From: Synechococcus sp. WH 7805
GTDB lineage: Bacteria > Cyanobacteriota > Cyanobacteriia > PCC-6307 > Cyanobiaceae
Assembly: GCF_000153285.1 (NCBI RefSeq)
Contig: NZ_CH724168.1
Span: forward strand, 2,333,455-2,397,454
Direction: 5' to 3'
DNA length: 64,000 nucleotides
Shown: positions 1 to 64,000 of the stretch, one piece after another
Layout: the number at the start of each line of letters is the position of its first letter
How positions within the stretch are numbered: the stretch's first letter is position 1
Notes under the pieces: generated by a model
What the model saw: the letters and a program-made list of their open reading frames with translations, nothing else
What the model was told of the DNA's origin: nothing
Database searches by the model: none
Made by a program: the position numbers and the translations under genes

Positions 1-1
1 C

Positions 2-901
2 GACTTCGATGTGAAAGCCACCGTTGCCAGCCAGGTGTACAAAGGCATCGAATCGGAGACGCCACGCACCCTGGAAGCCGTGAAGACCACCCGATCCCTA
101 GTTCTTGTGCATGGGGGGCGTCTGATCAATGCGGTGTTCCACAGCAGCTCGGGGGGCGCCACCGAGCCCAGCGGCGAAGTGTGGCGTCAACAACTCCCTT
201 ATCTGGTGAGCGTTCGGGATCACGACAACCACAGTCCTGTTCACCGTTGGAACAAGCGGTTCGACGTCAGCGATCTTCAACGGCTCTTCAAGGAGACCGG
301 TGGAGTGGAGGGTGTACGTGTTCTCAGCACAAGCTCCACCGGACGGGTGCGTTCGGCTCGAATTAAGGGGCCGCGTGGGTCGTTGGTGCTGTCAGGGCGT
401 GAGCTGCGTCGGCGGCTCGGCCTCAAAAGCACGATGGTGCGCTTCGACATGGTTCGCGATGCCGACATGCAGCGTTCTCCGGAGATTCCGTCGGATTCCG
501 AGCCGTCCCGCGAGCCGCCAGCTCTGATCGGCCTCTGGAGCGATTCGGCCACCGGCTCCATTGAACCTGCGGATCCGGGGCTGACGCCACTGCCACTGCC
601 ACCGCCACCGCCACCGCCACCTCTGCAGACGCCTCGCAGCAGCCTCGACCGACCGAGCCGCCTTGTGCGTTCGAGCAGCCTTGTTCGTTCAGGCCGCCTG
701 GTGCTTGAAGCGCGGGGACAGGGGTATGGGCACGGCGTGGGCATGAGCCAGTGGGGTGCCCACGGGCTGGCAGAGCAAGGGGCTGATTTCCGCCAGATCC
801 TTCTTCACTACTACCGAGGGGTGCAAATTCGTCCCTACCGGCCTGGCGATGATCCATCGCTGGCATTCAGCCCTGGATCGGAGCCAGCCTGGTGGGGTTG
901 A
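2..901 (+). CDS. SpoIID/LytB-domain protein, 5' end outside window
   Basis: Partial: the reading frame is already open at base 2, so the true start lies upstream. The visible part carries a SpoIID/LytB-type domain with GIESETPRTLEAV near the start, the FHSSSGGATEPS motif, and the C-terminal GYGHGVGMSQWGAHGLAEQG block typical of the family. Family members are lytic transglycosylase-like proteins that act on denuded peptidoglycan; in cyanobacteria they are usually exported cell-wall proteins. Between the two conserved blocks sits a proline stretch encoded by near-perfect CCACCG hexamer repeats (about 597-621), probably a flexible and length-variable linker. The stop codon overlaps the start of the next gene by 10 bases. 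The family call is firm; the substrate is not shown here. Confidence 0.85.
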   Translation, partial: DFDVKATVASQVYKGIESETPRTLEAVKTTRSLVLVHGGRLINAVFHSSSGGATEPSGEVWRQQLPYLVSVRDHDNHSPVHRWNKRFDVSDLQRLFKETGGVEGVRVLSTSSTGRVRSARIKGPRGSLVLSGRELRRRLGLKSTMVRFDMVRDADMQRSPEIPSDSEPSREPPALIGLWSDSATGSIEPADPGLTPLPLPPPPPPPPLQTPRSSLDRPSRLVRSSSLVRSGRLVLEARGQGYGHGVGMSQWGAHGLAEQGADFRQILLHYYRGVQIRPYRPGDDPSLAFSPGSEPAWWG

Positions 902-1701
902 TCCCCGCCCCATCTGTGCCGCAGCTTCCCCCATCCATTTCGGTTCAGCGCCGCCAGGATCCCGCTGCGCTAATGGCGGTTGTGGTGGATGCTCTGGACG
1001 CTTTCCTGCAAACGTGTGTTCAGCAGCAACAGTTCTGCCCCCTGGGACTGGCCACCGGCCGCACGATGGAGCCCCTCTATGCGGTGCTCTGTGAGCGGCT
1101 CAGGGCATGGCCCGCGCTGCATCTGCAGTGGCTGCGGGACCATTGGTGCAGTTTCAATCTCGATGAATACGTCGGTCTGCAGGCCGGAGATCCGCGGAGT
1201 TTCACGGCTTACATGCAGACCCACCTGGCGGGGCCCCTGGATCTGCCGACCGATCGGGTCAGGATTCCTGACGGTATGGCCTGCGATCCAAGCTCGGAGG
1301 CCCGTCGCTACAGCACGGCGCTGCGCCAGGCCGGCGGGATCGGGCTTCAGCTTCTTGGCCTTGGCAGCAATGGCCATGTGGGTTTCAACGAGCCGCCCTC
1401 AGGGTTCGACAGCCCGTGCCGCGTTGTGACCTTGCAGGCAGCGACCAGGATTCAGAACGCTGAGGCCTTCGGCGGTGATTCCGAGGCCGTGCCAAAGCAG
1501 GCGATCACGCTCGGGCTGCAGGAGATTCTCAGTGCCAAGGTGATTCATCTGATCGTGACGGGCAGCGCCAAGGCGGAAATTCTGCGGACGGCTCTGTTGG
1601 AGCCCAGCACTGGCCAGGTTCCCGCCAGCTGGCTTCAGCAGCACCCACAGGTGCACCTGTGGGTGGATGATGCCGCCCATTCCCGTCTTTCGGCACCTTG
1701 A
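892..1701 (+). CDS. nagB: NagB/6-phosphogluconolactonase-like sugar-phosphate isomerase
   Basis: A 269-residue member of the glucosamine-6-phosphate deaminase / 6-phosphogluconolactonase fold. Visible motifs are LATGRTMEPLY (phosphate-binding, near residue 53), FNLDEYVGL (catalytic Asp region), LLGLGSNGHVGFNEP and KQAITLGLQEIL. These fit NagB better than Pgl because of the DEYVGL and NGHVGFNEP signatures. NagB converts glucosamine-6-P to fructose-6-P plus ammonia in the cytosol. GTG at 892 is the first start; TTG at 898 is also possible. The gene overlaps the preceding SpoIID gene and, by four bases (TTGA), the following oxoprolinase, so the three are probably co-transcribed. That a cell-wall protein precedes it suggests amino-sugar recycling, which is inference. 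Confidence 0.85.
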   Translation: MGLIPAPSVPQLPPSISVQRRQDPAALMAVVVDALDAFLQTCVQQQQFCPLGLATGRTMEPLYAVLCERLRAWPALHLQWLRDHWCSFNLDEYVGLQAGDPRSFTAYMQTHLAGPLDLPTDRVRIPDGMACDPSSEARRYSTALRQAGGIGLQLLGLGSNGHVGFNEPPSGFDSPCRVVTLQAATRIQNAEAFGGDSEAVPKQAITLGLQEILSAKVIHLIVTGSAKAEILRTALLEPSTGQVPASWLQQHPQVHLWVDDAAHSRLSAP

Positions 1702-4700
1702 CCCGCTGGCAGTTCTCGATTGACCGCGGCGGCACCTTCACCGATGTGGTGGCACGCCGGCCTGACGGAGGGCTGATCGTCCGCAAGGTGCTCTCGGTGC
1801 AGCCTGGTAAGGAGGGTGATCCGGCGGTGGATGCGATCCAGTCGCTCATGGAGATGGACAGCCTTGATTTCACATCAGGCATCGAGGAGCTGCGACTGGG
1901 AACCACCGTGGCCACCAATGCCCTGCTTGAGGGCAAGGGGGAGCCAGTGCTTTTGCTCACGAACAAGGGCCTGGCCGACCTGCTGCGCATCGGTGATCAG
2001 CACAGACGGGATCTCTTCGCTTTGGAGATTCCTCTGTCTCCCTCCCTGATCGCGGAGGTTGAGGAGGTGTCTGGACGTTTGGATGCGGCGGGGACCGAGC
2101 TGGAGCCGCTGGTGATCGATGCTGCTCTCATCAGCCGGTTGCGTGCCCATCGTCTGGCGGGTCTGCGCAGTTGTGCCATCGCCTTGATGCATGCCTGGCG
2201 GACGCCTGCCCATGAACAGGCTCTGGCGGAGGCCGTGCTCGCCGCTGGCTTTGAGACGGTGATCTGTTCCCACCAGGTGAGCCCTCTGCCCCGCCTGGTT
2301 CCCAGGGGGCAAACCACCCTGGTGGAAGCTGCTGTGCGGCCGGTTTTGGTGACCTATCTCAACCAGGTGCAGGCTGCGCTGCAGGGACACCCCCGGCTGC
2401 GGGTGATGACCTCCAGTGGAGGCCTGCAGGCTCCAACGTCTCTGCTGGCCAAAGACACCATCCTGTCTGGGCCGGCGGGCGGCATGGTCGGTGCTGTGGC
2501 CGCGGCCCAACAGGCCGGTGTGGGGCATCTCCCCCTGGTTGGCGTGGATATGGGAGGCACGAGCACCGATGTGTTCTGCCTGCCGGCGGGGGCGGCCGAT
2601 CGCGACTGGGACCGCAGCCCCGAAACGGAGATCGCCGGTTTGCTGCTCACGGCATCCCGATTGCCGATTCACACGGTGGCTGCCGGGGGAGGCTCGATCA
2701 TCCACGACGATGGCGACCGGGTGCTGGTGGGGCCCCGCTCGGCAGGAGCGGATCCAGGCCCTGCTTGTTATGGCAGGGGTGGCCCCCTCACCATCACCGA
2801 TGCTCATCTGCTGCTGGGCCGGCTACAGGCTCAGGCCTTCCCGGCGGTGTTCGGGCCGAACCGGGATGCCCATCCGAACCTGGAGATCGCGCAGAAGAAG
2901 TTCGCTGTTCTGGCTGAATCGCTGCAGCGAACACCGGAGGTTTTGGCGGAGGGGGCCCTCGACCTCGCGGTTGAGGCCATGGCGGCAGCCATCCGTCAGG
3001 TGTCTCTGTTCCGCGGTCATGACATCCGCGGGGGCGTCCTGGTTGCCTACGGCGGTGCGGCCGGCCAGTTGGCCTGCCGCGTGGCAACAGCCCTTGGGCT
3101 GCGCCAGGTGTTGCTGCACCCCCTGGCCGGGGTGCTCTCGGCCTATGGGATTGGTCAGGCCCGTCCGCGTCAGCTGCGTCAGGCAGCGGTTCGCGAGCCC
3201 CTCGATGGCTCCTGCTTGACTCGGTTGTCAGCGCTTGTCGCAGAACAGCTGGCCTTGGCTCACGCTGCCCTGGAGCAGGTGTGCGGTTGTTCCGTGGCGG
3301 TGGGGGAGCAGCGGATCCACCTAGAACTGCGGGATGTGGCCGCGGAGCAGGGACTGCTCATCGCTCATGAGCCTCCTCCGCAACAGCCCTCCCTGGAGGA
3401 TCTGTTGACAGCCTTTGCCCAGGCGCATCAGCAGCGCTTCGGCTATGCCCCATCCCCAGACACTCGGTTGGTGGTTGAGCGGATCGAAGTGGAGGTGCTG
3501 GCTGCGGCGGAGCTCCCGGCGCAGGGCCGTGAAGCTTGTTCTGAGCATGCCGGCCATCTCGCCAGCGTTCCTGATTCGGCCATAGTGCATTGGCCGCAGA
3601 GCGGATGGTGTGCCGTTCCGGTGGTGCAACGGCTGCAACTTCCAGTGGATCGATGCCTGGAGGGTCCGGCATTGATTCTTGATCCCACGGCTGGAACCGT
3701 GTTGGAGCCTGGCTGGTCAGCTCGAAGATTGCAGAACGGCAGTCTGTTGCTGGAGATGAACGGGGCGGTGCCAGTGGCTGCGACGATGCCTGTCGGCGCG
3801 CGTCGCGTGCCTTCCTTCGACCAGGGGCCCGATCCTGTGGATCTGAGCCTGTTCCATCACCGTTTCATGCAGATCGCGGAACGGATGGGAGAGCGGCTCC
3901 GTCAAACCAGCCGCTCGGTGAACATCCGCGAACGGCTTGATTTTTCCTGCGCCCTGTTCGATGGGGAGGGTGCCCTGGTGGCCAATGCCCCGCATATTCC
4001 TGTGCACCTCGGCTCAATGGGCGATGCGGTGGCGGATCTGCTGCTGCAGGTGCGCCGAGGCGAACGCCCTGCTCTGCTCGCGGGCGACACGATCATCAGC
4101 AATGACCCCTTCCACGGTGGCACCCATCTGCCTGATATCACCGCCATCACACCGGTGTATTCCGATCGGCAGGACGCGCCGTTCGCCTTTGTGGCCTGCC
4201 GCGGGCATCACGCTGATGTGGGAGGTCTAACCCCAGGTTCGATGCCACCGTTCAGCCGGCGGATTAGCGAGGAGGGCCTGCTGGTGCGCAATTGGTGGTT
4301 GGTGAGGCAGGGTGTTCCTGATGAAAGAGGTTGGGGCGAGCTGTTGCGCCATCAGCCCATCCCCCCGAGGGCTCCAGACCTGCTCTGGGCTGATCTGCAG
4401 GCTCAGGTGGCGGCGAACCACCTCGGAGTGCAGCTGCTCGAAACACTTCTTCAGGCTGAAGGGAGGGCTCGTGTGGATCTCTATCTCCAGCATGTTCAGG
4501 ACCATGCAGCCAGTACCGTTCGCCGCTTGATCGATCGTTTGCAAGACCGCAACTGCGAGGTGCAGCTTGATAACGGGGCCTGGTTGCGTCTGGCTTTGCG
4601 GGTGCAACGGCACCGATGCCAAGCGGTGTTGGATTTCAGCGGCAGCTCTCTGCAAGGCGATCACAACTTTCATGCTCCGCTGGCGGTGACCAAGGCCGCC

Positions 4701-5387
4701 GTGCTTTATGTGCTGCGCTGTCTGGTGGAGGAGCCGATCCCCCTCAATGCCGGTTGTTTTCAGCCCCTGACGTTGGTGGTGCCGGAGGGGTGTCTGCTCA
4801 ATCCCCAGTCGCCTGCTGCTGTGGTGGCGGGGAATGTGGAAACCTCCCAGGCGCTCTGCAACCTCCTATTCGCCTCCGTGGGTGCCATGGCGGCGGCTCA
4901 GGGCACCATGAACAACCTCACCTTTGGTGATGGGCGTCGGCAGTACTACGAAACGATCGCAGGGGGCGGTGGTGCGGGCCCGGGTTTCCCTGGATCCTGT
5001 GGAGTGCAGACCCACATGACCAACTCAAGGCTCACGGATCCTGAAATTCTTGAACAACGGTTTCCCGTGAGGCTGGAACGGTTTGGATTCCGCCCCGGCA
5101 GTGGCGGTGCCGGTCGCTGGCCAGGGGGTGATGGTCTAGTGCGGGAATTCAGATTCCTGGAACCGATGACAGCGGCGCTGTTGTCGGGCTCACGGTTGGT
5201 GGCACCGTTTGGGCTCGAGGGTGGAGGAGATGGTGCCGCTGGTTGTGCGGTTCTCACGCGCGCGAATGGTTCATGCGAACAGCTTCAGGGGTGTGCCCAG
5301 CTTGAGGTGAGACCGGAGGATCGTTTGCTGATCGAAACGCCTGGAGGCGGAGGTTGGGGAGCGCCTGATGAGCAGGCTCATCACTGA
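1698..5387 (+). CDS. 5-oxoprolinase (fused hydantoinase A/B)
   Basis: A 1229-residue fusion of HyuA and HyuB domains, the usual architecture and length of ATP-dependent 5-oxoprolinase, which opens 5-oxo-L-proline to glutamate in the cytosol. The N-terminal half begins FSIDRGGTFTDVVARRPDG and has DMGGTSTDVF and AGGGSI motifs typical of HyuA. The C-terminal half (from about residue 700) has SVNIRERLDFSCALF, NDPFHGGTHLPDI, RGHHADVGG and ETIAGGGGAGPGF typical of HyuB. The TTG start at 1698 overlaps the NagB stop and places the Hydantoinase-A signature directly at the N-terminus, so no upstream start is needed. A specific hydantoinase activity cannot be excluded by sequence alone. Confidence 0.9.
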   Translation: MTRWQFSIDRGGTFTDVVARRPDGGLIVRKVLSVQPGKEGDPAVDAIQSLMEMDSLDFTSGIEELRLGTTVATNALLEGKGEPVLLLTNKGLADLLRIGDQHRRDLFALEIPLSPSLIAEVEEVSGRLDAAGTELEPLVIDAALISRLRAHRLAGLRSCAIALMHAWRTPAHEQALAEAVLAAGFETVICSHQVSPLPRLVPRGQTTLVEAAVRPVLVTYLNQVQAALQGHPRLRVMTSSGGLQAPTSLLAKDTILSGPAGGMVGAVAAAQQAGVGHLPLVGVDMGGTSTDVFCLPAGAADRDWDRSPETEIAGLLLTASRLPIHTVAAGGGSIIHDDGDRVLVGPRSAGADPGPACYGRGGPLTITDAHLLLGRLQAQAFPAVFGPNRDAHPNLEIAQKKFAVLAESLQRTPEVLAEGALDLAVEAMAAAIRQVSLFRGHDIRGGVLVAYGGAAGQLACRVATALGLRQVLLHPLAGVLSAYGIGQARPRQLRQAAVREPLDGSCLTRLSALVAEQLALAHAALEQVCGCSVAVGEQRIHLELRDVAAEQGLLIAHEPPPQQPSLEDLLTAFAQAHQQRFGYAPSPDTRLVVERIEVEVLAAAELPAQGREACSEHAGHLASVPDSAIVHWPQSGWCAVPVVQRLQLPVDRCLEGPALILDPTAGTVLEPGWSARRLQNGSLLLEMNGAVPVAATMPVGARRVPSFDQGPDPVDLSLFHHRFMQIAERMGERLRQTSRSVNIRERLDFSCALFDGEGALVANAPHIPVHLGSMGDAVADLLLQVRRGERPALLAGDTIISNDPFHGGTHLPDITAITPVYSDRQDAPFAFVACRGHHADVGGLTPGSMPPFSRRISEEGLLVRNWWLVRQGVPDERGWGELLRHQPIPPRAPDLLWADLQAQVAANHLGVQLLETLLQAEGRARVDLYLQHVQDHAASTVRRLIDRLQDRNCEVQLDNGAWLRLALRVQRHRCQAVLDFSGSSLQGDHNFHAPLAVTKAAVLYVLRCLVEEPIPLNAGCFQPLTLVVPEGCLLNPQSPAAVVAGNVETSQALCNLLFASVGAMAAAQGTMNNLTFGDGRRQYYETIAGGGGAGPGFPGSCGVQTHMTNSRLTDPEILEQRFPVRLERFGFRPGSGGAGRWPGGDGLVREFRFLEPMTAALLSGSRLVAPFGLEGGGDGAAGCAVLTRANGSCEQLQGCAQLEVRPEDRLLIETPGGGGWGAPDEQAHH

Positions 5388-5591
5388 TTGTTTCTCTGTC
5401 AAAAACAGCATCCAATCGTTCACAGTGTTGATCAAAAGCCTGCCCGCAACTTCACTGGTGAGAGGTCGAATGCATATGAATCTGTGGTGATTGTCTCGAG
5501 CACCTGTCGCTTTAGGTAGATCGCTGCCCAGGTCTTTTAAGCCTTTGTGATTTGGTTTGTTTTCCGAGTGATTTTCGCTCTTGTTTTGAGC

Positions 5592-5849
5592 TTAGTCGCC
5601 AAATCCAGTCGATTTCTTTTGGGCTTTTTTGCTTTTTTTCTTTTTTACCGTGGCTGGAGTCGATTCCGGCGTCTCATCCTTGAAGATCAATCCATCGATC
5701 CATGTTGTGATGATATAAACAACGATGAGTACAGGAATGATGACTCCCCATTCATTGGGGAAGTCGTAAGGGATTTGTCTGACTCCGTAGATCGCTAGGT
5801 ATCCAGTGATCAGAGTCAAGATGAATCGTCTGATGGTTGTTGGATTCAA
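5592..5849 (-). CDS. small membrane protein with lysine-rich tail
   Basis: An 85-residue protein with two hydrophobic segments (about residues 9-25 and 34-54) separated by a short polar turn, followed by a basic tail with KKKKSKKAQKK. This composition is coherent for a small inner or thylakoid membrane protein, whereas the plus-strand frame over the same bases is not. No family is recognised. It lies between the oxoprolinase and the yebC-like gene, in an AT-richer patch. The gap 5388-5591 upstream on the plus strand shows nothing convincing. Confidence 0.65.
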   Translation of the reverse strand: MNPTTIRRFILTLITGYLAIYGVRQIPYDFPNEWGVIIPVLIVVYIITTWIDGLIFKDETPESTPATVKKKKSKKAQKKSTGFGD

Positions 5850-5921
5850 CTCGCTTTGGCCCTTGGAGTCATTTCAGTCTCTCATCGGGCTGCCGGTCAG
5901 GTCACTCTGAAGTTTGCTGTG

Positions 5922-6668
5922 TCAGTCGATCTCCATGGAGTCGTCGATTTCCAGATTGGCGCTGACACTGGATACATCATCCAGTTCTTCCAGTGCCTCC
6001 AGCAGCTTGAGGCATTGCCGGATGGTGTCTGCATCCTGTGGGCTTACCTGCGTGAGGGGATGCCATGCGTGGGTCCATTCCTGAACCTGCCAGCCCTGCT
6101 GTCTGAGTCCACTTTGCAGGGATTCAAGGACCTCGAAGGGACCGTGAACCAGGGCCTGGTTGTCGTCGCTGAGCTCGTAGCCATCGGCCTCGAGGCTTAA
6201 CAGGTTTTCCAGAAGAGCTTCCTCGCTTCCAGAATCTGCCTGGATCCTCACCTCACTGCGATGCTGAAACAGATAGCTGACGCATCCGTTTTCGCCGAGA
6301 TTTCCGCCGTGTTTGCTGAAGGCGAGGCGTAGTTCAGCTGCTGTGCGATTGCGGTTGTCGCTGAGGGCTTCCACCAGCACGGCAACACCGCCGGGGCCAT
6401 ATCCCTCGTAGCGGATGGATTCCAACTTGATGGCCTCTCCGCCTTGCCCGGATCCCTTGGCGATGGCCCGTTCGATGTTGCCGGCCGGGACGCCAGCGGC
6501 CCTTGCCTTGGCAATGGCTGTTCTGAGTTGGAAGTTGCCATCGGGGTCAGCACCCTGTCTGGCCGCAACGGTGATCTCGCGACCGATCCGAGTGAAGACT
6601 GCGCCTCGCTTGGCATCCACCACCGCTTTGGTGCGTTTGATCTGGGACCATTTGCTGTGGCCAGCCAT
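5922..6668 (-). CDS. YebC/PmpR-family DNA-binding regulator
   Basis: A 248-residue YebC/PmpR protein. Family members include transcriptional regulators and, for some, translation factors acting on proline-rich stalls. The start is set by the invariant [15 protein letters not shown]-terminus, 33 bases inside the longest open frame. Further signatures are [24 protein letters not shown] and [19 protein letters not shown]. Length matches the family. The reverse-strand truB follows upstream in the same orientation with a short gap, so the two may be co-transcribed. The particular target in this organism cannot be deduced. Confidence 0.93.
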
Positions 6669-6721
6669 CGGATGCGTTGGCGTCCATCTCTGGCACAGCA
6701 CCGTACCGACTCGCCTTCTTC

Positions 6722-7627
6722 TCAGCCTCTGGCTTCGAACACCACTTTCGGTCGCAACCCACCGGTCTCATCCGGTAACCCCACGCCGAGCATGCGCCCG
6801 TCGTCGCTGAGCACCACGACCGCATCGCTTTCGCTGTCGGCACCAGGCATGATCCTGCGACCACAGCTCCAGTCCTCCTGCTCACCGGCTGACAGCCGGC
6901 GCTGAGGCAGGTGCTGAAGGGCGGCCTCCGGGGGAAGTAGGGGGAGGGCCTCTGGATCTTCAGGAGCCGCTCCAGGGCCTGGCCGCTCCGGTAGGGGAAC
7001 CGCCTGGGACTCTTGAAAACCCAGTGCCTGGGTGCGGCGCAGGCTGGCTAGGCAGCCTCCGCAGCCCAGGTTCATCCCCAGGTCCCTTGCCAGTGAACGG
7101 ATATAAGTCCCTGCTGAACAGTGCACTTCAACGCTCAGCTGGGCCTGTTCCGGGGCCCAGTTGAGGAGGTTCAGATTGTGAATCGTGATGGCACGTTCCG
7201 GCAGATCCATGTGTTCGCCACGCCGTGCTCTGGCATGAGCGCGTTCTCCATCAACGTGAACAGCTGACACCTGGGGTGGGCGCTGTTGGATTGGACCTCG
7301 AAACAAGGCCAGTGCCATCTCCAGCTGGTCGATGCTCAGATCCGGACAGGTCTGGCGATTCATCACCTCTCCTTCAAGGTCATCGGTGCTGGTGGTGATG
7401 CCCAGTTGGATCACCCCCCGGTAGGTCTTCTCTCCCGGGAGATAGGGCAGCAATCGTGTGGCCTGACCCACGGCAATCGGCAGCACCCCGGTTACGGCAG
7501 GATCCAAGGTGCCGCCATGGCCAACTCGCCGAATGTTGAGCAGGCGCCGGATCCGGGCGACGCAGGCGTGAGAGGTGAGGCCAGGCGGCTTGTCGATTAC
7601 GGCGAAGCCAATGGGCGCAGTCAACAA
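6722..7627 (-). CDS. truB: tRNA pseudouridine(55) synthase TruB
   Basis: TruB converts U55 of the tRNA T-loop to pseudouridine. The catalytic block [15 protein letters not shown] with its Asp is clear, as are [10 protein letters not shown] at the N-terminus, [16 protein letters not shown] and [15 protein letters not shown]. The longest frame reaches an ATG at 7705, but that would overlap the start of the divergent methyltransferase and add residues unlike the family. A TTG at 7627 puts the start about five residues before GFAVIDKP, as in relatives. GTG at 7663 is an alternative. The start is therefore uncertain by about 80 bases; the function is not. Confidence 0.93.
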
Positions 7628-7703
7628 GCGGGCAGAGACAGTGCAAGCACCTGACTGTGGCACCCGGCTTGCACGTAAGTTTGCCGACATCAGTACGCAG
7701 GTC

Positions 7704-8462
7704 ATGCAGCCAGTGATTGCTTCAGAGGCCGTCGATCTCCAGGCGTTTCTGGCCAGCGGCTTTTCGGTGAAGGACCACCTTGCTGCCTACCTTTCGCTTT
7801 CAACCGATGAGGTGGAACTCCGGCTTCCTCAGAGCAAGGAAGATCTGGCTGCCATGCATCCAGGCGCCTTCGATCCCAAGCATGCGGAGATGTTCTATGA
7901 GGACACGGTGGGGACAGGTCACCTGTTAGAGCTGGCGGCTTGGCATCTCAGCAGCGCTGACTACATCGCCGACACCCTGCGGCTGCAGCAGCAGTTCGCC
8001 ACTGGAGATGTGCTGGATTTCGGTGGAGGCATCGGCACCCATGCGCTTGCTGCCGCTGGGTTGAGTGACGTGCGGCATGTGTGGTTCGTGGACCTCAACC
8101 CCCAAAACCGGGCGTTTGTTGCGCAACGCGCTGCAGCGCTTGGCCTTTCGGATCGGCTGTCGGTGCATCGCGACCTCGACAGCCTTCCAGGCCAGACTTT
8201 CGACACGGTCGTTTGCCTGGATGTCCTTGAGCATCTGCCCGACCCAGCCGCTCAGTTGATGGAGTTTCATCGCCGGCTTAAGGCCGGAGGCCGCGCTGTT
8301 TTGAACTGGTATTTCTTTAAGGGGCACGATGGTGAATATCCCTTCCACTTCGATGATCCAGGCTTGGTGGACAGCTTCTTCCGCTGTCTGCAGGCCAATT
8401 TCCTGGAGGTGTTTCACCCTCTGCTGATTACAACGAGGGTCTACCGTCCGCTGGACATCTGA
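7704..8462 (+). CDS. class I SAM-dependent methyltransferase
   Basis: A 252-residue methyltransferase. Motif I is VLDFGGGIGTHALAAA, the acidic motif II region is VWFVDLNPQNR, and the post-region TVVCLDVLEHLPDPAAQ is typical of the Methyltransf_11/25 type. The substrate is unknown. ATG at 7704 is preferred because the upstream in-frame extension only mirrors truB on the other strand. The ATG forms a CATG shared with a possible truB start, so the two genes diverge from a very small region. The next gene follows after 8 bases with a GAGGAGG ribosome site, so the pair is likely one transcript. Confidence 0.85.
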   Translation: MQPVIASEAVDLQAFLASGFSVKDHLAAYLSLSTDEVELRLPQSKEDLAAMHPGAFDPKHAEMFYEDTVGTGHLLELAAWHLSSADYIADTLRLQQQFATGDVLDFGGGIGTHALAAAGLSDVRHVWFVDLNPQNRAFVAQRAAALGLSDRLSVHRDLDSLPGQTFDTVVCLDVLEHLPDPAAQLMEFHRRLKAGGRAVLNWYFFKGHDGEYPFHFDDPGLVDSFFRCLQANFLEVFHPLLITTRVYRPLDI

Positions 8463-8470
8463 GGAGGCCG

Positions 8471-8932
8471 GTGGCGCAGCCGAGGGGGCAAGGGCGTTGG
8501 CTCATCAAGCTGATTGTTCTGAAGAAAGTTGTTCTCGCGCTTGTGCTTCTGATGATCAGCCTTGCTGCGTTGTTTGGGATCAACAACTACGCCGAACTCT
8601 CGGACTTTGCCCAATCCTGGGCACAGGCGGATCGGGAGCTCCTTTCCGGCATGGCGGAACAAGGAAGCCTTCTTGGGCCGACCCGCCTGATACGGCTGGC
8701 GGTTGCTTCGGCGGTGTATTCGGGACTGATCCTGATGGCTGCATGGGCCACATGCACAGGCCGGCATTGGGGGGAGTGGCTTTTGGTGGTGGTCTTCGCG
8801 CTAGCGCTACCCCTGGAAGTTGTTCATCTTCTCCATGAACCAAGCCCCAGAACGGCAATCGTCCTGGGGCTCACGGTTCTTGGGATGGTCATAACCCTGA
8901 AACAGGGCTTGCACTCATCTCAACATCATTAA
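8471..8932 (+). CDS. DUF2127-like membrane protein
   Basis: A 153-residue integral membrane protein with four hydrophobic segments (about residues 19-37, 72-90, 103-120 and 130-143). The layout, with basic N-terminus and KxVxxxxLL first helix, resembles DUF2127 proteins of unknown function. It starts at a GTG immediately after a strong GAGGAGG ribosome site and follows the methyltransferase by 8 bases. No catalytic motif is visible. Confidence 0.7.
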   Translation: MAQPRGQGRWLIKLIVLKKVVLALVLLMISLAALFGINNYAELSDFAQSWAQADRELLSGMAEQGSLLGPTRLIRLAVASAVYSGLILMAAWATCTGRHWGEWLLVVVFALALPLEVVHLLHEPSPRTAIVLGLTVLGMVITLKQGLHSSQHH

Positions 8933-8946
8933 AGAAACAGCGCGGT

Positions 8947-9216
8947 TCAACCGACTGCGGTGGCCACGTTGATCCGTTTGCGATTGCGAAGGCCGCGGCG
9001 AATGGTTTCGAACTTCACCACCCCATCAGTCAACGCAAAGAGGGTGTCGTCCTTGCCTTGGCCGACATTCACACCTGGAAGAACGGAGGTGCCGCGCTGA
9101 CGGATCAAAATCGAACCTGCCGTAACGGTTTCTCCGCCGTAGGCCTTTACGCCAAGACGCTTGGAGTTGGAATCGCGTCCGTTACGGGTTGAGCCTGTGC
9201 CTTTCTTATGTGCCAT
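8947..9216 (-). CDS. rpmA: 50S ribosomal protein L27
   Basis: An 89-residue L27, located at the peptidyl-transferase centre of the large subunit. The start is fixed by the canonical [17 protein letters not shown]-terminus; the longer open frame upstream adds proline/histidine-rich non-family sequence. [20 protein letters not shown] and [15 protein letters not shown] are diagnostic. It follows rplU with a gap of 43 bases in the usual rplU-rpmA order on the reverse strand. Confidence 0.97.
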
Positions 9217-9259
9217 GGGGTGGGAAGGGAAATGGGGGTGGGGCGAAGGGTGGTTCTGA

Positions 9260-9634
9260 TCAGCTGATGGCCTTGCCGCCAACGGAAATGGACTGAACCA
9301 TCACCCGGGTGAGCTCCTGCCTGTGACCATTCTTACGACGTGTTTTCTTCTTGGGGCGCATTTTGTAGACGATCACCTTGGGCCCGCGGCGATGGGCCAT
9401 CACCTTGAGTTCAACGCTGGCATCTTTCACAAAGGGCTTGCCAAGAGTTGTGCCCTTGGCGTCCTTCACTAAAAGCACGTTGTCGAGTGTGATCGTGGCA
9501 TCGACCTCAGCCTGAAGTCGGTCAAGGTCGTAGTAACGATTGGGTTGAAGCCAAAATTGCTGGCCCGAGGCCTCGGCAATGGCATAGACCCCGGTGTCGG
9601 GAGCGTCGGATCGACTGGTACTGGTTTCGGCCAT
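9260..9634 (-). CDS. rplU: 50S ribosomal protein L21
   Basis: A 124-residue L21 that binds 23S r[23 protein letters not shown], the [18 protein letters not shown] strand and the basic [17 protein letters not shown]-terminal region are diagnostic. The start is MAETSTS at 9634, chosen because the upstream extension is unrelated to L21. The promoter for rplU-rpmA must lie in the 125-base divergent region shared with kaiA (9635-9759). Confidence 0.97.
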
Positions 9635-9759
9635 GAACGAAAAGACGCGGTCAGGCTCGGAGAACCGATTTGGCCTGAACCGCAATCGAAAGACAAACAA
9701 AGATCTTCGGACTTTGCAGCCCCTTTCGTCAAGATTCAGCTCATGACCTCGCGCGGTGA

Positions 9760-10650
9760 ATGGCCCGTCCGGCACTCACGATCGCTTTGCTGCTCACGAC
9801 TCAGGAGCTGGTGGATGCCTGCAGGCAGTGGCTGCCTGTGAATCGATACAAGCCCGTGGATCTGCAGCAGACCGCTTCGGGTCAGGCACTCCTGGAGGTT
9901 CTGTCGCACCAGCGTGAAGCAGTGGATGCTGTGGTCATCGAACAATCCCTTCTCGATGAGAGCACCCGCGAAGGCCTGCGGCGTGAAGGGCTGCTCTTCC
10001 CGGCTGTGGTGGTTGGGGAACTCATGGGCCGGGTTGATTACCACCCGGAGGAGGTGCATCTTCCAGTGGATCAGCTTGAGCAACTGGGTTACAACGTGGA
10101 TGCCGCCATCTCGCGCTTTCTGCGTCAGGGACAGAAGGAAGCAAGACCTGAGGATGGGTCGGATGCGAACACACAGCCCTCCGGAGAGAGCAGTGCATGG
10201 AAGCTCTCGAGCCGTCTTCAGGAGCGTCTGGGCTACCTGGGTGTTTTTTACAAGCGGGACCCCTCCCGTTTTCTCGCCAATCTCCCTCCTGAGGAGCAGC
10301 GCGAGCTGGTGCAGTCGCTGCAGCGCACTTACCGCGACCTTTTGATCAGTTACTTCCGGGACCCCGCCGCTGCCAACCAGGCTCTGGAGAGTTTCGTGAA
10401 TACGGCCTTCTTTGGCGACCTTCCCATCACCCGCACTGTGGAGATCCACATGAATCTGATTGACGAGTTCTGGAAGCAACTCAGACTTGAAGGGCACAAG
10501 AACGATTTTCTCCAGGACTATCGACTCGCTTTGCTCGACGTCATGGCCCATCTCTGTGAGATGTATCGACGCTCAATCCCCCCCGAGGTTGCTTTGGCGA
10601 CATCAGCGGAGTACCGCCAAGCCCTGATGGATTCGCAGGTTTCCCCATGA
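9760..10650 (+). CDS. kaiA: circadian clock protein KaiA
   Basis: A 296-residue full-length KaiA. The N-terminal pseudo-receiver domain (about 1-135, without the usual phospho-acceptor context) and the C-terminal four-helix KaiC-binding domain (about 170-290; [41 protein letters not shown]) are both present, joined by a polar linker. KaiA promotes KaiC autophosphorylation. Full length is worth noting because Prochlorococcus lacks kaiA, so this points to Synechococcus. The gene diverges from rplU and overlaps kaiB by the ATGA quadruplet. Confidence 0.97.
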
Positions 10651-11006
10651 GCCCACGCAAGACCTACATCCTCAAGCTGTATGTGGCCGGCAATACGCCT
10701 AACTCGATGCGAGCTCTGAAAACCCTTCGCAACATTCTTGAAACCGAATTCAAGGGTGTCTACGCCTTGAAGGTGATTGATGTGCTGAAGAATCCTCAGT
10801 TGGCGGAAGAAGACAAGATTTTGGCAACCCCGACCCTCTCCAAAATCCTGCCGCCCCCTGTGCGCCGCATCATCGGCGATCTGTCCGACCGGGAGAGGGT
10901 GCTGATTGGTCTGGATCTTCTCTATGACGAACTTTCCGACAACAGCCTGACGTCGACGTTGATGGATGCGTTGGAAGACGCAGACACAACAGATTCAGAT
11001 TCTTAA
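10647..11006 (+). CDS. kaiB: circadian clock protein KaiB
   Basis: A 119-residue KaiB, the fold-switching thioredoxin-like partner that binds KaiC and antagonises Kai[41 protein letters not shown] and the acidic C-terminal tail are typical. The ATG overlaps the kaiA stop (ATGA), implying translational coupling. kaiC follows after 66 bases, so kaiC could have an additional promoter in that gap. Confidence 0.98.
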
Positions 11007-11072
11007 GCCCGACCGTGTGCCTGACCGCCCGCTTCGTTTTTCTATTTAGCGTTTTCTCATAAGCTCGCCATC

Positions 11073-12611
11073 ATGCAGATCTCCAGCTCCAGTGGTTCGC
11101 CACAGATGCAGGTTCAGAAGCTCCCAACAGGGATTGAGGGGTTTGATGATGTCTGCCATGGCGGGCTGCCGATCGGTCGCAGCACCTTGATCAGTGGTAC
11201 GTCAGGAACTGGTAAGACCGTTTTCTCTTTGCATTTTCTGCATAACGGCATTGCTCACTTTGACGAGCCAGGCATTTTTGTCACCTTTGAGGAGTCGCCC
11301 CTCGATATCTTGCGTAACGCCGCCAGTTTTGGTTGGAATTTGCAGGAGATGGTGGAGCAGGACAAACTCTTCATCCTCGATGCATCACCGGATCCCGATG
11401 GACAGGATGTGGCTGGAAGCTTCGATCTTTCCGGTCTGATCGAACGCATCAATTACGCCATTCGTAAATACAAAGCCAAACGGGTGGCGATCGATTCGAT
11501 CACAGCGGTTTTCCAGCAGTACGACGCGGTGTTTGTCGTGCGTCGCGAGATCTTCCGTCTGATTGCCCGTCTCAAAGAGATCGGCGTCACCACGGTGATG
11601 ACCACGGAACGGATCGATGAGTACGGTCCGATTGCACGGTATGGCGTGGAGGAGTTCGTCTCCGACAATGTGGTGATTCTGCGCAACGTGCTTGAGGGCG
11701 AGCGTCGCCGGCGCACGGTAGAGATCCTCAAGCTCAGGGGAACAACGCACATGAAGGGCGAGTTCCCATTCACCATGGGAGCTCATGGCATCAGCATCTT
11801 CCCCCTCGGAGCGATGCGCCTCACCCAGCGCTCTTCGAATGTGCGGGTCAGTTCCGGTGTGCCGCGGCTGGATGAAATGTGCGGGGGTGGTTTCTTCAAG
11901 GACTCAATCATCCTTGCCACTGGTGCCACCGGAACCGGCAAAACCCTGCTGGTCTCGAAGTTCATTGAGGATGCGTGTCGGAATAAAGAACGGGCGATCC
12001 TGTTCGCCTATGAGGAGTCACGCGCTCAGCTGTTGCGTAACGCCACAAGCTGGGGCATCGACTTCGAGCAGATGGAGCAGGACGGACTGCTGAAGATCAT
12101 CTGTGCCTATCCCGAGTCGACCGGTTTGGAGGATCACCTGCAGATCATCAAGACTGAGATCAGCCAGTTCAAGCCATCACGGATGGCGATCGATTCTCTC
12201 TCCGCCCTGGCTCGTGGCGTCAGCCACAACGCGTTCCGTCAGTTTGTGATCGGGGTAACTGGTTATGCCAAACAGGAGGAGATTGCAGGGTTCTTCACGA
12301 ATACATCGGAGGAATTCATGGGCAGTCACTCAATCACTGATTCTCATATCTCCACCATCACCGACACGATTCTGCTGCTGCAATATGTGGAAATCCGAGG
12401 CGAGATGGCCAGGGCCTTGAACGTGTTCAAGATGCGTGGATCGTGGCATGACAAAGGAATCCGTGAATTCGTGATCACGGGCAACGGTCCTCAGATCAAA
12501 GACTCCTTCTCCAATTTCGAGCGGATCATTTCCGGTGTTCCCCATCGGGTGACCACTGATGAGCGCAGCGAGCTTTTACGCATTGCCCGTGGCGTGGATC
12601 CAGATGCCTGA
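11073..12611 (+). CDS. kaiC: circadian clock ATPase/kinase KaiC
   Basis: A 512-residue KaiC with duplicated RecA-like domains. Walker A motifs are GTSGTGKT (CI) and GATGTGKT (CII). The autophosphorylation pair in DSHISTITDT falls at Ser427-Thr428 by this numbering, matching S431/T432 of the S. elongatus protein. The C-terminal A-loop region after FERIISG is present. It is the hexameric core oscillator; phosphorylation state is read out by other kinases. The gene ends one base before the stop codon of the convergent nblS. Confidence 0.98.
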   Translation: MQISSSSGSPQMQVQKLPTGIEGFDDVCHGGLPIGRSTLISGTSGTGKTVFSLHFLHNGIAHFDEPGIFVTFEESPLDILRNAASFGWNLQEMVEQDKLFILDASPDPDGQDVAGSFDLSGLIERINYAIRKYKAKRVAIDSITAVFQQYDAVFVVRREIFRLIARLKEIGVTTVMTTERIDEYGPIARYGVEEFVSDNVVILRNVLEGERRRRTVEILKLRGTTHMKGEFPFTMGAHGISIFPLGAMRLTQRSSNVRVSSGVPRLDEMCGGGFFKDSIILATGATGTGKTLLVSKFIEDACRNKERAILFAYEESRAQLLRNATSWGIDFEQMEQDGLLKIICAYPESTGLEDHLQIIKTEISQFKPSRMAIDSLSALARGVSHNAFRQFVIGVTGYAKQEEIAGFFTNTSEEFMGSHSITDSHISTITDTILLLQYVEIRGEMARALNVFKMRGSWHDKGIREFVITGNGPQIKDSFSNFERIISGVPHRVTTDERSELLRIARGVDPDA

Positions 12612-14663
12612 TTAAGGATCCTGCTTCTGCTGCCGTTCGGCCTTCCACTGCACTTCTTCGGGGTCTTCCTGAGCTAGAGGCAGATCGAACCAGAAGGTGG
12701 TGCCAACATCGAGTTCACTGGCCATGCGCACGTCGCTTCCATGTTTTTCAAGGATGCCGCGCACGATCGAAAGCCCCAGACCAGTTCCAACTTCTGTATG
12801 AACGGCATTCTCAACCCGGTAGAAACGTTCGAAGATGCGCTGTTGATTTTCGGGACTGATGCCGTATCCGGTGTCGCAGATCTCCACCCGCATGCGAGGA
12901 AGCGGTGACGTGAGCGGGCATGTTGGCCACTCGTTCTCCTGCTGAGGCGGTGTCATCTGGCAACTGTCCGGCCAGGTGTAGGCACGGATCAACAGCTGAC
13001 CGCCCTTGCGATTGAATTTGAGCGCATTGCCCACAAGGTTGTCGAAGACCTGGAGCAGCAGATCCCAGTTGCCGAGAATGTCGGGAAGGTCCGGATCCGC
13101 TTCAAGGCTTAGATCCACTTGCTTGTCTGATGCATTGAGCTGATAACTGCGCAGGGTCTGCTCCAGTCCAGGACGCAGCTCAATCGGCGTGAAGGTGACG
13201 CTGCGGTTGGATTCCAAACGCGACAGATCGAGCACATCATTTACCAGTCGCGTCAGCCGATCGGTCTCGGAGTTGGCAATGCCGAGAAAGTCGCGGCGGT
13301 CTTCATCGCTGAGCTGATCCCCCATGTCGTGGAGGGTTTCCACGTAGCTCTTGATGTTGAAGAGGGGCGTGCGCAGTTCGTGGGACACATTGCTGATAAA
13401 GCGGCTCTGAGCAGCGTTTAACTCCACTTCGCGGGTTAAATCCTGGATCGTGACCGCCAAACCTTTCAGGGTTTCTCCACTGGGTTCTCGCACGGCTTGC
13501 AGAACGAATCGGAGGGTTCGCGGTGGATCGCCGATGCTGCTGCGCAGCTCATTGGTGTCGGTGCGGTTGCTCGACACGGCCTCGATCGGCTCATGCAGCT
13601 CCACGGCGAGGAGCTCGGGGAGTTCGTTGAGAAAGTCCTGTCCCTCGAGGTTGCGTCCTTCCCAACGGAACAGACGCCGAGCCGTTGGATTGGCCAGCAC
13701 GATGCGTCCGTCGCCGTCCAAGAGAACAGCGCCGTCAGCCATGGTGGCGATCAGGGATGCCTGTTTCACCTGCGCGGCCTGCAGTTCCTCGATGTTCGCC
13801 GCGTCATAAACCTGAAGCTGGGAGGCCATGGCGTTGAAGCCCTCGAGTAGTTCTCCCAGCTCACCGCCGACGGGGTGTCCGATCCGAGCGCGGAAGTCGC
13901 CATCGGCGATCGACCGGACGCCTCGAAGCAGCTCCTTCACCGGTCGGGTGATCGTGAGGGCATTGAACACGGCCCCCAGGATCACCAGCACCCAGATAGA
14001 GATGAACACGGCCACAGTCACTTCCCGGGTGAGAGCCGCACTCGCCAGAGCCGTTTCGTTGGGATTGACTCCCAAGGCCAGCACACCCAGATAGCGGTTT
14101 TGCTCCACCAGTGGAACGAAGACGTCGGTGACCAGACCCTGGGGAGTGATGTGCTGCCGCACCAGTGGATTCTTGGGCCGGTTCTGCATTTCTGCGGGCA
14201 GTTCCAGTCGTCGATTGAGTCGGAGATCACCGTCTGAAGCGCTATCGCTTCCGCTGATGGGGATCCCCAGGTAGACGATTCCCTCTGGGTCTGCAAAAAA
14301 GATGTAGCGGAGGCTTCGGCTTGATCGCCAGAACGTTTCGGCCACATTGGCCAATTCCCGATCGCGACCCTCGGCGACCAGCTCGCTCACATTGCCCGCC
14401 AGCAGCAGCCCGAGATCTCTGGCATAGCGGGTATCGTTCATCGCCGCATCGCGCTGGATGCCATTCAGCGCGAAGAAGGTGATGCCCGTCATCATCAGGC
14501 TCACCACCAGGGTGGCCACCGCCAACAGTTTCGTTTGAAGGCTGAATTCTGCCCACCAAGCCCCGATCCGCTCTCTCCAGCCCTGGACTTCACCCTGATT
14601 GGGTTCGATCACCGCCCACGAGGCCAGGCCGTCGTTCGTGGCCGTCGCTGGTTCGCTGGCCAT
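12612..14663 (-). CDS. nblS: NblS/Hik33-type sensor histidine kinase
   Basis: A 683-residue membrane kinase: TM helix 1 about 45-66, periplasmic/lumenal sensor to about 214, TM helix 2 about 215-236, HAMP about 237-290, PAS about 300-410, HisKA with His428 in FISNVSHELRTPL, then a HATPase domain with DNLVGNALKFN (N box), EICDTGYGIS (G1) and GTGLGLSIV (G2). This architecture and wording match the cyanobacterial NblS/Hik33 (DspA) family, which responds to high light, nutrient and other stress. Its response regulator is not in the window. It converges exactly on kaiC and is 24 bases from purD upstream. Confidence 0.9.
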   Translation of the reverse strand: MASEPATATNDGLASWAVIEPNQGEVQGWRERIGAWWAEFSLQTKLLAVATLVVSLMMTGITFFALNGIQRDAAMNDTRYARDLGLLLAGNVSELVAEGRDRELANVAETFWRSSRSLRYIFFADPEGIVYLGIPISGSDSASDGDLRLNRRLELPAEMQNRPKNPLVRQHITPQGLVTDVFVPLVEQNRYLGVLALGVNPNETALASAALTREVTVAVFISIWVLVILGAVFNALTITRPVKELLRGVRSIADGDFRARIGHPVGGELGELLEGFNAMASQLQVYDAANIEELQAAQVKQASLIATMADGAVLLDGDGRIVLANPTARRLFRWEGRNLEGQDFLNELPELLAVELHEPIEAVSSNRTDTNELRSSIGDPPRTLRFVLQAVREPSGETLKGLAVTIQDLTREVELNAAQSRFISNVSHELRTPLFNIKSYVETLHDMGDQLSDEDRRDFLGIANSETDRLTRLVNDVLDLSRLESNRSVTFTPIELRPGLEQTLRSYQLNASDKQVDLSLEADPDLPDILGNWDLLLQVFDNLVGNALKFNRKGGQLLIRAYTWPDSCQMTPPQQENEWPTCPLTSPLPRMRVEICDTGYGISPENQQRIFERFYRVENAVHTEVGTGLGLSIVRGILEKHGSDVRMASELDVGTTFWFDLPLAQEDPEEVQWKAERQQKQDP

Positions 14664-14687
14664 GGCTTCGACTCGCGTTTGCAGAGC

Positions 14688-16004
14688 CTAAGACCGGCGC
14701 ACCTGGTGGCCAATGTCCCGGCGGAATTGCATTCCTCTGTAGTTCACCGTGTCGAGGGCTTGGTAAGCGCGAGCGAAGGCCTGGTCGAAACTGACACCCT
14801 GTGCCACCTGGGTTAGGACCCGTCCTCCGCTGGTGAGGAGGCGACCGTCCTGATCTCGACGCGTCCCGGCGTGGAACAGCTGGCGCTGGGGATCGGCATC
14901 CGCTGCGATGTGAATCACATCTCCTTTGCTGGGAGCCTCGGGGTAGCCCTCCGCGGCTGTCACCACGCAGGCACTGCATGCTTCGTTGATGGCGAGCGGT
15001 GGTGCCAGATCAAGGCATCCCAATGCACAGGCCTGAAGCACCTGGGCCAGTTCTGGCCCCATCAGCGGCATCAGGGTCTGGCACTCCGGATCCCCAAATC
15101 GGCAATTGAATTCGATCACCTGGGGGCCGGCGTTGGTGAGCATGAGGCCGGCGTAGATCACACCTCGGTAGTGAATGCCGCGGCTGCGTAGAGCGTTCAG
15201 GGTGGGTGTCAGCACCTGCTCGCTCACTTGTTTGAGGCCGGCGGCGTCGAGCAGAGGGGCTGGGGCATAGGCGCCCATGCCGCCGGTGTTGGGACCCCGA
15301 TCACCTTCGAGAAGACGTTTGTGATCCTGGGCCGGGGGGAGCAACACCATGCGCTCGCCATCGCAAAGAGCGAACACCGAAACCTCAGGCCCTTGTAGGC
15401 GTTCTTCGAGCACCAGGCGTTCGCCCGCGCTGCCGAACCGGCCCGCGAAGGCCTCCTTGATCGCTGCTGCAGTGGCTTCGATGGTCTCGGCCACAGTGAC
15501 TCCCTTTCCGGCGGCCAGGCCATCAGCTTTCACCACCAGAGGCCTCTGCAGGCGATCGAGCAGAGCCAGTGCTTCGGATAGCTCCGACACAGCCCAGTGG
15601 CCTGCGGTGGGGATCCCTTCTTCCTGCATCAGCTGCTTGGCCCAGGCTTTGCTGGCTTCCAGCTGCGCACCATCGGCACCCGGTCCGAACACCGCCAGTC
15701 CAGCTTCTCGGAGACGATCGGCCACCCCTGCAGCCAGGGGTGCTTCCGGGCCGATCACAACGAGATCAATGGCGGTGTTACGGCAGTGTGCGATCAAGCC
15801 GTCGGCATCCAGCTCGCTGATGCCAAGAGCCCGACAGCCTTTGAGATCCACGGTGCCGCCGTTGCCAGGGGTGACCCAGACGTCCTCCACCCCAGGGCAA
15901 CGGCGTAGCGCCCAGGCCAGGGCCTGCTCACGGCCGCCACCGCCTACCACAAGCAGGTGGCGCAGGGGGGGCAGGGACTGAGGACGGGAGCTGGAATGGG
16001 CCAT
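14688..16004 (-). CDS. purD: phosphoribosylamine-glycine ligase
   Basis: A 438-residue GAR synthetase, the second step of purine synthesis. LLVVGGGGREQALAWAL (N domain), the ATP-grasp core with VVKADGLAAGKGV, the GDRGPNTGGMGAYAPAPLLD loop and EFNCRFGDPECQ metal-binding block are all present. It is on the reverse strand while purC lies about 1.1 kb away on the plus strand, with a secreted protein gene between; the two pur genes therefore use separate promoters. Confidence 0.97.
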   Translation of the reverse strand: MAHSSSRPQSLPPLRHLLVVGGGGREQALAWALRRCPGVEDVWVTPGNGGTVDLKGCRALGISELDADGLIAHCRNTAIDLVVIGPEAPLAAGVADRLREAGLAVFGPGADGAQLEASKAWAKQLMQEEGIPTAGHWAVSELSEALALLDRLQRPLVVKADGLAAGKGVTVAETIEATAAAIKEAFAGRFGSAGERLVLEERLQGPEVSVFALCDGERMVLLPPAQDHKRLLEGDRGPNTGGMGAYAPAPLLDAAGLKQVSEQVLTPTLNALRSRGIHYRGVIYAGLMLTNAGPQVIEFNCRFGDPECQTLMPLMGPELAQVLQACALGCLDLAPPLAINEACSACVVTAAEGYPEAPSKGDVIHIAADADPQRQLFHAGTRRDQDGRLLTSGGRVLTQVAQGVSFDQAFARAYQALDTVNYRGMQFRRDIGHQVRRS

Positions 16005-16105
16005 GGAGGCGGGCGTGATGGTCGAAGACCCTTAGGTTTGAACGCCCCATCACCGTCCGTGACCGTGATGGGATTCATCCATCTTTGTTGAGTGCCTGCC
16101 GGCCC

Positions 16106-17110
16106 ATGGGTTTTCTCCCCCTGTCTTTGACGCTTCTGCTGGCGGCAACCCCGATTGCGGTGCAGGAGCCTCCGCTGCAGGACAAGGCTGCTCCTGTGCT
16201 TGAGCAAGCGATGGCGCCAGAGGCATTCGAGGCCGTGCTTTTGGAGGGTGATATCCCTGCGCTGCAGCTGGCGTGTGCTGATGCCGTTCAGTTCGGGCTG
16301 CAGGAGCGTCTGCGGTTGCTTCGCAATCGTTTGATGGAGGTGGCACCGGCTCCCCAGCCCTTCGAAGTGGTCATGGCCAACGCCCAGGCGCTGATGCAGT
16401 GCAAGGCGCCCGACAGTGTTCCTGTGGTGCTTGCTCGATTCGGACCGGCGCCGGGCCGGCAGCGCCGGGAGTGGTTGCTGCTGTCTTGGCAGGCGGCTGC
16501 CGCGGCCTTTGATCAGGACCGAGCGGTCTTGGCCCTCATGCGACTTGTCGAGGGCGATCGGTCCCGTTTGGAGGAGGAGCGTCTGATTGTGGGACTGGAT
16601 GATGAGGGTCAACCCCAGACCCGTTCTGCGTTGGATCTTCTGGCGGAGCATCAGATCGCAAATGGCCAGGAATCCGAAGCGGTACTCACCTTGCTTGCGG
16701 CTCGCACTCCGGGGGTTGCGGCCGCACGCCGACTTGGTTTGGCGTCCGAGCTGCTGGGAGCGCTGGAACCTGAGCGCAGTGGCCCCCTCCTGGAGGCGGC
16801 TCTTGATCAGGCGGCGGCAGCTCAGGCCTGGAATCTCGCTGAGGATCTTCTGCGTCTGCAGCTGGCGCTGGAGCTTGAGAATGGTGGCAGTGGCGATCGT
16901 CCGCGCGAGCGTCTGCGCCGGCTTGCAACGCGGGTGGATGACCGCTTCACCCTGCTAGATCTCGATCGTGAGTCCTCAGACCTGGGATCTGAGGAGCGCC
17001 AGCAGCTTGACCAGGAGCTGCGCTCTCCCCGCGCCCCTGGAGGGCACGCTGCACTGGGAGAATCAAGACCTTCCGAGGTCGAAGCGGCCGCCGACCCCCC
17101 TCAGCCATGA
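16106..17110 (+). CDS. secreted or periplasmic protein of unknown function
   Basis: No family recognised. From the ATG at 16106 the protein has a clear signal peptide ([19 protein letters not shown]) followed by a mature domain rich in Leu, Ala, Glu and Arg that looks all-helical and possibly repeat-like (TPR/HEAT-like periodicity), ending in a proline-rich acidic tail. A TTG at 16085 would add seven residues. It overlaps purC by the ATGA quadruplet, so it is translationally coupled to it although no metabolic link is evident. Confidence 0.75.
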
Positions 17111-17859
17111 CCCTCACCCACGGCGAACTTCTCTACGAAGGCAAGGCAAAACGCATCTTTGCCTGCAAAGATCCCCAGCAGGTTTTGGTTGAGTTCAAGA
17201 ACGATGCCACCGCCTTCAATGCTCAGAAGAAAGCCCAGTTGGAGAACAAGGGCCGTTTGAATTGCTTGATATCAGCTTGTTTGTTCGAGTTGCTCGAGCG
17301 CCATGAGATCCCCACCCATTACCTCGGTGTTTCAGATGACACCTTGATGGTCGTGCAGCGTGTGGACGTGATTCCGATCGAGGTGGTGTTGCGTAACACC
17401 GCGGCCGGCTCGCTTTGTCGTGAAACCCCAATTTCCCAAGGCACCGCTCTCGATCCAGCGCTTCTCGATCTCTATTACAAGGATGATGATTTTGGGGATC
17501 CGCTGCTCACGGACGCTCGGATTGCTCTGCTTGGAGTAGTGAGTTTCGAATTGCGTCAGCGCATGGAGGATCTGATCCGCCGGGTCAACGCTGTGTTGCT
17601 GCCTTTCTTTAAGGATCTGGGGCTGCAGCTGGTGGATTTCAAGCTGGAAATGGGTCTGAATCAGGCCGGTGAGTTGCTTGTTGCCGATGAGATCAGCCCC
17701 GATACCTGCCGCTTTTGGGATATCAACTGCGCAGACGCCAATGAGCGGATTCTCGACAAGGACCGATTCCGTAAAGATCTTGGCGGTGTAATCGAGGCCT
17801 ACGGGGAGGTCTGCAAACGGGTACAAGGGGCATGCCCACAACCCCGGAACTGCAGGTAG
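17107..17859 (+). CDS. purC: SAICAR synthetase
   Basis: A 250-residue phosphoribosylaminoimidazole-succinocarboxamide synthase joining CAIR and aspartate in purine synthesis. [13 protein letters not shown] at the N-terminus, [26 protein letters not shown] and [13 protein letters not shown] are the signature motifs, and the length is normal. It shares four bases with the preceding secreted-protein gene and is followed after 46 bases by bamA. Confidence 0.97.
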
Positions 17860-17905
17860 GTTCTCCAGACGTTTGTGGCCCTCCGGGCCGACTTCCGTCT
17901 CCCCC

Positions 17906-20203
17906 ATGGTGACCTTCTCCTCCAGCCGAACCAGGACGTCCGTTCGGAGGAGCGTTCTGGGTATGGCACTCTCACTTCCACTGATGACCGCCCTGCCGGC
18001 CAGAGCCCAAGCGGAGGCTGAGACGGTTCAGGTGGAAGCTTCTCAAACTGAAGAGGTTCAGGTTGACGATGCAGCCGGTGAGGTAGAGGTCGACCAGACC
18101 ACCACTGAAGAGATCGAGGTGGCGCCTGTTGCGCCGGCTGAAACCCCACCCGCCAATCAAGCACCCTCCGCAGAAACCCTTCCTGAGGAACCGGCTCGAC
18201 CAAGGGTGTTGATCACTGAGGTGATCATCGAAGGTATCGCTGATCATCCCGAGCAGGAACGCCTCGAGCTTGAGGCCTACGACGCGATGACTGTGCGTCC
18301 GGGCAGCAGGGTGACTCGTGAGGAGCTCAAGCTCGATCTTGATGCCATTTATGCCACCGGATGGTTTTCGGATGTTCGCATCGAGCCCATCAATGGCCCC
18401 CTCGGCGTTCAACTGGTGGTGAAGGTGGTGCCTAACCCGGTGCTCACGAGGGTTGAACTCGATCCGGAGGACAACAAGATCAAGCCGGAGGTGCTCGTAG
18501 ACACGTTCAGCTCCGACTATGGCCGCACGCTCAACCTCAACGAGCTGCAGCTGCGAATGAAGGAGTTGCAGAAGTGGTACGCCGATGAGGGCTACTCCCT
18601 GGCCCGGGTGAGCGGTCCGACCCGTGTGAGTCCTGATGGTGTCGTTCAGCTCAAGGTGTTAATTGGCACCGTGAACGGTGTGGATGTTCAGTTCCTCACC
18701 AAAGAAGGTGAAACCACGAACGACAAAGGCGAGCCTTTGAAGGGCAAGACCAAACCCTGGGTGGTGACCCGAGAGATTTCCATCGAGCCTGGCGAACCCT
18801 TCAACCGCAAAAAACTCGAGGAAGACATCAAGCGGCTCTACGGCACCTCGCTGTTTAGTGACATCAAAGTGACCCTCAAGCCTGTGGCTGGAGAGCCTGG
18901 GACTATCACGATCGTCCTGGGAATAGTGGAACAATCCACCGGATCTCTCTCTGGCGGTTTGGGTTACAGCCAGAGTCAGGGTGTGTTCGGTCAGGTGCAG
19001 CTGTCTGACAGCAACATGTTCGGCCGAGCCTGGAACCTGGCTCTCAATCTCACCTATGGCCAGTTTGGAGGACTTGCCAACTTCACCTTCACCGATCCCT
19101 GGATCAAAGGTGACAAGTACCGCACATCATTCCGGACATCCATCTTTCTGAGCCGAGAAGTCCCCCAGGTTTTTCAGAGCCAGAACGAGGGTGACATTGT
19201 CACCGTGACTGACTACCAGGACAACAATTCCAAAAAAGCTTTCGATATCAGGAACCGCAACAATCCTGCTGATCGCCGCTTCGACAATGTGGCTCAAGCG
19301 AGCAAGCAGTTCCCTGACGAGAGCTGGTTTGAGTTCGAAGGTGATTCCGTTGCTCTTCAGAGAGTGGGTGGCAACATCGTTTTAGCTAGACCTTTGAATG
19401 GTGGTGATCCCTTCAAAAAGGTTCCCTGGCAGGCGCTGGTCGGAGTGAATGTTCAGAACGTGCGCCCGATTAATTTCAATGGCGATACCCGTCCCTACGG
19501 AGTTCCCAACGAAAACATCCGCAATGGTGAGATTCCCAACAACGAGGTGATCTGCATTGCCTTTAATTGCGCGAATGAAAACAATCTGGCCAGTGTGCGC
19601 TTCGCTACCACCTACAACACGCTGAACGACGCGCGCAACCCAACTTCGGGCAACTTCTTCAGTTTCGGCACCGAGCAGTATGTGTCGGTGGGAGAGAATT
19701 CACCAACTTTCAACCGCGTACGAACCACCTACACCAAGTTCTTTCCTGTGAATTGGTTGAAGTTGTTCAAGGGATGCCGCCCAAAACCCGGTGAAAAAGA
19801 AAACTGCCCTCAAGCTATTGCTTTTCAAGTGAAAGCTGGCACGATTGTTGGCCAATTGCCTCCTTACGAAGCGTTTTGCTTGGGTGGTTCTAATTCGGTG
19901 CGTGGTTGGTTTGACTGTGACCTGGCAGTAGGCCGCAGTTTTGGTGAGGCCACCATCGAATATCGCTTCCCGATTTTCAGTATTTTCTCGGGAGAAGTGT
20001 TCATTGATGCCGGCACGGATTTTGGCTCTCAGGCCAATGTTCCCGGCAAACCTGGTGAACTACTCGATAAGCCAGGATCGGGAGTTTCGCCTGGATTGGG
20101 TGTGATCGTGACCACTCCAGTGGGTCCGTTGCGACTGGAATTGGCGAGCCAGAACTTCACGGGCGAGGTTCGCTTCAATTTGGGTGTGGGCTGGAAGTTC
20201 TGA
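17906..20203 (+). CDS. bamA: BamA/Omp85 outer-membrane assembly protein
   Basis: A 765-residue Omp85 protein. The start MVTFSSSRTRTSVRR gives a signal peptide ending near ALPARAQA; the longer frame upstream overlaps the purC end with non-signal sequence. An acidic low-complexity linker (Glu/Val/Thr rich) follows, then POTRA domains (about residues 95-340, e.g. VITEVIIEGIADHPEQ, RVTREELKLDLDAIYATGWF), and a C-terminal beta-barrel ending in LGVGWKF with terminal Phe. FCLGGSNSVRGWFDCDLAVG is the conserved loop with the VRG(W/Y) motif. It inserts beta-barrel proteins in the outer membrane and directly precedes lpxC, giving an envelope-biogenesis operon. Confidence 0.93.
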   Translation: MVTFSSSRTRTSVRRSVLGMALSLPLMTALPARAQAEAETVQVEASQTEEVQVDDAAGEVEVDQTTTEEIEVAPVAPAETPPANQAPSAETLPEEPARPRVLITEVIIEGIADHPEQERLELEAYDAMTVRPGSRVTREELKLDLDAIYATGWFSDVRIEPINGPLGVQLVVKVVPNPVLTRVELDPEDNKIKPEVLVDTFSSDYGRTLNLNELQLRMKELQKWYADEGYSLARVSGPTRVSPDGVVQLKVLIGTVNGVDVQFLTKEGETTNDKGEPLKGKTKPWVVTREISIEPGEPFNRKKLEEDIKRLYGTSLFSDIKVTLKPVAGEPGTITIVLGIVEQSTGSLSGGLGYSQSQGVFGQVQLSDSNMFGRAWNLALNLTYGQFGGLANFTFTDPWIKGDKYRTSFRTSIFLSREVPQVFQSQNEGDIVTVTDYQDNNSKKAFDIRNRNNPADRRFDNVAQASKQFPDESWFEFEGDSVALQRVGGNIVLARPLNGGDPFKKVPWQALVGVNVQNVRPINFNGDTRPYGVPNENIRNGEIPNNEVICIAFNCANENNLASVRFATTYNTLNDARNPTSGNFFSFGTEQYVSVGENSPTFNRVRTTYTKFFPVNWLKLFKGCRPKPGEKENCPQAIAFQVKAGTIVGQLPPYEAFCLGGSNSVRGWFDCDLAVGRSFGEATIEYRFPIFSIFSGEVFIDAGTDFGSQANVPGKPGELLDKPGSGVSPGLGVIVTTPVGPLRLELASQNFTGEVRFNLGVGWKF

Positions 20204-21057
20204 TGGTTTGCTGGCCCGTTGATTACGACGGCGCTTGGACCCTTGCTGGAACTGTGCGTCGTTGTGGCATTGGTTTGCACAGTGGCAAGCCTGTGTCGGT
20301 GACCCTCAAGCCGTCGGCCGATCCCGGCATCTGGGTGCGATGGTCATCAGACGATGCCGCGCCCGTGCAGTTGAAGCCGTCCCAGGTTCGAGACAGCCAG
20401 CTCTGCACCACCCTCGAACTTGGGGATCGCCGCTTGGCCACGGTGGAACATCTCCTCGCAGCCCTGGCTGGATGCGGGCTGACCCAGGCCCTGCTGGAGG
20501 TTGATGGGGAAGAGATTCCCCTGCTCGATGGATCAGCGATTGGATGGGTGGAGGCGATCGCTGAAGCAGATCTGGTGGAGGTTTCCGGCGAGCGTTCCCA
20601 CCGCCCCACCCTTGAGCAACCAATCGCCCTGCACCGCGGCAGCAGCGTCATCACTGCAACGCCGGCTGAGCAGTTCAGTGTTGTGGGCGTGATTGATTTC
20701 CCACAGCCGGCGATCGGCCGGCAACAGTTCGCGCTTGACCTCACACCGCAGCGATTTGTTGAGGAGATTGCCCCAGCCCGCACGTTTGGTTTCCGCGAGC
20801 AGGTGGAGCAGCTGCGTGCTGCGGGGCTGATCCAAGGAGGAGCTCTTGATAATGCCCTTGTTTGTGATGGAGACCACTGGCTGAACCCACCGCTGCGCTA
20901 CCCGGATGAACCGGTGCGCCATAAGCTGCTTGACCTGATCGGTGACCTGGCGCTCGTGGGATTCCCGCGTGCACAGGTGCTGGTCTACCGCGGCTCCCAT
21001 GGTCTGCATACGGACCTGGCGGCGGCCCTGGCCGATCGTTCCCCTGTTCAGCCCTGA
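20203..21057 (+). CDS. lpxC: UDP-3-O-acyl-N-acetylglucosamine deacetylase
   Basis: A 284-residue LpxC, the committed zinc-dependent step of lipid A synthesis. [19 protein letters not shown] (N-terminal), the zinc ligand context [39 protein letters not shown] and [19 protein letters not shown] are conserved. Its ATG shares one base with the bamA stop. It is slightly shorter than the enterobacterial enzyme, as usual in cyanobacteria. Confidence 0.96.
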
Positions 21058-21062
21058 CTGTT

Positions 21063-21533
21063 TTGACCTCTTCCTCCGCCAACGACGTTGTGACGTCCCA
21101 GCCCGTGCTCAATGCGGAGCAGATCATGGGTCTGTTGCCGCACCGCTACCCCTTTGCCCTGGTCGATCGGGTGCTCGAGCATGTTCCAGGTGAAAAGGCC
21201 GTGGCCATCAAAAATGTGACTCTGAATGAGCCCCAGTTTCAAGGGCATTTTCCGGCACGACCGCTAATGCCTGGCGTGCTGATCGTGGAGGCGATGGCTC
21301 AGGTGGGCGGCCTGATCGTGACCCAGATGCCCGATCTCCCCAAGGGACTGTTCGTGTTTGCCGGCATCGACGGCGTGCGTTTCCGTCGCCCGGTGGTCCC
21401 CGGTGATCAGCTCTGCATCAGTTGTGAACTCCTCAGCCTCAAGCGCAAGCGCTTCGGCAAGGTGAAGGCGGAAGCCACCGTGGATGGTCAGCTGGTTTGT
21501 TCCGGCGAGTTGATGTTCTCGCTGGTGGATTGA
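21063..21533 (+). CDS. fabZ: 3-hydroxyacyl-ACP dehydratase FabZ
   Basis: A 156-residue FabZ hot-dog dehydratase. The catalytic His is in [14 protein letters not shown] and the Glu in [23 protein letters not shown] at 21063 is the first start, 5 bases after lpxC; the conserved part begins around [12 protein letters not shown], so a slightly later start cannot be excluded. Its placement between lpxC and lpxA is common and links acyl-chain supply with lipid A assembly. Confidence 0.96.
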
Positions 21534-21535
21534 CG

Positions 21536-22390
21536 ATGATGAGCGAACAGCGTTCCACTGTTGTGACTGCCGAGAGCCGGCCTGCCCAGGTCCACCCCCT
21601 CGCTGTTGTCGATCCGCGCGCCGAGCTTGCAGCTGGTGTGGTGATCGGTCCTGGTGCCGTCGTCGGTCCCGATGTCCAGATTGGTGCTCACTCTTGGGTC
21701 GGCCCCAATGTCGTTCTGGATGGCCGCCTGATCATCGGAGAGCACAACAAGATCTATCCGGGTGCCTGCTTGGGGCAGGAACCACAGGATCTGAAATACA
21801 AGGGCGCGCCCACAGAGGTGGTCATCGGCAATCACAACACCATTCGCGAGTGCGTCACGATCAATAGGGCTACTGATGAGGGCGAGCAGACTCGGATCGG
21901 TGACCACAACTTATTGATGGCTTACTGCCATCTCGGCCATAACTGTGAATTGGGCAACGGCATCGTGATGTCCAACAGCATTCAGGTGGCAGGTCATGTC
22001 TTGATCGAGGATCACGCTGTGATCGGGGGGTGCCTCGGCATTCATCAGTTTGTGCAGATCGGTGGCATGGCAATGGTGGGTGGCATGACACGGGTCGATC
22101 GTGATGTCCCCCCTTACTGCCTTGTGGAGGGACACCCCGGACGGGTGCGCGGACTGAACCGGGTGGGATTGCGCCGGCGGGGCCTTGATCGCAAGGACGA
22201 TGGCCAGGACCTCAAGCAACTGCAGGAGATCTGGTCGCTGCTGTATCGCTCCGACCATGTGATTGCCGAGGGCCTCAAACTGGCTCGAGAGCAGTCCCTC
22301 CTGCCTCTGGCGGATCACCTCTGCACCTTCCTTGAAGGGTCCATTACCTCTGGGCGTCGTGGTCCAATGCCGGCAGTTGGCTCTCGTTGA
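21536..22390 (+). CDS. lpxA: UDP-N-acetylglucosamine acyltransferase
   Basis: A 284-residue LpxA, first acyltransferase of lipid A synthesis. The N-terminal two-thirds is a left-handed hexapeptide-repeat helix ([54 protein letters not shown]), and [15 protein letters not shown] with the C-terminal helical domain follows. Two adjacent ATG codons at 21536 and 21539 sit just after the fabZ stop. The product is cytosolic and trimeric by family. Confidence 0.96.
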
Positions 22391-23583
22391 TGGTGCGATT
22401 GCTGATCAGCACCGGTGAGGTGTCGGGAGATCTGCAGGGAAGTCTGTTGATCGAGGCCCTGCACCGGCAGGCCTCCCTCAGAGGGTTGGATCTGGAGGTG
22501 CTGGCTCTCGGCGGCAGCCGGATGCAGGCGGCTGGAGCGGAACTGCTGGCGGATACGTCGCCGATGGGGGCGATTGGCCTGTGGGAGGCCCTTCCTCTGG
22601 TGATGCCCACCCTCAAGCTGCAGGCCCGCGTGGATCAAGTGCTGCAGCAGCGTCCACCGGATGGGGTGGTGTTGATCGATTACATGGGGGCGAATGTGCG
22701 CCTAGGCAACAGTTTGCGGCGGCGGTTGCCGTCGGTTCCGATCACTTACTACATCGCACCGCAGGAGTGGGCCTGGCGCATCGGTGACGGAGGTACCACC
22801 CAGCTGCTGAAGTTCACCGATCGGATTCTGGCCATTTTTCCGGAGGAAGCTTCGTTCTATGCCAGTCGGGGGGCAGATGTGACGTGGGTTGGCCACCCCC
22901 TCCTCGACAGTGTGGCCAACCGTCCGGACCGGGTCGCCGCCCGCGCGCGGCTGTCGCTGCCGCCGGAAGGCCGGCTGCTCTTGTTATTTCCAGCATCCAG
23001 GCCCCAGGAGTTGAAGTACCTGATGCCGGTGTTGGTGCAGGCGGCAGCCCGGCTACAAGCTCGCGATCCCTCCTTGGATGTGATGGTTCCTGCCGGACTG
23101 GCCTCCTTTGAACAGCCCCTCAAGGAGGCCCTGTCTGCTGCTGGTGTGCGGGCCTCCGTGGTGCCGGCCGCAGAGGCCGACACCATGAAGCCGTGGTTGT
23201 TCGCGGCGGCGGATCTGGCCCTGGGCAAATCAGGCACGGTGAATGTGGAACTGGCGCTCCATGGAGTGCCCCAGGTGGTGGGGTATCGGGTGAGCCGGGT
23301 TACGGCCTGGGTGGCACGCCATCTGCTGCGCTTTCAGGTGAAGCACATCTCTCCAGTGAATCTGCTGCTGGATGAGCGCCTGGTGCCGGAGCTCCTGCAG
23401 GATGCCTTTGATGCCGACCAACTCGTGGAGTTAGCGGCACCGCTTCTGGATAACCCCGCCGCGCGGGAGGTCATGTTGAGTGGCTACAAACGGCTCACAG
23501 AAACGCTTGGCAAACCCGGTGTCACCGATCGCGCCGCCTGCGCCATTCTCGACCAGCTTCCCCCCACCCCAACCGCCTCGTGA
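22390..23583 (+). CDS. lpxB: lipid A disaccharide synthase
   Basis: A 397-residue GT19 glycosyltransferase joining UDP-2,3-diacylglucosamine and lipid [44 protein letters not shown] and the donor-binding [21 protein letters not shown] are clear. The ATG overlaps the lpxA stop by one base (TGATG), and the stop overlaps msrA, so the whole lpx run is translated as one coupled unit. Confidence 0.96.
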
Positions 23584-24218
23584 TGCGCCTCGTTCTGCCT
23601 CTGCTCATGGTGGGAGCCCTGCTTCTCGGGGCTCCAGGTTCCGTGTTCGCGGCCGTGGAGAATGCCGTGCTTGCTGGGGGCTGTTTCTGGTGCTTAGAGA
23701 GTGACCTGGAGAAACTTCCCGGGGTGCTTTCGGTGGAGAGTGGCTACAGCGGTGGGACTGTGGCCCGGCCCACGTACCGGCAGGTGACGAGCGAGACCAC
23801 CGGTCATCAGGAGGTGGTGGAGGTGCGGTTCGATCCTGCCAAGATCAGTTATCCCCGCCTGTTGCAGTCGTATTGGCGCAATGTGGATCCCTTCGATGGC
23901 GGTGGTCAGTTCTGCGACCGCGGCGATTCCTATCGGCCGGTGATTTTTATTAACAGTGAGGCGCAGGCTCAGAGTGCTCGGGCTAGCAGGGCTGCGGTTG
24001 CCAGGGAACTGGGGGTGCCTGAATCGAAGCTCAAAGTCGAGATCAAGCCTCTTAAGACGTTCTGGCCCGCTGAGAGCTACCACCAGAACTACGCCAAAAC
24101 CAACACGCTCCGCTACCGCTTCTACCGGTTCAGCTGCGGTCGTGACCGCCGGCTCGATGAGGTATGGGGCAGTAAAGCCCGCAGCGGTGGTCCATGGAGC
24201 ACGCCGGCGAAGCGTTGA
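23583..24218 (+). CDS. msrA: peptide-methionine (S)-S-oxide reductase, exported
   Basis: A 211-residue MsrA that reduces methionine sulfoxide. The catalytic GGCFWCLE has Cys34; YSGGTVARPTYRQV, TGHQEVVEVRFDP, FCDRGDSYRPVIF and YHQNY are also typical. An N-terminal signal-like segment ([24 protein letters not shown]) suggests export to the periplasm, unlike the usual cytosolic enzyme. GTG at 23580 is an alternative start. As last gene of the lpx operon it may repair envelope proteins, which is inference. Confidence 0.93.
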   Translation: MRLVLPLLMVGALLLGAPGSVFAAVENAVLAGGCFWCLESDLEKLPGVLSVESGYSGGTVARPTYRQVTSETTGHQEVVEVRFDPAKISYPRLLQSYWRNVDPFDGGGQFCDRGDSYRPVIFINSEAQAQSARASRAAVARELGVPESKLKVEIKPLKTFWPAESYHQNYAKTNTLRYRFYRFSCGRDRRLDEVWGSKARSGGPWSTPAKR

Positions 24219-24374
24219 CAACGCCCGTTGATCTGGCGTAGTGAAATCTGAGGAAATTCTGTAGTCGCAGGTACGTTCTGACTCACTGACTTCTCAGTGA
24301 AGGTGCGGGTTTTACCCTCTCCTCTGCCTAGATAGATCTGCGTACCATGGCACCGGAACGAGTAGGAGGTCTGT

Positions 24375-24557
24375 ATGTATCTGCTGACCATCAAAGACGG
24401 TCTTGTGACTCGTCACGTTGGTCCTTACCCATCGCCGAAACAGGCTTCCGACGATCTCGATCGGGTGATGGCCAGTTGTTCGGAACGGGCCCGCTGGCAG
24501 ATTCATGCCCTCGAACACCCGTTATCAGTGGTCAAAACTGCGGCCTTGGCTTCCTAG
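24375..24557 (+). CDS. small conserved-looking protein, unknown function
   Basis: A 60-residue protein beginning MYLLTIKDGLVTRHVGPYPS after an excellent ribosome site (AGGAGGT, spaced normally). The composition is soluble with a short C-terminal helix; no known domain is visible. The 156-base gap before it probably holds its promoter. It shares four bases with the convergent gene on the reverse strand. Confidence 0.7.
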   Translation: MYLLTIKDGLVTRHVGPYPSPKQASDDLDRVMASCSERARWQIHALEHPLSVVKTAALAS

Positions 24558-24802
24558 GGCGAGCCTTGATCGGAGCGCCGGCCGGGATAGCCGCGCAGAA
24601 GGCCAGATTCGATCATCAGACCCACTCCAGTGTTGATGGCAATCAGGCTGAGGGTTCCATACCAGAACCAGGGGCCTCGGTCCTGACCGAGCATCTGAAC
24701 AATGCGGCGACTGATGGCTTCACCGAAGAGGCAAAGCCCTGCTGGAAGCAGCAATACCCCTAACTGGGCTCGGATATACCAACGCAAGGGTTTGGAGGCC
24801 AT
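24554..24802 (-). CDS. small two-TM membrane protein
   Basis: An 82-residue protein with two hydrophobic segments (about residues 12-32 and 46-64) and basic ends (RWYIRAQ, RGYPGRRSD). No family is recognised. It follows pepA on the reverse strand after a 24-base gap and may be its cotranscribed neighbour; its 3' end overlaps the plus-strand 60-residue gene by 4 bases. Confidence 0.65.
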   Translation of the reverse strand: MASKPLRWYIRAQLGVLLLPAGLCLFGEAISRRIVQMLGQDRGPWFWYGTLSLIAINTGVGLMIESGLLRGYPGRRSDQGSP

Positions 24803-24826
24803 GGCGTGTGGTGACTATCCACGAAC

Positions 24827-26317
24827 TTAAGTGCCAGTGGTCCCGGCTTGGTTGCGGATCCAGTTCACAAGGGTGCGAACCCCGTAGCCGGTGGCTCCCG
24901 ATGGGTTAAGGCCTCGGCCCTTGTCGCTCCAGACCGTGCCGGCGATATCGATGTGAGCCCAGGGAATGCCAGCATCCACAAATTCTTTGAGGAACAGGGC
25001 AGCTGTGATCGAACCGCCCGGCCGTGGGCCGGTGTTTTTCATGTCCGCCAGCAGTGATTTGAGTCCTTTGCGGTAGGGACTGTGCAGCGGCATGCGCCAG
25101 AGACCTTCGCCGGAGGCCATGGCGGCCTGCTCCAGATTCGAGGCGAGGGTGTCGTCGCTGGTCCAGAGGCCAGCAATCTCCTCCCCGAGGGCAATCACGC
25201 AAGCACCTGTGAGCGTTGCGAGGTCGACGATGGCGTCAGGCTTGAGCTTGCAGGCATACACCAGAGCATCGGCGAGGGTCAGCCGCCCCTCGGCATCGGT
25301 GTTGTTGATTTCAATCGTGGTGCCGTTGGAGGCGGTGACGATGTCGCCGGGGTGCACGGCGGAGCCATTGATCATGTTTTCGCAGGAGGCCACCAGCATG
25401 TGCACTTCCACACCGGCGGGACGAAGCTCGGCGATCGCCCGCATCGCGCCGATCACGGCAGCACTACCACCCATGTCGTACTTCATCATGTCGATCTGAG
25501 CGGCACCCACCTTGAGGTTGTATCCACCTGAATCGAAGGTGAGTCCCTTGCCCACCAGCACCAAACGCCTCTTCACCTCATCGTTGGGTCGGTAGGTGAG
25601 ATGGATGAATTTGGGATCCATATCCGACCCCTGGCACACCGAGAGGAAGGAGCCCATGCCGCGTTCTTCGCAATCGGACCGCTCGAGGATGGTGAGCTCA
25701 AGGCCATGTTCATGGGCCAGGTGGCTTGCGGTGCGTGCCAGTTCCTCCGGAGTGACACTGTTGGGAGGTGCGGCGACCAGCTCACGGGCCAGCTCCACGC
25801 CGGCACACACAGGATGAACGGCTTCCAGTCCGTGGGCGAACCCTCCGGGTAGAGGTCCCAGTAGCTCAAGTTGGTCGGGTCTGGGGCTGGGTTCGGGCTT
25901 GCTGCGGAAGCGGTCGTCGCTGTAAAGCGCTAAACGCACCGCTTCAGCTGCGGCGGCGGCATCCTCTTCCGGAGTTTCGTTGCTCCAGGGGAGCAGCAGG
26001 CCCAGGGTTCCGACCTGACCGATGGCAGCCCCTGCTGCGGCAGCCGCTGCCAGGCGCAGTCCGTCACGATCGACGTCATCGGCGGCCCCCAGTCCCACCA
26101 GCACCAAGGTTGTGCAGTCACCTCGCAATAAAGGCAAGCTGACGCAGTCGCCGGGCTTGCCGCTGAAAGGTTTCTGCTTCAGCCAGTCGGCGAGCTGAAG
26201 GCTGAAGCGCTGCTCCATCGTGGCCACCAGCCCCTGGGGGTCGTTCTCAACGATGCCGAGGGCCAGAACGGAACCGCTCCAGGCCTCAGGTGTGGCCGGA
26301 GAGAGGGAGATCTTCAT
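24827..26317 (-). CDS. pepA: leucyl aminopeptidase (M17)
   Basis: A 496-residue M17 aminopeptidase, dinuclear metal-dependent and hexameric by family. The C-terminal catalytic domain holds VGKGLTFDSGGYNLK with the catalytic Lys, the NTDAEGRLTLADALVYA signature with metal ligands, and DLATLTGAC. The N-terminal macro-like domain is less conserved. It removes N-terminal residues in cytosolic protein turnover. Length is normal. Confidence 0.96.
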   Translation of the reverse strand: MKISLSPATPEAWSGSVLALGIVENDPQGLVATMEQRFSLQLADWLKQKPFSGKPGDCVSLPLLRGDCTTLVLVGLGAADDVDRDGLRLAAAAAAGAAIGQVGTLGLLLPWSNETPEEDAAAAAEAVRLALYSDDRFRSKPEPSPRPDQLELLGPLPGGFAHGLEAVHPVCAGVELARELVAAPPNSVTPEELARTASHLAHEHGLELTILERSDCEERGMGSFLSVCQGSDMDPKFIHLTYRPNDEVKRRLVLVGKGLTFDSGGYNLKVGAAQIDMMKYDMGGSAAVIGAMRAIAELRPAGVEVHMLVASCENMINGSAVHPGDIVTASNGTTIEINNTDAEGRLTLADALVYACKLKPDAIVDLATLTGACVIALGEEIAGLWTSDDTLASNLEQAAMASGEGLWRMPLHSPYRKGLKSLLADMKNTGPRPGGSITAALFLKEFVDAGIPWAHIDIAGTVWSDKGRGLNPSGATGYGVRTLVNWIRNQAGTTGT

Positions 26318-26354
26318 AGGAAGCCGATGCCTGCACCGATGCTAGAAGCCACCC

Positions 26355-26942
26355 TCAGGCCGCCTGGAAAGGGGTAGCCCATCGCTCTCGTGTTTCCTTG
26401 TTGAAGGGTGGGTGCCAGCGCTGGATCAGTGTTTGCTCCAGCTGCCGGCGAGGCCGGGTGGCCTTGGGTACATCGCTCCAGAAGCGGATGCTGGTGCTGC
26501 AGTGCAGACCACAGGCCCTGCAGGCTTCTTCATAAGCGGCTAGGTAAGCCTTGCAGTCGTGATCTCCCTTCCAGCGGCGATCGGCCGCCATCGTTTCCCC
26601 GATATAAAGAAGCAGGGGATGCTTGAGGTCGACTGGTCGGTCCATCACGAGGTAAAGAGCCGCTCCCCGATGCGGCCCTTGTGGCCAGCGCCAGAAACTC
26701 AGCGGAAGCGGTTTGAGTTGTAGAGGGTCAAAGTTCGCGAGCGGATCCTGCTCTGCCTCGAACAGGCCAACCTGCAGCGCGTCCGGCGGGGTTGGCTGAA
26801 ACAGTGGTGCCTGGAAGGCATGCACCCGTTGCTGCCAGCGGCGCATCTGGGTCGTCGTGATCGCCAGCTCTGCGCTGGTGCTGGCCTCGCTGGCCGGGGG
26901 GGGTAGAGCAAAGAGATCGCCCTGGCGGTGTGCATCAGCCAT
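26355..26942 (-). CDS. GIY-YIG-like nuclease-family protein
   Basis: A 195-residue protein whose C-terminal half shows a GIY-YIG-like layout: LLLYIGETMAADRRWKG for the YIG strand and a downstream LEQTLIQRWHPPFNKE with the conserved Glu and Asn positions. The N-terminal half is proline-rich and without a known domain. The first GIY element is poorly preserved, so nuclease activity is uncertain. It is 4 bases downstream of a helix-hairpin-helix gene on the same strand, which supports a nucleic-acid role for the pair. Confidence 0.6.
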   Translation of the reverse strand: MADAHRQGDLFALPPPASEASTSAELAITTTQMRRWQQRVHAFQAPLFQPTPPDALQVGLFEAEQDPLANFDPLQLKPLPLSFWRWPQGPHRGAALYLVMDRPVDLKHPLLLYIGETMAADRRWKGDHDCKAYLAAYEEACRACGLHCSTSIRFWSDVPKATRPRRQLEQTLIQRWHPPFNKETRERWATPFQAA

Positions 26943-26946
26943 GGCA

Positions 26947-27498
26947 TCAACTCCGCGGCGGCAGGCTGGGGCCGCGGGGCCTAGCCCCGAAGCTCACCCG
27001 GCCGATCAAGGCTTCGACTGCATCGGGCGGTAAACACAGCCGTTCCTGCAGGTCTGCCAGGTGCTGGAAGGGCTGACGTCGTCGCTCGCTGATCAATCGC
27101 TGCAGTCGCTCCTCCGGCCATCCCAGCCCGGCAGCCAAAAGGGAAGGGCTCTCGGCATTGAGATCCAGTGTCGTCTGATCCGGCAGCAATGGTGCGTCGC
27201 CATGCCAGCGGAACACCAGATGGGGCCGCCACTGGTCGCAGAGCTTCGGCGGAAGCTCGAGCAGACGGGCCAGATCCTCCAGCTGACTGAACTGCACCCC
27301 GCCTTGCTGTAGACGCATCAGCAGGTCAATCATGGCGTCGCTGCAACCTGGAAGTTGGCGCCAGTCGTCGGCTGCGGCACGGTTCACATCGATGCACCAG
27401 CGAGGTTCTTCCGCCGCACGTTTCGGATCAGGCGGCAGATCGCCGATGGCCTGGAGCACCTTGCGCGCCAGGGGATCGAGCCAGTGCCGGCGGGCCAT
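26947..27498 (-). CDS. helix-hairpin-helix (ComEA-like) DNA-binding protein
   Basis: A 183-residue protein with two helix-hairpin-helix-like modules: IDVNRAAADDWRQLPGCSD (about 47-70) and LDLNAESPSLLAAGLGWPEE (about 111-133), resembling the ComEA HhH repeat. MARRHWLDPLARKVL at 27498 is the preferred start, since the extra 27 residues upstream are not helical or conserved in character. Probably a non-specific DNA-binding protein cotranscribed with the GIY-YIG-like gene. Confidence 0.7.
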   Translation of the reverse strand: MARRHWLDPLARKVLQAIGDLPPDPKRAAEEPRWCIDVNRAAADDWRQLPGCSDAMIDLLMRLQQGGVQFSQLEDLARLLELPPKLCDQWRPHLVFRWHGDAPLLPDQTTLDLNAESPSLLAAGLGWPEERLQRLISERRRQPFQHLADLQERLCLPPDAVEALIGRVSFGARPRGPSLPPRS

Positions 27499-27532
27499 TG
27501 CCGCGTGTCTCCAAAGCAGCCTGGTCTGGACC

Positions 27533-28261
27533 CTAGGTCCAGCGGGGCGGTCTGGCGGGGACCTGCACCAGTCCCTCACGGAAGGCGGTCACCACCGCCG
27601 CGGTGCGGTCCTTGGCAGGCAGCTTGCGCAGCAGGCTGCTCACGTGGCTTTTCACGGTCTCGATGGACACCAGCAGGTCTTCGGCGATCTCCAGATTGGT
27701 CATGCCACGGCATAGCCCGCGCAGCACGTCTTCTTCGCGCATTGTTAGGTCCTGCAGGGGCAGCTGCTGGCCGCCGCTGCTGCTGAGCCGGCTGTGGTGG
27801 AGCACACCGCTGATTACAGGATCGAGATATTGACCATCGCTATCGATGGCGGTGAGGGCGGTGGCCACCGCTCCAGTGCCAGCGCTCTGAACGGCGCAGA
27901 TGCCATGGCATCCGGCCTCGATCGCGTCCAGGATCGTGCGGGCGATTGGCCTGCGCAGCAGGATCAGGGCCTTGAGCTCGGGCTGAACAGCAAGGGCGCG
28001 CCGCACCAAGCTGATGCCGCTGCCGCTTTCCAGCAGGTCAGTGCACAGCAGCAGGCTGGCTGCGTGGCTCTGAATGTTGCCGAGGCAGTCGTCTTCGCTG
28101 GTGCAGGCGGCCACCAAAGGCCCCTGACCTTCGAACCAGATCGTCCAGCTGGCGAGCAGCACAGGGTCGGCGGTGGCGATGGCGCTGCGGCTGCGCCGCA
28201 GCAGGCTGTGGCCCTGACGGGATTGCTGCTGCAGAGAGGGGATCCGGGAGCTGAGATCCAT
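27533..28261 (-). CDS. LuxR-family regulator with atypical receiver domain
   Basis: A 242-residue regulator. The C-terminal LuxR helix-turn-helix is clear (LTMREEDVLRGLCRGMTNLE, IAEDLLVSIETVKSHVSSLL, RKLPAKDRTAAVV). The N-terminal region has receiver-like secondary structure (SAIATADPVLLASW, LLLCTDLLESGSGISLV, LKALILLRR) but no standard phospho-acceptor pocket, so it may not be phosphorylated. The start at MDLSSRIPSLQQQ is preferred; 19 more residues are possible upstream. A shorter paralog lies at 45712-46395. It diverges from the DUF1825 gene. Confidence 0.8.
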   Translation of the reverse strand: MDLSSRIPSLQQQSRQGHSLLRRSRSAIATADPVLLASWTIWFEGQGPLVAACTSEDDCLGNIQSHAASLLLCTDLLESGSGISLVRRALAVQPELKALILLRRPIARTILDAIEAGCHGICAVQSAGTGAVATALTAIDSDGQYLDPVISGVLHHSRLSSSGGQQLPLQDLTMREEDVLRGLCRGMTNLEIAEDLLVSIETVKSHVSSLLRKLPAKDRTAAVVTAFREGLVQVPARPPRWT

Positions 28262-28386
28262 CGGGAGAAACGGTCGGGAACCAAGGCCGCTGGCGTTTTC
28301 ATGGTGGCTCGAATCCATGGGCGTGGATCCGCACTGTCAGTGACGGCTGCCATTGTTCAGAATTTCTCAAGTAAACGGATGGAGCC

Positions 28387-28713
28387 ATGGCGTTCTTCGA
28401 CTCCGAAATCGTGCAGGAGGAAGCCAAGCGGCTGTTCGGCGATTACCAGCAACTGATGCAGCTGGGCTCCGATTACGGCAAGTTCGACCGTGAGGGCAAG
28501 AAGAAATTCATCGACACGATGGAGGAGCTGATGGAGCGCTACCGGGTGTTTATGAAACGCTTTGAGCTTTCGGAAGACTTCCAGGCCAAGCTCACAGTGG
28601 AGCAGCTGCGCACCCAGCTGGGGCAATTCGGGATCACTCCGGAACAGATGTTCGAGCAGATGCACGGCACGCTGGAGCGAATGAAGAGCCAGCTGGATCT
28701 GCCCCCCAGCTGA
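28387..28713 (+). CDS. DUF1825 family protein
   Basis: A 108-residue, almost entirely alpha-helical protein ([38 protein letters not shown]) matching the cyanobacterial DUF1825 family of unknown function. It starts at the ATG at 28387 with the family's usual [14 protein letters not shown]-terminus, and precedes tyrS by 41 bases. Confidence 0.88.
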
Positions 28714-28754
28714 GGCGACCCGTACGATTCAGCCCGCAACCGCCCCGCCTGTCC

Positions 28755-29999
28755 ATGGCCCCGACCCCGTCATTGCCGGCTTGGCTGTCAAGAGGCATGG
28801 CTGATCTCTTCCCAGCGGGCGATCCCGCTGATGCCGATCAGGCTTTGGCGGCGCGTCTGGCGAAGGCTGAGACGGACGGCAGGCCACTGCGGGTGAAATT
28901 GGGCATCGATCCCACCGGCAGCAGCATCCATCTGGGCCACAGCATCCTGTTCCGCAAGCTGCGGGCCTTCCAGGATGCGGGCCATACGGCGGTTCTGATC
29001 ATCGGCGATTTCACGGCACGGATCGGTGATCCCACCGGCAAAAGCGACACCCGGGTGCAGCTCACGGCTGAGCAGGTGGACGCCAATGCCGCCACCTATC
29101 TCGCCCAGCTGGGCCAGGGTCAGCCGAAGGACATGGCCCTGCTGGATTTCGAGACACCGGGCCGTCTGGAGGTGCGCCGCAACAGCGAATGGCTGGAGGA
29201 GATGGACCTGCCAGCCGTGATCAACCTGCTGGGGACGGCCACCGTTGGCCAGATGCTGGCGAAGGACGACTTCTCCAAGCGCTACGGCAGTGGCACGCCC
29301 ATTGCCCTGCATGAGTTTCTCTATCCCTTGCTGCAGGGTTACGACTCGGTAGCGGTGAACGCCGATGTGGAGCTGGGGGGCACCGATCAGAAGTTCAACG
29401 TGGCCATGGGCCGCGATTTGCAGCGCCATTTTGGCAAGGGCACCCAGTTCGGCTTGCTGCTGCCAATTCTGGTGGGTCTAGATGGTGTGCAGAAGATGAG
29501 CAAGAGCCTCGGCAACGTGGTGGGTCTGGAGGAAGATCCGCTGTCGATGTACTCCAAGCTCGAGAAGGTTGGCGATGGGGCGATTAACGACTACGTGACC
29601 TTGCTCACCGATCTGGATCTGGCGGTGTTGCCGGAGAATCCGCGCGAGAAGCAGAAGGCGATGGCTCTGGCGGTGACCGCCAGCCGTCATGGACTGGCGG
29701 CAGCCGAGAAAGCCCAGAGCGATGCCGCCACCCTGGTGGGCGGAGCTGGTGATGCGGCGGCAGAGGTACCCGAGGCCTCCTTGGAGCAGGTGAACTTCCC
29801 GGCCAAGGCCTTCTATCTGCTCAGTGCCGTGGGTATCTGCGCCAGCAGCAGCGAGGCGCGCCGCCAGATCAAGGGCGGTGCGGTGCGGCTCGAAGGGGAG
29901 AAGATCAGCGATCCCAACCAGGAGTTCGCCTCAGCGGAGGAGTTGGAGGGCAAGGTGCTGCAGCTGGGCAAGAAAACCTTCCGGCGGCTGACCGCCTGA
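28755..29999 (+). CDS. tyrS: tyrosyl-tRNA synthetase
   Basis: A 414-residue class I synthetase that charges tRNA-Tyr. The HIGH-type motif is [11 protein letters not shown], the KMSKS motif is [24 protein letters not shown] binds substrate, and a C-terminal S4 RNA-binding domain is present ([20 protein letters not shown]). It is of the longer TyrRS subgroup with the extended N-terminus. No T-box or other leader is visible in the 41 bases upstream. Confidence 0.96.
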
Positions 30000-30038
30000 T
30001 CAACCCGTTTTTCCCCATTGGGGGGATCCGCTGATGGG

Positions 30039-30227
30039 ATGCCAGCGCTTGACGCTGAGTTCAGATCAGATGCGCAGATTGCCGTTGATTTTTTGGCGTA
30101 TTGGCAATCGGAGTTGACGGGCGATGTCACTGTCCCAGAGTTCATGCGAAGGTCTGAAGCGCAGCGTGAGTATCTGTCTTTTATCGAGCAAACGACTGGC
30201 CTCAAGCTGCTGCCACCTGCAGCCTGA
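30039..30227 (+). CDS. small acidic protein, unknown function
   Basis: A 62-residue helical-looking protein (IAVDFLAYWQSELTG, EFMRRSEAQREYLSFIEQ). ATG at 30039 is used; a TTG at 30018 would add seven residues. It sits 39 bases after tyrS. No family is recognised, but the composition is coherent and no competing frame exists. Confidence 0.55.
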   Translation: MPALDAEFRSDAQIAVDFLAYWQSELTGDVTVPEFMRRSEAQREYLSFIEQTTGLKLLPPAA

Positions 30228-30299
30228 ACGTCGTCAGGGTTAGTGCTGCCATTCTCGGATTGCTTCTGGATTACAGGGCTTAAGCGGTGACGGCGAGTC

Positions 30300-30339
30300 G
30301 TTTGGGCTCAGAGCGAGCGGTTTGGGCTCAGAGCGAGCG
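30300..30339. repeat. 20-bp exact tandem duplication
   Basis: Two adjacent copies of GTTTGGGCTCAGAGCGAGCG. The second copy contains the stop codon of the cupin gene (reverse strand, 30328); the first copy is therefore a duplicated gene end lying just after it. A recent slippage-type duplication. Confidence 0.9.
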
Positions 30340-30765
30340 CAGCACCTCAAGATCCTCGGGTTCGAGGGCAGTGGGAACGCCCCGGCGCAGGGTCTCCGAG
30401 AAGCCCTCATCGCGGTTGAGCACAGTGAGTAGGTAGAGGCGGTCGGGACCAGGATTTTCGAAATCGTGGATGGCATCGGCAGGAACCACCACGAAGTCGC
30501 CGGTATTCGCCGTGATCGAGCGTTCCTCGATGTGGAAGATCACCGTCCCCCGCAGCACGAAATAAAACTCTGCGGAGTGATGGTGGGTGTGCAACGGCAC
30601 CCGATCGCAGGGATCATGGATTTCCAGAAACAGGCTGACCGCTTCTCCAGAGCCGCGGTCGTCATCCCCATCGGCGGGTGAGCTGAGCAGGGCGAGAAAA
30701 CAGTGGTCCTGATCGTTAAAGCGGTAACCCTGCAGCTGTTCAGGGTGAATGATGCGCGGCAGCAT
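30328..30765 (-). CDS. cupin-domain protein
   Basis: A 145-residue single-domain cupin. Motif 1 is visible as [18 protein letters not shown] (metal-binding His residues and Glu) and motif 2 as [17 protein letters not shown]. Cupins bind metals and either catalyse dioxygenase/isomerase reactions or sense small molecules; the substrate cannot be told. It diverges from pyrF, whose ATG is 26 bases from this start, so the two promoters must overlap these coding ends. Confidence 0.8.
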
Positions 30766-30790
30766 GGCCCGGGGCCGGTGTGGATTCAGG

Positions 30791-31543
30791 ATGGATGCTG
30801 CTCGTGTAGCTGTCTTGGCTCCGTTGCGTTCTGCTCACCCTGCCGATCGGATCATCGTGGCCCTGGATGGCATGGCCCCACCTCAGGCCCTGGCGTTCGC
30901 AGCTCAGGTGCAAGGGCTGCGCTGGGTGAAGGTTGGCCTGGAGTTGTTCGTGCAGGCTGGGCCTGAGGTGGTGACCCAGCTGCGCGATCGGGGCCTGCGC
31001 GTGTTTCTGGATCTCAAATTTCACGACATTCCGGCAACGATGGCGGGAGCCTGCCGGCGGGCCGCGGCGCTGGGGGCCGAGCTGATTACGGTGCATGCCT
31101 GCGCCGGCAGCGAAGCACTTAAGGCTGCGCAGGCAGCGTCGGTAGAGGGTGCCCAGCAAGAGGGTCTCAACGCTCCAATTTTGCTAGCGGTGACGGTGCT
31201 CACCAGCTGGGAGGAGCAGTGTCTGCAACGGGAACTCGCCATTGCCCAGGGCATCGCCGAACGGGTGCCGGCGTTGGCTCAGCTCTCGGCTGCCGCCGGC
31301 ATCGGTGGCTGTGTGTGCTCACCTTTGGAGGCCGCGGCATTGCGGGCCCAGCACCCTGAGCCGTTTGCGTTGGTGACGCCGGGGATTCGCCCCAAAGGGG
31401 CAGCGGTGGGCGATCAGGCTCGGGTGATGGGGCCTGCCAAAGCGATTGCAGCCGGCGCTAGTCAGCTGGTGATCGGTCGGCCGATCACCAAGGCTGAGGA
31501 TCCCAGCGCTGCGTTTGCGGCCTGCTGCGATGCCTTGGGTTGA
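30791..31543 (+). CDS. pyrF: orotidine-5'-phosphate decarboxylase
   Basis: A 250-residue OMP decarboxylase, last step of UMP synthesis. [17 protein letters not shown] starts the barrel, the catalytic [16 protein letters not shown] has the Asp-Lys-x-x-Asp element, and [12 protein letters not shown] and [12 protein letters not shown] are conserved. ATG at 30791 (MDAARVAVL) avoids overlap with the divergent cupin; an earlier start at 30749 would overlap it. Confidence 0.95.
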
Positions 31544-31597
31544 CTCTGTTCTGTTCCAACGTCGAAACCTGCAGCTGAGGCCCCCTAACAGCGGCGC

Positions 31598-32212
31598 TCA
31601 AGGTTTCTGTCCCACCTTTGGTTCGCTGCCGTCGATCAGGCGCTGCAGGTTGCTGCGGTGGCGCCAGAGCACCAGCACCATCGCCACCACCGCCACCAGG
31701 ATGTAAGGGGGGCTGCCAGTGGAGAGCACCATCAGCAGGGGCAGGCTGAGGGCGGCGATCACGCTGGCCAGCGACACGATCCGGCTCAGGCTAAACACGG
31801 CCATGAACACCCCGAAGCAGGCCAGGCCCACCGGCCAGGCCAGGCCCAGAAACATCCCGAAGCCGGTGGCCACTGCCTTGCCGCCCTTGAAGCCCAGCCA
31901 CACCGGCCAGATGTGACCGGCCAGGGCCGCCAGACCAGCCAGCACCTCCAGCCAATTGCGCATCAGCTCCATCCCCACCAGGCCTTCGCTGAGGGCCCGG
32001 GCCAGCAGCACAGCCGCCGCTCCCTTGCCCACATCCACTAGAAAAACAACGAGGGCCGGACCCTTGCCCACATTGCGCAGCACGTTGGTGGCGCCGGTGG
32101 ACCCCGATCCGATCGTGCGCAGGTCGATGCCCTTGCACCAGCGTCCCGCCAGGAAGCCGCTGGGGATGGAACCGAGCAGATAGCCCAGCAGCAAAGAGAT
32201 GAAGCCCATCAC
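31598..32212 (-). CDS. plsY: acyl-phosphate:glycerol-3-phosphate acyltransferase
   Basis: A 204-residue inner-membrane acyltransferase making lysophosphatidic acid. Five hydrophobic segments are visible. Signature regions are LLGYLLGSIPSGFLAGR, IGSGSTGATNVLRNVGKGP and FKGGKAVATGFGMFLGL. It overlaps the upstream DUF3086 gene by four bases on the reverse strand and converges with pyrF. Confidence 0.95.
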   Translation of the reverse strand: MMGFISLLLGYLLGSIPSGFLAGRWCKGIDLRTIGSGSTGATNVLRNVGKGPALVVFLVDVGKGAAAVLLARALSEGLVGMELMRNWLEVLAGLAALAGHIWPVWLGFKGGKAVATGFGMFLGLAWPVGLACFGVFMAVFSLSRIVSLASVIAALSLPLLMVLSTGSPPYILVAVVAMVLVLWRHRSNLQRLIDGSEPKVGQKP

Positions 32213-33147
32213 AGCAGGTCGTCGATGGTGTCGGTTTCGCCTGGTCCGGCAGCAAAGGCCAGCCAGAGCGGGAACTGAAGCACGGGAATGTCCACCACCT
32301 GTTCTGAGGCATCGATCAGGATCAACGGCACCTCGCCCCGTTCCTCCAGACGGTCGGCCCGTTCCACCAGGGCGTCACCTCGTTCAAAGAGCACGATGCC
32401 GCTGTTGGGTCCGAAATCCTCTCGGCTCAGGCCCAGGGCATCCTGCAGGCCCCGTCGCCAGTCGCCGAGCCGTTCGGGTTGGCCTGCCAGCACCAGGGTC
32501 TGGAATTGATCGCCGTAGAGCTCACCGATCACCGCGATCAGCGCGGCCGCCAGCAGCACGTTGCGGGGCCGGCTGCCGCGGCTGGGCTGAGCCCCGCGTC
32601 CTCCCTGATTGAAGAACCAGTCCTCGAGCACGGCGGTGTCAGCTGCGTCCAGGCTGCGGCGCAGTTTCCAGGGGTCGGCGTAGAAGTCGGGCTGCTCCAG
32701 GAAGCCTTTGAGGTTGGCGCGGATCAGCTCCTCGTCGGGGCGGAAGGTGTCGGCCAGTGCCGGTGCTGCGCCTGCGTTGGCCCCCTGATCGGCGGCATCG
32801 GCTGCGGCCTGCGCGTCCAGAGGCGAGGGCTGCACCACCACCGGCTGGACCACTAGGTCGAGTGTTTCCACCGACTGGGCCAAGCCCTGGAGGGCACCGC
32901 CCAGGTAGTCCTGGAAGCCCTTCACGCGTCGGGCGATCGCATCGGATTGCCCGGCGAAGCTGGCGGCCATCTCCGTTTCCAGCTGCTGTTTGCGTTGCGT
33001 TAGGGCCTCGATCTCCTGTTGCAGAGCGTCGCGTCGCTCCTGGAGTTCGGTGAGGGCCAGTTGGATCAGGGGATCGTGGCCCTGGGGTTGAGGGTCTAGC
33101 TCCTGGGTGGCCGGGTCTTGTGGCGTCAGATCGGTGTCGTCAGGCAT
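32209..33147 (-). CDS. DUF3086 family protein
   Basis: A 312-residue cyanobacterial DUF3086 protein of unknown role. An N-terminal coiled coil (about 30-65, ELQERRDALQQEIEALTQRK) precedes a globular domain (about 135-300: TFRPDEELIRANLKGFLEQP, PRNVLLAAALIAVIGELYG, LPLWLAF-like C-terminus). It is followed immediately by plsY with a TCAT overlap. Confidence 0.85.
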   Translation of the reverse strand: MPDDTDLTPQDPATQELDPQPQGHDPLIQLALTELQERRDALQQEIEALTQRKQQLETEMAASFAGQSDAIARRVKGFQDYLGGALQGLAQSVETLDLVVQPVVVQPSPLDAQAAADAADQGANAGAAPALADTFRPDEELIRANLKGFLEQPDFYADPWKLRRSLDAADTAVLEDWFFNQGGRGAQPSRGSRPRNVLLAAALIAVIGELYGDQFQTLVLAGQPERLGDWRRGLQDALGLSREDFGPNSGIVLFERGDALVERADRLEERGEVPLILIDASEQVVDIPVLQFPLWLAFAAGPGETDTIDDLL

Positions 33148-33248
33148 GGCGCACTTGTCCTTTCACTATTCCAGCTGATCGCCGACTATCTGGCACGGTC
33201 GGCACGTCTTCGTGTTGGTTTGGTTTCTTTTGCGTAACGTGAGCGTGT

Positions 33249-33680
33249 TTAATCAGCTGTCTCTCGGGGCTTCGGTGTTTCCAGGGCCCCCACCCGCTGC
33301 ACCAGCTGCTCGCGTAGTTCCGCTGGGTTAAACAGGATTGGTAGAAAGTGGATGCTGTTCACTTCGCGGAAGTACAGCAGCCCCGGCAACCAGGCTGCAA
33401 ACAAGCGCCAGCTCTGCCACTCCGTGTAGGGAAAGCGACGCAGTTCGTTCTGTCCCCGCCACACCACCAGCATGTCGGCCGTGAACTCCAGGCGCAGGCT
33501 GTAGGTCTGCACAAGCAAAAACAGGCCAAACAGCCCTACCACCAGGGTGGGCCACGGGCGAAGTGGCAGGGGCAACAGCGTGGCGCTGAGCATGATGATC
33601 AGCAGCGGCAGCCGCGGACTCGGAGAGATGCTCACCGGATCTTTGCCGGTGGTCGCTGGCGCTGGGGGAGTGTCGCTCAT
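33249..33680 (-). CDS. DUF3119 family membrane protein
   Basis: A 143-residue protein with an N-terminal hydrophobic hairpin (about residues 23-60), then a PH-like soluble part (SLRLEFTADMLVVWRGQNEL, FPYTEWQSWRLFAAWLPGLL). This matches DUF3119 of cyanobacteria and plastids. It lies 13 bases downstream of an MlaE-type permease, and the pair is probably cotranscribed, which would place it in membrane-lipid transport by context only. Confidence 0.82.
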   Translation of the reverse strand: MSDTPPAPATTGKDPVSISPSPRLPLLIIMLSATLLPLPLRPWPTLVVGLFGLFLLVQTYSLRLEFTADMLVVWRGQNELRRFPYTEWQSWRLFAAWLPGLLYFREVNSIHFLPILFNPAELREQLVQRVGALETPKPRETAD

Positions 33681-33693
33681 GGAATGTGGAGCC

Positions 33694-34467
33694 TCAGCCG
33701 AAGAGAAGTTGGGTGAGCACGGTATCCATCAGAGCCACAGTCACCAGAATCATCACCACGGCTCCGGTGGTGCTGGTGCCCACCTCCTTCGGGCCGCCCG
33801 CTGTGGTCATGCCCCAGCCGCAGGAGAGGACGGCGATCTGTAGGCCGAACACCAGAGCCTTGATCAGCATGAACGGAATGTCATCGGGCATCAGCCAGCT
33901 GCGCACCGACGACCAGAACACCTGCGGAGGAATCATGTACAGCTCGGTGCTGCTCCACTGGGCGCTCCAGATGGCCACACCGAAGAACAGAAGGCACTGC
34001 ACCGGTGCCATGACCACCATGGCGATCAAACGCGGTACCACCAGATACTCCACCGGGTCGGTGCGCAGCATCGTGATCGCATCGATCTGCTCGGTCACCT
34101 TCATGGTGCCGAGCTGGGCGGCATAGGCCGTAGCTACCTTGCCCGTGAGCAGGGTGGCGGTGAGCAGCGGCGCGATCTCACGTGCCAGTCCCACCGCCAG
34201 CACGCCGCCAACCGTGGCACTGGCGCCCATGCTGCTCAGCTCCTTGGTCACCTGGATGTTGAACACCGTGCCCGCTGCCAGGGAGGTGATGATCACGATC
34301 AGGAAGCTTCCCGGTCCTGCCTCCTGTAGTTGATCCAGAAGGTCGACGGTATTAATGCGACCCCGGACGGTGGCGGTCACTGCCTGCCCGCCGATGATCA
34401 GGCTGCTCCCAAGCCTGTTCAACCAGCGGGGGGATTTAAAACGAAGCCGGAGCGGGGGGAAGGTCAT
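33694..34467 (-). CDS. MlaE-family ABC transporter permease
   Basis: A 257-residue permease of the MlaE/YrbE family, which moves phospholipids between envelope membranes or, in plastids, as TGD1. Conserved blocks are FNIQVTKELSSMGASATVGG, REIAPLLTATLLTGKV, LGTMKVTEQIDAI and CGWGMTTAGGPKEVGTSTT. The ATPase and substrate-binding partners are not adjacent. It overlaps the upstream MFS gene by four bases on the reverse strand. Confidence 0.92.
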   Translation of the reverse strand: MTFPPLRLRFKSPRWLNRLGSSLIIGGQAVTATVRGRINTVDLLDQLQEAGPGSFLIVIITSLAAGTVFNIQVTKELSSMGASATVGGVLAVGLAREIAPLLTATLLTGKVATAYAAQLGTMKVTEQIDAITMLRTDPVEYLVVPRLIAMVVMAPVQCLLFFGVAIWSAQWSSTELYMIPPQVFWSSVRSWLMPDDIPFMLIKALVFGLQIAVLSCGWGMTTAGGPKEVGTSTTGAVVMILVTVALMDTVLTQLLFG

Positions 34468-35822
34468 GCACGTTGCAGGTGAGCGCCGCGGTCGGGCCAG
34501 CTTCGCATCACCAAGAGGCCGAACATCACAAGGATGGCGGGAATCAGGCCCATGCTCATGCGAATGGCCAGCAATGCCATGGCCGGCTGTTCGATGAAAT
34601 CCATGGCCCCACTGCAGGCCTCGCTGGAGATGTAGCCAGTGAGAGACAGCAAGACGCCGAACACGCTCATGCTCACGCCGATAATCAGCTTCTGGCCGAA
34701 CACCATCCAGGCGGTGTAGAGGCCTGCGGGGTGGGTTGGATCGGCATCGATCGCGTCCGGCAGAAGCGACCAGGGAATCAGGTAGGCGGTGGAGGCTCCA
34801 AGCCCCACCAGCATGATCAGGCCGATCAGGGGAATCAGTTCAGCACCGCTTCCGCCGTGCTGCAGCGGTGGGAACGCCATCGACAGCAGACAGGCCAGGA
34901 TCCAGAGACTTCCGCCCCAGCGCAGCGCTATCAAACGGCCTTTGCGGTTCGACAGCAGGCTCCAGATCTGTAGGCCCGCCAGGGCGCTTAGCTGAAACGG
35001 CAGCAGGATCCAGGTGGACAGATTCGGGGGCACGTGCACCACCTGCACCAGCCAGATCAAGGCCACCACCTGCATCAACTGCAGGCCAAACCAAAGCAAC
35101 AGATACAGCCCCAGAACCATCAAGAAGCGGGGGTTGGAACGGATCCTCTTGAATTGCTCCAGGGGTGGTTCGCTCTGGTTGCTGGGTCGTTGGGCCCGCT
35201 TGGCAAACGGGGCCAGACCCCAACAGCAGGCCAGGGTGGCCACGGCGGCGATGGTGCCGGTGATCCGGCCCATGCGCAGGTAGCCCTCGGCGCCATCGCT
35301 CAGCACCAGCGAGGCCACAATCAAGCCGCTCAGTCCGGCCAGGATCGACCCCGTGAAGCGCGCGGCATTCAGGCGAGTGCGGATAGAGGTGTCGGGGGTG
35401 AGTTCGGTGGAGAGGGCCGCATAGGGCAGATTCACGCTGGTGTAGGCGCTCATCAGCAGGATCGCCATCACCACGTAGTAGAGCGTGCGCTGGGTCAAGT
35501 CCCCCTCCGGAACCCACCACATCGCGGCCAAGCTGATTCCCAGGGGCAACGCCGCTCCCAGCATCCAGGGGATGCGTGGTCCCCAGCGGCTTTGGGTGTG
35601 GTCGCTCATCCAGCCGATCAAGGGATCGTTGATCGCATCCCACACCTTGATCACAGTGAGCAGCGAGCCGGCAATGAACGCAGGCAGCCCTGCCGCGCAG
35701 GTGAAGAATGGGAAGAGATAGAAGCCGAGCTGAGTCGCGGCCAGTCCGGTGCCCGCATCTCCCATCCCGTAGGCGAGCATCAGGCGTTGTCGGGATCCTC
35801 CGGGAACGGTGGTCTTGTTCAT
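34464..35822 (-). CDS. MFS/GPH-type sugar-cation symporter family protein
   Basis: A roughly 452-residue carrier with about 12 hydrophobic helices. LTVIKVWDAINDPLIGWMSD and the central RTRLNAARFTG loop are typical of the glycoside-pentoside-hexuronide (MelB-like) group. The start MNKTTVPGGSRQR at 35822 is preferred over ATGs at 35867 and 35888, which add a non-membrane leader. The transported substrate is not identifiable. Confidence 0.85.
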   Translation of the reverse strand: MNKTTVPGGSRQRLMLAYGMGDAGTGLAATQLGFYLFPFFTCAAGLPAFIAGSLLTVIKVWDAINDPLIGWMSDHTQSRWGPRIPWMLGAALPLGISLAAMWWVPEGDLTQRTLYYVVMAILLMSAYTSVNLPYAALSTELTPDTSIRTRLNAARFTGSILAGLSGLIVASLVLSDGAEGYLRMGRITGTIAAVATLACCWGLAPFAKRAQRPSNQSEPPLEQFKRIRSNPRFLMVLGLYLLLWFGLQLMQVVALIWLVQVVHVPPNLSTWILLPFQLSALAGLQIWSLLSNRKGRLIALRWGGSLWILACLLSMAFPPLQHGGSGAELIPLIGLIMLVGLGASTAYLIPWSLLPDAIDADPTHPAGLYTAWMVFGQKLIIGVSMSVFGVLLSLTGYISSEACSGAMDFIEQPAMALLAIRMSMGLIPAILVMFGLLVMRSWPDRGAHLQRA

Positions 35823-35916
35823 CAAGCCAGGGGAGGGGGCAGGCGGACCGTCATAATGGTTGAGCATGCATCCAGGAACACCATCCACTTCGGGTGGCCA
35901 GTTCGGATGTATTAAT

Positions 35917-35987
<71 letters not shown>

Positions 35988-36047
35988 TTGAAACACCTCA
36001 TTGAATTCACAGCATCGCTGTTTACCAGAGGTATTGCTTCCCTTTGA

Positions 36048-38126
36048 TTAGAGCCTGAGGCTGTTTGCATACTCTCCGGCCACCATCACCACAAGGCTCC
36101 TGGCCTCCAGCGGTACTCCCGGTGGTGTCCAGGGTTCTGGATGGGCCGGTAGGTCCTGCCCTGGAGGCAGTGCCGTATCGATCAGGCGATGCCACGGTGT
36201 GGTGGCCTCTGGCAGGTCGAAGTGCATCGCCTTGAAGTAGGCGTTGAGCCCTGCCCAAAGCACCGCTCCCTGGTTGCCCTTGTGCACACTCAGCGCCAGG
36301 CAGTGCGACCAGCTGGCCCAGTCGGGCTTGCCAAGTTCCACGCCATGCCACTGACGCCAGTAGCCATCAGTGTCGCTGCTGAACCGCTGCGGCTTTTCGC
36401 TGTGGCCCACTAGGGGGTTGAACAGATCAGCGAGTTGACGGCGTACGACGAGCAGTCGCTTCACATAGGTGAGCAACTCCATGTCGCAGTGATCATCTGA
36501 CCAGATCATCCAGCTCAGCGGAGTGTCCTGACACCAGGTGTTGTTGTTGCCTCCCTGGCTGCGACCCACTTCATCCCCCATCAAGAGCATCGGCACACCG
36601 CGGGCCAGCAGCAGGGTGCTGAGCATGTTGCGCTGCTGGCGGCGGCGCAGAGCCGTCACCGCATGGTCGGTGGTCGGTCCTTCCACACCGTGGTTCCAAC
36701 TGATGTTGTGGTTTTCGCCATCGCGGTTGTCCTCGCCGTTCGCGAGGTTGTGTTTGCCGTTGAAGCTCACCAGATCCATCAGGGTGAACCCGTCGTGAGC
36801 GGTCAGCAGATTCACCGAACGACCCAGGTTCACTGGCTTGCCCTCATAAAGGTCCGGGCTGCCACGCAGTCGCTGCCCCATGGCCCAGGTGCTGTCTTCG
36901 TCTCCTTTCCAGAAGCCGCGCAGGGCGTCGCGGAACCGCCCGTTCCAGGTGCCGATGCGCTGGGCCGGAAAGTCGTTGAGCCGGTAAAGCCCGCCGCAGT
37001 CCCAGGGCTCACTCACCATCTTCAGATCGCTGAGGAGGGGGTCGGCCTCCATCGCTTCCAGCAGTGGTGGCTGCTCGAGGGGTTTGAGTCCTTCCCCCCG
37101 GCTCAGCTCGATTCCTAAGTCGAAACGGAAGCCATCCACCCCCAGTTCGATAGCCCAGCAACGGAGCGACTCCAGAATCAGGGCGCGGGTGAGGGGCTGA
37201 TGGGCCGCGATCGAGTTGCCGCAGCCGCTGACATCGAGATAATCGCCTTTGCTGGTTTGGTGGTAATAGATCTGATCGCCCAAACCCCGCCAGCTCAGGG
37301 TGGGGCCATTGCGGTTGCCTTCGGTGGTGTGGTTGTAAACCACATCAAGTAGAACCTCGAGGCCGGCGTCGTGGCAGGCGGCGACCAGCTCCCGCATCTG
37401 CTTGCGGGCCTCAAGAGGGTCGCCCCCGCAGATGTAGCCCTGATGCGGAGTGAACCAGCTCAGGGGGCTGTAACCCCAAGCGTTATCGCGTCCAGGAGGA
37501 GCATCGTCCGGATCGAATGCCTGCACTGGCAGTAACTCGATCGTGGTCACACCAAGGTCCTTGAGATAAGGAATCTTGTCGATCACGCCCAGAAGGGTGC
37601 CGCGTCGTTCCGGCGCGACTCCGCTGTCGCTGCGGCGGGTGAAGCCACCCACGTGCATCTCGTAGATCACCGTCTGCTGCCAGTCGTGGCGTGGCCTCGG
37701 GTGGGCATCGAAGTCGAACGCATCGCGTTCGCACACCACACCCTTTAAGCAGCAGTCCGTGTTCGGCGAGGCTCCAGTCGCCATCTCTCGCTGGTAAACC
37801 GACCAACCATCGATCCCCCGGGCGCATGGATCCAGAAGAACTTTGGCCGGCCGGAAGCCGTGACCTCCCGGTGCGAGTGGTCCGAATACCCGGTAGCCGT
37901 AAAGGCAGCCGGCCTTCAGGCCTTCTACCTCCGCATGCCAGTAGTCGCCCGATCGATGGGTGTGTACATCTAGATCGATGATCCGATCAGGGCTTGGGGC
38001 GTCTCCACTGCTGAAGATCAGCAACTCCACTCGGTTGGCCTGGGGAGCTGCCACCGAAAAGTTCACCCCCCTTGGGGTGATGGTGCTGCCCAGTGGCCAA
38101 GGTCTGCCTCTCAGGATTGCGCTCAC
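36048..38126 (-). CDS. glgX: glycogen-debranching enzyme (isoamylase type)
   Basis: A 692-residue GH13 debranching enzyme. The N-terminal CBM48-like domain (STITPRGVNFSVAAPQANRV) precedes the TIM barrel with EVLLDVVYNHTTEGN, the nucleophile in VDGFRFDLGIEL, the acid in KMVSEPWDCGGLY and the third carboxylate in NLLTAHDGFTLMDLV. It hydrolyses alpha-1,6 branches of glycogen, part of the day/night carbon cycle. Length and motif order are normal for GlgX/isoamylase. Confidence 0.94.
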   Translation of the reverse strand: MSAILRGRPWPLGSTITPRGVNFSVAAPQANRVELLIFSSGDAPSPDRIIDLDVHTHRSGDYWHAEVEGLKAGCLYGYRVFGPLAPGGHGFRPAKVLLDPCARGIDGWSVYQREMATGASPNTDCCLKGVVCERDAFDFDAHPRPRHDWQQTVIYEMHVGGFTRRSDSGVAPERRGTLLGVIDKIPYLKDLGVTTIELLPVQAFDPDDAPPGRDNAWGYSPLSWFTPHQGYICGGDPLEARKQMRELVAACHDAGLEVLLDVVYNHTTEGNRNGPTLSWRGLGDQIYYHQTSKGDYLDVSGCGNSIAAHQPLTRALILESLRCWAIELGVDGFRFDLGIELSRGEGLKPLEQPPLLEAMEADPLLSDLKMVSEPWDCGGLYRLNDFPAQRIGTWNGRFRDALRGFWKGDEDSTWAMGQRLRGSPDLYEGKPVNLGRSVNLLTAHDGFTLMDLVSFNGKHNLANGEDNRDGENHNISWNHGVEGPTTDHAVTALRRRQQRNMLSTLLLARGVPMLLMGDEVGRSQGGNNNTWCQDTPLSWMIWSDDHCDMELLTYVKRLLVVRRQLADLFNPLVGHSEKPQRFSSDTDGYWRQWHGVELGKPDWASWSHCLALSVHKGNQGAVLWAGLNAYFKAMHFDLPEATTPWHRLIDTALPPGQDLPAHPEPWTPPGVPLEARSLVVMVAGEYANSLRL

Positions 38127-38189
38127 GGAACCGCCCGCCGGCCGCAGGACGCACTGGTTTCAAAGTAGTGGTAACTCCGGGGAAGCACC

Positions 38190-38864
38190 GTGACTGTGTT
38201 GACGTCCGCCCTTGAACCTGGTCGCCCACCGCAGCGCATCCGGCCTGATCTCTGGTTGTTCCCTCCCAATCGCGACTGCCTGGGTGGCTCCTCCTGGTGG
38301 CTGGACGTGTCTCCTGAGCCAGTGCTGATCGACTGCCCCCCACTCACCGAGGCCACGCTCACGGCTTTGCAAGACCTTGCAGAAGGCCGTCAAGCCCGCA
38401 TCCTGCTGACCAGCCGAGAAGGACATGGCCGCCTGCGCCGCCTGCAGGAACGCCTCGGTTGGCCGGTGCTTGTTCAGGAGCAGGAGGCCTACCTCCTGCC
38501 TGGGGTACAGAACCTCACAACCTTCGGAGACACCATGTCCACCGCGTCGGGGCTGCACCTGCTCTGGACTCCGGGGCCGACTCCGGGCCATGCCGTTGTG
38601 TATGCACCACCCCCGGTGAATGTGCTCTTCTGCGGACGCTTGCTGGTGCCTGTTGCCGTCGACTGCCTAGCCCCGCTGCAGCACAGACGCACTTTCCATT
38701 GGCCCAGGCAGCAGCGCAGCCTGCGCTGTCTTCGCGAGTGGCTTCCTTCAGAAGCTTCTCCAGCACTGGCGTCTGGGGCTGGGCTCGGGGCCCTGCGCGG
38801 GGGGCGTCTGGCTCCGTTCAGCAGCTGGGTTCCCGTTGCATCGGGTACAGAACCTCAAACCTGA
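38190..38864 (+). CDS. degenerate metallo-beta-lactamase-fold protein
   Basis: A 224-residue MBL-fold protein. The late motif LLWTPGPTPGHAVVY and NVLFCGRLLVPV resemble MBL strands with the fourth ligand His, but the HxHxDH signature is replaced by ILLTSREGHGRLRRL. It therefore lacks most zinc ligands and is probably not a hydrolase. Diverges from glgX with a 63-base gap. Confidence 0.7.
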   Translation: MTVLTSALEPGRPPQRIRPDLWLFPPNRDCLGGSSWWLDVSPEPVLIDCPPLTEATLTALQDLAEGRQARILLTSREGHGRLRRLQERLGWPVLVQEQEAYLLPGVQNLTTFGDTMSTASGLHLLWTPGPTPGHAVVYAPPPVNVLFCGRLLVPVAVDCLAPLQHRRTFHWPRQQRSLRCLREWLPSEASPALASGAGLGALRGGRLAPFSSWVPVASGTEPQT

Positions 38865-38891
38865 ATTGTTGGAATTTTCAGGGGAAGCATT

Positions 38892-38922
38892 GCGGCGCGG
38901 TGTTTTTCGGTTGCCGCGCCGC
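38892..38922. terminator. 9-bp perfect GC hairpin after MBL-fold gene
   Basis: GCGGCGCGG pairs with CCGCGCCGC around a 13-base loop containing TTTTT. It starts 28 bases after the MBL-fold stop. The T-run is in the loop rather than after the stem, so intrinsic termination is plausible but not classical. Confidence 0.5.
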
Positions 38923-39023
38923 TCGGACCTCCATACGATTAGCGCGCTCAGGGAAGCCGTGCGGATGTCGATCTCCGCATCATCGATCCAATTGCTTCCG
39001 CAACTTTCCTCTCCTCCTCCCTC

Positions 39024-39299
39024 ATGAACAAAGCCGATCTCGTCAACCTTGTTGCTGCCCGGACAGAGCTCACCAAAACCGATGTATCCCTGGTGGTTGA
39101 TGCAGCGATTGAAACGATCATCGACTCCGTCGTGGAAGGCAAAAAAGTGTCGATCCTTGGTTTCGGTTCCTTTGAGCCTCGTGAGCGCTCCGCCCGTCAG
39201 GGCCTGAATCCCAAGACCGGCGAAAAGATCAAGATTCCCGCGAAGCGAGTTCCTGCTTTCACCGCCGGCAAGATGTTCAAAGACCGCGTTCAGGGCTGA
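39024..39299 (+). CDS. hup: HU-family nucleoid protein
   Basis: A 91-residue HU, histone-like DNA-binding dimer. MNKADLVNLVAARTELTKTD, the GKKVSILGFGSFEPRERSAR core, GLNPKTGEKIKIPAKRVPAF beta-arm and AGKMFKDRVQG C-terminus are all canonical. The 159-base upstream gap holds the hairpin listed above and presumably its promoter. Confidence 0.96.
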   Translation: MNKADLVNLVAARTELTKTDVSLVVDAAIETIIDSVVEGKKVSILGFGSFEPRERSARQGLNPKTGEKIKIPAKRVPAFTAGKMFKDRVQG

Positions 39300-39353
39300 T
39301 CAGGTCCTAACTGATGGCATGACGTGGTCCTGCGGGACTACTGACTGGTTGTG

Positions 39354-40250
39354 ATGTCTCCGGATCACCTTGAGGCCCTGTTGAATCAGGGCCAGCGGCT
39401 CCGGAAACAAAGGGTTTGCGGGCGTTTCGCTCCCACTCCCTCCGGTCCTTTGCATCTTGGAAATCTGCGCACAGCGCTGTTGTCCTGGTTGCAGGTTCGC
39501 CTGAAACGAGGGCAGTGGTTACTAAGAATTGATGACCTTGATCCGCCGCGTGTCCGCCCAGGAGCGACGGATTCCGCCCTCGATGACCTCCGGTGGCTTG
39601 GCCTCCACTGGGATGGTGATGTGATCTTTCAGAGCCAACGACTGGGGATTTACAGCTCCTTTCTGTCGGCTATGCGAAGGGAGGGTCTGTTGTATGCCTG
39701 CCGCTGCACCCGCAAGCAATTAGCGGGGATTGATATCTATCCAGGCACCTGCCGTCAGCGCGCGCTCGGTTGGGGGATTGAAGGTGGACGCCTTCCATCC
39801 TGGAGGCTCATGGTGCCTGACTCCTTCGCGTCATCCTGCGGTGATCCGGTGGTGCGCCGTGCGGATGGTTTTGTGGCTTATCACCTGGCCACGGTGGTGG
39901 ATGAACTCACCCTTGGCATTACGGATGTGGTGCGCGGAGACGATCTGGTCTCTGCCTGTTCGGCGCATCAGGCTGTGGCCGCAGTGCTGGGTCAGCCATC
40001 GCCCACTTACCACCATGTGCCCCTGCTCCTGACGGATGGCGGGTTGAAACTGTCCAAGCGAGACCAGGCCAGTGGTGCAGCTCCCCTGAGAGCCCTTGGC
40101 TGGGAACCGGAACAGCTGGTGGGTCATCTGGCCGCATCCCTGGATTTGGTCCCCTCAGGAACTTGTGTGTCAGCGGTTGACCTGCTCGAGAGCCTGCGGA
40201 TGCGGCCACGCGTTTTTTGGGGTCTGCTCCAGCAGGTCGCTGGTTCTTAA
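39354..40250 (+). CDS. gluQ: glutamyl-queuosine tRNA(Asp) synthetase
   Basis: A 298-residue GluQ-RS, a glutamyl-tRNA-synthetase paralog without anticodon-binding domain that attaches Glu to queuosine of tRNA-Asp. RFAPTPSGPLHLGNLRTAL carries the HIGH-like motif, ACRCTRKQL the zinc-site region, and LKLSKRDQAS the KMSKS equivalent. ATG at 39354 is used; a GTG lies one codon upstream. Length distinguishes it from full GluRS. Confidence 0.92.
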   Translation: MSPDHLEALLNQGQRLRKQRVCGRFAPTPSGPLHLGNLRTALLSWLQVRLKRGQWLLRIDDLDPPRVRPGATDSALDDLRWLGLHWDGDVIFQSQRLGIYSSFLSAMRREGLLYACRCTRKQLAGIDIYPGTCRQRALGWGIEGGRLPSWRLMVPDSFASSCGDPVVRRADGFVAYHLATVVDELTLGITDVVRGDDLVSACSAHQAVAAVLGQPSPTYHHVPLLLTDGGLKLSKRDQASGAAPLRALGWEPEQLVGHLAASLDLVPSGTCVSAVDLLESLRMRPRVFWGLLQQVAGS

Positions 40251-40269
40251 GAAAAGCTTCGGGATCGGC

Positions 40270-40285
40270 GGGGGCTGTTGCCCCC
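40270..40285. terminator. GC hairpin after gluQ
   Basis: GGGGGC-TGTT-GCCCCC, a 6-bp stem with a tetraloop, 19 bases after the gluQ stop. No clear T-tract follows, so it may terminate weakly or protect the mRNA end. Confidence 0.45.
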
Positions 40286-40313
40286 ACACTGATCTCAACA
40301 TTCATTCGTGCTT

Positions 40314-40499
40314 ATGGCTATCTGCTCCAATTGCGGAGGAAGCGGAATTCAACGCGTCAATGATCAGCAATTCCGCACCTGCCTTGTTTGCCTTGGTCAT
40401 GGGGTTGTGGAGACCGAAAATTCATTGACTCAGTCCCAACCTGAATCATCCTCGCCATCGGCCATCAACGCAGTTGCTTCTTCCGTTGCTGCCAGATAA
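40314..40499 (+). CDS. small zinc-ribbon-like protein
   Basis: A 61-residue protein with two CxxC-type knuckles, CSNCGGSGIQ and CLVCLGHGVV, like a single DnaJ-type zinc-finger unit, followed by a Ser/Gln-rich tail. ATG at 40314 places CSNC at residues 4-7; a GTG at 40308 is possible. It overlaps by 35 bases a convergent 38-residue membrane ORF on the other strand, so one of the two ends may be mis-set. Confidence 0.65.
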   Translation: MAICSNCGGSGIQRVNDQQFRTCLVCLGHGVVETENSLTQSQPESSSPSAINAVASSVAAR

Positions 40500-40581
40500 A
40501 GAAGGTTGCCGTGGCCACCACGGCCAGCAGGGGAACGCTGGTGAAGAGCAGCAGGGCGACAGCAGTCCAGTCGGTGTACAT
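40465..40581 (-). CDS. 38-residue single-TM protein
   Basis: Starts MYTDWTAVALLLFTSVPL, has one hydrophobic helix of about 24 residues and ends in the basic tail QQRKKQLR. This is the typical build of very small thylakoid or cytochrome/photosystem accessory subunits, but it does not match any I can name. Too short for ordinary gene calling. It overlaps the tail of the zinc-ribbon gene on the opposite strand. Confidence 0.55.
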   Translation of the reverse strand: MYTDWTAVALLLFTSVPLLAVVATATFFIWQQRKKQLR

Positions 40582-40618
40582 CAGTTCAGCGATGAATCTG
40601 AGGCATTCTCTCAGGAGA

Positions 40619-40954
40619 ATGAACATCTCTGCTTCCGACCGGTGGATGAAAGGCTTGATTGGGCTGGCATTTGGGAGTCAACTCCTGATGATCCCTGCCA
40701 TGGCCAGTGCGCTTGATGGCATTAAGCCTGATCTCATCGCCTGCTTCACAACAGGGGTTGCCAGTCGTTGTGCCCGTGCCCTGGATCTCACCGAGCGCTT
40801 GCAGCGTCGGGCTGCCAACAGTGAGCGCTACCCCTGTCAGACCCAGTTGCTCGGTCTTCAGGCGGAGGTGGTGATGGTGCAGCTCTCTGAGGGGCGAGGC
40901 GAACAGGCCCTAGAGACCCTGCAGGCCAGTGATCGCGTCTGTCAGGGCCTGTGA
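40619..40954 (+). CDS. small secreted protein, unknown function
   Basis: Contains a signal-like segment GLIGLAFGSQLLMIPAMASA and a mature part with four Cys (LIACFTTGVASRCARALDL, ERYPCQTQLLG, SDRVCQGL) that could form two disulfides. ATGs at 40592, 40619 and 40646 are possible; 40646 gives the cleanest signal peptide. No family is recognised. The next gene, also secreted, starts 52 bases later. Confidence 0.6.
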   Translation: MNISASDRWMKGLIGLAFGSQLLMIPAMASALDGIKPDLIACFTTGVASRCARALDLTERLQRRAANSERYPCQTQLLGLQAEVVMVQLSEGRGEQALETLQASDRVCQGL

Positions 40955-41006
40955 TCGGCATTTCGATGCCAGTACCGGCAGACTGAGCGTCCTGCTGATA
41001 ACAGTT

Positions 41007-41273
41007 ATGAAGGCGATTGTGAGGTCCATCTCCACGACGGCCCTCTGGGCAGTTTTGATCCAGTTGGCAAATCCTGCTAACGCCCAAATTCGCTTCGACG
41101 ATTGCCAGCCTGCTGCGGGGGGAGGGATCACCTGCAACACCGTGCCCTACGGAAATACCAGGGCCAACATGATTGATGGTGAGTATGGATTGCTTGATCA
41201 AGCCAGTCCTGGCTGGGCTGAATACAATCCCTACGAGGGTTATGACGACATGTTGGGTGGCAATCAGACCTGA
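41007..41273 (+). CDS. small secreted protein, unknown function
   Basis: An 88-residue protein with signal peptide MKAIVRSISTTALWAVLIQL ending near ANPANAQ, and a mature domain IRFDDCQPAAGGGITCNTVP with two Cys, then NMIDGEYGLLDQASPGW and a Tyr/Asp/Gly-rich end. No known domain. The mature sequence looks strongly constrained, and the preceding gene is also secreted with Cys pairs. Confidence 0.7.
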   Translation: MKAIVRSISTTALWAVLIQLANPANAQIRFDDCQPAAGGGITCNTVPYGNTRANMIDGEYGLLDQASPGWAEYNPYEGYDDMLGGNQT

Positions 41274-41285
41274 TGGTGATTGAAA

Positions 41286-42533
41286 TTAGTCAAAAACATG
41301 TCCATGGTGATAGCGCTCATCCCGGCCGGCAGCCTCAGTGAGGCTCGCGACATTTTTGCGTGTGAAGAATCCTTCAAAACCATGGCACCGCTCCACATAC
41401 TCAGTGATCAGAACTGAATACTCAGAGTGTTTTGAGAAGATCTGCTTGAGATCCGGCTGATCTCCACACTCTCCAATCACCTTGGCTAGAAACGAAATAC
41501 CGTGGGTGCGTAATTGTGCAACCACGAAGTCGACATTTTTTTGTTCATTGTTGTGGTCACCATCGGTCACTTCATAGGCAATGTGATGCATGCGGCGGCC
41601 AAAGTTGCGAACAAAGTCTTCGGTGGGCATTGGCAGGTTTTCGAATGAATTCACAAAGGATGGTGTGTTGTTGGCCGTGAACACTTTGGCTGGTGAGCAC
41701 TTGTCATCTTTCACTGCTGGGTGCCGGGTGACATTGGTTGAGGAGTTCATCTCTTCAATGTTGTAAGCGCCCCAGAAGTAGTAGTTCGAGAGGGTCAGGA
41801 ATTCGAGAATGGCGTCTTCACGCTCTCCTGCCAACACGCGGGTGGCCATGTGATCCACGCCCTCGATCAGGTGACTGATCCCCAGCGCATCGCCCAGTTC
41901 CTCCTGCTCTTTGAGACGTTTCTGCTCTGGACCTGTGAGTTGAAAGGGTTGTCCCAGCTCCCACTCATCAGGATCCTCGAATGGCCTCTGGCTGTAGCCG
42001 ACACGATTGTGGGTGAAATCGGAAGGCACGCTGAAATGCAATGCCTCCAGTGCATACAAACTGTTGGTGCATTCGCCTGGATCGTTGAAGCGGATGTTGC
42101 AGCTTTCCAGCAGCTCCTGGGTGCATTGCAGATCGCTGGTGTGGAACACTTCACCCACATAACGGGCATTGGGTTTACGCCGTGCCAGCGGATACATCAT
42201 GTTGAGTTGCTTGATCTCGTCCTCATAGGACGCAGCCAATGGCTCCATCACGATCAGACGAGGGAAGGTTGGCTTGGAGCCGAGAACAAAGATCCGATGC
42301 GTGGCGCTGATGTAACTGCCGATCAGTCGATAGGGCGTCATCACGGCCAACTCACTGAGGTAAGGCAAGCCGTCCGCCGTTTCCACATGCACAATCAGTG
42401 CCCTAATGTTGCCGAGCAGCTGATCGAGTCCCAGCCTCAGGCGACGTTCATAGATTTTCAGGCGGTATTCCTCAAAGAACTCTGAGTTGCGTTTGTCCCC
42501 CTGGGGGGTCTGTTTCAGCAGATCAATGCCCAT
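41286..42533 (-). CDS. HPPD-like vicinal-oxygen-chelate protein
   Basis: A 415-residue protein not matching a family I can name exactly, but the C-terminal half looks like a two-module VOC domain of the 4-hydroxyphenylpyruvate dioxygenase type. GVDHMATRV (His228), RRMHHIAYEVTDGD (His316/317) and YSVLITEYVERC (Glu378) are spaced like the 2-His-1-Glu iron ligands, and HGFEGFFTRKN resembles the HPPD C-terminal helix region. The N-terminal 200 residues are divergent. An iron dioxygenase role is inference. A second VOC protein lies at 43704-44246. Confidence 0.6.
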   Translation of the reverse strand: MGIDLLKQTPQGDKRNSEFFEEYRLKIYERRLRLGLDQLLGNIRALIVHVETADGLPYLSELAVMTPYRLIGSYISATHRIFVLGSKPTFPRLIVMEPLAASYEDEIKQLNMMYPLARRKPNARYVGEVFHTSDLQCTQELLESCNIRFNDPGECTNSLYALEALHFSVPSDFTHNRVGYSQRPFEDPDEWELGQPFQLTGPEQKRLKEQEELGDALGISHLIEGVDHMATRVLAGEREDAILEFLTLSNYYFWGAYNIEEMNSSTNVTRHPAVKDDKCSPAKVFTANNTPSFVNSFENLPMPTEDFVRNFGRRMHHIAYEVTDGDHNNEQKNVDFVVAQLRTHGISFLAKVIGECGDQPDLKQIFSKHSEYSVLITEYVERCHGFEGFFTRKNVASLTEAAGRDERYHHGHVFD

Positions 42534-42850
42534 TGTGGTCTTGCCGTTGTTACCGACTTAGCAGAGCCAGATGCTGATCGTCTGGACTCTTGGCGACGAT
42601 TCGATCAGCATGGGTTGGATTCGTTTCTTGCGCATGGCCCAGGATCCAAATGCCACCAGCTCCCGTGAGCGCAATGTCCTGATGGTTTTGCTTTCGCCCT
42701 GGGCGTTGGGTCTGTGGCCGTGCCACCGATGAGGGAAGTGTTTTTGACGGATTTTCGGCGCCAGTGGGGACAAAACGGGCAAGTGTTTGAAACACCATTG
42801 CTCTCCGTGGCTTCGCGTGCTGATGCCTTGATCTAATTACGACCGATTCC
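42534..42850. other. 317-base intergenic region with one weak 53-codon ORF
   Basis: Between the HPPD-like gene and the zinc-motif gene. A plus-strand frame at 42571-42732 (MLIVWTLGDDSISMGWIRFL at its start) would encode 53 residues, without a ribosome site or known motif. Long reverse-strand frames here run into the neighbouring gene and look like antisense noise. No terminator or repeat was seen. Confidence 0.4.
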
Positions 42851-43315
42851 ATGCCATCAAAACCTAAAAATCGTGTTGGGGAGGTGTACGGCAAGCTCAC
42901 GGTCGTGCGGATTTCCGAGCGGCGTACCAAAAGCGGCAACGCGTTTTGGTGGTGTCGATGTGACTGCGGCCGTGAGCGGGAGGTTCCAGGAGACAAGCTC
43001 TCCCATAACACCAGCCGAAAGAAACCCGTGGTGAGTGCGTGCCTGCAGTGTTCAAGGGAGTTGCAGATCGAGGCCGTGACGATCAAAAATGATCGTGACG
43101 AAGTGCGCCGCCGCGAAGAGGCGCAGTCCAACCGACGTCAGCTGCAGGGTCAGGTGCCCGATAGCTGGCTTCGCTTGCCATTAACGGATGCTCATGCAAG
43201 GGAACTCGGGCAGGTGCTGTTTTTCCGCGGAACCCGTTGCCTGCGAAATCATTTGGCACCGTACAGGATTAACGGGGGATGTCTGGCTTGTGCAGGGCAA
43301 AAACCCTCGGCCTGA
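42851..43315 (+). CDS. Cys-rich zinc-motif protein, unknown function
   Basis: A 154-residue basic protein with cysteine clusters WWCRCDCGRERE, SACLQCSRE and GGCLACAGQ, suggesting one or two zinc ribbons. The opening KNRVGEVYGKLTVVRISERR resembles the N-termini of short zinc-ribbon proteins common in cyanobacteria and phages that accompany HNH or DNA-binding proteins. Nucleic-acid binding is likely but inferred. Confidence 0.7.
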   Translation: MPSKPKNRVGEVYGKLTVVRISERRTKSGNAFWWCRCDCGREREVPGDKLSHNTSRKKPVVSACLQCSRELQIEAVTIKNDRDEVRRREEAQSNRRQLQGQVPDSWLRLPLTDAHARELGQVLFFRGTRCLRNHLAPYRINGGCLACAGQKPSA

Positions 43316-43519
43316 TCTCAAAGTTCAGAATCATTGGTCATGAGTGTCTCTGTTGTTTGCATCCTTCCAGTCAATCCATTCAAATTGTGGGTGAGAAGAA
43401 ACCTAATTGCCTAGGTTGACGATTTAGGATTGCATTGGTCTTGTTGATGCCTTCTCGGCCAATTGAAGGGAGTATGGCCTTCGGTATGCAGCGCTTGACG
43501 GTGGGGCGGTGCTTCAGCC

Positions 43520-43651
43520 ATTGCTGCATGCTCGAACTCAGCGCTCCCAGCTTTTGCCATTTGAGCTGGCTTTGTCGATCATGATCCCACGTTGATTCAG
43601 TCGACTCTGGGGCACTCGGATATTGGCGCGACGAAGCATCTGGAATTATGA
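43520..43651 (+). pseudogene. tyrosine recombinase C-terminal relic
   Basis: The frame ending at the TGA at 43649-43651 reads DPTLIQSTLGHSDIGATKHL, the characteristic integrase box LGH(S/T)x(I)xxT near the C-terminus of tyrosine recombinases. The tract upstream is interrupted by an in-frame TGA at 43562, and the catalytic Arg/His box and final Tyr cannot be found, so it is a decayed fragment. The rest of the 388-base gap (43316-43703) shows no gene. It lies at the point where core genes give way to accessory ones. Confidence 0.6.
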
Positions 43652-43703
43652 ATGAATCATTTGAATGGATAGAAGTGAACGCCTTCCTACTCGCAGAAGA
43701 GGA

Positions 43704-44246
43704 TTAACCTGCCATGTTTTTTCTAAAGCGCTCTCGCCATTGATTCCACTGGATCGATTCGGGAAACTGGCGGATCAGAGCTTCTGTTTCTTCCATTAAT
43801 TGTTGGAAGGATTGTTTCATGTCCATCGGAACTGTTGCAATCGGTGGCGCATAGGTTTGTGTGTAGGCGAAAAATTCAATCGGATTATTTTCTGGATCAG
43901 TGAAATAGACAGACCAGCTCCCGCCATGGTTCATGGCTATGAGGTCGTCGTTAGGGGCGATAGATTGAATTGTTGAGAAATTTTCATGTAGATCTTGAGG
44001 GCTTGAGACTTCAAAGGAGATTTGATTGAACTGGGTTGGTAGATGATTTTTCCTTCCTGTTGCCAAGACAAGTTGATGGTGTTCGTGGGGGTCTTTGCTT
44101 AAAAATAACATTCTTGATCCTTGGAACTCCCAGGAATCTGTGATGAAAAATCCCAGCTTATCAACGTAAAATTCTTTCATGAGATCGAGGTCGTGTACGT
44201 AAAAGCCAAAATGTGAAGGTTGTGCCGACGCAAGAAAAGAAGGCAT
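43704..44246 (-). CDS. VOC/glyoxalase-family protein
   Basis: A 180-residue protein with a vicinal-oxygen-chelate domain: SHFGFYVHDLDLMKEFYVDK, GFFITDSWEF, FNQISFEVSSPQDLHE and WSVYFTDPENNPIEFFAYT with the terminal Glu ligand. Such domains bind a metal and act as dioxygenases or isomerases. A helical tail follows. GC is lower than the core genes. The substrate is unknown. Confidence 0.82.
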   Translation of the reverse strand: MPSFLASAQPSHFGFYVHDLDLMKEFYVDKLGFFITDSWEFQGSRMLFLSKDPHEHHQLVLATGRKNHLPTQFNQISFEVSSPQDLHENFSTIQSIAPNDDLIAMNHGGSWSVYFTDPENNPIEFFAYTQTYAPPIATVPMDMKQSFQQLMEETEALIRQFPESIQWNQWRERFRKNMAG

Positions 44247-44505
44247 GGATTGTGCTTCGTGTTGCTGCCATTTGAACCTTGTTGGGCGATGATGGCAATC
44301 CGATTGTTCTTATCTCTTTTACGCATCTGAGCCTGAGCCTCTGACTCAAGTGGTCAGAGCGAAAGCAAAAGTCGTGAGACCTTGGTGCGCTGTAGGCAGA
44401 AGTCGCATCATCCCAATGCAAGGTCGTTAAGTCTGGGGTGACCATTCCCCAGTCGCGCAATGCGCCAGGCATTGGAATGGTAAAAATCATGAAGCGGCGA
44501 TTGAC

Positions 44506-44673
44506 ATGCACTTAATCCGTTGCTGTGCGCTGACGCCTGAGACCACTCAGTACGCTCTGATTGTTGTGATTGCCCTTGTGGAAGCCGAACGGGCGAAGGT
44601 CACTGCTGTTGATAGAGAGGCTTGTGATCTTGGTGACCATGCTTTGGAGGTTTTGTCGCCCGAGTACCGTTGA
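44506..44673 (+). CDS. small 55-residue protein, unknown
   Basis: MHLIRCCALTPETTQYALIV begins a 55-residue frame with a plausible helix (YALIVVIALVEAERAKVTAV) and an acidic end. No ribosome site stands out and no family is recognised. The 259 bases before it (44247-44505) show only the short inverted repeat CTGGGG/CCCCAG near 44432-44451. Confidence 0.4.
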   Translation: MHLIRCCALTPETTQYALIVVIALVEAERAKVTAVDREACDLGDHALEVLSPEYR

Positions 44674-44717
44674 CCCCTGCCTAGGGAGCTGGAACGGATC
44701 AGACCTCTCAACCCCTC

Positions 44718-44954
44718 TTGGATGCCTTGGATCACCTCTGCTTGCAGGTTGAGGACGACCCAGAGCTACAGCGTCATTTTTATCTCGCCAACACTCCAGA
44801 GCAGATTGTGGGTCTGTCGCTGGATTTGGGCATCCTGATCGAGGCTGAAGACTTCCGAGCCTTGCTCAGAAGCGGTAGTACGGAGCGTTGGTACGTGCGT
44901 GGTGGTGACCAAACCAACCCCATTACCCATTTGAAACGGGTGTTTCGCGTTTGA
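44718..44954 (+). CDS. Nif11-like leader-peptide family protein
   Basis: A 78-residue protein resembling the Nif11 domain (LQVEDDPELQRHFYLANTPE, EQIVGLSLDLGILIEAEDFR) and ending WYVRGGDQTNPITHLKRVFRV. Nif11 domains serve as leader peptides for natural products such as prochlorosins in marine picocyanobacteria. Here a GG pair precedes a 15-residue tail with no Cys, so a lanthipeptide is excluded and the role is open. TTG at 44718 is the first start in a frame opened by a stop just upstream. Confidence 0.65.
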   Translation: MDALDHLCLQVEDDPELQRHFYLANTPEQIVGLSLDLGILIEAEDFRALLRSGSTERWYVRGGDQTNPITHLKRVFRV

Positions 44955-45095
44955 ATCCTTGAGCCCAGGTGCTCGTTCCGGTCAACGAAGGCCTCGTCAC
45001 CCACGTGTTGCCATTAGCCGCGACGTGACTTGTAGCGTTGGAGGATGCGCGATTCGGCAGGTTTTGCCACGTTGAAGTTACCGAGGCAATAACCG

Positions 45096-45242
45096 ATGAA
45101 TTTCACTGTGATCATTGTGGATGGAGCAGCAATCCATCCCGTTACTAGCCTCGAAGCCGAAACGGTTGAGGCTGCGTGGGAAGAAGCTCAGTCCCTCTAT
45201 CCATTTGCTGACCTTGCCTTGGTCGCTGATCAGGATGATTGA
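45096..45242 (+). CDS. small 48-residue acidic protein
   Basis: MNFTVIIVDGAAIHPVTSLE starts a 48-residue beta-alpha-like peptide ending DLALVADQDD. Too short for normal gene calling, but the composition is coherent and the stop lies just before the conserved leader at 45254. Function unknown. Confidence 0.5.
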   Translation: MNFTVIIVDGAAIHPVTSLEAETVEAAWEEAQSLYPFADLALVADQDD

Positions 45243-45253
45243 GATCCCCCAGA

Positions 45254-45376
45254 TGGGGGAGGCAGACGGCTGAAATCGGGCAAATCAATGGCTTCGTTGG
45301 GGGAGTTGGTCCGCAGCAGAAATGGCGATGCTGAAGAGGTCCAGGAGGGATGACCTCCACAACACACTTTTACTTA
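45254..45376 (+). promoter_or_regulatory. shared 5' leader, copy A
   Basis: Two TGGGGGAG boxes start at 45254 and 45298 (44 bases apart) with CTGAAATCGGGCAAA between them, followed by GCGATGCTG and a GGAGG-GATGA-CCTCC hairpin (45344-45358). In the same place GAGGTC (about 45335) could pair with GACCTC instead, giving an alternative fold. The same elements occur upstream of genes at 46532, 54709, 57198 and 60099. Shared transcriptional control plus an mRNA leader is inference. Confidence 0.75.
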
Positions 45377-45553
45377 ATGACCAACATCAACAACAGCGCG
45401 GTCACAACATCTGCCCTGATGCAGGCTGCCTCTTTGGTTGTTTTGGCTGTTGCTCCTCTTGCCGTTGGGGTCGGAATCGCCGCAATCAATGTCCCTGATG
45501 CTGAAGCGCGAGTCACCTGTCGTCCAATCGGGACTGCTTCCTACTGCCGCTGA
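45377..45553 (+). CDS. small secreted peptide, VTCRxIGxxxYCR family
   Basis: A 58-residue protein: MTNINNSAVTTSALMQAASL, a hydrophobic signal-like helix (VVLAVAPLAVGVGIAAINV), then DAEARVTCRPIGTASYCR. It is a close paralog of the gene at 46532. ATG at 45377 rather than 45350 is chosen because the paralog conserves MTNIN while the bases before it are part of the shared leader. A C-terminal Cys pair could form a disulfide after export. Flanked by leader A and 3' element A. Confidence 0.75.
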   Translation: MTNINNSAVTTSALMQAASLVVLAVAPLAVGVGIAAINVPDAEARVTCRPIGTASYCR

Positions 45554-45608
45554 TGCAGAGCCAGTCTGTCAGGAGGCCTGATGCCATTGTCGCGGGAGAA
45601 CTCGGCAG

Positions 45609-45708
45609 GCTGAAAGCCATACAAAACCCGCAAGGGAAAAGCAGGGGGCGTGGTTGTCGCTATCGATCTCCCGACACAACATTGTCTCCCCGTCTTAAAG
45701 GCGGGCTT
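45609..45708 (+). repeat. shared 3' element with terminator, copy A
   Basis: CTGAAAGCCATACAAAACCC, CCC-GCAA-GGG hairpin, GCAGGGGGCG, then TGTCG...CGACA stem around CTATCGATCTCC, and finally CCCGTC-TTAAA-GGCGGG with a T-run (about 45689-45710). Follows the secreted peptide gene directly. Also present at 46760, 56173, 57498 and 62561. Likely an mRNA 3' structure or small RNA with terminator. Confidence 0.8.
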
Positions 45709-45711
45709 TTC

Positions 45712-46395
45712 TTATATGCCAGCTTTGATGGCTTTAATGACTGCCTGTGTTCTGTCTTTAACACCCATCTTTCCGATGATGGAACTGACGTGAGTTTTCA
45801 CTGTCTCTGCACTCACAAAGAGGGTGTCAGCAATTTCCTTATTGGTCATCCCGCAGGAGAGCACTTTCAGTACTTCTATCTCTCGCTCAGACAGTTCAGG
45901 CAAGACCTCTATGCGCTCGTAGCCCGCAGCAGTCTGAACGTCTTGTGGATAGTAGTTTCCGCCTTCAGCAATGGCTGAAAGTGAACGGATGAAGTCACCA
46001 TCGATCCCTTTCCCCAAGGAGCTGATGAAGATCACGCCTTCAGCAAATGCATCAAGGGCTTCCCGCACGACTGCCTGTGTTTCCCGATGGAGGAACACCA
46101 GGGTTCTGGTTTCTGGGCTGAACTCCTTGACGTGTCTGGCAAGGCTGAGGCCATAGCCCTGCCCTAGGTTTTCCGTCACGAACAGAAGGTCAGGGGATCT
46201 CTTCCGACATGCATCCGCTGCCTCTTCCTGTGTGGTGTACGCCCCTATCAAGGAGTCACTGATGACAGGCACCAAGCTGAAGGAGGCAAGAGTCAGGAGG
46301 TCGCCCATGCAAGCCACCGCGGTCTTGCCGGCGAGGAGAGACTTGCCCTGATCCAAGGCCGATCGGATCTGTTCAGAGCGAAGCGGAAACTCCAT
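45712..46395 (-). CDS. LuxR-family regulator, receiver lacks Asp
   Basis: A 227-residue regulator with LuxR helix-turn-helix at the C-terminus (LPELSEREIEVLKVLSCGMT, IADTLFVSAETVKTHVSSII). The N-terminal receiver-like domain has LLFVTENLGQGYGLSLARHV where the phospho-Asp would be replaced by Glu. It is a distant paralog of the regulator at 27533. Located between two leader-bearing cassettes on the opposite strand; whether it controls them is not shown. Confidence 0.85.
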   Translation of the reverse strand: MEFPLRSEQIRSALDQGKSLLAGKTAVACMGDLLTLASFSLVPVISDSLIGAYTTQEEAADACRKRSPDLLFVTENLGQGYGLSLARHVKEFSPETRTLVFLHRETQAVVREALDAFAEGVIFISSLGKGIDGDFIRSLSAIAEGGNYYPQDVQTAAGYERIEVLPELSEREIEVLKVLSCGMTNKEIADTLFVSAETVKTHVSSIIGKMGVKDRTQAVIKAIKAGI

Positions 46396-46460
46396 ACCAG
46401 GTCTTGTGGCTCCCCCATTGTGACCAGTGAAATGACATCAGGACACCACTTTTGGGTGAT

Positions 46461-46531
46461 TTGGGAGAAGGGGTAAAGCAGCGATGGTGAAGAGGTCCAG
46501 GAGGGCGACCTCCTCAACCCACTTCAAACAA
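46461..46531 (+). promoter_or_regulatory. shared 5' leader, copy B (shortened)
   Basis: Contains TTGGGAGAAGGGG (a weak version of the boxes), GCGATGGTGAAGAGGTCCAG and the hairpin GGAGG-GCGA-CCTCC (46500-46513) with a GNRA tetraloop, 19 bases before the ATG. The stretch from GCGATG to the ATG is very close to copy A. Confidence 0.65.
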
Positions 46532-46711
46532 ATGACCAACATCAACACCACCGCCAACACCAAGAAAACCGGCATCAAGCAAGCCGCTTCTCTCGTCGCA
46601 ATGGCAGTAGGTCCTTTGGCAATCGTGATGGGAGTTGTGGCAATGAACGTTCCTGCTGCTGATGCGAGAGTCACCTGCCGTCAAATTGGCAATGCTGTTT
46701 ACTGCCGCTGA
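46532..46711 (+). CDS. small secreted peptide, VTCRxIGxxxYCR family
   Basis: A 59-residue paralog of 45377-45553: MTNINTTANTKKTGIKQAAS, a hydrophobic helix (LVAMAVGPLAIVMGVVAMNV), then ADARVTCRQIGNAVYCR. The conserved ends and variable helix show selection on the C-terminal motif. A longer in-frame start at 46484 exists only because the leader happens to be open here; copy A is out of frame, so MTNIN is the start. Confidence 0.75.
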   Translation: MTNINTTANTKKTGIKQAASLVAMAVGPLAIVMGVVAMNVPAADARVTCRQIGNAVYCR

Positions 46712-46759
46712 AACAGCTTCAAGCCACTGTCGGGATGCCTGATGCCTGATGCCTGAGGG

Positions 46760-46866
46760 CTGAGAGCCATACAAAACCCGCAAGGGAAAAGCAGGGGGTG
46801 CTGTGTTGTCGCTATCGATCTCCCGACAAAACATTCAGCCCTGTAAGCAATGGTGGGGTTTTTATT
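46760..46866 (+). repeat. shared 3' element with terminator, copy B
   Basis: CTGAGAGCCATACAAAACCC, CCC-GCAA-GGG, AGCAGGGGGTG, TTGTCGCTATCGATCTCCCG with TGTCG/CGACA, and a weaker terminator ending GGTGGGGTTTTT. Preceded by a GATGCCTGAT tandem. Directly follows the second secreted peptide gene. Confidence 0.78.
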
Positions 46867-46902
46867 GCAGCGGGTCATGCTTTTGGCAGTTGCCCCAAAC
46901 CA

Positions 46903-47121
46903 ATGCCCCTCGACATGCAGATGCCCCTTGCGCTGCTTCAGGACATGCTCCTAGCGCTTCGTGCCATCGCCCCTGATGTCTTCAAGGCTTGGCTGCCTCT
47001 AGGAATCGAGCTCCTTGGAGAGCCTGCTTTCATTGAGCTGATGGTTGGCTAGATCAACCCAATCTTCACGACTGACAAAGCAGACAGGCTGGTCGGTTCG
47101 CACCTAGGAGTGAGCCTCTAA
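46903..47121 (+). pseudogene. relic of DVFKAWL family gene, copy 1
   Basis: One frame reads MPLDMQMPLALLQDMLLALR, then PDVFKAWLPLGIELLGEPAF, an in-frame TAG at 47050 where a sister copy has TGG (Trp), then NPIFTTDKADRLVGSHLGVS to a TAA at 47119-47121. The continued similarity after the stop shows a nonsense-mutated gene. Related relics lie at 51672, 56905 and 59588. No known domain. Confidence 0.6.
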
Positions 47122-47222
47122 CCCTAGTTTTTGCAATGTTTCTGCACCCAAGTGACCAAGATCATTGGCAGCTTTGACGCAGGTCGTCAACCGGACCGGC
47201 AAGGCCCGAGAGATGGTGTGCT
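47083..47222 (+). repeat. second leader-type repeat, copy a
   Basis: GACAGGCTGGTCGGTT, GTGAGCCTCTAACCC, TTGCAATGTTTCTG, AAGTGACCAAGATCA, GGCAGCTTTGACGCAGGTC and AGAGATGGTGTG are repeated in order at 48353-48500. The start overlaps the tail of the relic gene. The final GATGGTG resembles the core of the main leader. It lies about 240 bases before the methyltransferase; the intervening part to 47465 shows no convincing gene. Confidence 0.6.
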
Positions 47223-47465
47223 CAAAGGTCGCCAGCATTAAACGAAGAATCAACAAACAATTCAACGACCAAACTTGCCTAATCGAATTTTACCCAGGAC
47301 TCGGCCTTGCTGGCTTCATCGAAAAGCCAGTGACTGAAGGGGGGAAGATTGGAAGACCCTGGGAAGTAGATTGTCGATATCAATCACTTTGCAAAACGTA
47401 AATTCATTTTTCATGAATTACCGTTAGGCGTAGTATATATTCAACAACAGCAGTTGCCGTGTCAA

Positions 47466-48278
47466 ATGCAGGATATTTATTACACTTACCTTCCAAGAGA
47501 CCAAGGCCAGGGTGTTAATCTTGTCGAAGGAAAGGATGTTTTCTTTGAAGACTCTGGTCTAGGGGCATTCCTTCGATACTCGTCATACAATGGAGAAATA
47601 ATTTCTGCGCTCGCGCATCAACTAGTCAAATCAGAAACAATTAAAAAAATATTATTTGTGCGAACGCCTTCTACCGGTGGATGGATTGAGCAACTTGAAT
47701 TCGGCAACGCTGTAGATGTTGATCGAGAATATTACTTTGATCAGCGGCAGCGTGCATCTAAGATCAGCAGCCAAACCAATTTCAATAGGCGTCAACACTT
47801 TGAGCTTGCAATGCAAAATAAAATACAATCCGGCTTGGCTTACGATTTAATAGTTATTGATGGATACCATGACTACCATGTAAGCCTCAAAGATTTTGAG
47901 CTCTGTTTCAATTGCCTTGCTCAGGACGGAATACTTTTAAGTCATGACTGTGCTCCAGCGTCCCCTGAAATGGCTGAGCCAATATTTAAGCCTGGCGCAT
48001 GGTGTGGATGTACGTATGCAAGCCTAATTACTTATGCAGCCTCTAATCCTGATATTGCCTTGACTATCTTCGATACAGATACCGGAATTGGTATCGCAAG
48101 AAGGCATTGTTCAAAACTAAGAACTAATTGGCTTAGAAATCCAAAACGCCCAGATGCAGGCATCCAATCAGAGTTTCTTTCTCTTGTCAGTGCATCTGAA
48201 TTCAAAAAGGCATACACTTACTTCAGAGCTAATGCATCAGCGTTGGCCGACTTCAAATCGATTTGGTTAAAAAGCTAA
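47466..48278 (+). CDS. SAM-dependent methyltransferase-like protein
   Basis: A 270-residue protein of Methyltransf_24 appearance: an SSYNGEIISALAHQLVK helix, a strand with ILFVRTP, and YDLIVIDGYHDYHVSLKDFE followed by AQDGILLSHDCAP, typical of the acidic and post-motifs. The glycine-rich motif I is not obvious, so catalysis is uncertain. ATG at 47466 is used; TTG at 47454 is possible. AT-rich codon use unlike the core suggests transfer. The second leader type lies upstream. Confidence 0.6.
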   Translation: MQDIYYTYLPRDQGQGVNLVEGKDVFFEDSGLGAFLRYSSYNGEIISALAHQLVKSETIKKILFVRTPSTGGWIEQLEFGNAVDVDREYYFDQRQRASKISSQTNFNRRQHFELAMQNKIQSGLAYDLIVIDGYHDYHVSLKDFELCFNCLAQDGILLSHDCAPASPEMAEPIFKPGAWCGCTYASLITYAASNPDIALTIFDTDTGIGIARRHCSKLRTNWLRNPKRPDAGIQSEFLSLVSASEFKKAYTYFRANASALADFKSIWLKS

Positions 48279-48352
48279 ACTAGCTTGAAAGTAATATTGA
48301 AACCGTTGTGATTCCCGAGAGTCTGTTGCAACTTCTGCTTGAAAAAATGAGA

Positions 48353-48500
48353 GACAGGCTGGTCGGTTGGCACTAGGGGTAAGCCTCTAACCCCAGTTAT
48401 TGCAATGTTTCTGATTCGAAGTGATCAAGATCACAGGCAGCTTTGACACAGGTCATCAAGTGGACCAGTCATTCCGGAGATGGTGTGTCCATCGAAGGGA
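48353..48500 (+). repeat. second leader-type repeat, copy b
   Basis: Same ordered blocks as 47083-47222: GACAGGCTGGTCGGTTGG, AAGCCTCTAACCCCAG, TTGCAATGTTTCTG, AAGTGATCAAGATCA, GGCAGCTTTGACACAGGTC, GGAGATGGTGTG. It ends 39 bases before the RTX gene and so is the likely promoter/leader of that gene. Confidence 0.6.
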
Positions 48501-48538
48501 GCAATCCCAACGACACAAACCACTCACGCTGCATCACC

Positions 48539-49327
48539 ATGGCATACGAACACACGCTGACCGAAGCAAAATTTGTCAGCTTTTTTCAGCAATTATTTGG
48601 CGCAGAGAAAGGTGTCTATGACGCTGACTATTTTCGTCAAATCAATGAAAAAGACAAGCCCTACCAAAAAGATACCCTCGTCATTGATGAAAAGCAAGAT
48701 ATCAATGGAAGCATCTCCTGGGACATGCAATCAGGTGAATTTAATCAAACCCAGAGGTTTCGCGGTAATCAACATGTTGACGAAATGAAGCTGATTAATT
48801 TCGAGAATCTAGATGGAAGTACTGCAGACAGAATCGACTTCAATATTTTCGGAACCAATGATGACAACATCATCACCACCTCAGATGGCGATGATCAAAT
48901 CAATGCAAGAGGCGGCCATAACATCATTCGGACCGGTGGCGGTGAAGACATCATCACAGGCGGTGTCGGAGTTGACGTGGTCACCGGTGGCGATGGAAGA
49001 GATACTTTCATCACCCAAGCAGGGAGCGGCCTAATGTTCATCGAAGACTTCACGCAAGGTGAAGATGTTCTGAGAATGGTTGAAGGAGTGGCAGATGGTG
49101 TTGATCCGATCATCAAAAACTATCGAGAGGCCTGGGGAGATATCCGCGATCACTTGATGTTTTCGGCAGGACTTGATCCCTGGCAATCGGAAGCCATTTA
49201 CTTTGATCTTATTGACGACTTTAATGCAGCCTCTGTGATCTACAAGGACGGTGATCTGGTTGCTGTGATTGATGGAGTCAGCGCAGATCAGTTAATGATC
49301 AGTGCTGACATGAACGCAATCATCTGA
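48539..49327 (+). CDS. RTX-type calcium-binding protein
   Basis: A 262-residue protein. The middle (about residues 108-165) holds RTX-like nonapeptides NIITTSDGDDQINARGG, RTGGGEDIITGG and TGGDGRDTFIT, which bind calcium in beta-rolls; the rest is not recognised. There is no signal peptide, as expected for type I secretion, but no transporter is in the window. ATG at 48539 is preferred over an earlier ATG at 48443 because the extension is the leader repeat. Confidence 0.7.
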   Translation: MAYEHTLTEAKFVSFFQQLFGAEKGVYDADYFRQINEKDKPYQKDTLVIDEKQDINGSISWDMQSGEFNQTQRFRGNQHVDEMKLINFENLDGSTADRIDFNIFGTNDDNIITTSDGDDQINARGGHNIIRTGGGEDIITGGVGVDVVTGGDGRDTFITQAGSGLMFIEDFTQGEDVLRMVEGVADGVDPIIKNYREAWGDIRDHLMFSAGLDPWQSEAIYFDLIDDFNAASVIYKDGDLVAVIDGVSADQLMISADMNAII

Positions 49328-49771
49328 GTCTTTTTAAAGAATCCTAGCAAAATCCGTCGCTACTGATGCAATTGCTAACGATGGCAAAATATCCGGGTGC
49401 ATGCATGCTCTCTGATAACAAATTGTGGAAAAGAATGAATGTATAAACATTCACCCCGTCAGTAATGGCGGGGTTTTGTTGCTTGTGCAGCAGCAAGGTA
49501 TCAGTCTTGCCATAGCTTGAATACAGAAGTGTTGGGAGGCCACCGATGGACTTTTTGACTGAGACCAATTACCACCAGGCATGGAGCAATCATGCTGACA
49601 GCAAACAGATGCATCAACACCATAGGAAAAGTCACTGAGCTGGATTTGGTGTTGTCGAACCCTTTCAATGCATGCGTCACGATATTTCAATCTCTGGAAT
49701 AGATCTCGGTCAAAACTGCTGCGAGTACTCATGGAATTGAGTGAAAAATGCCACAGACAATGGTGTAGCAG
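49328..49771 (+). other. intergenic region after RTX gene
   Basis: Apart from the terminator at 49454-49480, no supported gene. Long reverse-strand frames between 49451 and 49924 cross the small gene at 49772 and have no motif. Otherwise nothing seen. Confidence 0.5.
49454..49480 (+). terminator. family terminator (3' element without body)
   Basis: CCCCGTC-AGTAAT-GGCGGGG then TTTTGTTG. The stem and loop are identical to the terminator at 57600, and it is preceded by ACATTCA as in the full elements, but the CCC-GNAA-GGG body is absent. It ends the RTX gene about 130 bases after its stop. Confidence 0.8.
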
Positions 49772-49978
49772 ATGGCGGCGGTGCTGGATCAAGCTGAAAC
49801 GGACTTCTTGCTTCTGATGAGTTCCGGCTTGCCCGAGAAAGTGGCAGCGGCTTTCGGGATCCTGCTTCGGTTGCTGTTCTGCAGCTCGAAACGGCTTCAA
49901 GCGGGCATGGCGTTGGATCAGCACGTTGATGACTCAAAGGTGATGTGTCAGAGCAACGTGAGCACCAAACAGTGTTAG
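49772..49978 (+). CDS. small helical protein, paralog of 58944 gene
   Basis: A 68-residue protein sharing VLDQAETD, LPEKVAAAFG, LLRLLFCSSKRLQAGMALD with the reverse-strand gene at 58944-59192, including the divergent start. The N-terminal 12 residues of that gene are missing here and the tail is different, so this copy may be truncated. Function unknown; the shared core is an amphipathic helix pair. Confidence 0.5.
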   Translation: MAAVLDQAETDFLLLMSSGLPEKVAAAFGILLRLLFCSSKRLQAGMALDQHVDDSKVMCQSNVSTKQC

Positions 49979-50199
49979 CGGCAGGTTGGCCAAGTCCTTT
50001 TGATGTGACCACCTTCAATGCCTTTCACCGCTTCAACGAGGAACGTGATGGCGCAGCTTGGTGTCCAAGACGCCAAGACGGCAATACGCTTCACTATCTC
50101 CGCAAATCACCCACCAGCAAACAGGCGGTGTGGGATCTGAATGCTGCTGTTCGCGCCTGGACTCAGGCCAAAAAATCAGTGAAGCCATTCAGTGATTGA
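49945..50199 (+). CDS. small protein, weakly supported
   Basis: An 84-residue GTG-start frame with AGWPSPFDVTTFNAFHRFNE and KQAVWDLNAAVRAWTQAKK; coherent soluble composition, no known motif. It overlaps the preceding small gene by 34 bases and the following TTG frame by four. Confidence 0.4.
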   Translation: MSEQREHQTVLAAGWPSPFDVTTFNAFHRFNEERDGAAWCPRRQDGNTLHYLRKSPTSKQAVWDLNAAVRAWTQAKKSVKPFSD

Positions 50200-50381
50200 C
50201 CGCATCGATTCACGCGGAGCAGATTTACAAGCTGCACAATTTTCTGTGGATTGAGATCAACAAGGCCGTGTTGCCCGTCTGTGTCGACGAGAGGGCCAAT
50301 AAGGCTCTGAACTCCCACTTGATCAGTTGGCGCAATGGCAGCGTCATCATTGATCTGTCGGTTGTCCGCGAGGTGCCGTGA
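50196..50381 (+). CDS. small protein, weakly supported
   Basis: A 61-residue TTG-start frame (YKLHNFLWIEINKAVLPVCV) beginning inside the stop of the previous frame (TTGA). No motif. Listed because the coupling and composition are plausible. Confidence 0.3.
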   Translation: MTASIHAEQIYKLHNFLWIEINKAVLPVCVDERANKALNSHLISWRNGSVIIDLSVVREVP

Positions 50382-50538
50382 TCCTGGACATCATCGGTTT
50401 CTTTTGCTCGTTGGCCTTCTGGCGTTGGGGGCCTGGGCTTTGTGGAAGCTTTTCAGAGCACTCTGGGGGCTTACTTCCCGGCGTCCACCCAGCGAGCGCG
50501 ATCAGCAGGCACTGGATTGGTGGACAAAGAAGCCCTAA
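50335..50538 (+). CDS. small single-TM protein, weakly supported
   Basis: A 67-residue frame containing a strong hydrophobic helix (FLLLVGLLALGAWALWKLFR) and a polar tail ALDWWTKKP. The true start may be a later TTG near 50362. Two other frames overlap it, and the membrane helix is the reason to prefer this one. Confidence 0.38.
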   Translation: MAASSLICRLSARCRDPGHHRFLLLVGLLALGAWALWKLFRALWGLTSRRPPSERDQQALDWWTKKP

Positions 50539-50762
50539 CCACCAATCGCTCGAGGAAAGCGCGGTCGCTGCTGTCATCGCGTCTACAGAGGCGTTTCTTG
50601 CGCAAGATGATCAAAGGTCCTACCCCCCGCAAAACTTTTGATTTATCTGTAGTATTTAATTATATTGCGCTGACTGCAGGCGAAGGTAGGTTATCAAGCC
50701 TATTTCATGAAGTTGAGTAAAAAGGTCGTGCGACGATGGCAATAACGTAACCCTCCTAAATA

Positions 50763-50921
50763 TTGGATCTACAGATTCCCTTTAGATTCTTTGGTGCGTT
50801 GCTGGTGGGCTCTGCCCTTCTTCCAATGGCCAAAAATCCTAAAGAGTTTGCCTTGCTGGGAGGCACTTTCCTCCTTGGACTTGGAGCGCTTGAATTAGCG
50901 CTCAGAGTAGGGGGCTTTTAG
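50763..50921 (+). CDS. 52-residue membrane protein
   Basis: TTG start directly after an in-frame stop; DLQIPFRFFGALLVGSALLP, a polar turn AKNPKEF, then ALLGGTFLLGLGALELALRV. Two hydrophobic helices and no alternative frame make a real small membrane protein likely. It converges with the GAF gene, overlapping by four bases. Confidence 0.5.
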   Translation: MDLQIPFRFFGALLVGSALLPMAKNPKEFALLGGTFLLGLGALELALRVGGF

Positions 50922-51637
50922 CTACGCCCTTCTACTGCTTGCCAGGCATCCAGAACCTCAGGGAAATGCTGCTCAATGCATGCATCGCAGATTCCATGCG
51001 TGAAATTCAAATTTGATCTTTGAGAAAGATACTTGTCAAGATGCATCCAATTTCCGTCTTTATCCTTGGCCTTCCTGCAGTAAGAGCATGTTGAAATCAT
51101 CCTATTGTTTTCAGTATGCGCGCAAAAAGATTCAATCAAATTGATCGATTTTTTTCGCAGCTCCAGAAACGAAACCACCTGCCTTGCGAGAGCTTTCATT
51201 ACACCACATTCTTTATCGGTTAATTGGCGGGGTACTCGATCAATGACGCATAGTGTGCCCACTCTCAATGCCTCACTATTTTCAAGAGGAAAACCTGCAT
51301 AAAGCCTTATCTTTGGGTCGCCACAAACAAGTGGATTGTCATGGAAACGATCATCCATCAGTGCGTCTGGAACAATGAGTGGGTCGGATGAATGAATTGC
51401 GTGGGCGCAAAAAGACCAATCTCTGGGCGTCTCTTCTATGTCAACCCCTACTTTTGACTTGAACCACTGTCTGTCAGTATCAACTAAGCTAAGAAGAGCA
51501 ATTGGGGTTGAGCATACACTTGATGCAATTTTGGTAATGTCGTCATATGACTGCTCTGGTTTTGTACCAAGAATTTTGTACTCATTGAGAGCGCTTAGTC
51601 GCTGCGCTTCGTTTCCTGGATACGTTGCGGCAGGCAA
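50918..51637 (-). CDS. GAF-domain protein with C-terminal Cys motif
   Basis: A 239-residue protein. The N-terminal GAF domain (about 14-165) reads RLSALNEYKILGTKPEQSYD, IALLSLVDTDRQWFKSKVG, SFCAHAIHSSDPLIV and YAGFPLENSEALRVGTLCV. The C-terminal part has STCSYCRKAKDKDGNW and FTHGICDACIEQHFPE, the layout of the CxYCKK-GxW-HGICPEC module often attached to sensor proteins. No kinase or cyclase domain follows, so it would be a stand-alone sensor. Ligand unknown. Confidence 0.85.
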   Translation of the reverse strand: MPAATYPGNEAQRLSALNEYKILGTKPEQSYDDITKIASSVCSTPIALLSLVDTDRQWFKSKVGVDIEETPRDWSFCAHAIHSSDPLIVPDALMDDRFHDNPLVCGDPKIRLYAGFPLENSEALRVGTLCVIDRVPRQLTDKECGVMKALARQVVSFLELRKKSINLIESFCAHTENNRMISTCSYCRKAKDKDGNWMHLDKYLSQRSNLNFTHGICDACIEQHFPEVLDAWQAVEGRS

Positions 51638-51671
51638 AGCAATTCCTTCTATTTTTCAATGTTAGATCTAA

Positions 51672-52136
51672 TTGAATGATGGTCAATCTAATAACATAAA
51701 AGTTATCTTGCCTGGCACTGAAGCAGGCAATGTGCATTTCTTAGCTTATAAGTTTGACGAGTTGGGGTTGGTGAATGACCAGCTGGAGGCAGTGATTGGC
51801 GTGAGCGGCGCAGCAAGCTCGTAAAGGGCATCTGATGGCCGACCTTCTCAGCACCCTGCCTTGCTCGCCTGGCTTCATGCCTGCGAGGTGACAGACCACA
51901 TGGATGTTGTCTTCGCCCCAGAAGACGATCGGTGGGCTCACGTTCACAACGCTGTTGATTGCTTGCGCCACGCCTTCTCAATGGAGATTCCCGTTGCGGT
52001 TCGGGCTCCCTGCCTGTAGAAGGCAGGTGACGCCGATGTCTTCAAGAGTTGGCTTGCTTTTGGCGTTCAAGACCTGGATAGCGAGTCAGGGGAGGAGCTA
52101 ATAGCGACAGGCTCGCGGGGTGCAGCCAATTTTTAA
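51672..52136 (+). pseudogene. relic reading frame with two in-frame stops (copy 4 of DVFKAWL family)
   Basis: One frame stays protein-like across a TAA (51822) and a TAG (52017): VILPGTEAGNVHFLAYKFDE, then HPALLAWLHACEVTDHMDVV, FAPEDDRWAHVHNAVDCLRH, and finally ADVFKSWLAFGVQDLDSESG. The last block matches the DVFKAWL relics. Alternatively 51672-51824 is a separate 50-residue TTG gene. GC is higher than the neighbouring LRR gene. Confidence 0.45.
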
Positions 52137-52294
52137 ATCTTTAGCTCAGTGAGGGGAGTAAGGCGGTTGAAATCAGGAGCTACTTTATCGCTTGCAGACT
52201 GCGTCGCATTGATCTCAGGTCTCGCGACTTATTTCCTCTGCTCAACACAAACCGATTTCTTTATGGCAGAGTCACTAATATTGAGGCTTATAAT

Positions 52295-54103
52295 TTGATT
52301 GAAGAGAAGAGTCTAGATATGTTAAGTCCAAGCAGCTTTACTTTTATCGACTCACAGGCTTTTTGGCTAAGTGGCACTCAAAGTCTTGTCATCTCCGATA
52401 GTGTCACTTCCATTGGTAGTAGTGCGTTTTTAGACGATCTATTGACAAGCGTTGTCATTGGCAATGGCGTCACTTCTATTGGCATCGATGCATTTAGAAA
52501 CAATCAACTCACTAGCGTTGTCATCCCCGATAGCGTTATTTCCATTGGTGGCAATGCATTTTCAGACAATCTATTGACTAACGTTGTCATTGGCAATGGC
52601 GTCACTTCTATTGGCATCGATGCATTTAGAAATAATCAACTCACTAGCGTTGTCATCCCCGATAGCGTTACTTCCATTGGTGGCAATGCATTTTCAGACA
52701 ATCTATTGACTAACGTTGTCATTGGCAATGGCGTCACTTCTATTGGCATCGATGCATTTAGAAATAATCAACTCACTAGCGTTGTCATCCCCGATAGCGT
52801 TACTTCCATTGGTGGCAATGCATTTTCAGACAATCTATTGACTAACGTTGTCATTGGCAATGGCGTCACTTCTATTGACTTCGATGCATTTAGAAATAAT
52901 CAACTCACTAGCGTTGTTATCCCCGATAGCGTTGCTTCCATTGCTGGTAATGCATTTGCAGATAATCTATTGACAAGTGTTGTCATTGGCAATGGCGTCA
53001 CTTCTATTGGCTTCGATGCATTTAGAAATAATCAACTCACTAGCGTTGTTATCCCCGATAGCGTTGCTTCCATTGGTGGCAATGCATTTGCAGGTAATCT
53101 ATTGACAAGCGTTGTCATTGGCAATGGCGTCACTTCTATTGGCTTCGATGCATTTAGAAATAATCAACTCACTAGCGTTGTCATCCCCGATAGCGTTGCT
53201 TCCATTGCTGGCAATGCATTTTCAGACAATCTATTGACAAGCGCTGTCATTGGCAATGGCGTCACTTCTATTGGCTTGGATGCATTTAGAAATAATCAAC
53301 TGTCTAGCCTTATCATCCCCGATAGCGTTACTCGAATTGGTGCTAGAGCATTTGCAAATAATCAGCTAACCAGAGTTGTCATCCCCGATAGCGTCACTAT
53401 GGTTGCTGGTGATGCATTTGATCCCAGCGTAGAATTGATTTTTGGCGATGGCTTGATAGGTGATAATTTTGACAATGCTCTAATTGGTGGAGCTGCTAAT
53501 GACTTTGTTTTCGGGAAGCTCGGAGATGACTTTATTGATGGTGGAGAAGGTAACGATACTGCTCAATTTACGGAGGCGAAGAATCGAGTTGACCTCCGCA
53601 ATGCAGCGCTTCAGGTCACTGGTGATGGTGTTGATCAGTTGATTTCTATTGAAAATGTAAATGGGGGGGCTGGTAATGACAAAATCAAGGGTAATAGGTT
53701 TGCCAATATTCTTAATGGAGAAGATGGTAATGATAAATTAACTGGTCTTGGAGGTGGTGATGTTTTGTCTGGAGAGGGAGGTAATGACAAGTTGTTTGGT
53801 GGCAGCGGGGACGACAAATTATTTGGTGGAAATGGAAAAGATAAATTAAAAGGCGATAAAGGTATTGATCAACTTTGGGGTGGAGAAGGTAGGGACATCT
53901 TTGAAGTCACCACAGGCGATGGTTACGACATCATCGAAGACTTCACTGATAGAAAGGATCGTATCTTCTTAGGGGTAATTTCTTCAGATGTTGATCTTAT
54001 TGTGCTCGGACGGGATATTCTCATTGTTCAGCAATTAGACGCACTGGCTCTTGTCAAAAATGGCGCTGGCAAACTTCAGTTGGAAGGTGAGTTTCTCATC
54101 TGA
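52295..54103 (+). CDS. LRR_5 (BspA-like) repeat protein with RTX C-terminus
   Basis: A 602-residue protein. About 16 LRR_5 units of 22 residues (consensus LTSVVIPDSVTSIGGNAFSD) run from about residue 28 to 380, then RTX nonapeptides (GGAGNDKIKGN, GEGGNDKLFGGSGDDKLFGG) from about 390 to 535, and a non-repetitive end. This suits a type-I-secreted calcium-binding adhesin. TTG at 52295 gives MIEEKS, like MIEERV of the gene at 60099; ATG at 52319 is the alternative. AT-rich and foreign-looking. Confidence 0.8.
   Translation: MIEEKSLDMLSPSSFTFIDSQAFWLSGTQSLVISDSVTSIGSSAFLDDLLTSVVIGNGVTSIGIDAFRNNQLTSVVIPDSVISIGGNAFSDNLLTNVVIGNGVTSIGIDAFRNNQLTSVVIPDSVTSIGGNAFSDNLLTNVVIGNGVTSIGIDAFRNNQLTSVVIPDSVTSIGGNAFSDNLLTNVVIGNGVTSIDFDAFRNNQLTSVVIPDSVASIAGNAFADNLLTSVVIGNGVTSIGFDAFRNNQLTSVVIPDSVASIGGNAFAGNLLTSVVIGNGVTSIGFDAFRNNQLTSVVIPDSVASIAGNAFSDNLLTSAVIGNGVTSIGLDAFRNNQLSSLIIPDSVTRIGARAFANNQLTRVVIPDSVTMVAGDAFDPSVELIFGDGLIGDNFDNALIGGAANDFVFGKLGDDFIDGGEGNDTAQFTEAKNRVDLRNAALQVTGDGVDQLISIENVNGGAGNDKIKGNRFANILNGEDGNDKLTGLGGGDVLSGEGGNDKLFGGSGDDKLFGGNGKDKLKGDKGIDQLWGGEGRDIFEVTTGDGYDIIEDFTDRKDRIFLGVISSDVDLIVLGRDILIVQQLDALALVKNGAGKLQLEGEFLI
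52442..53365 (+). repeat. seven tandem 132-bp repeats
   Basis: Seven in-frame copies of 132 bases (two LRR_5 units each), starting at 52442, 52574, 52706, 52838, 52970, 53102 and 53234. Copies 2 and 3 are identical over the whole unit and others differ by few bases, so expansion is recent. Not a CRISPR: no spacers. Confidence 0.95.
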
Positions 54104-54605
54104 TATTTAGTAAAATCACATGCTGCGCTCATCGCCACACCAACAATCGCGCAGAAGATGGAATCGTTGTGGAGTAAGCCCATGACCTGTACTCAATATA
54201 TGAGTCGATCCTGCGGGCTGGAGTGCTGCCTGGCAAAAGCCGAGCAGTTTGCCTCTTTCGATATCAATGAGCCCCTATTCGCCGAGTTCTGCCCCTTGGT
54301 TCAGCGCTATGGAGAGATGGAGCTCATCCCACGTCCTGACGCCAAGTCGGAGTCCACTGGTTGCAGCGCTTCGTAGGATCTTTATCCTGCTGCAGCCGTC
54401 TCTGGCGCAGATTGCAGACAACCATGATTTAGCAGTGCTGATTCACTCCATAGGTGAATTGTTGACAGGTCATGTAGATACAGGATCCCCTAAAGCTCCT
54501 CAGATCCTTGTCCTCAAGAAAGTCCCAAACCCCCATAGAGGCCTATGGTTCCACATCTGTACAATTCATTCACTGGGTAGTAGTCAAGAAATCTCAACAT
54601 CTAAA
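54104..54605 (+). other. region with fragmentary frames
   Basis: A frame at 54158-54376 (AKAEQFASFDINEPLFAEFC) continues in character in another frame after about 54375 (LQPSLAQIADNHDLAVLIHS), which may be a frameshifted small gene. Support is weak and no family is recognised. Confidence 0.3.
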
Positions 54606-54700
54606 TGGGGAAAGGGGCAATTGGCTGAAATCGGGTGGAGAAATCCCCCAGTTGGGGGAAGTGCATTCAGGCGAGAACAGCGAAGGTGAATACAGATGAA
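54606..54700 (+). promoter_or_regulatory. shared 5' leader, copy C
   Basis: TGGGGAAA at 54606 and TGGGGGAAG at 54653 (47 apart) around CTGAAATCGGG, then GAGAACAGCGAAGGTGAATAC. Lacks the GGAGG/CCTCC hairpin. Upstream of the small exported protein at 54709. Confidence 0.68.
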
Positions 54701-54708
54701 ATAGCACT

Positions 54709-54924
54709 ATGAGAGCGATGTCCCTGATGGCTGCCTTCGTTGGAATCGTGGTGATTACGGGTTGCATTGGTGGAACCCTAGCCGTGAGTGAACCGACACC
54801 GCAGATTGCCAACGAACGTGGCTCGCTTGATGCAGCAAACGACAAGCTGCGGAAAGCCTGTTTGACTGGTTCTTTTTTTGGAAGAGGGCTATTTGAACAG
54901 GGTGCTTGCCATCAATACCGCTAA
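54709..54924 (+). CDS. small exported (lipoprotein-like) protein
   Basis: A 71-residue protein: signal MSLMAAFVGIVVITGCIGG with a possible lipobox (ITGC), then an acidic mature part with KLRKACLTGSF and ending EQGACHQYR. The two C-terminal Cys and basic-aromatic end recall the VTCR...YCR peptides. Preceded by leader C; the shared 3' element is not found after it, but a long inverted repeat is at 55002. Confidence 0.65.
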   Translation: MRAMSLMAAFVGIVVITGCIGGTLAVSEPTPQIANERGSLDAANDKLRKACLTGSFFGRGLFEQGACHQYR

Positions 54925-55001
54925 GTGATCACTTTGGTTGACTTCAAGAGAACGAATTTGGGCCGTTTGGGGGATGCGCCTTCCCCACCCTTTGAGTGAC
55001 G

Positions 55002-55059
55002 GGGGAATTGGGTAATCCGGCGGCCCCCAGTGAAATGTCCGCAGGATTACCCATTCCCC
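55002..55059. repeat. 17-bp inverted repeat
   Basis: GGGGAATTGGGTAATCC (55002-55018) and GGATTACCCATTCCCC (55044-55059) pair over 16 bases with one extra T in the left arm, around a 25-base loop. It could terminate transcripts from either side (no T-run) or be a remnant of a small mobile repeat. Confidence 0.7.
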
Positions 55060-55160
55060 GTGTGCCGTTGGAGTATCAGGTTTGAACTGCACGATCTTCT
55101 GCTGGTCAGCAATGGCCAACTATGGTCTCCACTCGGATTAAGTCGGGTTGGATACCAAAA

Positions 55161-55331
55161 TCAGCCAGCTACAGCGGAAATGCTGTACGGCGCTTCAGGC
55201 AAGCTTGTGGGCATTGGATCGAGCTTGCCTGAAGCCAATGCTTTGGCGCGGACGTACATCTGGCTTGATGTGGCACCAGCTGCTTCCATTGCCTTTGCGA
55301 CGATGTCCCAGTTGCGAACTTCGGTAGACAT
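55161..55331 (-). CDS. 56-residue protein, unknown
   Basis: MSTEVRNWDIVAKAMEAAGA, then SSQMYVRAKALASGKLDPMP and a Pro/Ser-rich end. The helical first half resembles short DNA-binding or leader-like proteins but no family is named. A 14-base perfect inverted repeat (GCTTCAGGCAAGCT, 55192-55205 and 55222-55235) lies inside its 3' half. Confidence 0.55.
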   Translation of the reverse strand: MSTEVRNWDIVAKAMEAAGATSSQMYVRAKALASGKLDPMPTSLPEAPYSISAVAG

Positions 55332-55513
55332 TTGAGGCTGATTGAAGGAGTAGAAACTATCGCCAGCCAACTGACCTGGCCGTGATGGTGAAAACCGCCA
55401 AGGGACCGAACACACGAAACGTGAAAGTTCACCGCCTACGACCTGGCTTCTCCAGATGTTCGAATGGATTTGGTCGGTAACGGATCACTTTTCACCCAGT
55501 AGGTCGTTCCACG

Positions 55514-55678
55514 TCACTGATCTATCGCAACAGAGCGGCTTGAGAGGGCGCGGCTCTTTCGACTCAGGGCTGCACCCGCGTCGAGCATTTCGCTCGGCTT
55601 CAGGTTCGCATCCGCGATGGCCAGGGCCTGGGCTTCTGCTGCATCCATAACCCGGCGTTGCCGAACAGACCTGTCCAT
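55514..55678 (-). CDS. 54-residue helical protein, unknown
   Basis: MDRSVRQRRVMDAAEAQALA, then IADANLKPSEMLDAGAALSR. AGGGAGA precedes the ATG at 55678 at usable spacing, which is why this start is chosen over 55708. Charged and helical; function unknown. Confidence 0.5.
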   Translation of the reverse strand: MDRSVRQRRVMDAAEAQALAIADANLKPSEMLDAGAALSRKSRALSSRSVAIDQ

Positions 55679-55842
55679 GATTTCTCCCTTGAATGTTTTG
55701 CGGGCCACCCATCAGGACTCGCAGGAGCGATGCGGCCAGCTACTCCCCCTAACGCCCCCTCTTAGTCTGCCGAGGGCTCCAGTGGTCAAGTTATTGGGAC
55801 ATCTCCCGAAGGAACAGCACAGGTGAGCGCGAGAATGCAGAG

Positions 55843-56019
55843 ATGGATGTCGAACAGCTGGAACAGCTAGCCGCTGTGATCGTAACGGCAGGGCTAGTAG
55901 CAGGAAATTTCCTATTGTTCACTCCCTGGCGGGATGGTCAGGATCCGAGGCAACGACAACCTGAACGCTTAATACCTCAGAACGAATCGATTCATCGGCC
56001 TGGTACGCCAGGTATCTAG
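55843..56019 (+). CDS. 58-residue single-TM protein
   Basis: MDVEQLEQLAAVIVTAGLVA then GNFLLFTPWRDG, a membrane helix of about 20 residues followed by a polar Gln/Arg/Pro-rich tail. No upstream leader of the shared type was found, but the shared 3' element follows at 56173. Function unknown. Confidence 0.5.
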   Translation: MDVEQLEQLAAVIVTAGLVAGNFLLFTPWRDGQDPRQRQPERLIPQNESIHRPGTPGI

Positions 56020-56066
56020 TTCACGTCGATGGGCAGACCCCTCGGATCGGATGGGGGAATTGAGCG

Positions 56067-56180
56067 TCAACCCCGCCGGTGCAGCTCTGATCGGAATTGG
56101 TCAGCACCTCGAGCTCCCTCCATAGCGAGCATCTGCTGCAGGCCCAAGCAACTCCACCGATCACCTTTTTGGGGAAGCCT
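56067..56180 (-). pseudogene. C-terminal relic of the 59208 gene family
   Basis: The reverse frame reads GDRWSCLGLQQMLAMEGARG and DQFRSELHRRG, matching GDQRSCLTLQQM...RFRSELHRK of 59208-59402. The N-terminal half is missing and the frame runs into 3' element D, so this is a fragment. Confidence 0.5.
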
Positions 56181-56309
56181 GATGCCATGAAAGCGGGGAT
56201 GAGAGCAATACAAGACCCGAAAGGGGAAAGCAGGGGGCGTTGTGGTGTCGCTATCGATCTCCCGACAAAACCTCACGGACACCACCCCGTCATCAATGGC
56301 GGGGTTTTT
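56173..56309 (+). repeat. shared 3' element with terminator, copy D
   Basis: GAAGCCTGATGCCATGAAAG, GAGAGCAATACAAGACCC, CCC-GAAA-GGG hairpin, GCAGGGGGCG, TGTCG...CGACA, and terminator CCCCGTC-ATCAAT-GGCGGGG (56285-56304) with TTTTTG. The longer 5' part is shared with copy E. An ACGGACACCA insertion replaces ATT before the terminator. Confidence 0.8.
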
Positions 56310-56904
56310 GTTGGTGGAACGCAAGACGTCCTTTTTTCACTCAGTCAGCAGTCCAAGCCACGCTACGGAGTGCTGACGTCGAGCAGTGCACTGATCCAGA
56401 AAGACCTTCAGACAGCCCCAGGAGTGTGGTCAGCGCGATAAGCCGGGCGTTTGAATGGGGCAGTGTTCGTGGGCCATCTGACGTAAGACAGCATCTGTTC
56501 CGTTTGTGTTGTGAGACTCTCTGTAGACAGCCAGTTGATTGTTTAATTCTTGGCAGCTCTTGCGTTTGAGATCCATTTGATCAGTCCGTGAACTGATCTA
56601 ACCATGGCCATCGTTGAACAGCAGTTGAAGTATCAGATAGCACTTTTTGTCTCTCAATTTCGCTACGGGAAAACCTGCCCATCCTGCCAATGCGCATTTG
56701 CTCAGATGCGGCAAAGCCCCAACCAGCACCACATCCGCAAGGCACCCAGCACGGCTTGCGGCTTCAGGGCTACAAACGCCACGTGAAGGTGGCTTGATCA
56801 TGATGTTCACGGAAGGGGTATTCCTTAAGCCAGTGACCCTGTCCACTGGAACAACTCTGAAGTTCCTTCAGCGCGGGAATGCTCTCTGGAGTTTCATCTG
56901 AACC
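56310..56904. other. no convincing gene
   Basis: A frame from the ATG at 56604 (MAIVEQQLKYQIALFVSQFR) is open for 60 codons with CPSCQC and another short frame ends at 56901 (FTEGVFLKPVTLSTG). Neither has a ribosome site or match; they may be remains of one broken gene. Confidence 0.3.
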
Positions 56905-57117
56905 ATGCCCATCGACCTCAGGTGCCCCTTTCGCTGCTGCAGGAACTGCTCCTAGCGCGTGCAATGACCCTGATGTCTTCAAGGCATGGCTATCTCTAGG
57001 CATCGAACGGCTTGGAAAGGTTGCTGTCATTGAGCGATGGTGGTCTGGATGGACCCAATCCTCACGACAGACGAAGCGGACAGGCTGGTGGGTTGGCACC
57101 TAGGAGTCATCCTCTGA
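56905..57117 (+). pseudogene. relic of DVFKAWL family gene, copy 2
   Basis: Begins ATGCCCATCGACCTC like copy 1, then frameshifts; PDVFKAWLSLGIERLGKVAV is readable in one frame and WMDPILTTDEADRLVGWHLG in another, ending at TGA 57115-57117. At least two indels separate it from a functional frame. It preserves the Trp where copy 1 has a stop. Confidence 0.6.
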
Positions 57118-57123
57118 CCCAGT

Positions 57124-57230
57124 TGGGGGAGGCAGACGGCTGAAATCGGGCAAATAAATTCCTTAGTTGGGGGAGGTGCTTTTTAGTGAGAACGGCGATG
57201 GTGAATACATCGGAGGGACGACCTCCACTA
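57124..57230 (+). promoter_or_regulatory. shared 5' leader, copy E
   Basis: TGGGGGAG at 57124 and 57168 (44 apart), CTGAAATCGGGCAAA between, GAGAACGGCGATGGTGAATA, then GGAGG-GACGA-CCTCC (57212-57226). The most complete copy. It begins 6 bases after relic copy 2. Confidence 0.75.
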
Positions 57231-57485
57231 CTCCAAACTCAAAGGAAACTCTTCAACGCAATCGCTGCTGCTGCAATCGCTGGTACTGCACTTATTGCCA
57301 GCACTACTCCTGCATCTGCGCAGTATTACGGAAATCGCACTTATACATTCCAACAGCGTACTAATGGATTCCGAGTCCGTGACAACTATGGCAACAGCAG
57401 TATTTTTACCAATCGTGGAGGCGGTGGTTACAACTTTAGAAATTCCAATGGTGGTTATGGCTCTATTCGCTTCCGCAACTATTGA
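57198..57485 (+). CDS. glycine/asparagine-rich secreted protein
   Basis: About 95 residues with a signal peptide (LFNAIAAAAIAGTALIASTT, PASAQ) and a mature chain of Gly, Asn, Tyr, Arg and Phe (NRGGGGYNFRNSNGGYGSIR). The only ATG is at 57198 inside the leader, so here the GGAGG/CCTCC bases are translated; the start is uncertain. Low complexity suggests a surface or extracellular protein. 3' element E follows. Confidence 0.65.
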   Translation: MVNTSEGRPPLLQTQRKLFNAIAAAAIAGTALIASTTPASAQYYGNRTYTFQQRTNGFRVRDNYGNSSIFTNRGGGGYNFRNSNGGYGSIRFRNY

Positions 57486-57497
57486 TCAACTTCGTCG

Positions 57498-57625
57498 GGA
57501 AGCCTGAAGCCATGAAAGCGGGGCTGAGAGCAATACAAGACCCGAAAGGGGAAAGCAGGGGGCGTGGGTTGTCGCTATCGATCTCCCGAAAAGCATTCAC
57601 CCCGTCAGTAATGGCGGGGTTTTTG
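57498..57625 (+). repeat. shared 3' element with terminator, copy E
   Basis: GGAAGCCTGAAGCCATGAAA, GAGAGCAATACAAGACCC, CCC-GAAA-GGG, GCAGGGGGCG, TTGTCGCTATCGATCTCCCG (second arm CGAAA, so the TGTCG stem is broken here), terminator CCCCGTC-AGTAAT-GGCGGGG (57600-57619) plus TTTTTG. Confidence 0.82.
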
Positions 57626-57706
57626 TTGGTCAAGGGACAGCGTCATCAGCAAGTGTGACAACTCAAACTTAATAAGTGACAATGAAAGGGTTTAAGCAAA
57701 ATTCTA

Positions 57707-58195
57707 ATGGCTTTGTCGAGCAACCCAAGAATTTCCAAGGTGTTATTACAGCTATCATGGATGGTTGGAGGCATTGGATTCTGGAATGCTTTTAACTCCA
57801 TTGGTTCTGGAGATGTTGGCGCTTCTACTCAATGGATATCAGCGTGGGCTGTCGGCGGCGTAGGTCTGTTGTCCTTTGTTCGGCATGCCGTCTTTCACAG
57901 AAGTGATGCGGTGCGCATGGGCTGGGTCTATGGACACCGAAACGACTTTCAGCTTGAAGTTGGTTTCGCAAATCTCGCGTGGGGTGTGGTAGCAATCGTT
58001 GGACTGATCCAAGGATGGGATGCACAAGCCCTCGGAGCATTGATCTTACTTGTCGGCATTTATATGTTGCAGGCGGCGGTCTTACACCTTCTTGAGCTAA
58101 AGGAAGCCACAAATCCCAGATACGGAAGCAAGTTTGTAAACCTAGCGTATTCCATTTGCTTGTTTTGGTTTGGAATCAAGGCTCTCTCTGTATGA
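57707..58195 (+). CDS. DUF6790-like integral membrane protein
   Basis: A 162-residue protein with four hydrophobic helices and the block MGWVYGHRNDFQLEVGFANL in the second loop, which resembles DUF6790. No catalytic motif. No shared leader upstream, although 3' element E ends 82 bases before it. Confidence 0.7.
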   Translation: MALSSNPRISKVLLQLSWMVGGIGFWNAFNSIGSGDVGASTQWISAWAVGGVGLLSFVRHAVFHRSDAVRMGWVYGHRNDFQLEVGFANLAWGVVAIVGLIQGWDAQALGALILLVGIYMLQAAVLHLLELKEATNPRYGSKFVNLAYSICLFWFGIKALSV

Positions 58196-58202
58196 ATCCA
58201 AT

Positions 58203-58344
58203 GGATTCTTGAGTTGCGTATATTTGACTGATGCGAACCTGACTGACGTGAACCTGCTGCCCAATGCCTGGAGCACCACAACTTGTCCCAATGGCACCAG
58301 AAACGAGTGTGTTTTGCCCTGTACAGCAGTGCAACTGTTGGGTT
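58203..58344 (+). pseudogene. pentapeptide-repeat protein C-terminal relic
   Basis: Just after the preceding stop a frame reads LTDANLTDVNLLPNAW then TCPNGTRNECVLPC to a TGA at 58342-58344. A(N/D)LxxANL is the pentapeptide repeat pattern and the Cys-rich end is common in cyanobacterial members. Upstream repeats are missing, so it is a fragment. Confidence 0.5.
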
Positions 58345-58794
58345 GAATGTAGTGATTATTTCTACACCGGAAATTGGCAGGGGATGCAGTGTCTAATGTG
58401 ACAATTAATGGCTTGAGTCACGCTTCACCCCGCGAGCATTGGTGGAGTTTGTAATTGCCCTCTTAGAGCGGGGAATGCTTTCAGCAGTTGCCCTCTTCGG
58501 ACACGGTGTCTGCGGCCCAGGCAAGCGGTAGCGTCATGGTCGAAGCGTTGGCCCTCCGGCGCCAGAAGTCACGCGCAGAAAATCTTGCCGCGCATATTTC
58601 GAGCGGACCAACCCATGGGGCAGGCACCCCGCAAACGGAGCACCCATGAGGGCTGCTTTGCCTTCCCTGCCAGGTAGGTGAGTGCGAATGCAGTACGACT
58701 CCGGGAAAAGCTGGGTGAGGGCAAGGTGAGTGCAGATGCCCTTGCGCATTAAAAAAGGGACCTTGGAAATCCTGAGATCCTTTTGTGTAACTGA
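58345..58794. other. no convincing gene; degenerate terminator
   Basis: About 450 bases. TTCACCCCGCGAGCATTGGT at 58430 resembles the family terminator in decayed form. A 38-codon frame at about 58537 has no support. GC rises here. Confidence 0.4.
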
Positions 58795-58857
58795 CGCCCC
58801 CTGATGGATTCGAACCATCGACCGACTGCTTAGAAGGCAGCCTTTTGTCCAGTTGTA
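58795..58857 (-). other. tRNA-Arg(UCU) 3' fragment (possible attachment site)
   Basis: On the reverse strand GCTGC-CTTCTAA-GCAGT forms an anticodon arm with TCT, followed by GATGG-TTCGAAT-CCATC (T-arm) and AGGGGGC as the 3' acceptor strand. The 5' acceptor GCCCCCT is absent and the D-stem does not pair, so it is not a functional tRNA. Fragments like this arise where elements integrate into tRNA 3' ends. Confidence 0.6.
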
Positions 58858-58928
58858 GCAGCGCTTTTCCTCGTCATACCAAGGGGTTGTCCGATTGGGG
58901 GATTTTGGGGGTGGACAGAAATAGGGTC

Positions 58929-58963
58929 AAAGTGGACAAGGATTTAGCGGTTTTGTCCACTTT
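58929..58963. repeat. 11-bp perfect inverted repeat
   Basis: AAAGTGGACAA and TTGTCCACTTT around a 13-base spacer; related GTGGACA and TTGTCC words occur on both sides. It overlaps the 3' end of the 58944 gene. Could be its terminator or a recombinase or regulator site. Confidence 0.6.
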
Positions 58964-59192
58964 CTTGTCCCGTGTCCGGCTGCCTTGGAGGCAGTTGGTC
59001 AGCCCCGTCGTGCAGATCCAATGCCATGCCCGCCTGAAGGCGTTTTGAGCTGCAGGACAGCAAACGAAGCAGGAACCCAAAAGCCGCCGCCACTTTCTCG
59101 GGCTGGCCGGATCCCATCAGCTGATCGATGTCCGTCTCGGCTTGATCCAGAACCGCCAACGTCTGTAGCGACACCTCACGGGTGAAGGTCAT
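58944..59192 (-). CDS. 82-residue helical protein, family with 49772
   Basis: MTFTREVSLQTLAVLDQAET, then GSGQPEKVAAAFGFLLRLLS, CSSKRLQAGMALDLHDGADQ and a polar tail. A second copy, shortened at the N-terminus, is at 49772-49978, which supports a real gene. No known domain; likely a small regulatory or structural protein of the accessory region. Confidence 0.6.
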   Translation of the reverse strand: MTFTREVSLQTLAVLDQAETDIDQLMGSGQPEKVAAAFGFLLRLLSCSSKRLQAGMALDLHDGADQLPPRQPDTGQESGQNR

Positions 59193-59207
59193 CCTGCTCT
59201 TTCGGGT

Positions 59208-59402
59208 TCATTCAGTCTGCTGAGCCTTCCTGTGCAGTTCTGACCGAAACCGTCCAGCATCTCGAGACGCTTTTGGTGCAGCCATCTGCTGCAACGTCAG
59301 GCAACTCCGCTGATCACCCTCAGAACAACTCGCCTCAAGACGGGCCACCTTTGCTGCCATCAACTCCCGGCGCCGCTTAAGCGACCGCATCAAAGCCTGC
59401 AT
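59208..59402 (-). CDS. 64-residue charged helical protein
   Basis: MQALMRSLKRRRELMAAKVA, RLEASCSEGDQRSCLTLQQM, then RDAGRFRSELHRKAQQTE. A relic of the same family is at 56067-56180. It lies 15 bases upstream of the 82-residue gene on the same strand, so the two probably form a unit. Function unknown. Confidence 0.5.
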   Translation of the reverse strand: MQALMRSLKRRRELMAAKVARLEASCSEGDQRSCLTLQQMAAPKASRDAGRFRSELHRKAQQTE

Positions 59403-59587
59403 AGAGCGCGTGAAGGTTGAGGCATCTGAGGGTGCTGCTCTCGTGGCTGAGTGCGCTCCGCACGGACGAGTGATGGTGGCTCAGGCGCAGAAGACGTTGG
59501 CAGACCTAGAGGCTCTGGCGGTAATGGAGGAGCTAGTGGGCGAGATGTACGGCGCTGACTGACGTACCTGACTGCCTGCTGGACAGG

Positions 59588-59656
59588 ATGGACCCAATCT
59601 TCACGACAGACGAAGCGGACAGGCTGGTGGGTTGGCACCTAGGCGTGAGCCTCTAG
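59588..59656 (+). pseudogene. relic of DVFKAWL family, C-terminal 22 codons (copy 3)
   Basis: MDPIFTTDEADRLVGWHLGV then SL and TAG. The same end as copies 1 and 2; the preceding DVFKAWL part is absent. It retains an undamaged frame for this piece, so a 22-residue peptide is formally possible. Confidence 0.5.
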
Positions 59657-59981
59657 ACAGCTAATGGAGCCCAGTCCATCTCAATCACTAGAAGTCACAA
59701 TCAAAAAGAGGGGTAAGCCCCTCAGCCCACCCATCTGTCGTGACGCATTGAGAGCAACCGCTCTCGCATTTCAACTGTGCCCTAGCGAAGACCCCACTGC
59801 GGGTAGCAGAGAGCACTTTTAAGCATTAAGAACTAGCGGGAATGGTTCTCGTTTCGCCGAGGATGCGATTGGCGCGAGCACTGACTCAACCGCTCAGGGA
59901 GATGAACTAAAGCGGGTTCCCTCGCCCGCTCTCCTATCACGTCTTGATGGCAGACGCCTGGAAGTGAGCCTCTAGCTCGAC
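59657..59981. other. no gene seen
   Basis: The stretch between the relic and leader F holds no supported frame. GTGAGCCTCTAG occurs again at 59964, echoing the end of the DVFKAWL relics just before the leader, as at 57110. Confidence 0.5.
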
Positions 59982-60098
59982 TGGGGGAAAGAGACCCCTG
60001 AAATCGGGCAAAACAATCGCTCGGATGGGGGAAGTGCTTTCCGACGAGAACGGCGATGGTGTGTTCACGGGGCGAGAGCCTCACAATCCATTAGACAA
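59982..60098 (+). promoter_or_regulatory. shared 5' leader, copy F
   Basis: TGGGGGAAA at 59982 and TGGGGGAAG at 60026 (44 apart), CCTGAAATCGGGCAAA between, GAGAACGGCGATGGTGTGTT, then a degenerate GGGGCGAGAGCCTC in place of the GGAGG/CCTCC hairpin. It directly precedes the 804-residue protein. Confidence 0.75.
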
Positions 60099-62513
60099 AT
60101 GATTGAAGAAAGAGTTTTTATCGAAACGGCTTCAAGCAAAGACATTTACGCGAACACATTTAACGCAATCGGCAAGTATGGAGCACTAGTATCATCTTTT
60201 GATCTCAATCAAGGATTGCTTACTTGGGCTGAGGGTACATCATATGGTTATTCATCATCACACGAATTCAATGATTCACAAGTGTTTTCGTTTAATGTAG
60301 AGACAGGAGAAACTAGACACCTCTCAAAAGGCATTCAAAACATAGATTACTTTAGTTACTCGGTAGAAGAGTTCAAAAATCTCGATTTTGATATAATCCA
60401 TTCATGGAAAAACGCCTATAGACCCGTAACAAACGGAGAAGATGTATTCACCCAATTATATTATACATGGATCAGTCAACCCAATGATGCCAATCCAGAT
60501 TTAATTGGAGAATCAGTTCTTAAGTATGACGCGAGCGAATCAAAATATATCGGCGCTTCATCCGTTTACATTCCTAAAGACTTTACGTCTGATGGCGAGT
60601 ATGACCAAATCGGAGAACACCAGTATGCTGGAAATAATTTGGCAACGATTGTTTCAACAAATGGAATTTCTGACAATACAGTAGTCATTAATGAGCTTGA
60701 TTCAGGCGAGCAGCATATATTTACTGTTCCAGGCGCTGGAGATATCTTCGATAATAATCTTGACCACCAAAACAGATTGCATGTTTCGAGAAATGCCGTT
60801 GCCTGGCAGGACGACTGGGGCAGGGCGTTTTCGTTCAATACAGCAACCAATAAACTAACAACAATCGAAGGAACTGAAGAATACGGGTACGACGGTGGCA
60901 TTGATATTTTTCTTGCTAATGACAAATGGCTCATTACCGATGATATCTCTGGTCTAGGAGAGCGATATTCCTCTCACAATAATGTCGCAGTGGCAAATCT
61001 AGAGAGTGGACAGCAATTCGTTCTGTCCGCCAAAGACATCTTTCCAGGATACGATGACAGCCTGTACGAAGATTGGTATCTTGACCTTCCCATGTCTGGA
61101 ATTCAACTAGTCGGGAACAAGTTATTTGGCAGCGCACATGACGTTATAGACGATGTAATTGATATTGAAACCGGAGAGAAGCTCAGCATTGACAAGTGGG
61201 GAAGGAATAATGATTCATACTCATTCTTTGAGCATGATCTTGTAAGCGGTCAAACGACGATTATTGTTCCAGATAAATATCTGCTACCTTCTGGTACGAA
61301 GGCTGGCTGGGAGCCTGTAGCCACTGCTGATTTTGCATCTAACGATAAAAATGTAATCGCTTGGCAGGCTCATGCTGGCGATATGGATGGTTTTCAAATG
61401 CCAGAAAAAGAGTTCCTGCCTGGCTATGAAGCAAACGCAATTCTTGCTTACAATCTAGAAACAGGTGAGCTAAAAAGAATCACCGATGAAGTAATCCAAG
61501 ACAACCCATACACATCAATCGATGAGATAGTTATTGACGAATCTGGGAAAAATGTTGCAAATGGTTCGTTTATGGATTCAACGCTGACCGTTGCGGCAGA
61601 CATCTGGAATCCTGAATACGGAGAAGAGCTGGGTTATGCAAGGTATGTGATTAAGGCTCCCAATGCTGAAGCCAATGACGATAATCAATTCGCTGAATAT
61701 AGCTCGGCTTTAGTCAACCATCAATGGCAAGAAATTCAGCTTTCAGGAAACTATGTGAATCCAGTTGTCATTGCATCAGACCCAACACGTCGGGGTGGAG
61801 ATCCTGCTGTTGTGAGGCTGCGGAACATTGATTCTAACTCCTTCCAAATCAGGCTTCAAGAACCTAACTACAAAGATGGCTACCACACAAATGAAACGAT
61901 CTCTTACATGGTTGTTGAGGAAGGAACCTGGGAGCTATCAGATGGGACCAAGCTAGAAGCGGGTTCCTTGAGCACAAATAAGCTATCCACTAAAGGTCGT
62001 GAAACCGTCTCTTTCGACGATGCATTCGGATCTGATGACTCCCTCGCAGTGTTGTCTCAGACTCAAACCTTTTACGGAAGTGATTGGGTGACCACTCGGA
62101 CTGACAACATCACAGGCGATTCATTCCAAGTGATGATGCAGGAGGAAGAGAGGCTTAATGGCGGAGGTCATGTCACTGAATCAATTGGCTGGCTTGCAAT
62201 TGAGCAGGGTAGTGCAACCGATGGAGACACCATCATTGAAGGTGGCGTAACAGCTGACAGGTTTACCCATAAATCTGCGACGCACTCCTTTGATACAAGC
62301 TTTTCCTCCACGCCAACCTTGCTGACCAAACTTGATTCCTTTGATGGTAGAGATACAGCTAACTCAAGAATCCGATCAGTGAACGCCAATGGCTTTACAG
62401 CCTTGATCGCCGAAGAACAGTCTCGCGATAGAGAGATTTATCACACTACAGAATCCATTTCATATCTTGCGTTAGGTGCGGACTCTGGATTCTTAACAGG
62501 TGTAGCAATCTAA
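60099..62513 (+). CDS. large protein with beta-propeller-like repeats and H-type-lectin-like C-terminus
   Basis: An 804-residue AT-rich gene. The first 520 residues hold repeated strands such as FSFNVETGETRHLSKG, VVINELDSGEQHIFTV, VAVANLESGQQFVLS and LAYNLETGELKRIT, like TolB/WD40-type propellers. The last 250 residues contain three related modules with the pattern W(Q/V)xxxL, PVVIASDPTRRGGDPAVVRL, FQIRLQEP and ETISYMVVEEGTW, as in H-type lectin-like domains. No signal peptide; non-classical or type I export is inferred. Leader F and 3' element F flank it. Confidence 0.65.
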   Translation: MIEERVFIETASSKDIYANTFNAIGKYGALVSSFDLNQGLLTWAEGTSYGYSSSHEFNDSQVFSFNVETGETRHLSKGIQNIDYFSYSVEEFKNLDFDIIHSWKNAYRPVTNGEDVFTQLYYTWISQPNDANPDLIGESVLKYDASESKYIGASSVYIPKDFTSDGEYDQIGEHQYAGNNLATIVSTNGISDNTVVINELDSGEQHIFTVPGAGDIFDNNLDHQNRLHVSRNAVAWQDDWGRAFSFNTATNKLTTIEGTEEYGYDGGIDIFLANDKWLITDDISGLGERYSSHNNVAVANLESGQQFVLSAKDIFPGYDDSLYEDWYLDLPMSGIQLVGNKLFGSAHDVIDDVIDIETGEKLSIDKWGRNNDSYSFFEHDLVSGQTTIIVPDKYLLPSGTKAGWEPVATADFASNDKNVIAWQAHAGDMDGFQMPEKEFLPGYEANAILAYNLETGELKRITDEVIQDNPYTSIDEIVIDESGKNVANGSFMDSTLTVAADIWNPEYGEELGYARYVIKAPNAEANDDNQFAEYSSALVNHQWQEIQLSGNYVNPVVIASDPTRRGGDPAVVRLRNIDSNSFQIRLQEPNYKDGYHTNETISYMVVEEGTWELSDGTKLEAGSLSTNKLSTKGRETVSFDDAFGSDDSLAVLSQTQTFYGSDWVTTRTDNITGDSFQVMMQEEERLNGGGHVTESIGWLAIEQGSATDGDTIIEGGVTADRFTHKSATHSFDTSFSSTPTLLTKLDSFDGRDTANSRIRSVNANGFTALIAEEQSRDREIYHTTESISYLALGADSGFLTGVAI

Positions 62514-62560
62514 AGATCAGAAGCTAATCACACCTTCATTCTCAGATTATGTAAGGAGCT

Positions 62561-62675
62561 TGATGCCTAGAACGAGGGGCTGAAAGCCATACAAAACCCG
62601 CAAGGGAAAAGCAGGGGGCGTAGGTGTCGCTATCGATCTCCCGGCAAAACATTCACCCCGCCAGCAACGGCGGGG
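62561..62675 (+). repeat. shared 3' element with terminator, copy F
   Basis: CTGAAAGCCATACAAAACCC, CCC-GCAA-GGG, GCAGGGGGCG, TGTCG...CGGCA (one G-U changed pair that keeps the stem), and ATTCACCCCGCC-AGCAAC-GGCGGGGTGAAT, a 12-bp perfect stem (62651-62680) where T of other copies is C. There is no T-run afterwards. Confidence 0.8.
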
Positions 62676-62726
62676 TGAATGCTACTCATCCAGCACGCCA
62701 TCGGTGCTCTGACCGATAGCGCCTCT

Positions 62727-62805
62727 ACTGCTTGTTCTCCGCCAACCGTTGACGAATCTTCTGATCGATCAGATGACGCTCCTCCAGCTTCCGCTGTTGG
62801 TATCC
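62727..62805 (-). pseudogene. small gene fragment
   Basis: Reverse frame GYQQRKLEERHLIDQKIRQR then LAENKQ and stop, with a TAA immediately upstream. Coherent charged helix but no start; looks like the C-terminal remnant of a coiled protein. Confidence 0.35.
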
Positions 62806-62925
62806 TTAGCAGGTCTTCTATCCCATTGACTTGTCATTGATCAGTCGGTTCAGGCGGTAGGTTCTCAGCAAGGAGGCAATCATCATGGCGCTGTCCAACC
62901 TTCCAGGATCGTGATGAAAAATCAA

Positions 62926-63813
62926 CTAACTGTTTGCTGCAGATAAATAACTTTTTTTCAAGTAAATAGTCAATGCGAAAATGGCTGAAGGTGGAACAAG
63001 GTAAAGAAGCCAAACCAGACTTGGATAATTAATAATAACCGGGCCCAGGTGAATAATTGCTACTGCGGTAATTGTGCCGCCTACCGTTGACATTATCCTG
63101 TAGGTATGCTTAACAACTCTTTCTGTCTTGGAAATATTTTTACCAAAAAAGCCGCGAATGTCGTCATATCCAAAATATCCGAGCAATGCGCTTTGCCCAG
63201 ACAAAAGCAGTCCAGCTGCAAATGGTGTTAATGGAAAACCAATATCTTGTACATTCATGGGATCTATGAAAACTGCAAAAGGAATTAAGGCGATACCAAA
63301 AATACTGCCTAAAATCGCAAAGACTCCTGAAACCAGGTCAAGGTCAAGCTTTGGCTGTGGGAACGCTGCCCATCTGTAACCTGTCAATGCTCCATATGAA
63401 CCCGAAGCAAGTACTGTAAAAAGTAAGGCGCTATTTTCATTGATCATGACTCGGGTAGAGTAAACGCCAGAAGGATTTTGTATTACTAGGTAGAGCAATA
63501 AAACTGCAGCAGAAAGAAGTGCCAAAAACACTAGAAGCACTCCAAGCTTGCCATAAATTCTATGTTTTTCTGCTCCCTTCTTTGTAGCGATTGCGCCAAT
63601 GGACAAAACCACAAATATGCATGCACTTAGAGCATGTATGTGTTCTGATATTTGAGATAGTTTCATGTATATTCCAGTGTCTACGCTTGATGGGACTTCT
63701 TGAAGAGGTGCTAAGATTAATCGAGTCCCTAAAATTACTAGGGCTAGTATTCCGATAACTGAGATCAGTCTGGTTAAGGAGCTTGATTTTGTTTTCTCTA
63801 TGATTTGATTCAT
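62926..63813 (-). CDS. DUF2306-like multi-spanning membrane protein
   Basis: A 295-residue protein with about eight hydrophobic segments. EHIHALSACIFVVLSIGAIA then KKGAEKHRIYGKLGVLLVFL resembles the His-rich helix and RG(HR)xxGR block of DUF2306 proteins. ATG at 63813 (MNQIIEKTKSSSLTR) is preferred to 63906, which adds a non-membrane leader. AT-rich. Function unknown; the region 63907-64000 shows nothing more. Confidence 0.65.
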   Translation of the reverse strand: MNQIIEKTKSSSLTRLISVIGILALVILGTRLILAPLQEVPSSVDTGIYMKLSQISEHIHALSACIFVVLSIGAIATKKGAEKHRIYGKLGVLLVFLALLSAAVLLLYLVIQNPSGVYSTRVMINENSALLFTVLASGSYGALTGYRWAAFPQPKLDLDLVSGVFAILGSIFGIALIPFAVFIDPMNVQDIGFPLTPFAAGLLLSGQSALLGYFGYDDIRGFFGKNISKTERVVKHTYRIMSTVGGTITAVAIIHLGPVIINYPSLVWLLYLVPPSAIFALTIYLKKSYLSAANS

Positions 63814-64000
63814 GGTTGCTTGGTTGTAATTTTTATGTTGACAAAATGCCATTGCTTCTATTGTTGTGTCAACTGAATTTATAAAAAGTATATAAATCAT
63901 GGTCAAGGTTTGGGCAATTATGATCTTGCCCTTTTTGAAAATTGATTGCTTTTGTAAGGAATGTCAATGTGATTCAGCTTCGCCAAGTCTCTGGGACGCC

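Follow-up and report, generated by a model that had tools for sequence, protein, structure and literature searches.

What are the two small paralogous genes that flank a LuxR-type regulator in the genome of Synechococcus sp. WH 7805, and how far does the unit they share extend? Both lie on the forward strand of the 64-kb stretch of DNA analysed here (64,000 nucleotides; the window). The first (P0001, MTNINNSAVTTSALMQAASLVVLAVAPLAVGVGIAAINVPDAEARVTCRPIGTASYCR; 45377-45553) encodes a Cys peptide precursor of 58 residues and the second (P0002, MTNINTTANTKKTGIKQAASLVAMAVGPLAIVMGVVAMNVPAADARVTCRQIGNAVYCR; 46532-46711) one of 59 residues. Both ORFs are present as described in a preliminary account of the locus, and their translations are 62% identical. 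The differences between the genes are distributed 11/14/26 over the three codon positions, that is mostly in the third, as in real coding sequence. A genome-wide search with one peptide returns the other copy as its sole match (E 2.7e-16; 2.63-Mb genome). Neither peptide matches a Pfam or NCBIfam model, and assignment to a bacteriocin or another known peptide family was rejected on this result.

The claim that their membrane helices differ is overstated, as QAASLV..AV.PLA...G..A.NVP.A.A is common to both and is the part best kept in relatives. Conversely, the C-terminal Cys motif (the 14-residue end RVTCRxIGxxxYCR), described as invariant, is so in these two copies but not in relatives (L003, L004, L005, L006 and L009), which keep the leader and hydrophobic stretch and have the C terminus as their variable part. 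Peptide matches are found in 7 of the 31 genomes of the genus, plus a few others; the weakest two in the genus list (L007 and L008) look unrelated, the true relatives being L003/L013, L004, L005, L006 and L009, together with a pseudogene that carries an in-frame TAA (L010).

The pair has a signal-peptide-like N terminus, an A-x-A site and two Cys residues in a tail of around 14 residues, making export of a small disulfide peptide plausible for both genes. To this extent the earlier proposal of a processed, extracellular, disulfide-containing peptide is partly supported, with a reservation about the 58-residue copy: the 59-residue copy passes a crude signal-peptide heuristic (basic n-region, hydrophobic core, A-x-A), but its partner has no K or R ahead of the hydrophobic stretch and thus no basic n-region, so that its signal peptide is atypical. 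Each precursor would be exported through Sec and cut after A-x-A, releasing a RVTCRxIGxxxYCR peptide of about 14 residues in which one disulfide closes a ring (predicted oxidised products RVTCRQIGNAVYCR and RVTCRPIGTASYCR).

Repeat analysis reveals that the duplication reaches past both ORFs. The two copies (A and B) are 90% identical from the stop codon to the end of a 3' element, compared with 72% in the coding sequence and 75% in a 5' leader. A 91-base stretch downstream of the second gene has 14 matches in this genome and occurs in 27 of the 31 genomes of the genus, and the genes ahead of these matches differ each time, among them small signal-peptide proteins (MKLFNAIAAAAVIG...), RTX proteins, a metallopeptidase-like protein and a double-glycine-leader-type peptide. 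The two peptide genes appear to share their untranslated regions with a large set of unrelated cargo genes whose products are mostly exported. The main feature of the locus, missed by the preliminary description, is this shared 5' leader and structured 3' element around both genes, and its interest lies in the fact that this pair of putative RNA elements also frames numerous other cargo genes, often for exported proteins. Ordinary gene duplication, in which the wider repeats would be just shared terminators and promoters, accounts for the two window genes, which are clearly duplicates. As an explanation of the whole it is most improbable, given that the flanks occur with unrelated genes, fold with covariation (below) and are more conserved on the 3' side than the coding part, and that the 3' element occurs in 10 genera.

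The 3' element is around 103 nt long and starts 13 nt (A) or 16 nt (B) after the stop codon. Its closing stem, UGUCGGGA/UCUCCCGACA, surrounds inner hairpins, and three single strands are conserved (AUACAARA, GAAAGCAGG and AUC[GC]AUCU). The fold was found by inspection and then expressed as a covariance model, R1, built from 25 copies (103 positions, 22 pairs); RNAalifold yields almost no consensus fold when given a plain MAFFT alignment that includes the flanks. Searches with R1 (cmsearch) identify 14 copies in this genome, five of them in the window and all five on the forward strand: cassette A at 45567-45679 (97.4 bits), B at 46728-46831 (102.2 bits), C at 56168-56270 (95.0 bits), D at 57493-57594 (105.3 bits) and E at 62550-62649 (85.9 bits). 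Among 400 sampled genomes of the family, 64 contain R1 matches, representing 10 of 59 genera; the copies counted per genome are at least that many, with up to 10 candidates scored in each. Only family members match among the 291 genomes of the class that were sampled. At gathering score, the sole Rfam match in the 64-kb window is a tRNA, with none for the 3' element, and our searches of the open-access literature, where absence is weak evidence, returned no description of either element.

Across 138 aligned 3' elements, 88.2% of cells pair and 20 of the 22 pairs show double-sided changes. The alignment contains 174 double-change cells, compared with 40.6±5.5 in shuffles (0/500 reaching it) and 17-54 in slid controls, a figure that is not a probability, since the structure guided the alignment and the copies are related and come from one bacterial family. 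Pairs in P4 switch among GU, CG, GC and AU; in P1, UA alternates with CG and AU with GC; and the loop of the P3 hairpin is of GNAA or UUCG type. With compensatory changes that exceed both shuffled and slid controls, the element has the character of a conserved structured RNA and probably constitutes a new family.

The genomic position of the element is strict. An ORF of at least 60 residues ends 0-60 nt upstream of 95 of 137 copies, 77 of them at 5-20 nt, whereas the same is true of 313 of 2,760 random positions (11%). Within the next 80 nt, 74 of the 137 copies (54%) have an intrinsic terminator, compared with 15 of 685 random positions (2%); terminator-like hairpins lie behind element A at 45689-45705 and behind element B at 46837-46860, both on the forward strand. 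By position, then, this is a 3'-UTR element. A 5' riboswitch of the following gene was considered and rejected, because the element sits 5-20 nt behind the preceding gene and the next gene after copy A is on the other strand.

Flanks that are multi-copy, near-identical and directly behind single ORFs whose identity is exchanged could instead be DNA recombination or mobility sequences (attC-like or MITE/REP-like) with a fold that acts as single-stranded DNA and plays no part in the mRNA. The comparison with integron cassettes is instructive here, because these likewise comprise one ORF and a folded 3' element, with cargo exchanged between constant flanks. Yet the genome encodes no integron integrase (TIGR02249, E<=1e-5), the attC core sites RYYYAAC/GTTRRRY are present at both ends of 0 of 138 copies, and the cassettes described here have their own terminators and an extra conserved 5' element; we therefore rejected identity with integron cassettes. 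The constant strand, the 5-20 nt distance from the stop codon and the frequent terminator also speak against DNA mobility sequences, as does the absence of the elements from the phage records and viral contigs searched, on which result a phage or virus origin was rejected too. Finally, G-U pairs outnumber A-C pairs on the sense strand. Because this excess is modest (198 versus 94, or 116 versus 94 without the commonest G-U pair), sense RNA is favoured, not proved, over single-stranded DNA. Taken with the separate 5' leader, these observations make a DNA-level function quite unlikely, and we favour an element that works as RNA.

The second constant part of the frame is a conserved 5' leader of around 70 nt with small hairpins, which lies ahead of the cassette genes and for which we built a second model, R2 (14 pairs). 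R2 finds five leaders in the window, one ahead of each of the five 3' elements and all on the forward strand (cmsearch): A at 45289-45359 (E 1e-9), B at 46444-46514 (E 4.6e-8), C at 54644-54700 (E 1.9e-6), D at 57159-57227 (E 5.8e-16) and E at 60017-60083 (E 5.8e-7). Of the 83 leaders in the loci retrieved for comparison, 75 have a 3' element behind them on the same strand, typically 200-900 nt on; these loci were chosen by their 3' element, and the unbiased test of the leader is a whole-genome search, where 8 of 8 leaders with E <1e-4 have a same-strand 3' element after them within 2.5 kb. Conversely, R2 detects no leader for 64 of 138 3' elements. Covariation is weaker in the leader than in the 3' element. 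Among 81 distinct matches 89% of pairs form, and there are 81 double-change cells compared with 37.4±4.0 in shuffles; the score, too, exceeds that of the controls, but no more of the pairs change than in shuffles, and one pair only changes on both sides in the seed. RTX-type cargo carries a variant leader (CAGGTCATCAACTGG...GGAGATGGTGTGTGCATCGGCGGGGGAGACCCC).

The leader contains an ATG that might be thought to begin a translated N-terminal extension of the cargo. We rejected this, and take the leader to be noncoding, because an open frame in phase with the cargo starts at its ATG in only 18 of 60 genes, which is about the chance level, and because the ATG of the cargo is usually 43-50 nt further downstream (the start codon typically lies about 45 nt after a GATGG motif). 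Base pairing between leader and trailer was likewise rejected as a mechanism, the cognate combinations giving -37.6 kcal/mol and the shuffled ones -37.7±0.4 kcal/mol.

That a terminator follows 54% of the 3' elements would also suit a different RNA reading, in which the element is the body of trans-acting, 3'-UTR-derived sRNAs of the Yfr1/Yfr10 kind and the cargo genes are mere hosts. The Yfr1, Yfr10 and Yfr2 sRNAs (Yfr1 is RF01116) are likewise conserved structured RNAs of marine picocyanobacteria, and a conserved motif is common to Yfr1 and Yfr10 (PMC6778093). One subgroup of cassettes has CCUCACACC, which resembles this motif, in the spacer between 3' element and terminator (L070 4021-4089 and L062 2090-2123), giving weak Yfr1 matches of 23.4 and 20.8 bits against a cut-off of 38. 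The Yfr1-like stretch is nevertheless absent from the window copies, and no Rfam sRNA matches at gathering score. The Yfr sRNAs differ from the 3' element in fold and sequence, and a fixed place behind variable, often exported cargo, paired with a leader, would not be expected of stand-alone sRNAs. We consider the sRNA reading unlikely and retain that of an element acting in cis on the message that carries it.

What the frames enclose is diverse. Cargo length ranges from 39 residues (in L167) to 804 (in the window), and 82 cargo proteins form 32 clusters at full length, one of which has 41 members joined by a shared leader or signal sequence, but 54 once trimming of the first ~42 residues has left the mature part. 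By the crude signal-peptide heuristic, signal-peptide-like N termini are found in 34 of 71 cargo ORFs of at least 100 residues (48%) compared with 118 of 449 other ORFs (26%; p 4e-4), and in 12 of 24 cargo ORFs of 60-99 residues (50%) compared with 41 of 411 (10%; p 3e-6). About half of the cargo fails this heuristic, and some looks cytosolic, for example a 161-residue ORF in L048. RTX repeats are present in 5 of 71 cargo proteins and in 7 of 449 other ORFs. The Cys-containing end of the two peptides varies in their relatives, and a related C-terminal motif, C..(x)[ILV]GN...C, recurs in other framed genes: 15 of 131 ORFs close to a 3' element have it, compared with 92 of 7,049 control ORFs. 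The 39-residue MKLFTARSALIIGSTFVITPDQGKATTWCQTIGNSISCS of L167 is an example that has the same untranslated regions.

The three further cassettes of the window illustrate this range. Translating the frames of cassette C (54644-56270) gives no intact ORF of note between leader and 3' element, so that this is apparently a dead cassette. The cargo of cassette D is a 95-residue, signal-peptide-like frame (...RKLFNAIAAAAIAGTALIASTTPASA; 57198-57485, forward strand) that is open only from the ATG within the leader, the usual start ATG reading AGG; having lost the usual ATG, this cassette may use the leader ATG instead. Cassette E encodes an 804-residue protein (60099-62513, forward strand) with a C-terminal H-type lectin domain (PF09458, E 3.3e-5).

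The regulator between cassettes A and B allows the same place to be compared between genomes. It was correctly described as a LuxR gene on the opposite strand between both peptide genes: a LuxR/NarL-type protein encoded at 45712-46395 on the reverse strand, with a GerE domain above cut-off (72.7 bits, E 1.9e-20) and a degenerate receiver domain below it (22.9 bits, cut-off 30.2). Orthologues that are 88-91% identical also lie between two cassettes in L048, L055 and L059, and this position is thus conserved between genomes; more distant relatives (44-57%) are found near cassettes in L144, L072 and L064. A second, distant LuxR-type regulator is encoded in the window at 27569-28261 and is 32% identical to the first.

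In a nucleotide alignment of the window with L048, one block of homology (45559-46528, 83%) takes in 3' element A, the LuxR gene and leader B; a second (46734-46891, 85%) covers 3' element B, and leader A is matched too (45245-45333). The coding sequences between these blocks are unrelated, being the 58- and 59-residue peptides here and proteins of 161 and 90 residues there. L055 and L059 show the same pattern of homologous untranslated regions and replaced coding sequences, the cargo in L055 consisting of a 656-residue protein (signal-free N terminus, repeat-rich C terminus) and a 111-residue protein. Furthermore, L055 (3389-3812) and L059 (1712-2120) have one mature domain in common (GTCWAW.PSSSRTVQGEYC...), preceded by different signal peptides. 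Of all the observations, the LuxR locus argues most strongly for a constant frame with changing cargo, as if cells kept one RNA frame and changed the secreted cargo inside it; part of the cargo differences could be explained by fast divergence in place, with no swapping.

We regard it as almost certain that RNA-framed expression cassettes exist in marine picocyanobacteria, their architecture, covariation, position, cargo variety and replacement at the LuxR locus being visible in the genomes compared. That the peptide genes are best explained in full as members of this cassette family is a view we hold with reasonable, if lesser, confidence. Each cassette would be one transcription unit made up of the leader, one interchangeable ORF, the 3' element and often a terminator. 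A role for the elements at the RNA level in cis is likely. They would act via a common factor, whether an RNA-binding protein, an sRNA or a ligand, that sets the stability or translation of the cassette mRNAs as a group, forming an RNA regulon of the variable exoproteome. Because AUACAARA, GAAAGCAGG and AUC[GC]AUCU are conserved inside a closed junction, we propose a specific partner; these strands suggest a function beyond protection from exonucleases. As different cassettes and strains have near-identical frames, new cargo could be swapped in by homologous recombination, for and against which we judge the chances to be about even. More tentatively, and with less than even probability, the RNA pair might serve both as an address or control tag for exported proteins and as docking sequences for cargo exchange, an arrangement that has no described counterpart.

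A sequence tag that recurs across genera would permit a coherent subset of the exported proteome to be listed from genomes alone, with the leader, the 3' element and the LuxR regulator as handles for studying its control. Framed cassettes would also offer a concrete route for rapid turnover of the exported fraction in the ocean's main phototrophs, and a structured RNA family with more than 100 copies in abundant marine bacteria and without an Rfam entry is a target for searches for ligands, protein partners and sRNAs.

Constant parts joined to variable ones are familiar from this group of organisms. Prochlorosins are lanthipeptides of marine picocyanobacteria that combine a constant leader with a hypervariable core, as do other conserved-leader, variable-core peptides. 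The framed cassettes differ in that their constancy resides in the untranslated regions, and partly in the signal peptide, and in that their cargo, from 39 to >800 residues, does not form one peptide class. In marine Synechococcus, exported proteins have been described as the part of the proteome that is least conserved and least characterised, and in Synechococcus and Prochlorococcus together as unusually lineage-specific and uncharacterised (PMC4949707), which fits the picture of framed cassettes. The text of that study consulted here describes no shared RNA frame, and the elements reported here would provide a sequence tag for a subset of this variable exoproteome.

Some minor observations concern individual copies. 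Within the 3' element, the 25-nt core AUACAARACCCGAAAGGG.AA resembles part of sRNA-Xcc1 (RF02221), the best sub-threshold Rfam match (24-25 bits), in L062 (2022-2046), L070 (3987-4011) and the window (45600-45682). sRNA-Xcc1 is an integron-cassette sRNA of Xanthomonas, found upstream of symE in integron cassettes (PMC12444791); its hairpin matches the 25-nt uaAUACAAuACCCGaAAGGGGAAua with 22-25 bits (cut-off 53), but the rest of its fold does not match the 3' element, and there is no integron here. In two of the small (1.7-Mb) genomes with few copies, the 3' element lies behind relatives of one non-signal-peptide protein (MDFK.HQLS.SNL..) that is encoded in the genome of the window too (loci L158, L161 and L044 7012-7106). 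Finally, genes for surface-type proteins cluster in the window at 52295-54103, 48443-49327 and 60099-62513, the types being a leucine-rich-repeat protein that is BspA-like and also has RTX repeats, a further RTX protein and the H-type lectin-domain protein.

Follow-up and report, generated by a model that had tools for sequence, protein, structure and literature searches.

Tycheposons were reportedly first described in Prochlorococcus, with seven tRNA genes and recombinase families. They are tRNA-bordered elements that carry a tyrosine recombinase and measure 4-200 kb (PMC10872708), and they have been listed among the proposed phage satellites (PMC11389934). Additive islands are exemplified by a Methylophilaceae tRNA-Lys island with repeated tRNA 3' ends (PMC10872708) and by an island of Prochlorococcus MIT9313 that holds five pseudo-tRNA-Met genes (PMC2784084). 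In Synechococcus, tRNA genes and mobility genes helped to border genomic islands (Dufresne et al. 2008, PMC2441476), and an integrase has been reported in a Synechococcus phage, in passages that mention no tRNA site (PMC6157547). Here we analyse a tRNA-Arg(UCU) fragment that bounds one acquisition in a marine Synechococcus chromosome. The insertion of the island is an ordinary kind of event, whereas the layout of the ends of this and related islands is unusual.

The 28.6-kb island and its two ends

The window is the whole 64,000-nt stretch that was analysed (G000:C2:2333455-2397454), taken from the 2.63-Mb genome of Synechococcus sp. WH 7805 (G000). Minus-strand positions 58840 to 58791 of the window correspond to positions 29-74 of tRNA-Arg(UCU) and four bases downstream, with 50/50 identity (E = 5.9e-20), and a chance match is ruled out as the origin of the fragment because of this identity and E-value. 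As described previously, the piece keeps the anticodon arm, T-arm and 3' acceptor strand and has lost the 5' acceptor strand and the D-arm; the variable loop is kept too, and the outermost base of the 5' strand of the anticodon arm is changed. The interval first assigned to it, 58795-58857, stands in part: the tRNA portion occupies 58795-58840, whereas 58841 onward gives no tRNA match when aligned to the complete gene, and the identity extends instead to 58791, so that the core, which also includes the four bases beyond the 3' end, covers 58791-58840. No complete cloverleaf is present here, since ARAGORN calls no tRNA at 58.8 kb, its sole call in the window being tRNA-Gly at 35917-35987.

The preliminary description had predicted a whole tRNA-Arg(UCU) at the other end of an island, outside the window, and such a gene was found on the minus strand to the right of the window (G000:C2:2420868-2420941), where it is the only full-length match of the tRNA-Arg(UCU) query in the genome. 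Its 3' end proved identical to the fragment at all 50 positions compared. This second copy of the core (C2:2420864-2420913, outside the window) lies 28,619 bp from the first and is oriented alike, with the complete gene turning its 3' end towards the fragment. This order and orientation are as required of attL and attR of a single insertion. With its limits set by the two core copies, the island spans 28.6 kb (C2:2392245-2420913), of which the left 5.2 kb lie in the window (58841-64000) and the remainder continues outside it to C2:2420863. One end thus carries the complete tRNA and the other a direct repeat of its 3' part. The G+C content is 50.6% in the island, 49.3% in window positions 43313-58790, 60.6% in positions 1-43312 and 61.6% to the right of the tRNA.

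A tyrosine recombinase gene adjoins the complete tRNA (C2:2419459-2420721, 420 aa from ATG). A 464-aa form of the product, read from an upstream GTG, matches the PHROG integrase family phrog_1 (E = 8e-14), and its match to the Pfam model PF00589 (Phage_integrase; E = 1.9e-4) scores 21.7 bits, under the model cut-off of 27.1. The heptamer GTGGACA occurs 19 times in 108.5 kb, and six of these copies fall in two clusters of ~50 bp, one inside each island end. The first cluster (58911-58960) has copies at 58911, 58932 and 58954, the last of them inverted, and the second has three copies just inside the tRNA-side end (C2:2420739-2420784). Judging from their placement in the sequence, these repeats are probably arm-type integrase sites.

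The identical 3' ends, the integrase by the tRNA and the GTGGACA repeats inside both ends bear out the earlier view of the fragment as the far end of an island that integrated into a tRNA gene. Also in its favour are the low G+C of the island, the primase-helicase and topoisomerase-like genes near the integrase, the partial copies in 14 of 23 genomes of the genus, and a distance from the tRNA to shared genes that is greater than in relatives. Counting against it are the integrase score below the Pfam cut-off, a box before the core that departs from that of related elements, and the lack of a base-exact empty site among the matches listed. On balance we hold with high confidence that the fragment is attR, and the complete tRNA attL, of a 28.6-kb integrative island that entered tRNA-Arg(UCU) by means of the adjoining tyrosine recombinase. 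Partial-copy arrays in five relatives, and repeat families common to the island and the accessory DNA on its left, lend something to the idea that the fragment stems from an older insertion and that the 28.6 kb are a composite of at least two islands sharing the tRNA; no further partial copy was found between the two ends at the thresholds used, however, and the same GTGGACA repeats at both ends fit one element, which leaves a composite origin very improbable. A decayed duplicate of the tRNA-Arg gene with no integration at all would likewise be a partial gene without a complete cloverleaf, but it is rejected as the most improbable reading because 46/46 tRNA bases are unchanged, the identity breaks off abruptly within the anticodon stem, just as it does in other partial copies from the genus, and the integrase and the paired repeats mark both ends.

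For a single insertion at the tRNA, the most likely course is that inverted half-sites in the anticodon stem would have been bound by the integrase, with strand exchange taking place over the 7-bp anticodon loop; this loop and the flanking palindromic stem match the overlap and core-site organisation of tyrosine recombinases (PMC8371274). The island would have carried its own copy of the tRNA 3' half, because of which the tRNA at attL would have stayed whole, and the displaced 3' half would have been left at the far end as attR.

The fragment marks a border, with older accessory DNA on its left and the island on its right. It had been placed inside an accessory region, and accessory DNA does lie on both sides, but the fragment itself is the boundary between two such stretches. 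The left one (43313-58790) lies outside the island and separates the fragment from a block shared with relatives, which is homologous to window positions 33-43.3 kb and ends at ~43.3 kb. Among the matches listed, the near edge of this block is 4.6 kb from the complete tRNA in G006, 6.5 kb in G009 and 10.5 kb in G025, as compared with 44 kb in G000, and in these three genomes the block is situated 3' of the complete tRNA and is oriented correspondingly. The island makes up 28.6 kb of the distance in G000, and 43.3-58.8 kb is other accessory sequence. The matches listed contain no base-exact empty site, the 2.2 kb to the left of the fragment being poorly conserved, with mostly scattered partial matches.

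Several repeats were noted in the left accessory stretch. Near-identical tandem DNA repeats at 52295-54103 encode a 602-aa leucine-rich-repeat protein (LRR_5, E = 5e-98) with RTX-type repeats. A dispersed repeat of ~100 bp (CCCGCAAGGGAAAAGCAGGGGG...CTATCGATCTCCCGACA) is found at 45625-45720, 46767-46870 and 57494-57592 and recurs in variable regions across the genus; two of its copies come after short open frames with similar C-terminal peptides, and an Rfam search of window positions 40-64 kb gave no match at E <= 1, this repeat included. Another repeat, of ~250-310 bp (56867-57178), is present many times in G000, around C2:2.177-2.198 Mb and 2.380-2.405 Mb, and occurs in relatives as well.

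The part of the island that lies in the window encodes, on the minus strand, an 82-aa open frame that overlaps the repeats (58944-59192, no family match), followed by two cargo genes: a plus-strand gene for an 804-aa protein (60099-62513) with a weak match to the H-type lectin domain (PF09458, E = 3.3e-5, 24.4 bits versus a cut-off of 24), and a minus-strand gene for a 326-aa protein (62926-63906) with no Pfam match. Further cargo comprises a T5orf172-domain protein that matches the candidate defence family PDC-S57 (E = 7e-78), an HNH-type protein, and a leucine-rich-repeat/RTX-type protein (L010:3134-4969) resembling that encoded at 52295-54103. Near the integrase are genes for a 372-aa protein, which matches a PHROG named DNA topoisomerase (E = 2e-28), and for an 854-aa primase-helicase of the P4/D5 type, which exceeds the cut-off for D5_N (E = 2e-13) and reaches 52.5 bits against TIGR01613, below the cut-off of 108.7. 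Small proteins are encoded farther into the island from the integrase.

The tRNA-Arg(UCU) site across the genus

The site was surveyed in 23 genomes of the genus that are at least 95% complete, with partial copies counted at E <= 1e-9. Each genome has one copy of the complete tRNA-Arg(UCU), and 14 of the 23 contain partial 3' copies, 25 in total. Nineteen of these lie on the same strand as the complete gene, on its 3' side and within 40 kb of it. Of the remaining six, four are inverted and found in G016 at 230-241 kb from the complete gene, one lies in G009 at a distance of 893 kb, and one in G018 is 305 kb distant on the 5' side. The remote copies in G016 (C1:2487246 and 2717360-2728149, inverted) and G009 (C1:859062) are signs of chromosome rearrangement at island arrays. 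At least two partial copies stand in tandem in five genomes (G004, G010, G016, G018 and G024). In 13 of the 16 pairs within these arrays, the tRNA-proximal copy exceeds its partner in bit score (a hand count, with the order for G016 resting on an assumed inversion), as would be expected of newcomers entering at the tRNA. The tRNA-Arg(UCU) site is a genus-wide integration hotspot: throughout the genus, islands have entered repeatedly at this one tRNA gene, and the arrays of stubs record the order of their arrival.

Relatives of the G000 integrase are present in 12 of the 23 genomes, G000 counted, and those of G013 and G019 lie ~170 bp from tRNA-Arg(UCU), as in G000; a peptide-pattern scan of genome contigs and viral contigs returned none. 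A second integrase gene of G000, 30% identical, is located ~8 kb from a permuted-type tmRNA gene (L091:2657-2972; G000:C2:2182970-2184160) and possibly belongs to another island. The topoisomerase-like gene was detected in three of the 23 genomes, always at tRNA-Arg(UCU): in G000, immediately before a fragment in G018, and, as a piece containing a stop codon, immediately before a fragment in G006. The primase-helicase has relatives in two of the 23, again with G000 counted, and none in viral contigs by peptide patterns; it has 73 distant phage matches, with identities of 21-27% in the best 15 of the 73.

Layout of the island ends

A set of 28 fragment ends was taken by hand from 50 matches, after exclusion of 16 complete tRNAs and six matches to an inner repeat described below or to similar sequence. 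Many of the 28 have a box, about CATAGCCTTGAAAACCCTTGCTACGACTGG, that ends 8 nt before the core. In G000 the corresponding region lies on the island side of the core (58841-58880, minus strand, approximate limits set by eye); it holds a divergent version of the box found in other genomes, and neither a strict nor a shorter box pattern matches this genome. The strict pattern was found in one of 151 genomes of the family. The shorter one gave 10 hits, spread over 7 of 31 genomes of the genus, against 0 for a reversed control; nine of these hits immediately precede tRNA-Arg fragments, and the tenth precedes a decayed piece of the core. Since it also matched three of the 151 family genomes, all in other genera (G073 and G084 among them), the box is not confined to the genus. 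By eye, the fragment ends of G025 and G009 bear nearly the same repeats as the GTGGACA clusters, and other elements at tRNA-Arg(UCU) bear different motifs (AGTGGTCCC, ACTGGAGAC, CTGGATACAG, GTGTGGCCCAAA and TTTGCAAA).

Farther into the island, many fragment ends contain an inverted repeat, GACCRACTGC-N7-GCAGTYGGTC. The G000 copy (58974-59000), with anticodon-stem-like half-sites around a 7-bp spacer, has 2/20 mismatches to the consensus and lies 154 bp inward of the core, centre to centre. A scan of 498 kb at up to 4/20 mismatches, with distances given as scan values plus a 3-bp offset seen in self-matches, found the inner repeat in 15 of the 28 fragments at 137-166 bp from the core, centre to centre, 10 of them at 153-155 bp; four additional hits are not near a fragment end. 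Controls in which blocks of two bases were shuffled gave 0, 0, 0, 1 and 1 hits in 498 kb, a comparison that flatters the inner repeat because the scanned ends themselves had supplied its consensus and the control is simple. Five ends found later are a fairer test, and all five contain the inner repeat with 0-2 mismatches. Four of them were found by the box pattern (G032, G002, G015 and G010), with the inner repeat at 154-155 bp, and the fifth belongs to a 9-kb element at tRNA-Val(TAC) in G006 (L093:3237-12369), where it lies at 166 bp. The tRNA repeat of this element matches at 46/46 positions, its ends are laid out in the same way, and its integrase shares 49% identity with the G000 enzyme. 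The element possibly represents a change of target tRNA; its inner repeat is still tRNA-Arg-like and is therefore no copy of the element's own target.

The remaining 13 of the 28 fragments have no inner repeat at this threshold: three stub fusions, the fragments of G001, G012 and G013, one of G018 (5 mismatches), and six further ones in which it is weak or missing. In the stub fusions (G004 at 792976, G016 at 2717360 and G024 at 140168), sequence similar to the inner repeat, whose spacer is not that of the tRNA, joins the T-arm directly, and in G004 and G016 the preceding sequence resembles, by eye, that before the inner repeat elsewhere. In sequence, the fusions have the appearance of deletions that removed what lay between inner repeat and core.

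The half-sites of the inner repeat resemble those that flank the anticodon loop (GAGCAACTGC / GCAGTCGGTC). The spacer is as long as this loop, and the loop sequence itself occurs in 0 of 20 copies, which contain 18 different spacers; the mean information over these copies is 0.80 bits per spacer position versus 1.51 in the half-sites. The spacer is not free throughout, however, its sixth base being A in 20/20 copies, as in the anticodon loop, and its seventh mostly G. Most hits obtained with spacers of 3 and 11 are these sites read in a shifted register. Genome-wide, at 2 mismatches, the pattern is not generally enriched over a reversed-pattern control (11 versus 7 per strand in G000), and the count does not exceed that of the control in 12 of 23 genomes, both among the matches listed.

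Such a repeat could also fold into a 10-bp stem capped by a 7-nt loop, and open frames pass through it or end near it, as might suit a transcription terminator or other RNA hairpin with no role as an integrase site. Pair counts are no better than those of shuffled sequences: pairing is 84.5% versus 84.1% with shuffled partners (214 of 500 shuffles were at least as high) and the covariation score was reached by 126 of 500 shuffles, so that a covarying hairpin is rejected. A run of T is not regularly present 3' of the fragment-end copies inspected, and the likeness of the half-sites to those of the anticodon stem also speaks against a terminator or hairpin, which we regard as unlikely but worth keeping in view.

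We infer from the half-sites that the inner repeat would be a second integrase-binding site. On this basis we propose tentatively, as a possibility somewhat short of even, that the islands at tRNA-Arg(UCU) share an att design consisting of the core, element-specific arm repeats and a second recombinase-type site ~154 bp inside attR, kept even in the element that targets tRNA-Val. In this design the integrase would bind the second site but would not recombine it with the tRNA. The putative second site may order the complex or resolve dimers of the element. Were the inner repeat to recombine with the core, the arm could be lost and the island locked in place, and three of the 28 fragments look like products of such an exchange. 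We know of no other att design that has an inner repeat beside core and arm repeats.

Islands whose tRNA stub has decayed could be located and delimited with the help of the shared end layout, and one such decayed end was found in this work. If the inner repeat is an integrase site, these ends would also allow a direct test of how one integrase family changes its arm motifs, and once its target tRNA, while the rest is kept.

Comparison with known elements

The island shares with P4-type phage satellites an integrase at a tRNA and a primase-helicase of the P4/D5 type, but no packaging, capsid-redirecting or virion structural gene was recognised among the 10 island proteins scanned with PHROGs and those scanned with Pfam. 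As in the additive islands at Methylophilaceae tRNA-Lys (PMC10872708) and MIT9313 tRNA-Met (PMC2784084), the region contains several 3' tRNA pieces in five relatives studied here; G000 differs in its one partial copy, and the passages on these islands in the two papers make no mention of an inner inverted repeat. The closest likeness is to tycheposons, in the tRNA border, the tyrosine recombinase, the cargo, a size of 28.6 kb that falls within 4-200 kb, and a picocyanobacterial host. The island is thus a tRNA-targeted element of a known, tycheposon-like kind, the likeness being drawn by border, recombinase and size as they are given in the definition in PMC10872708.
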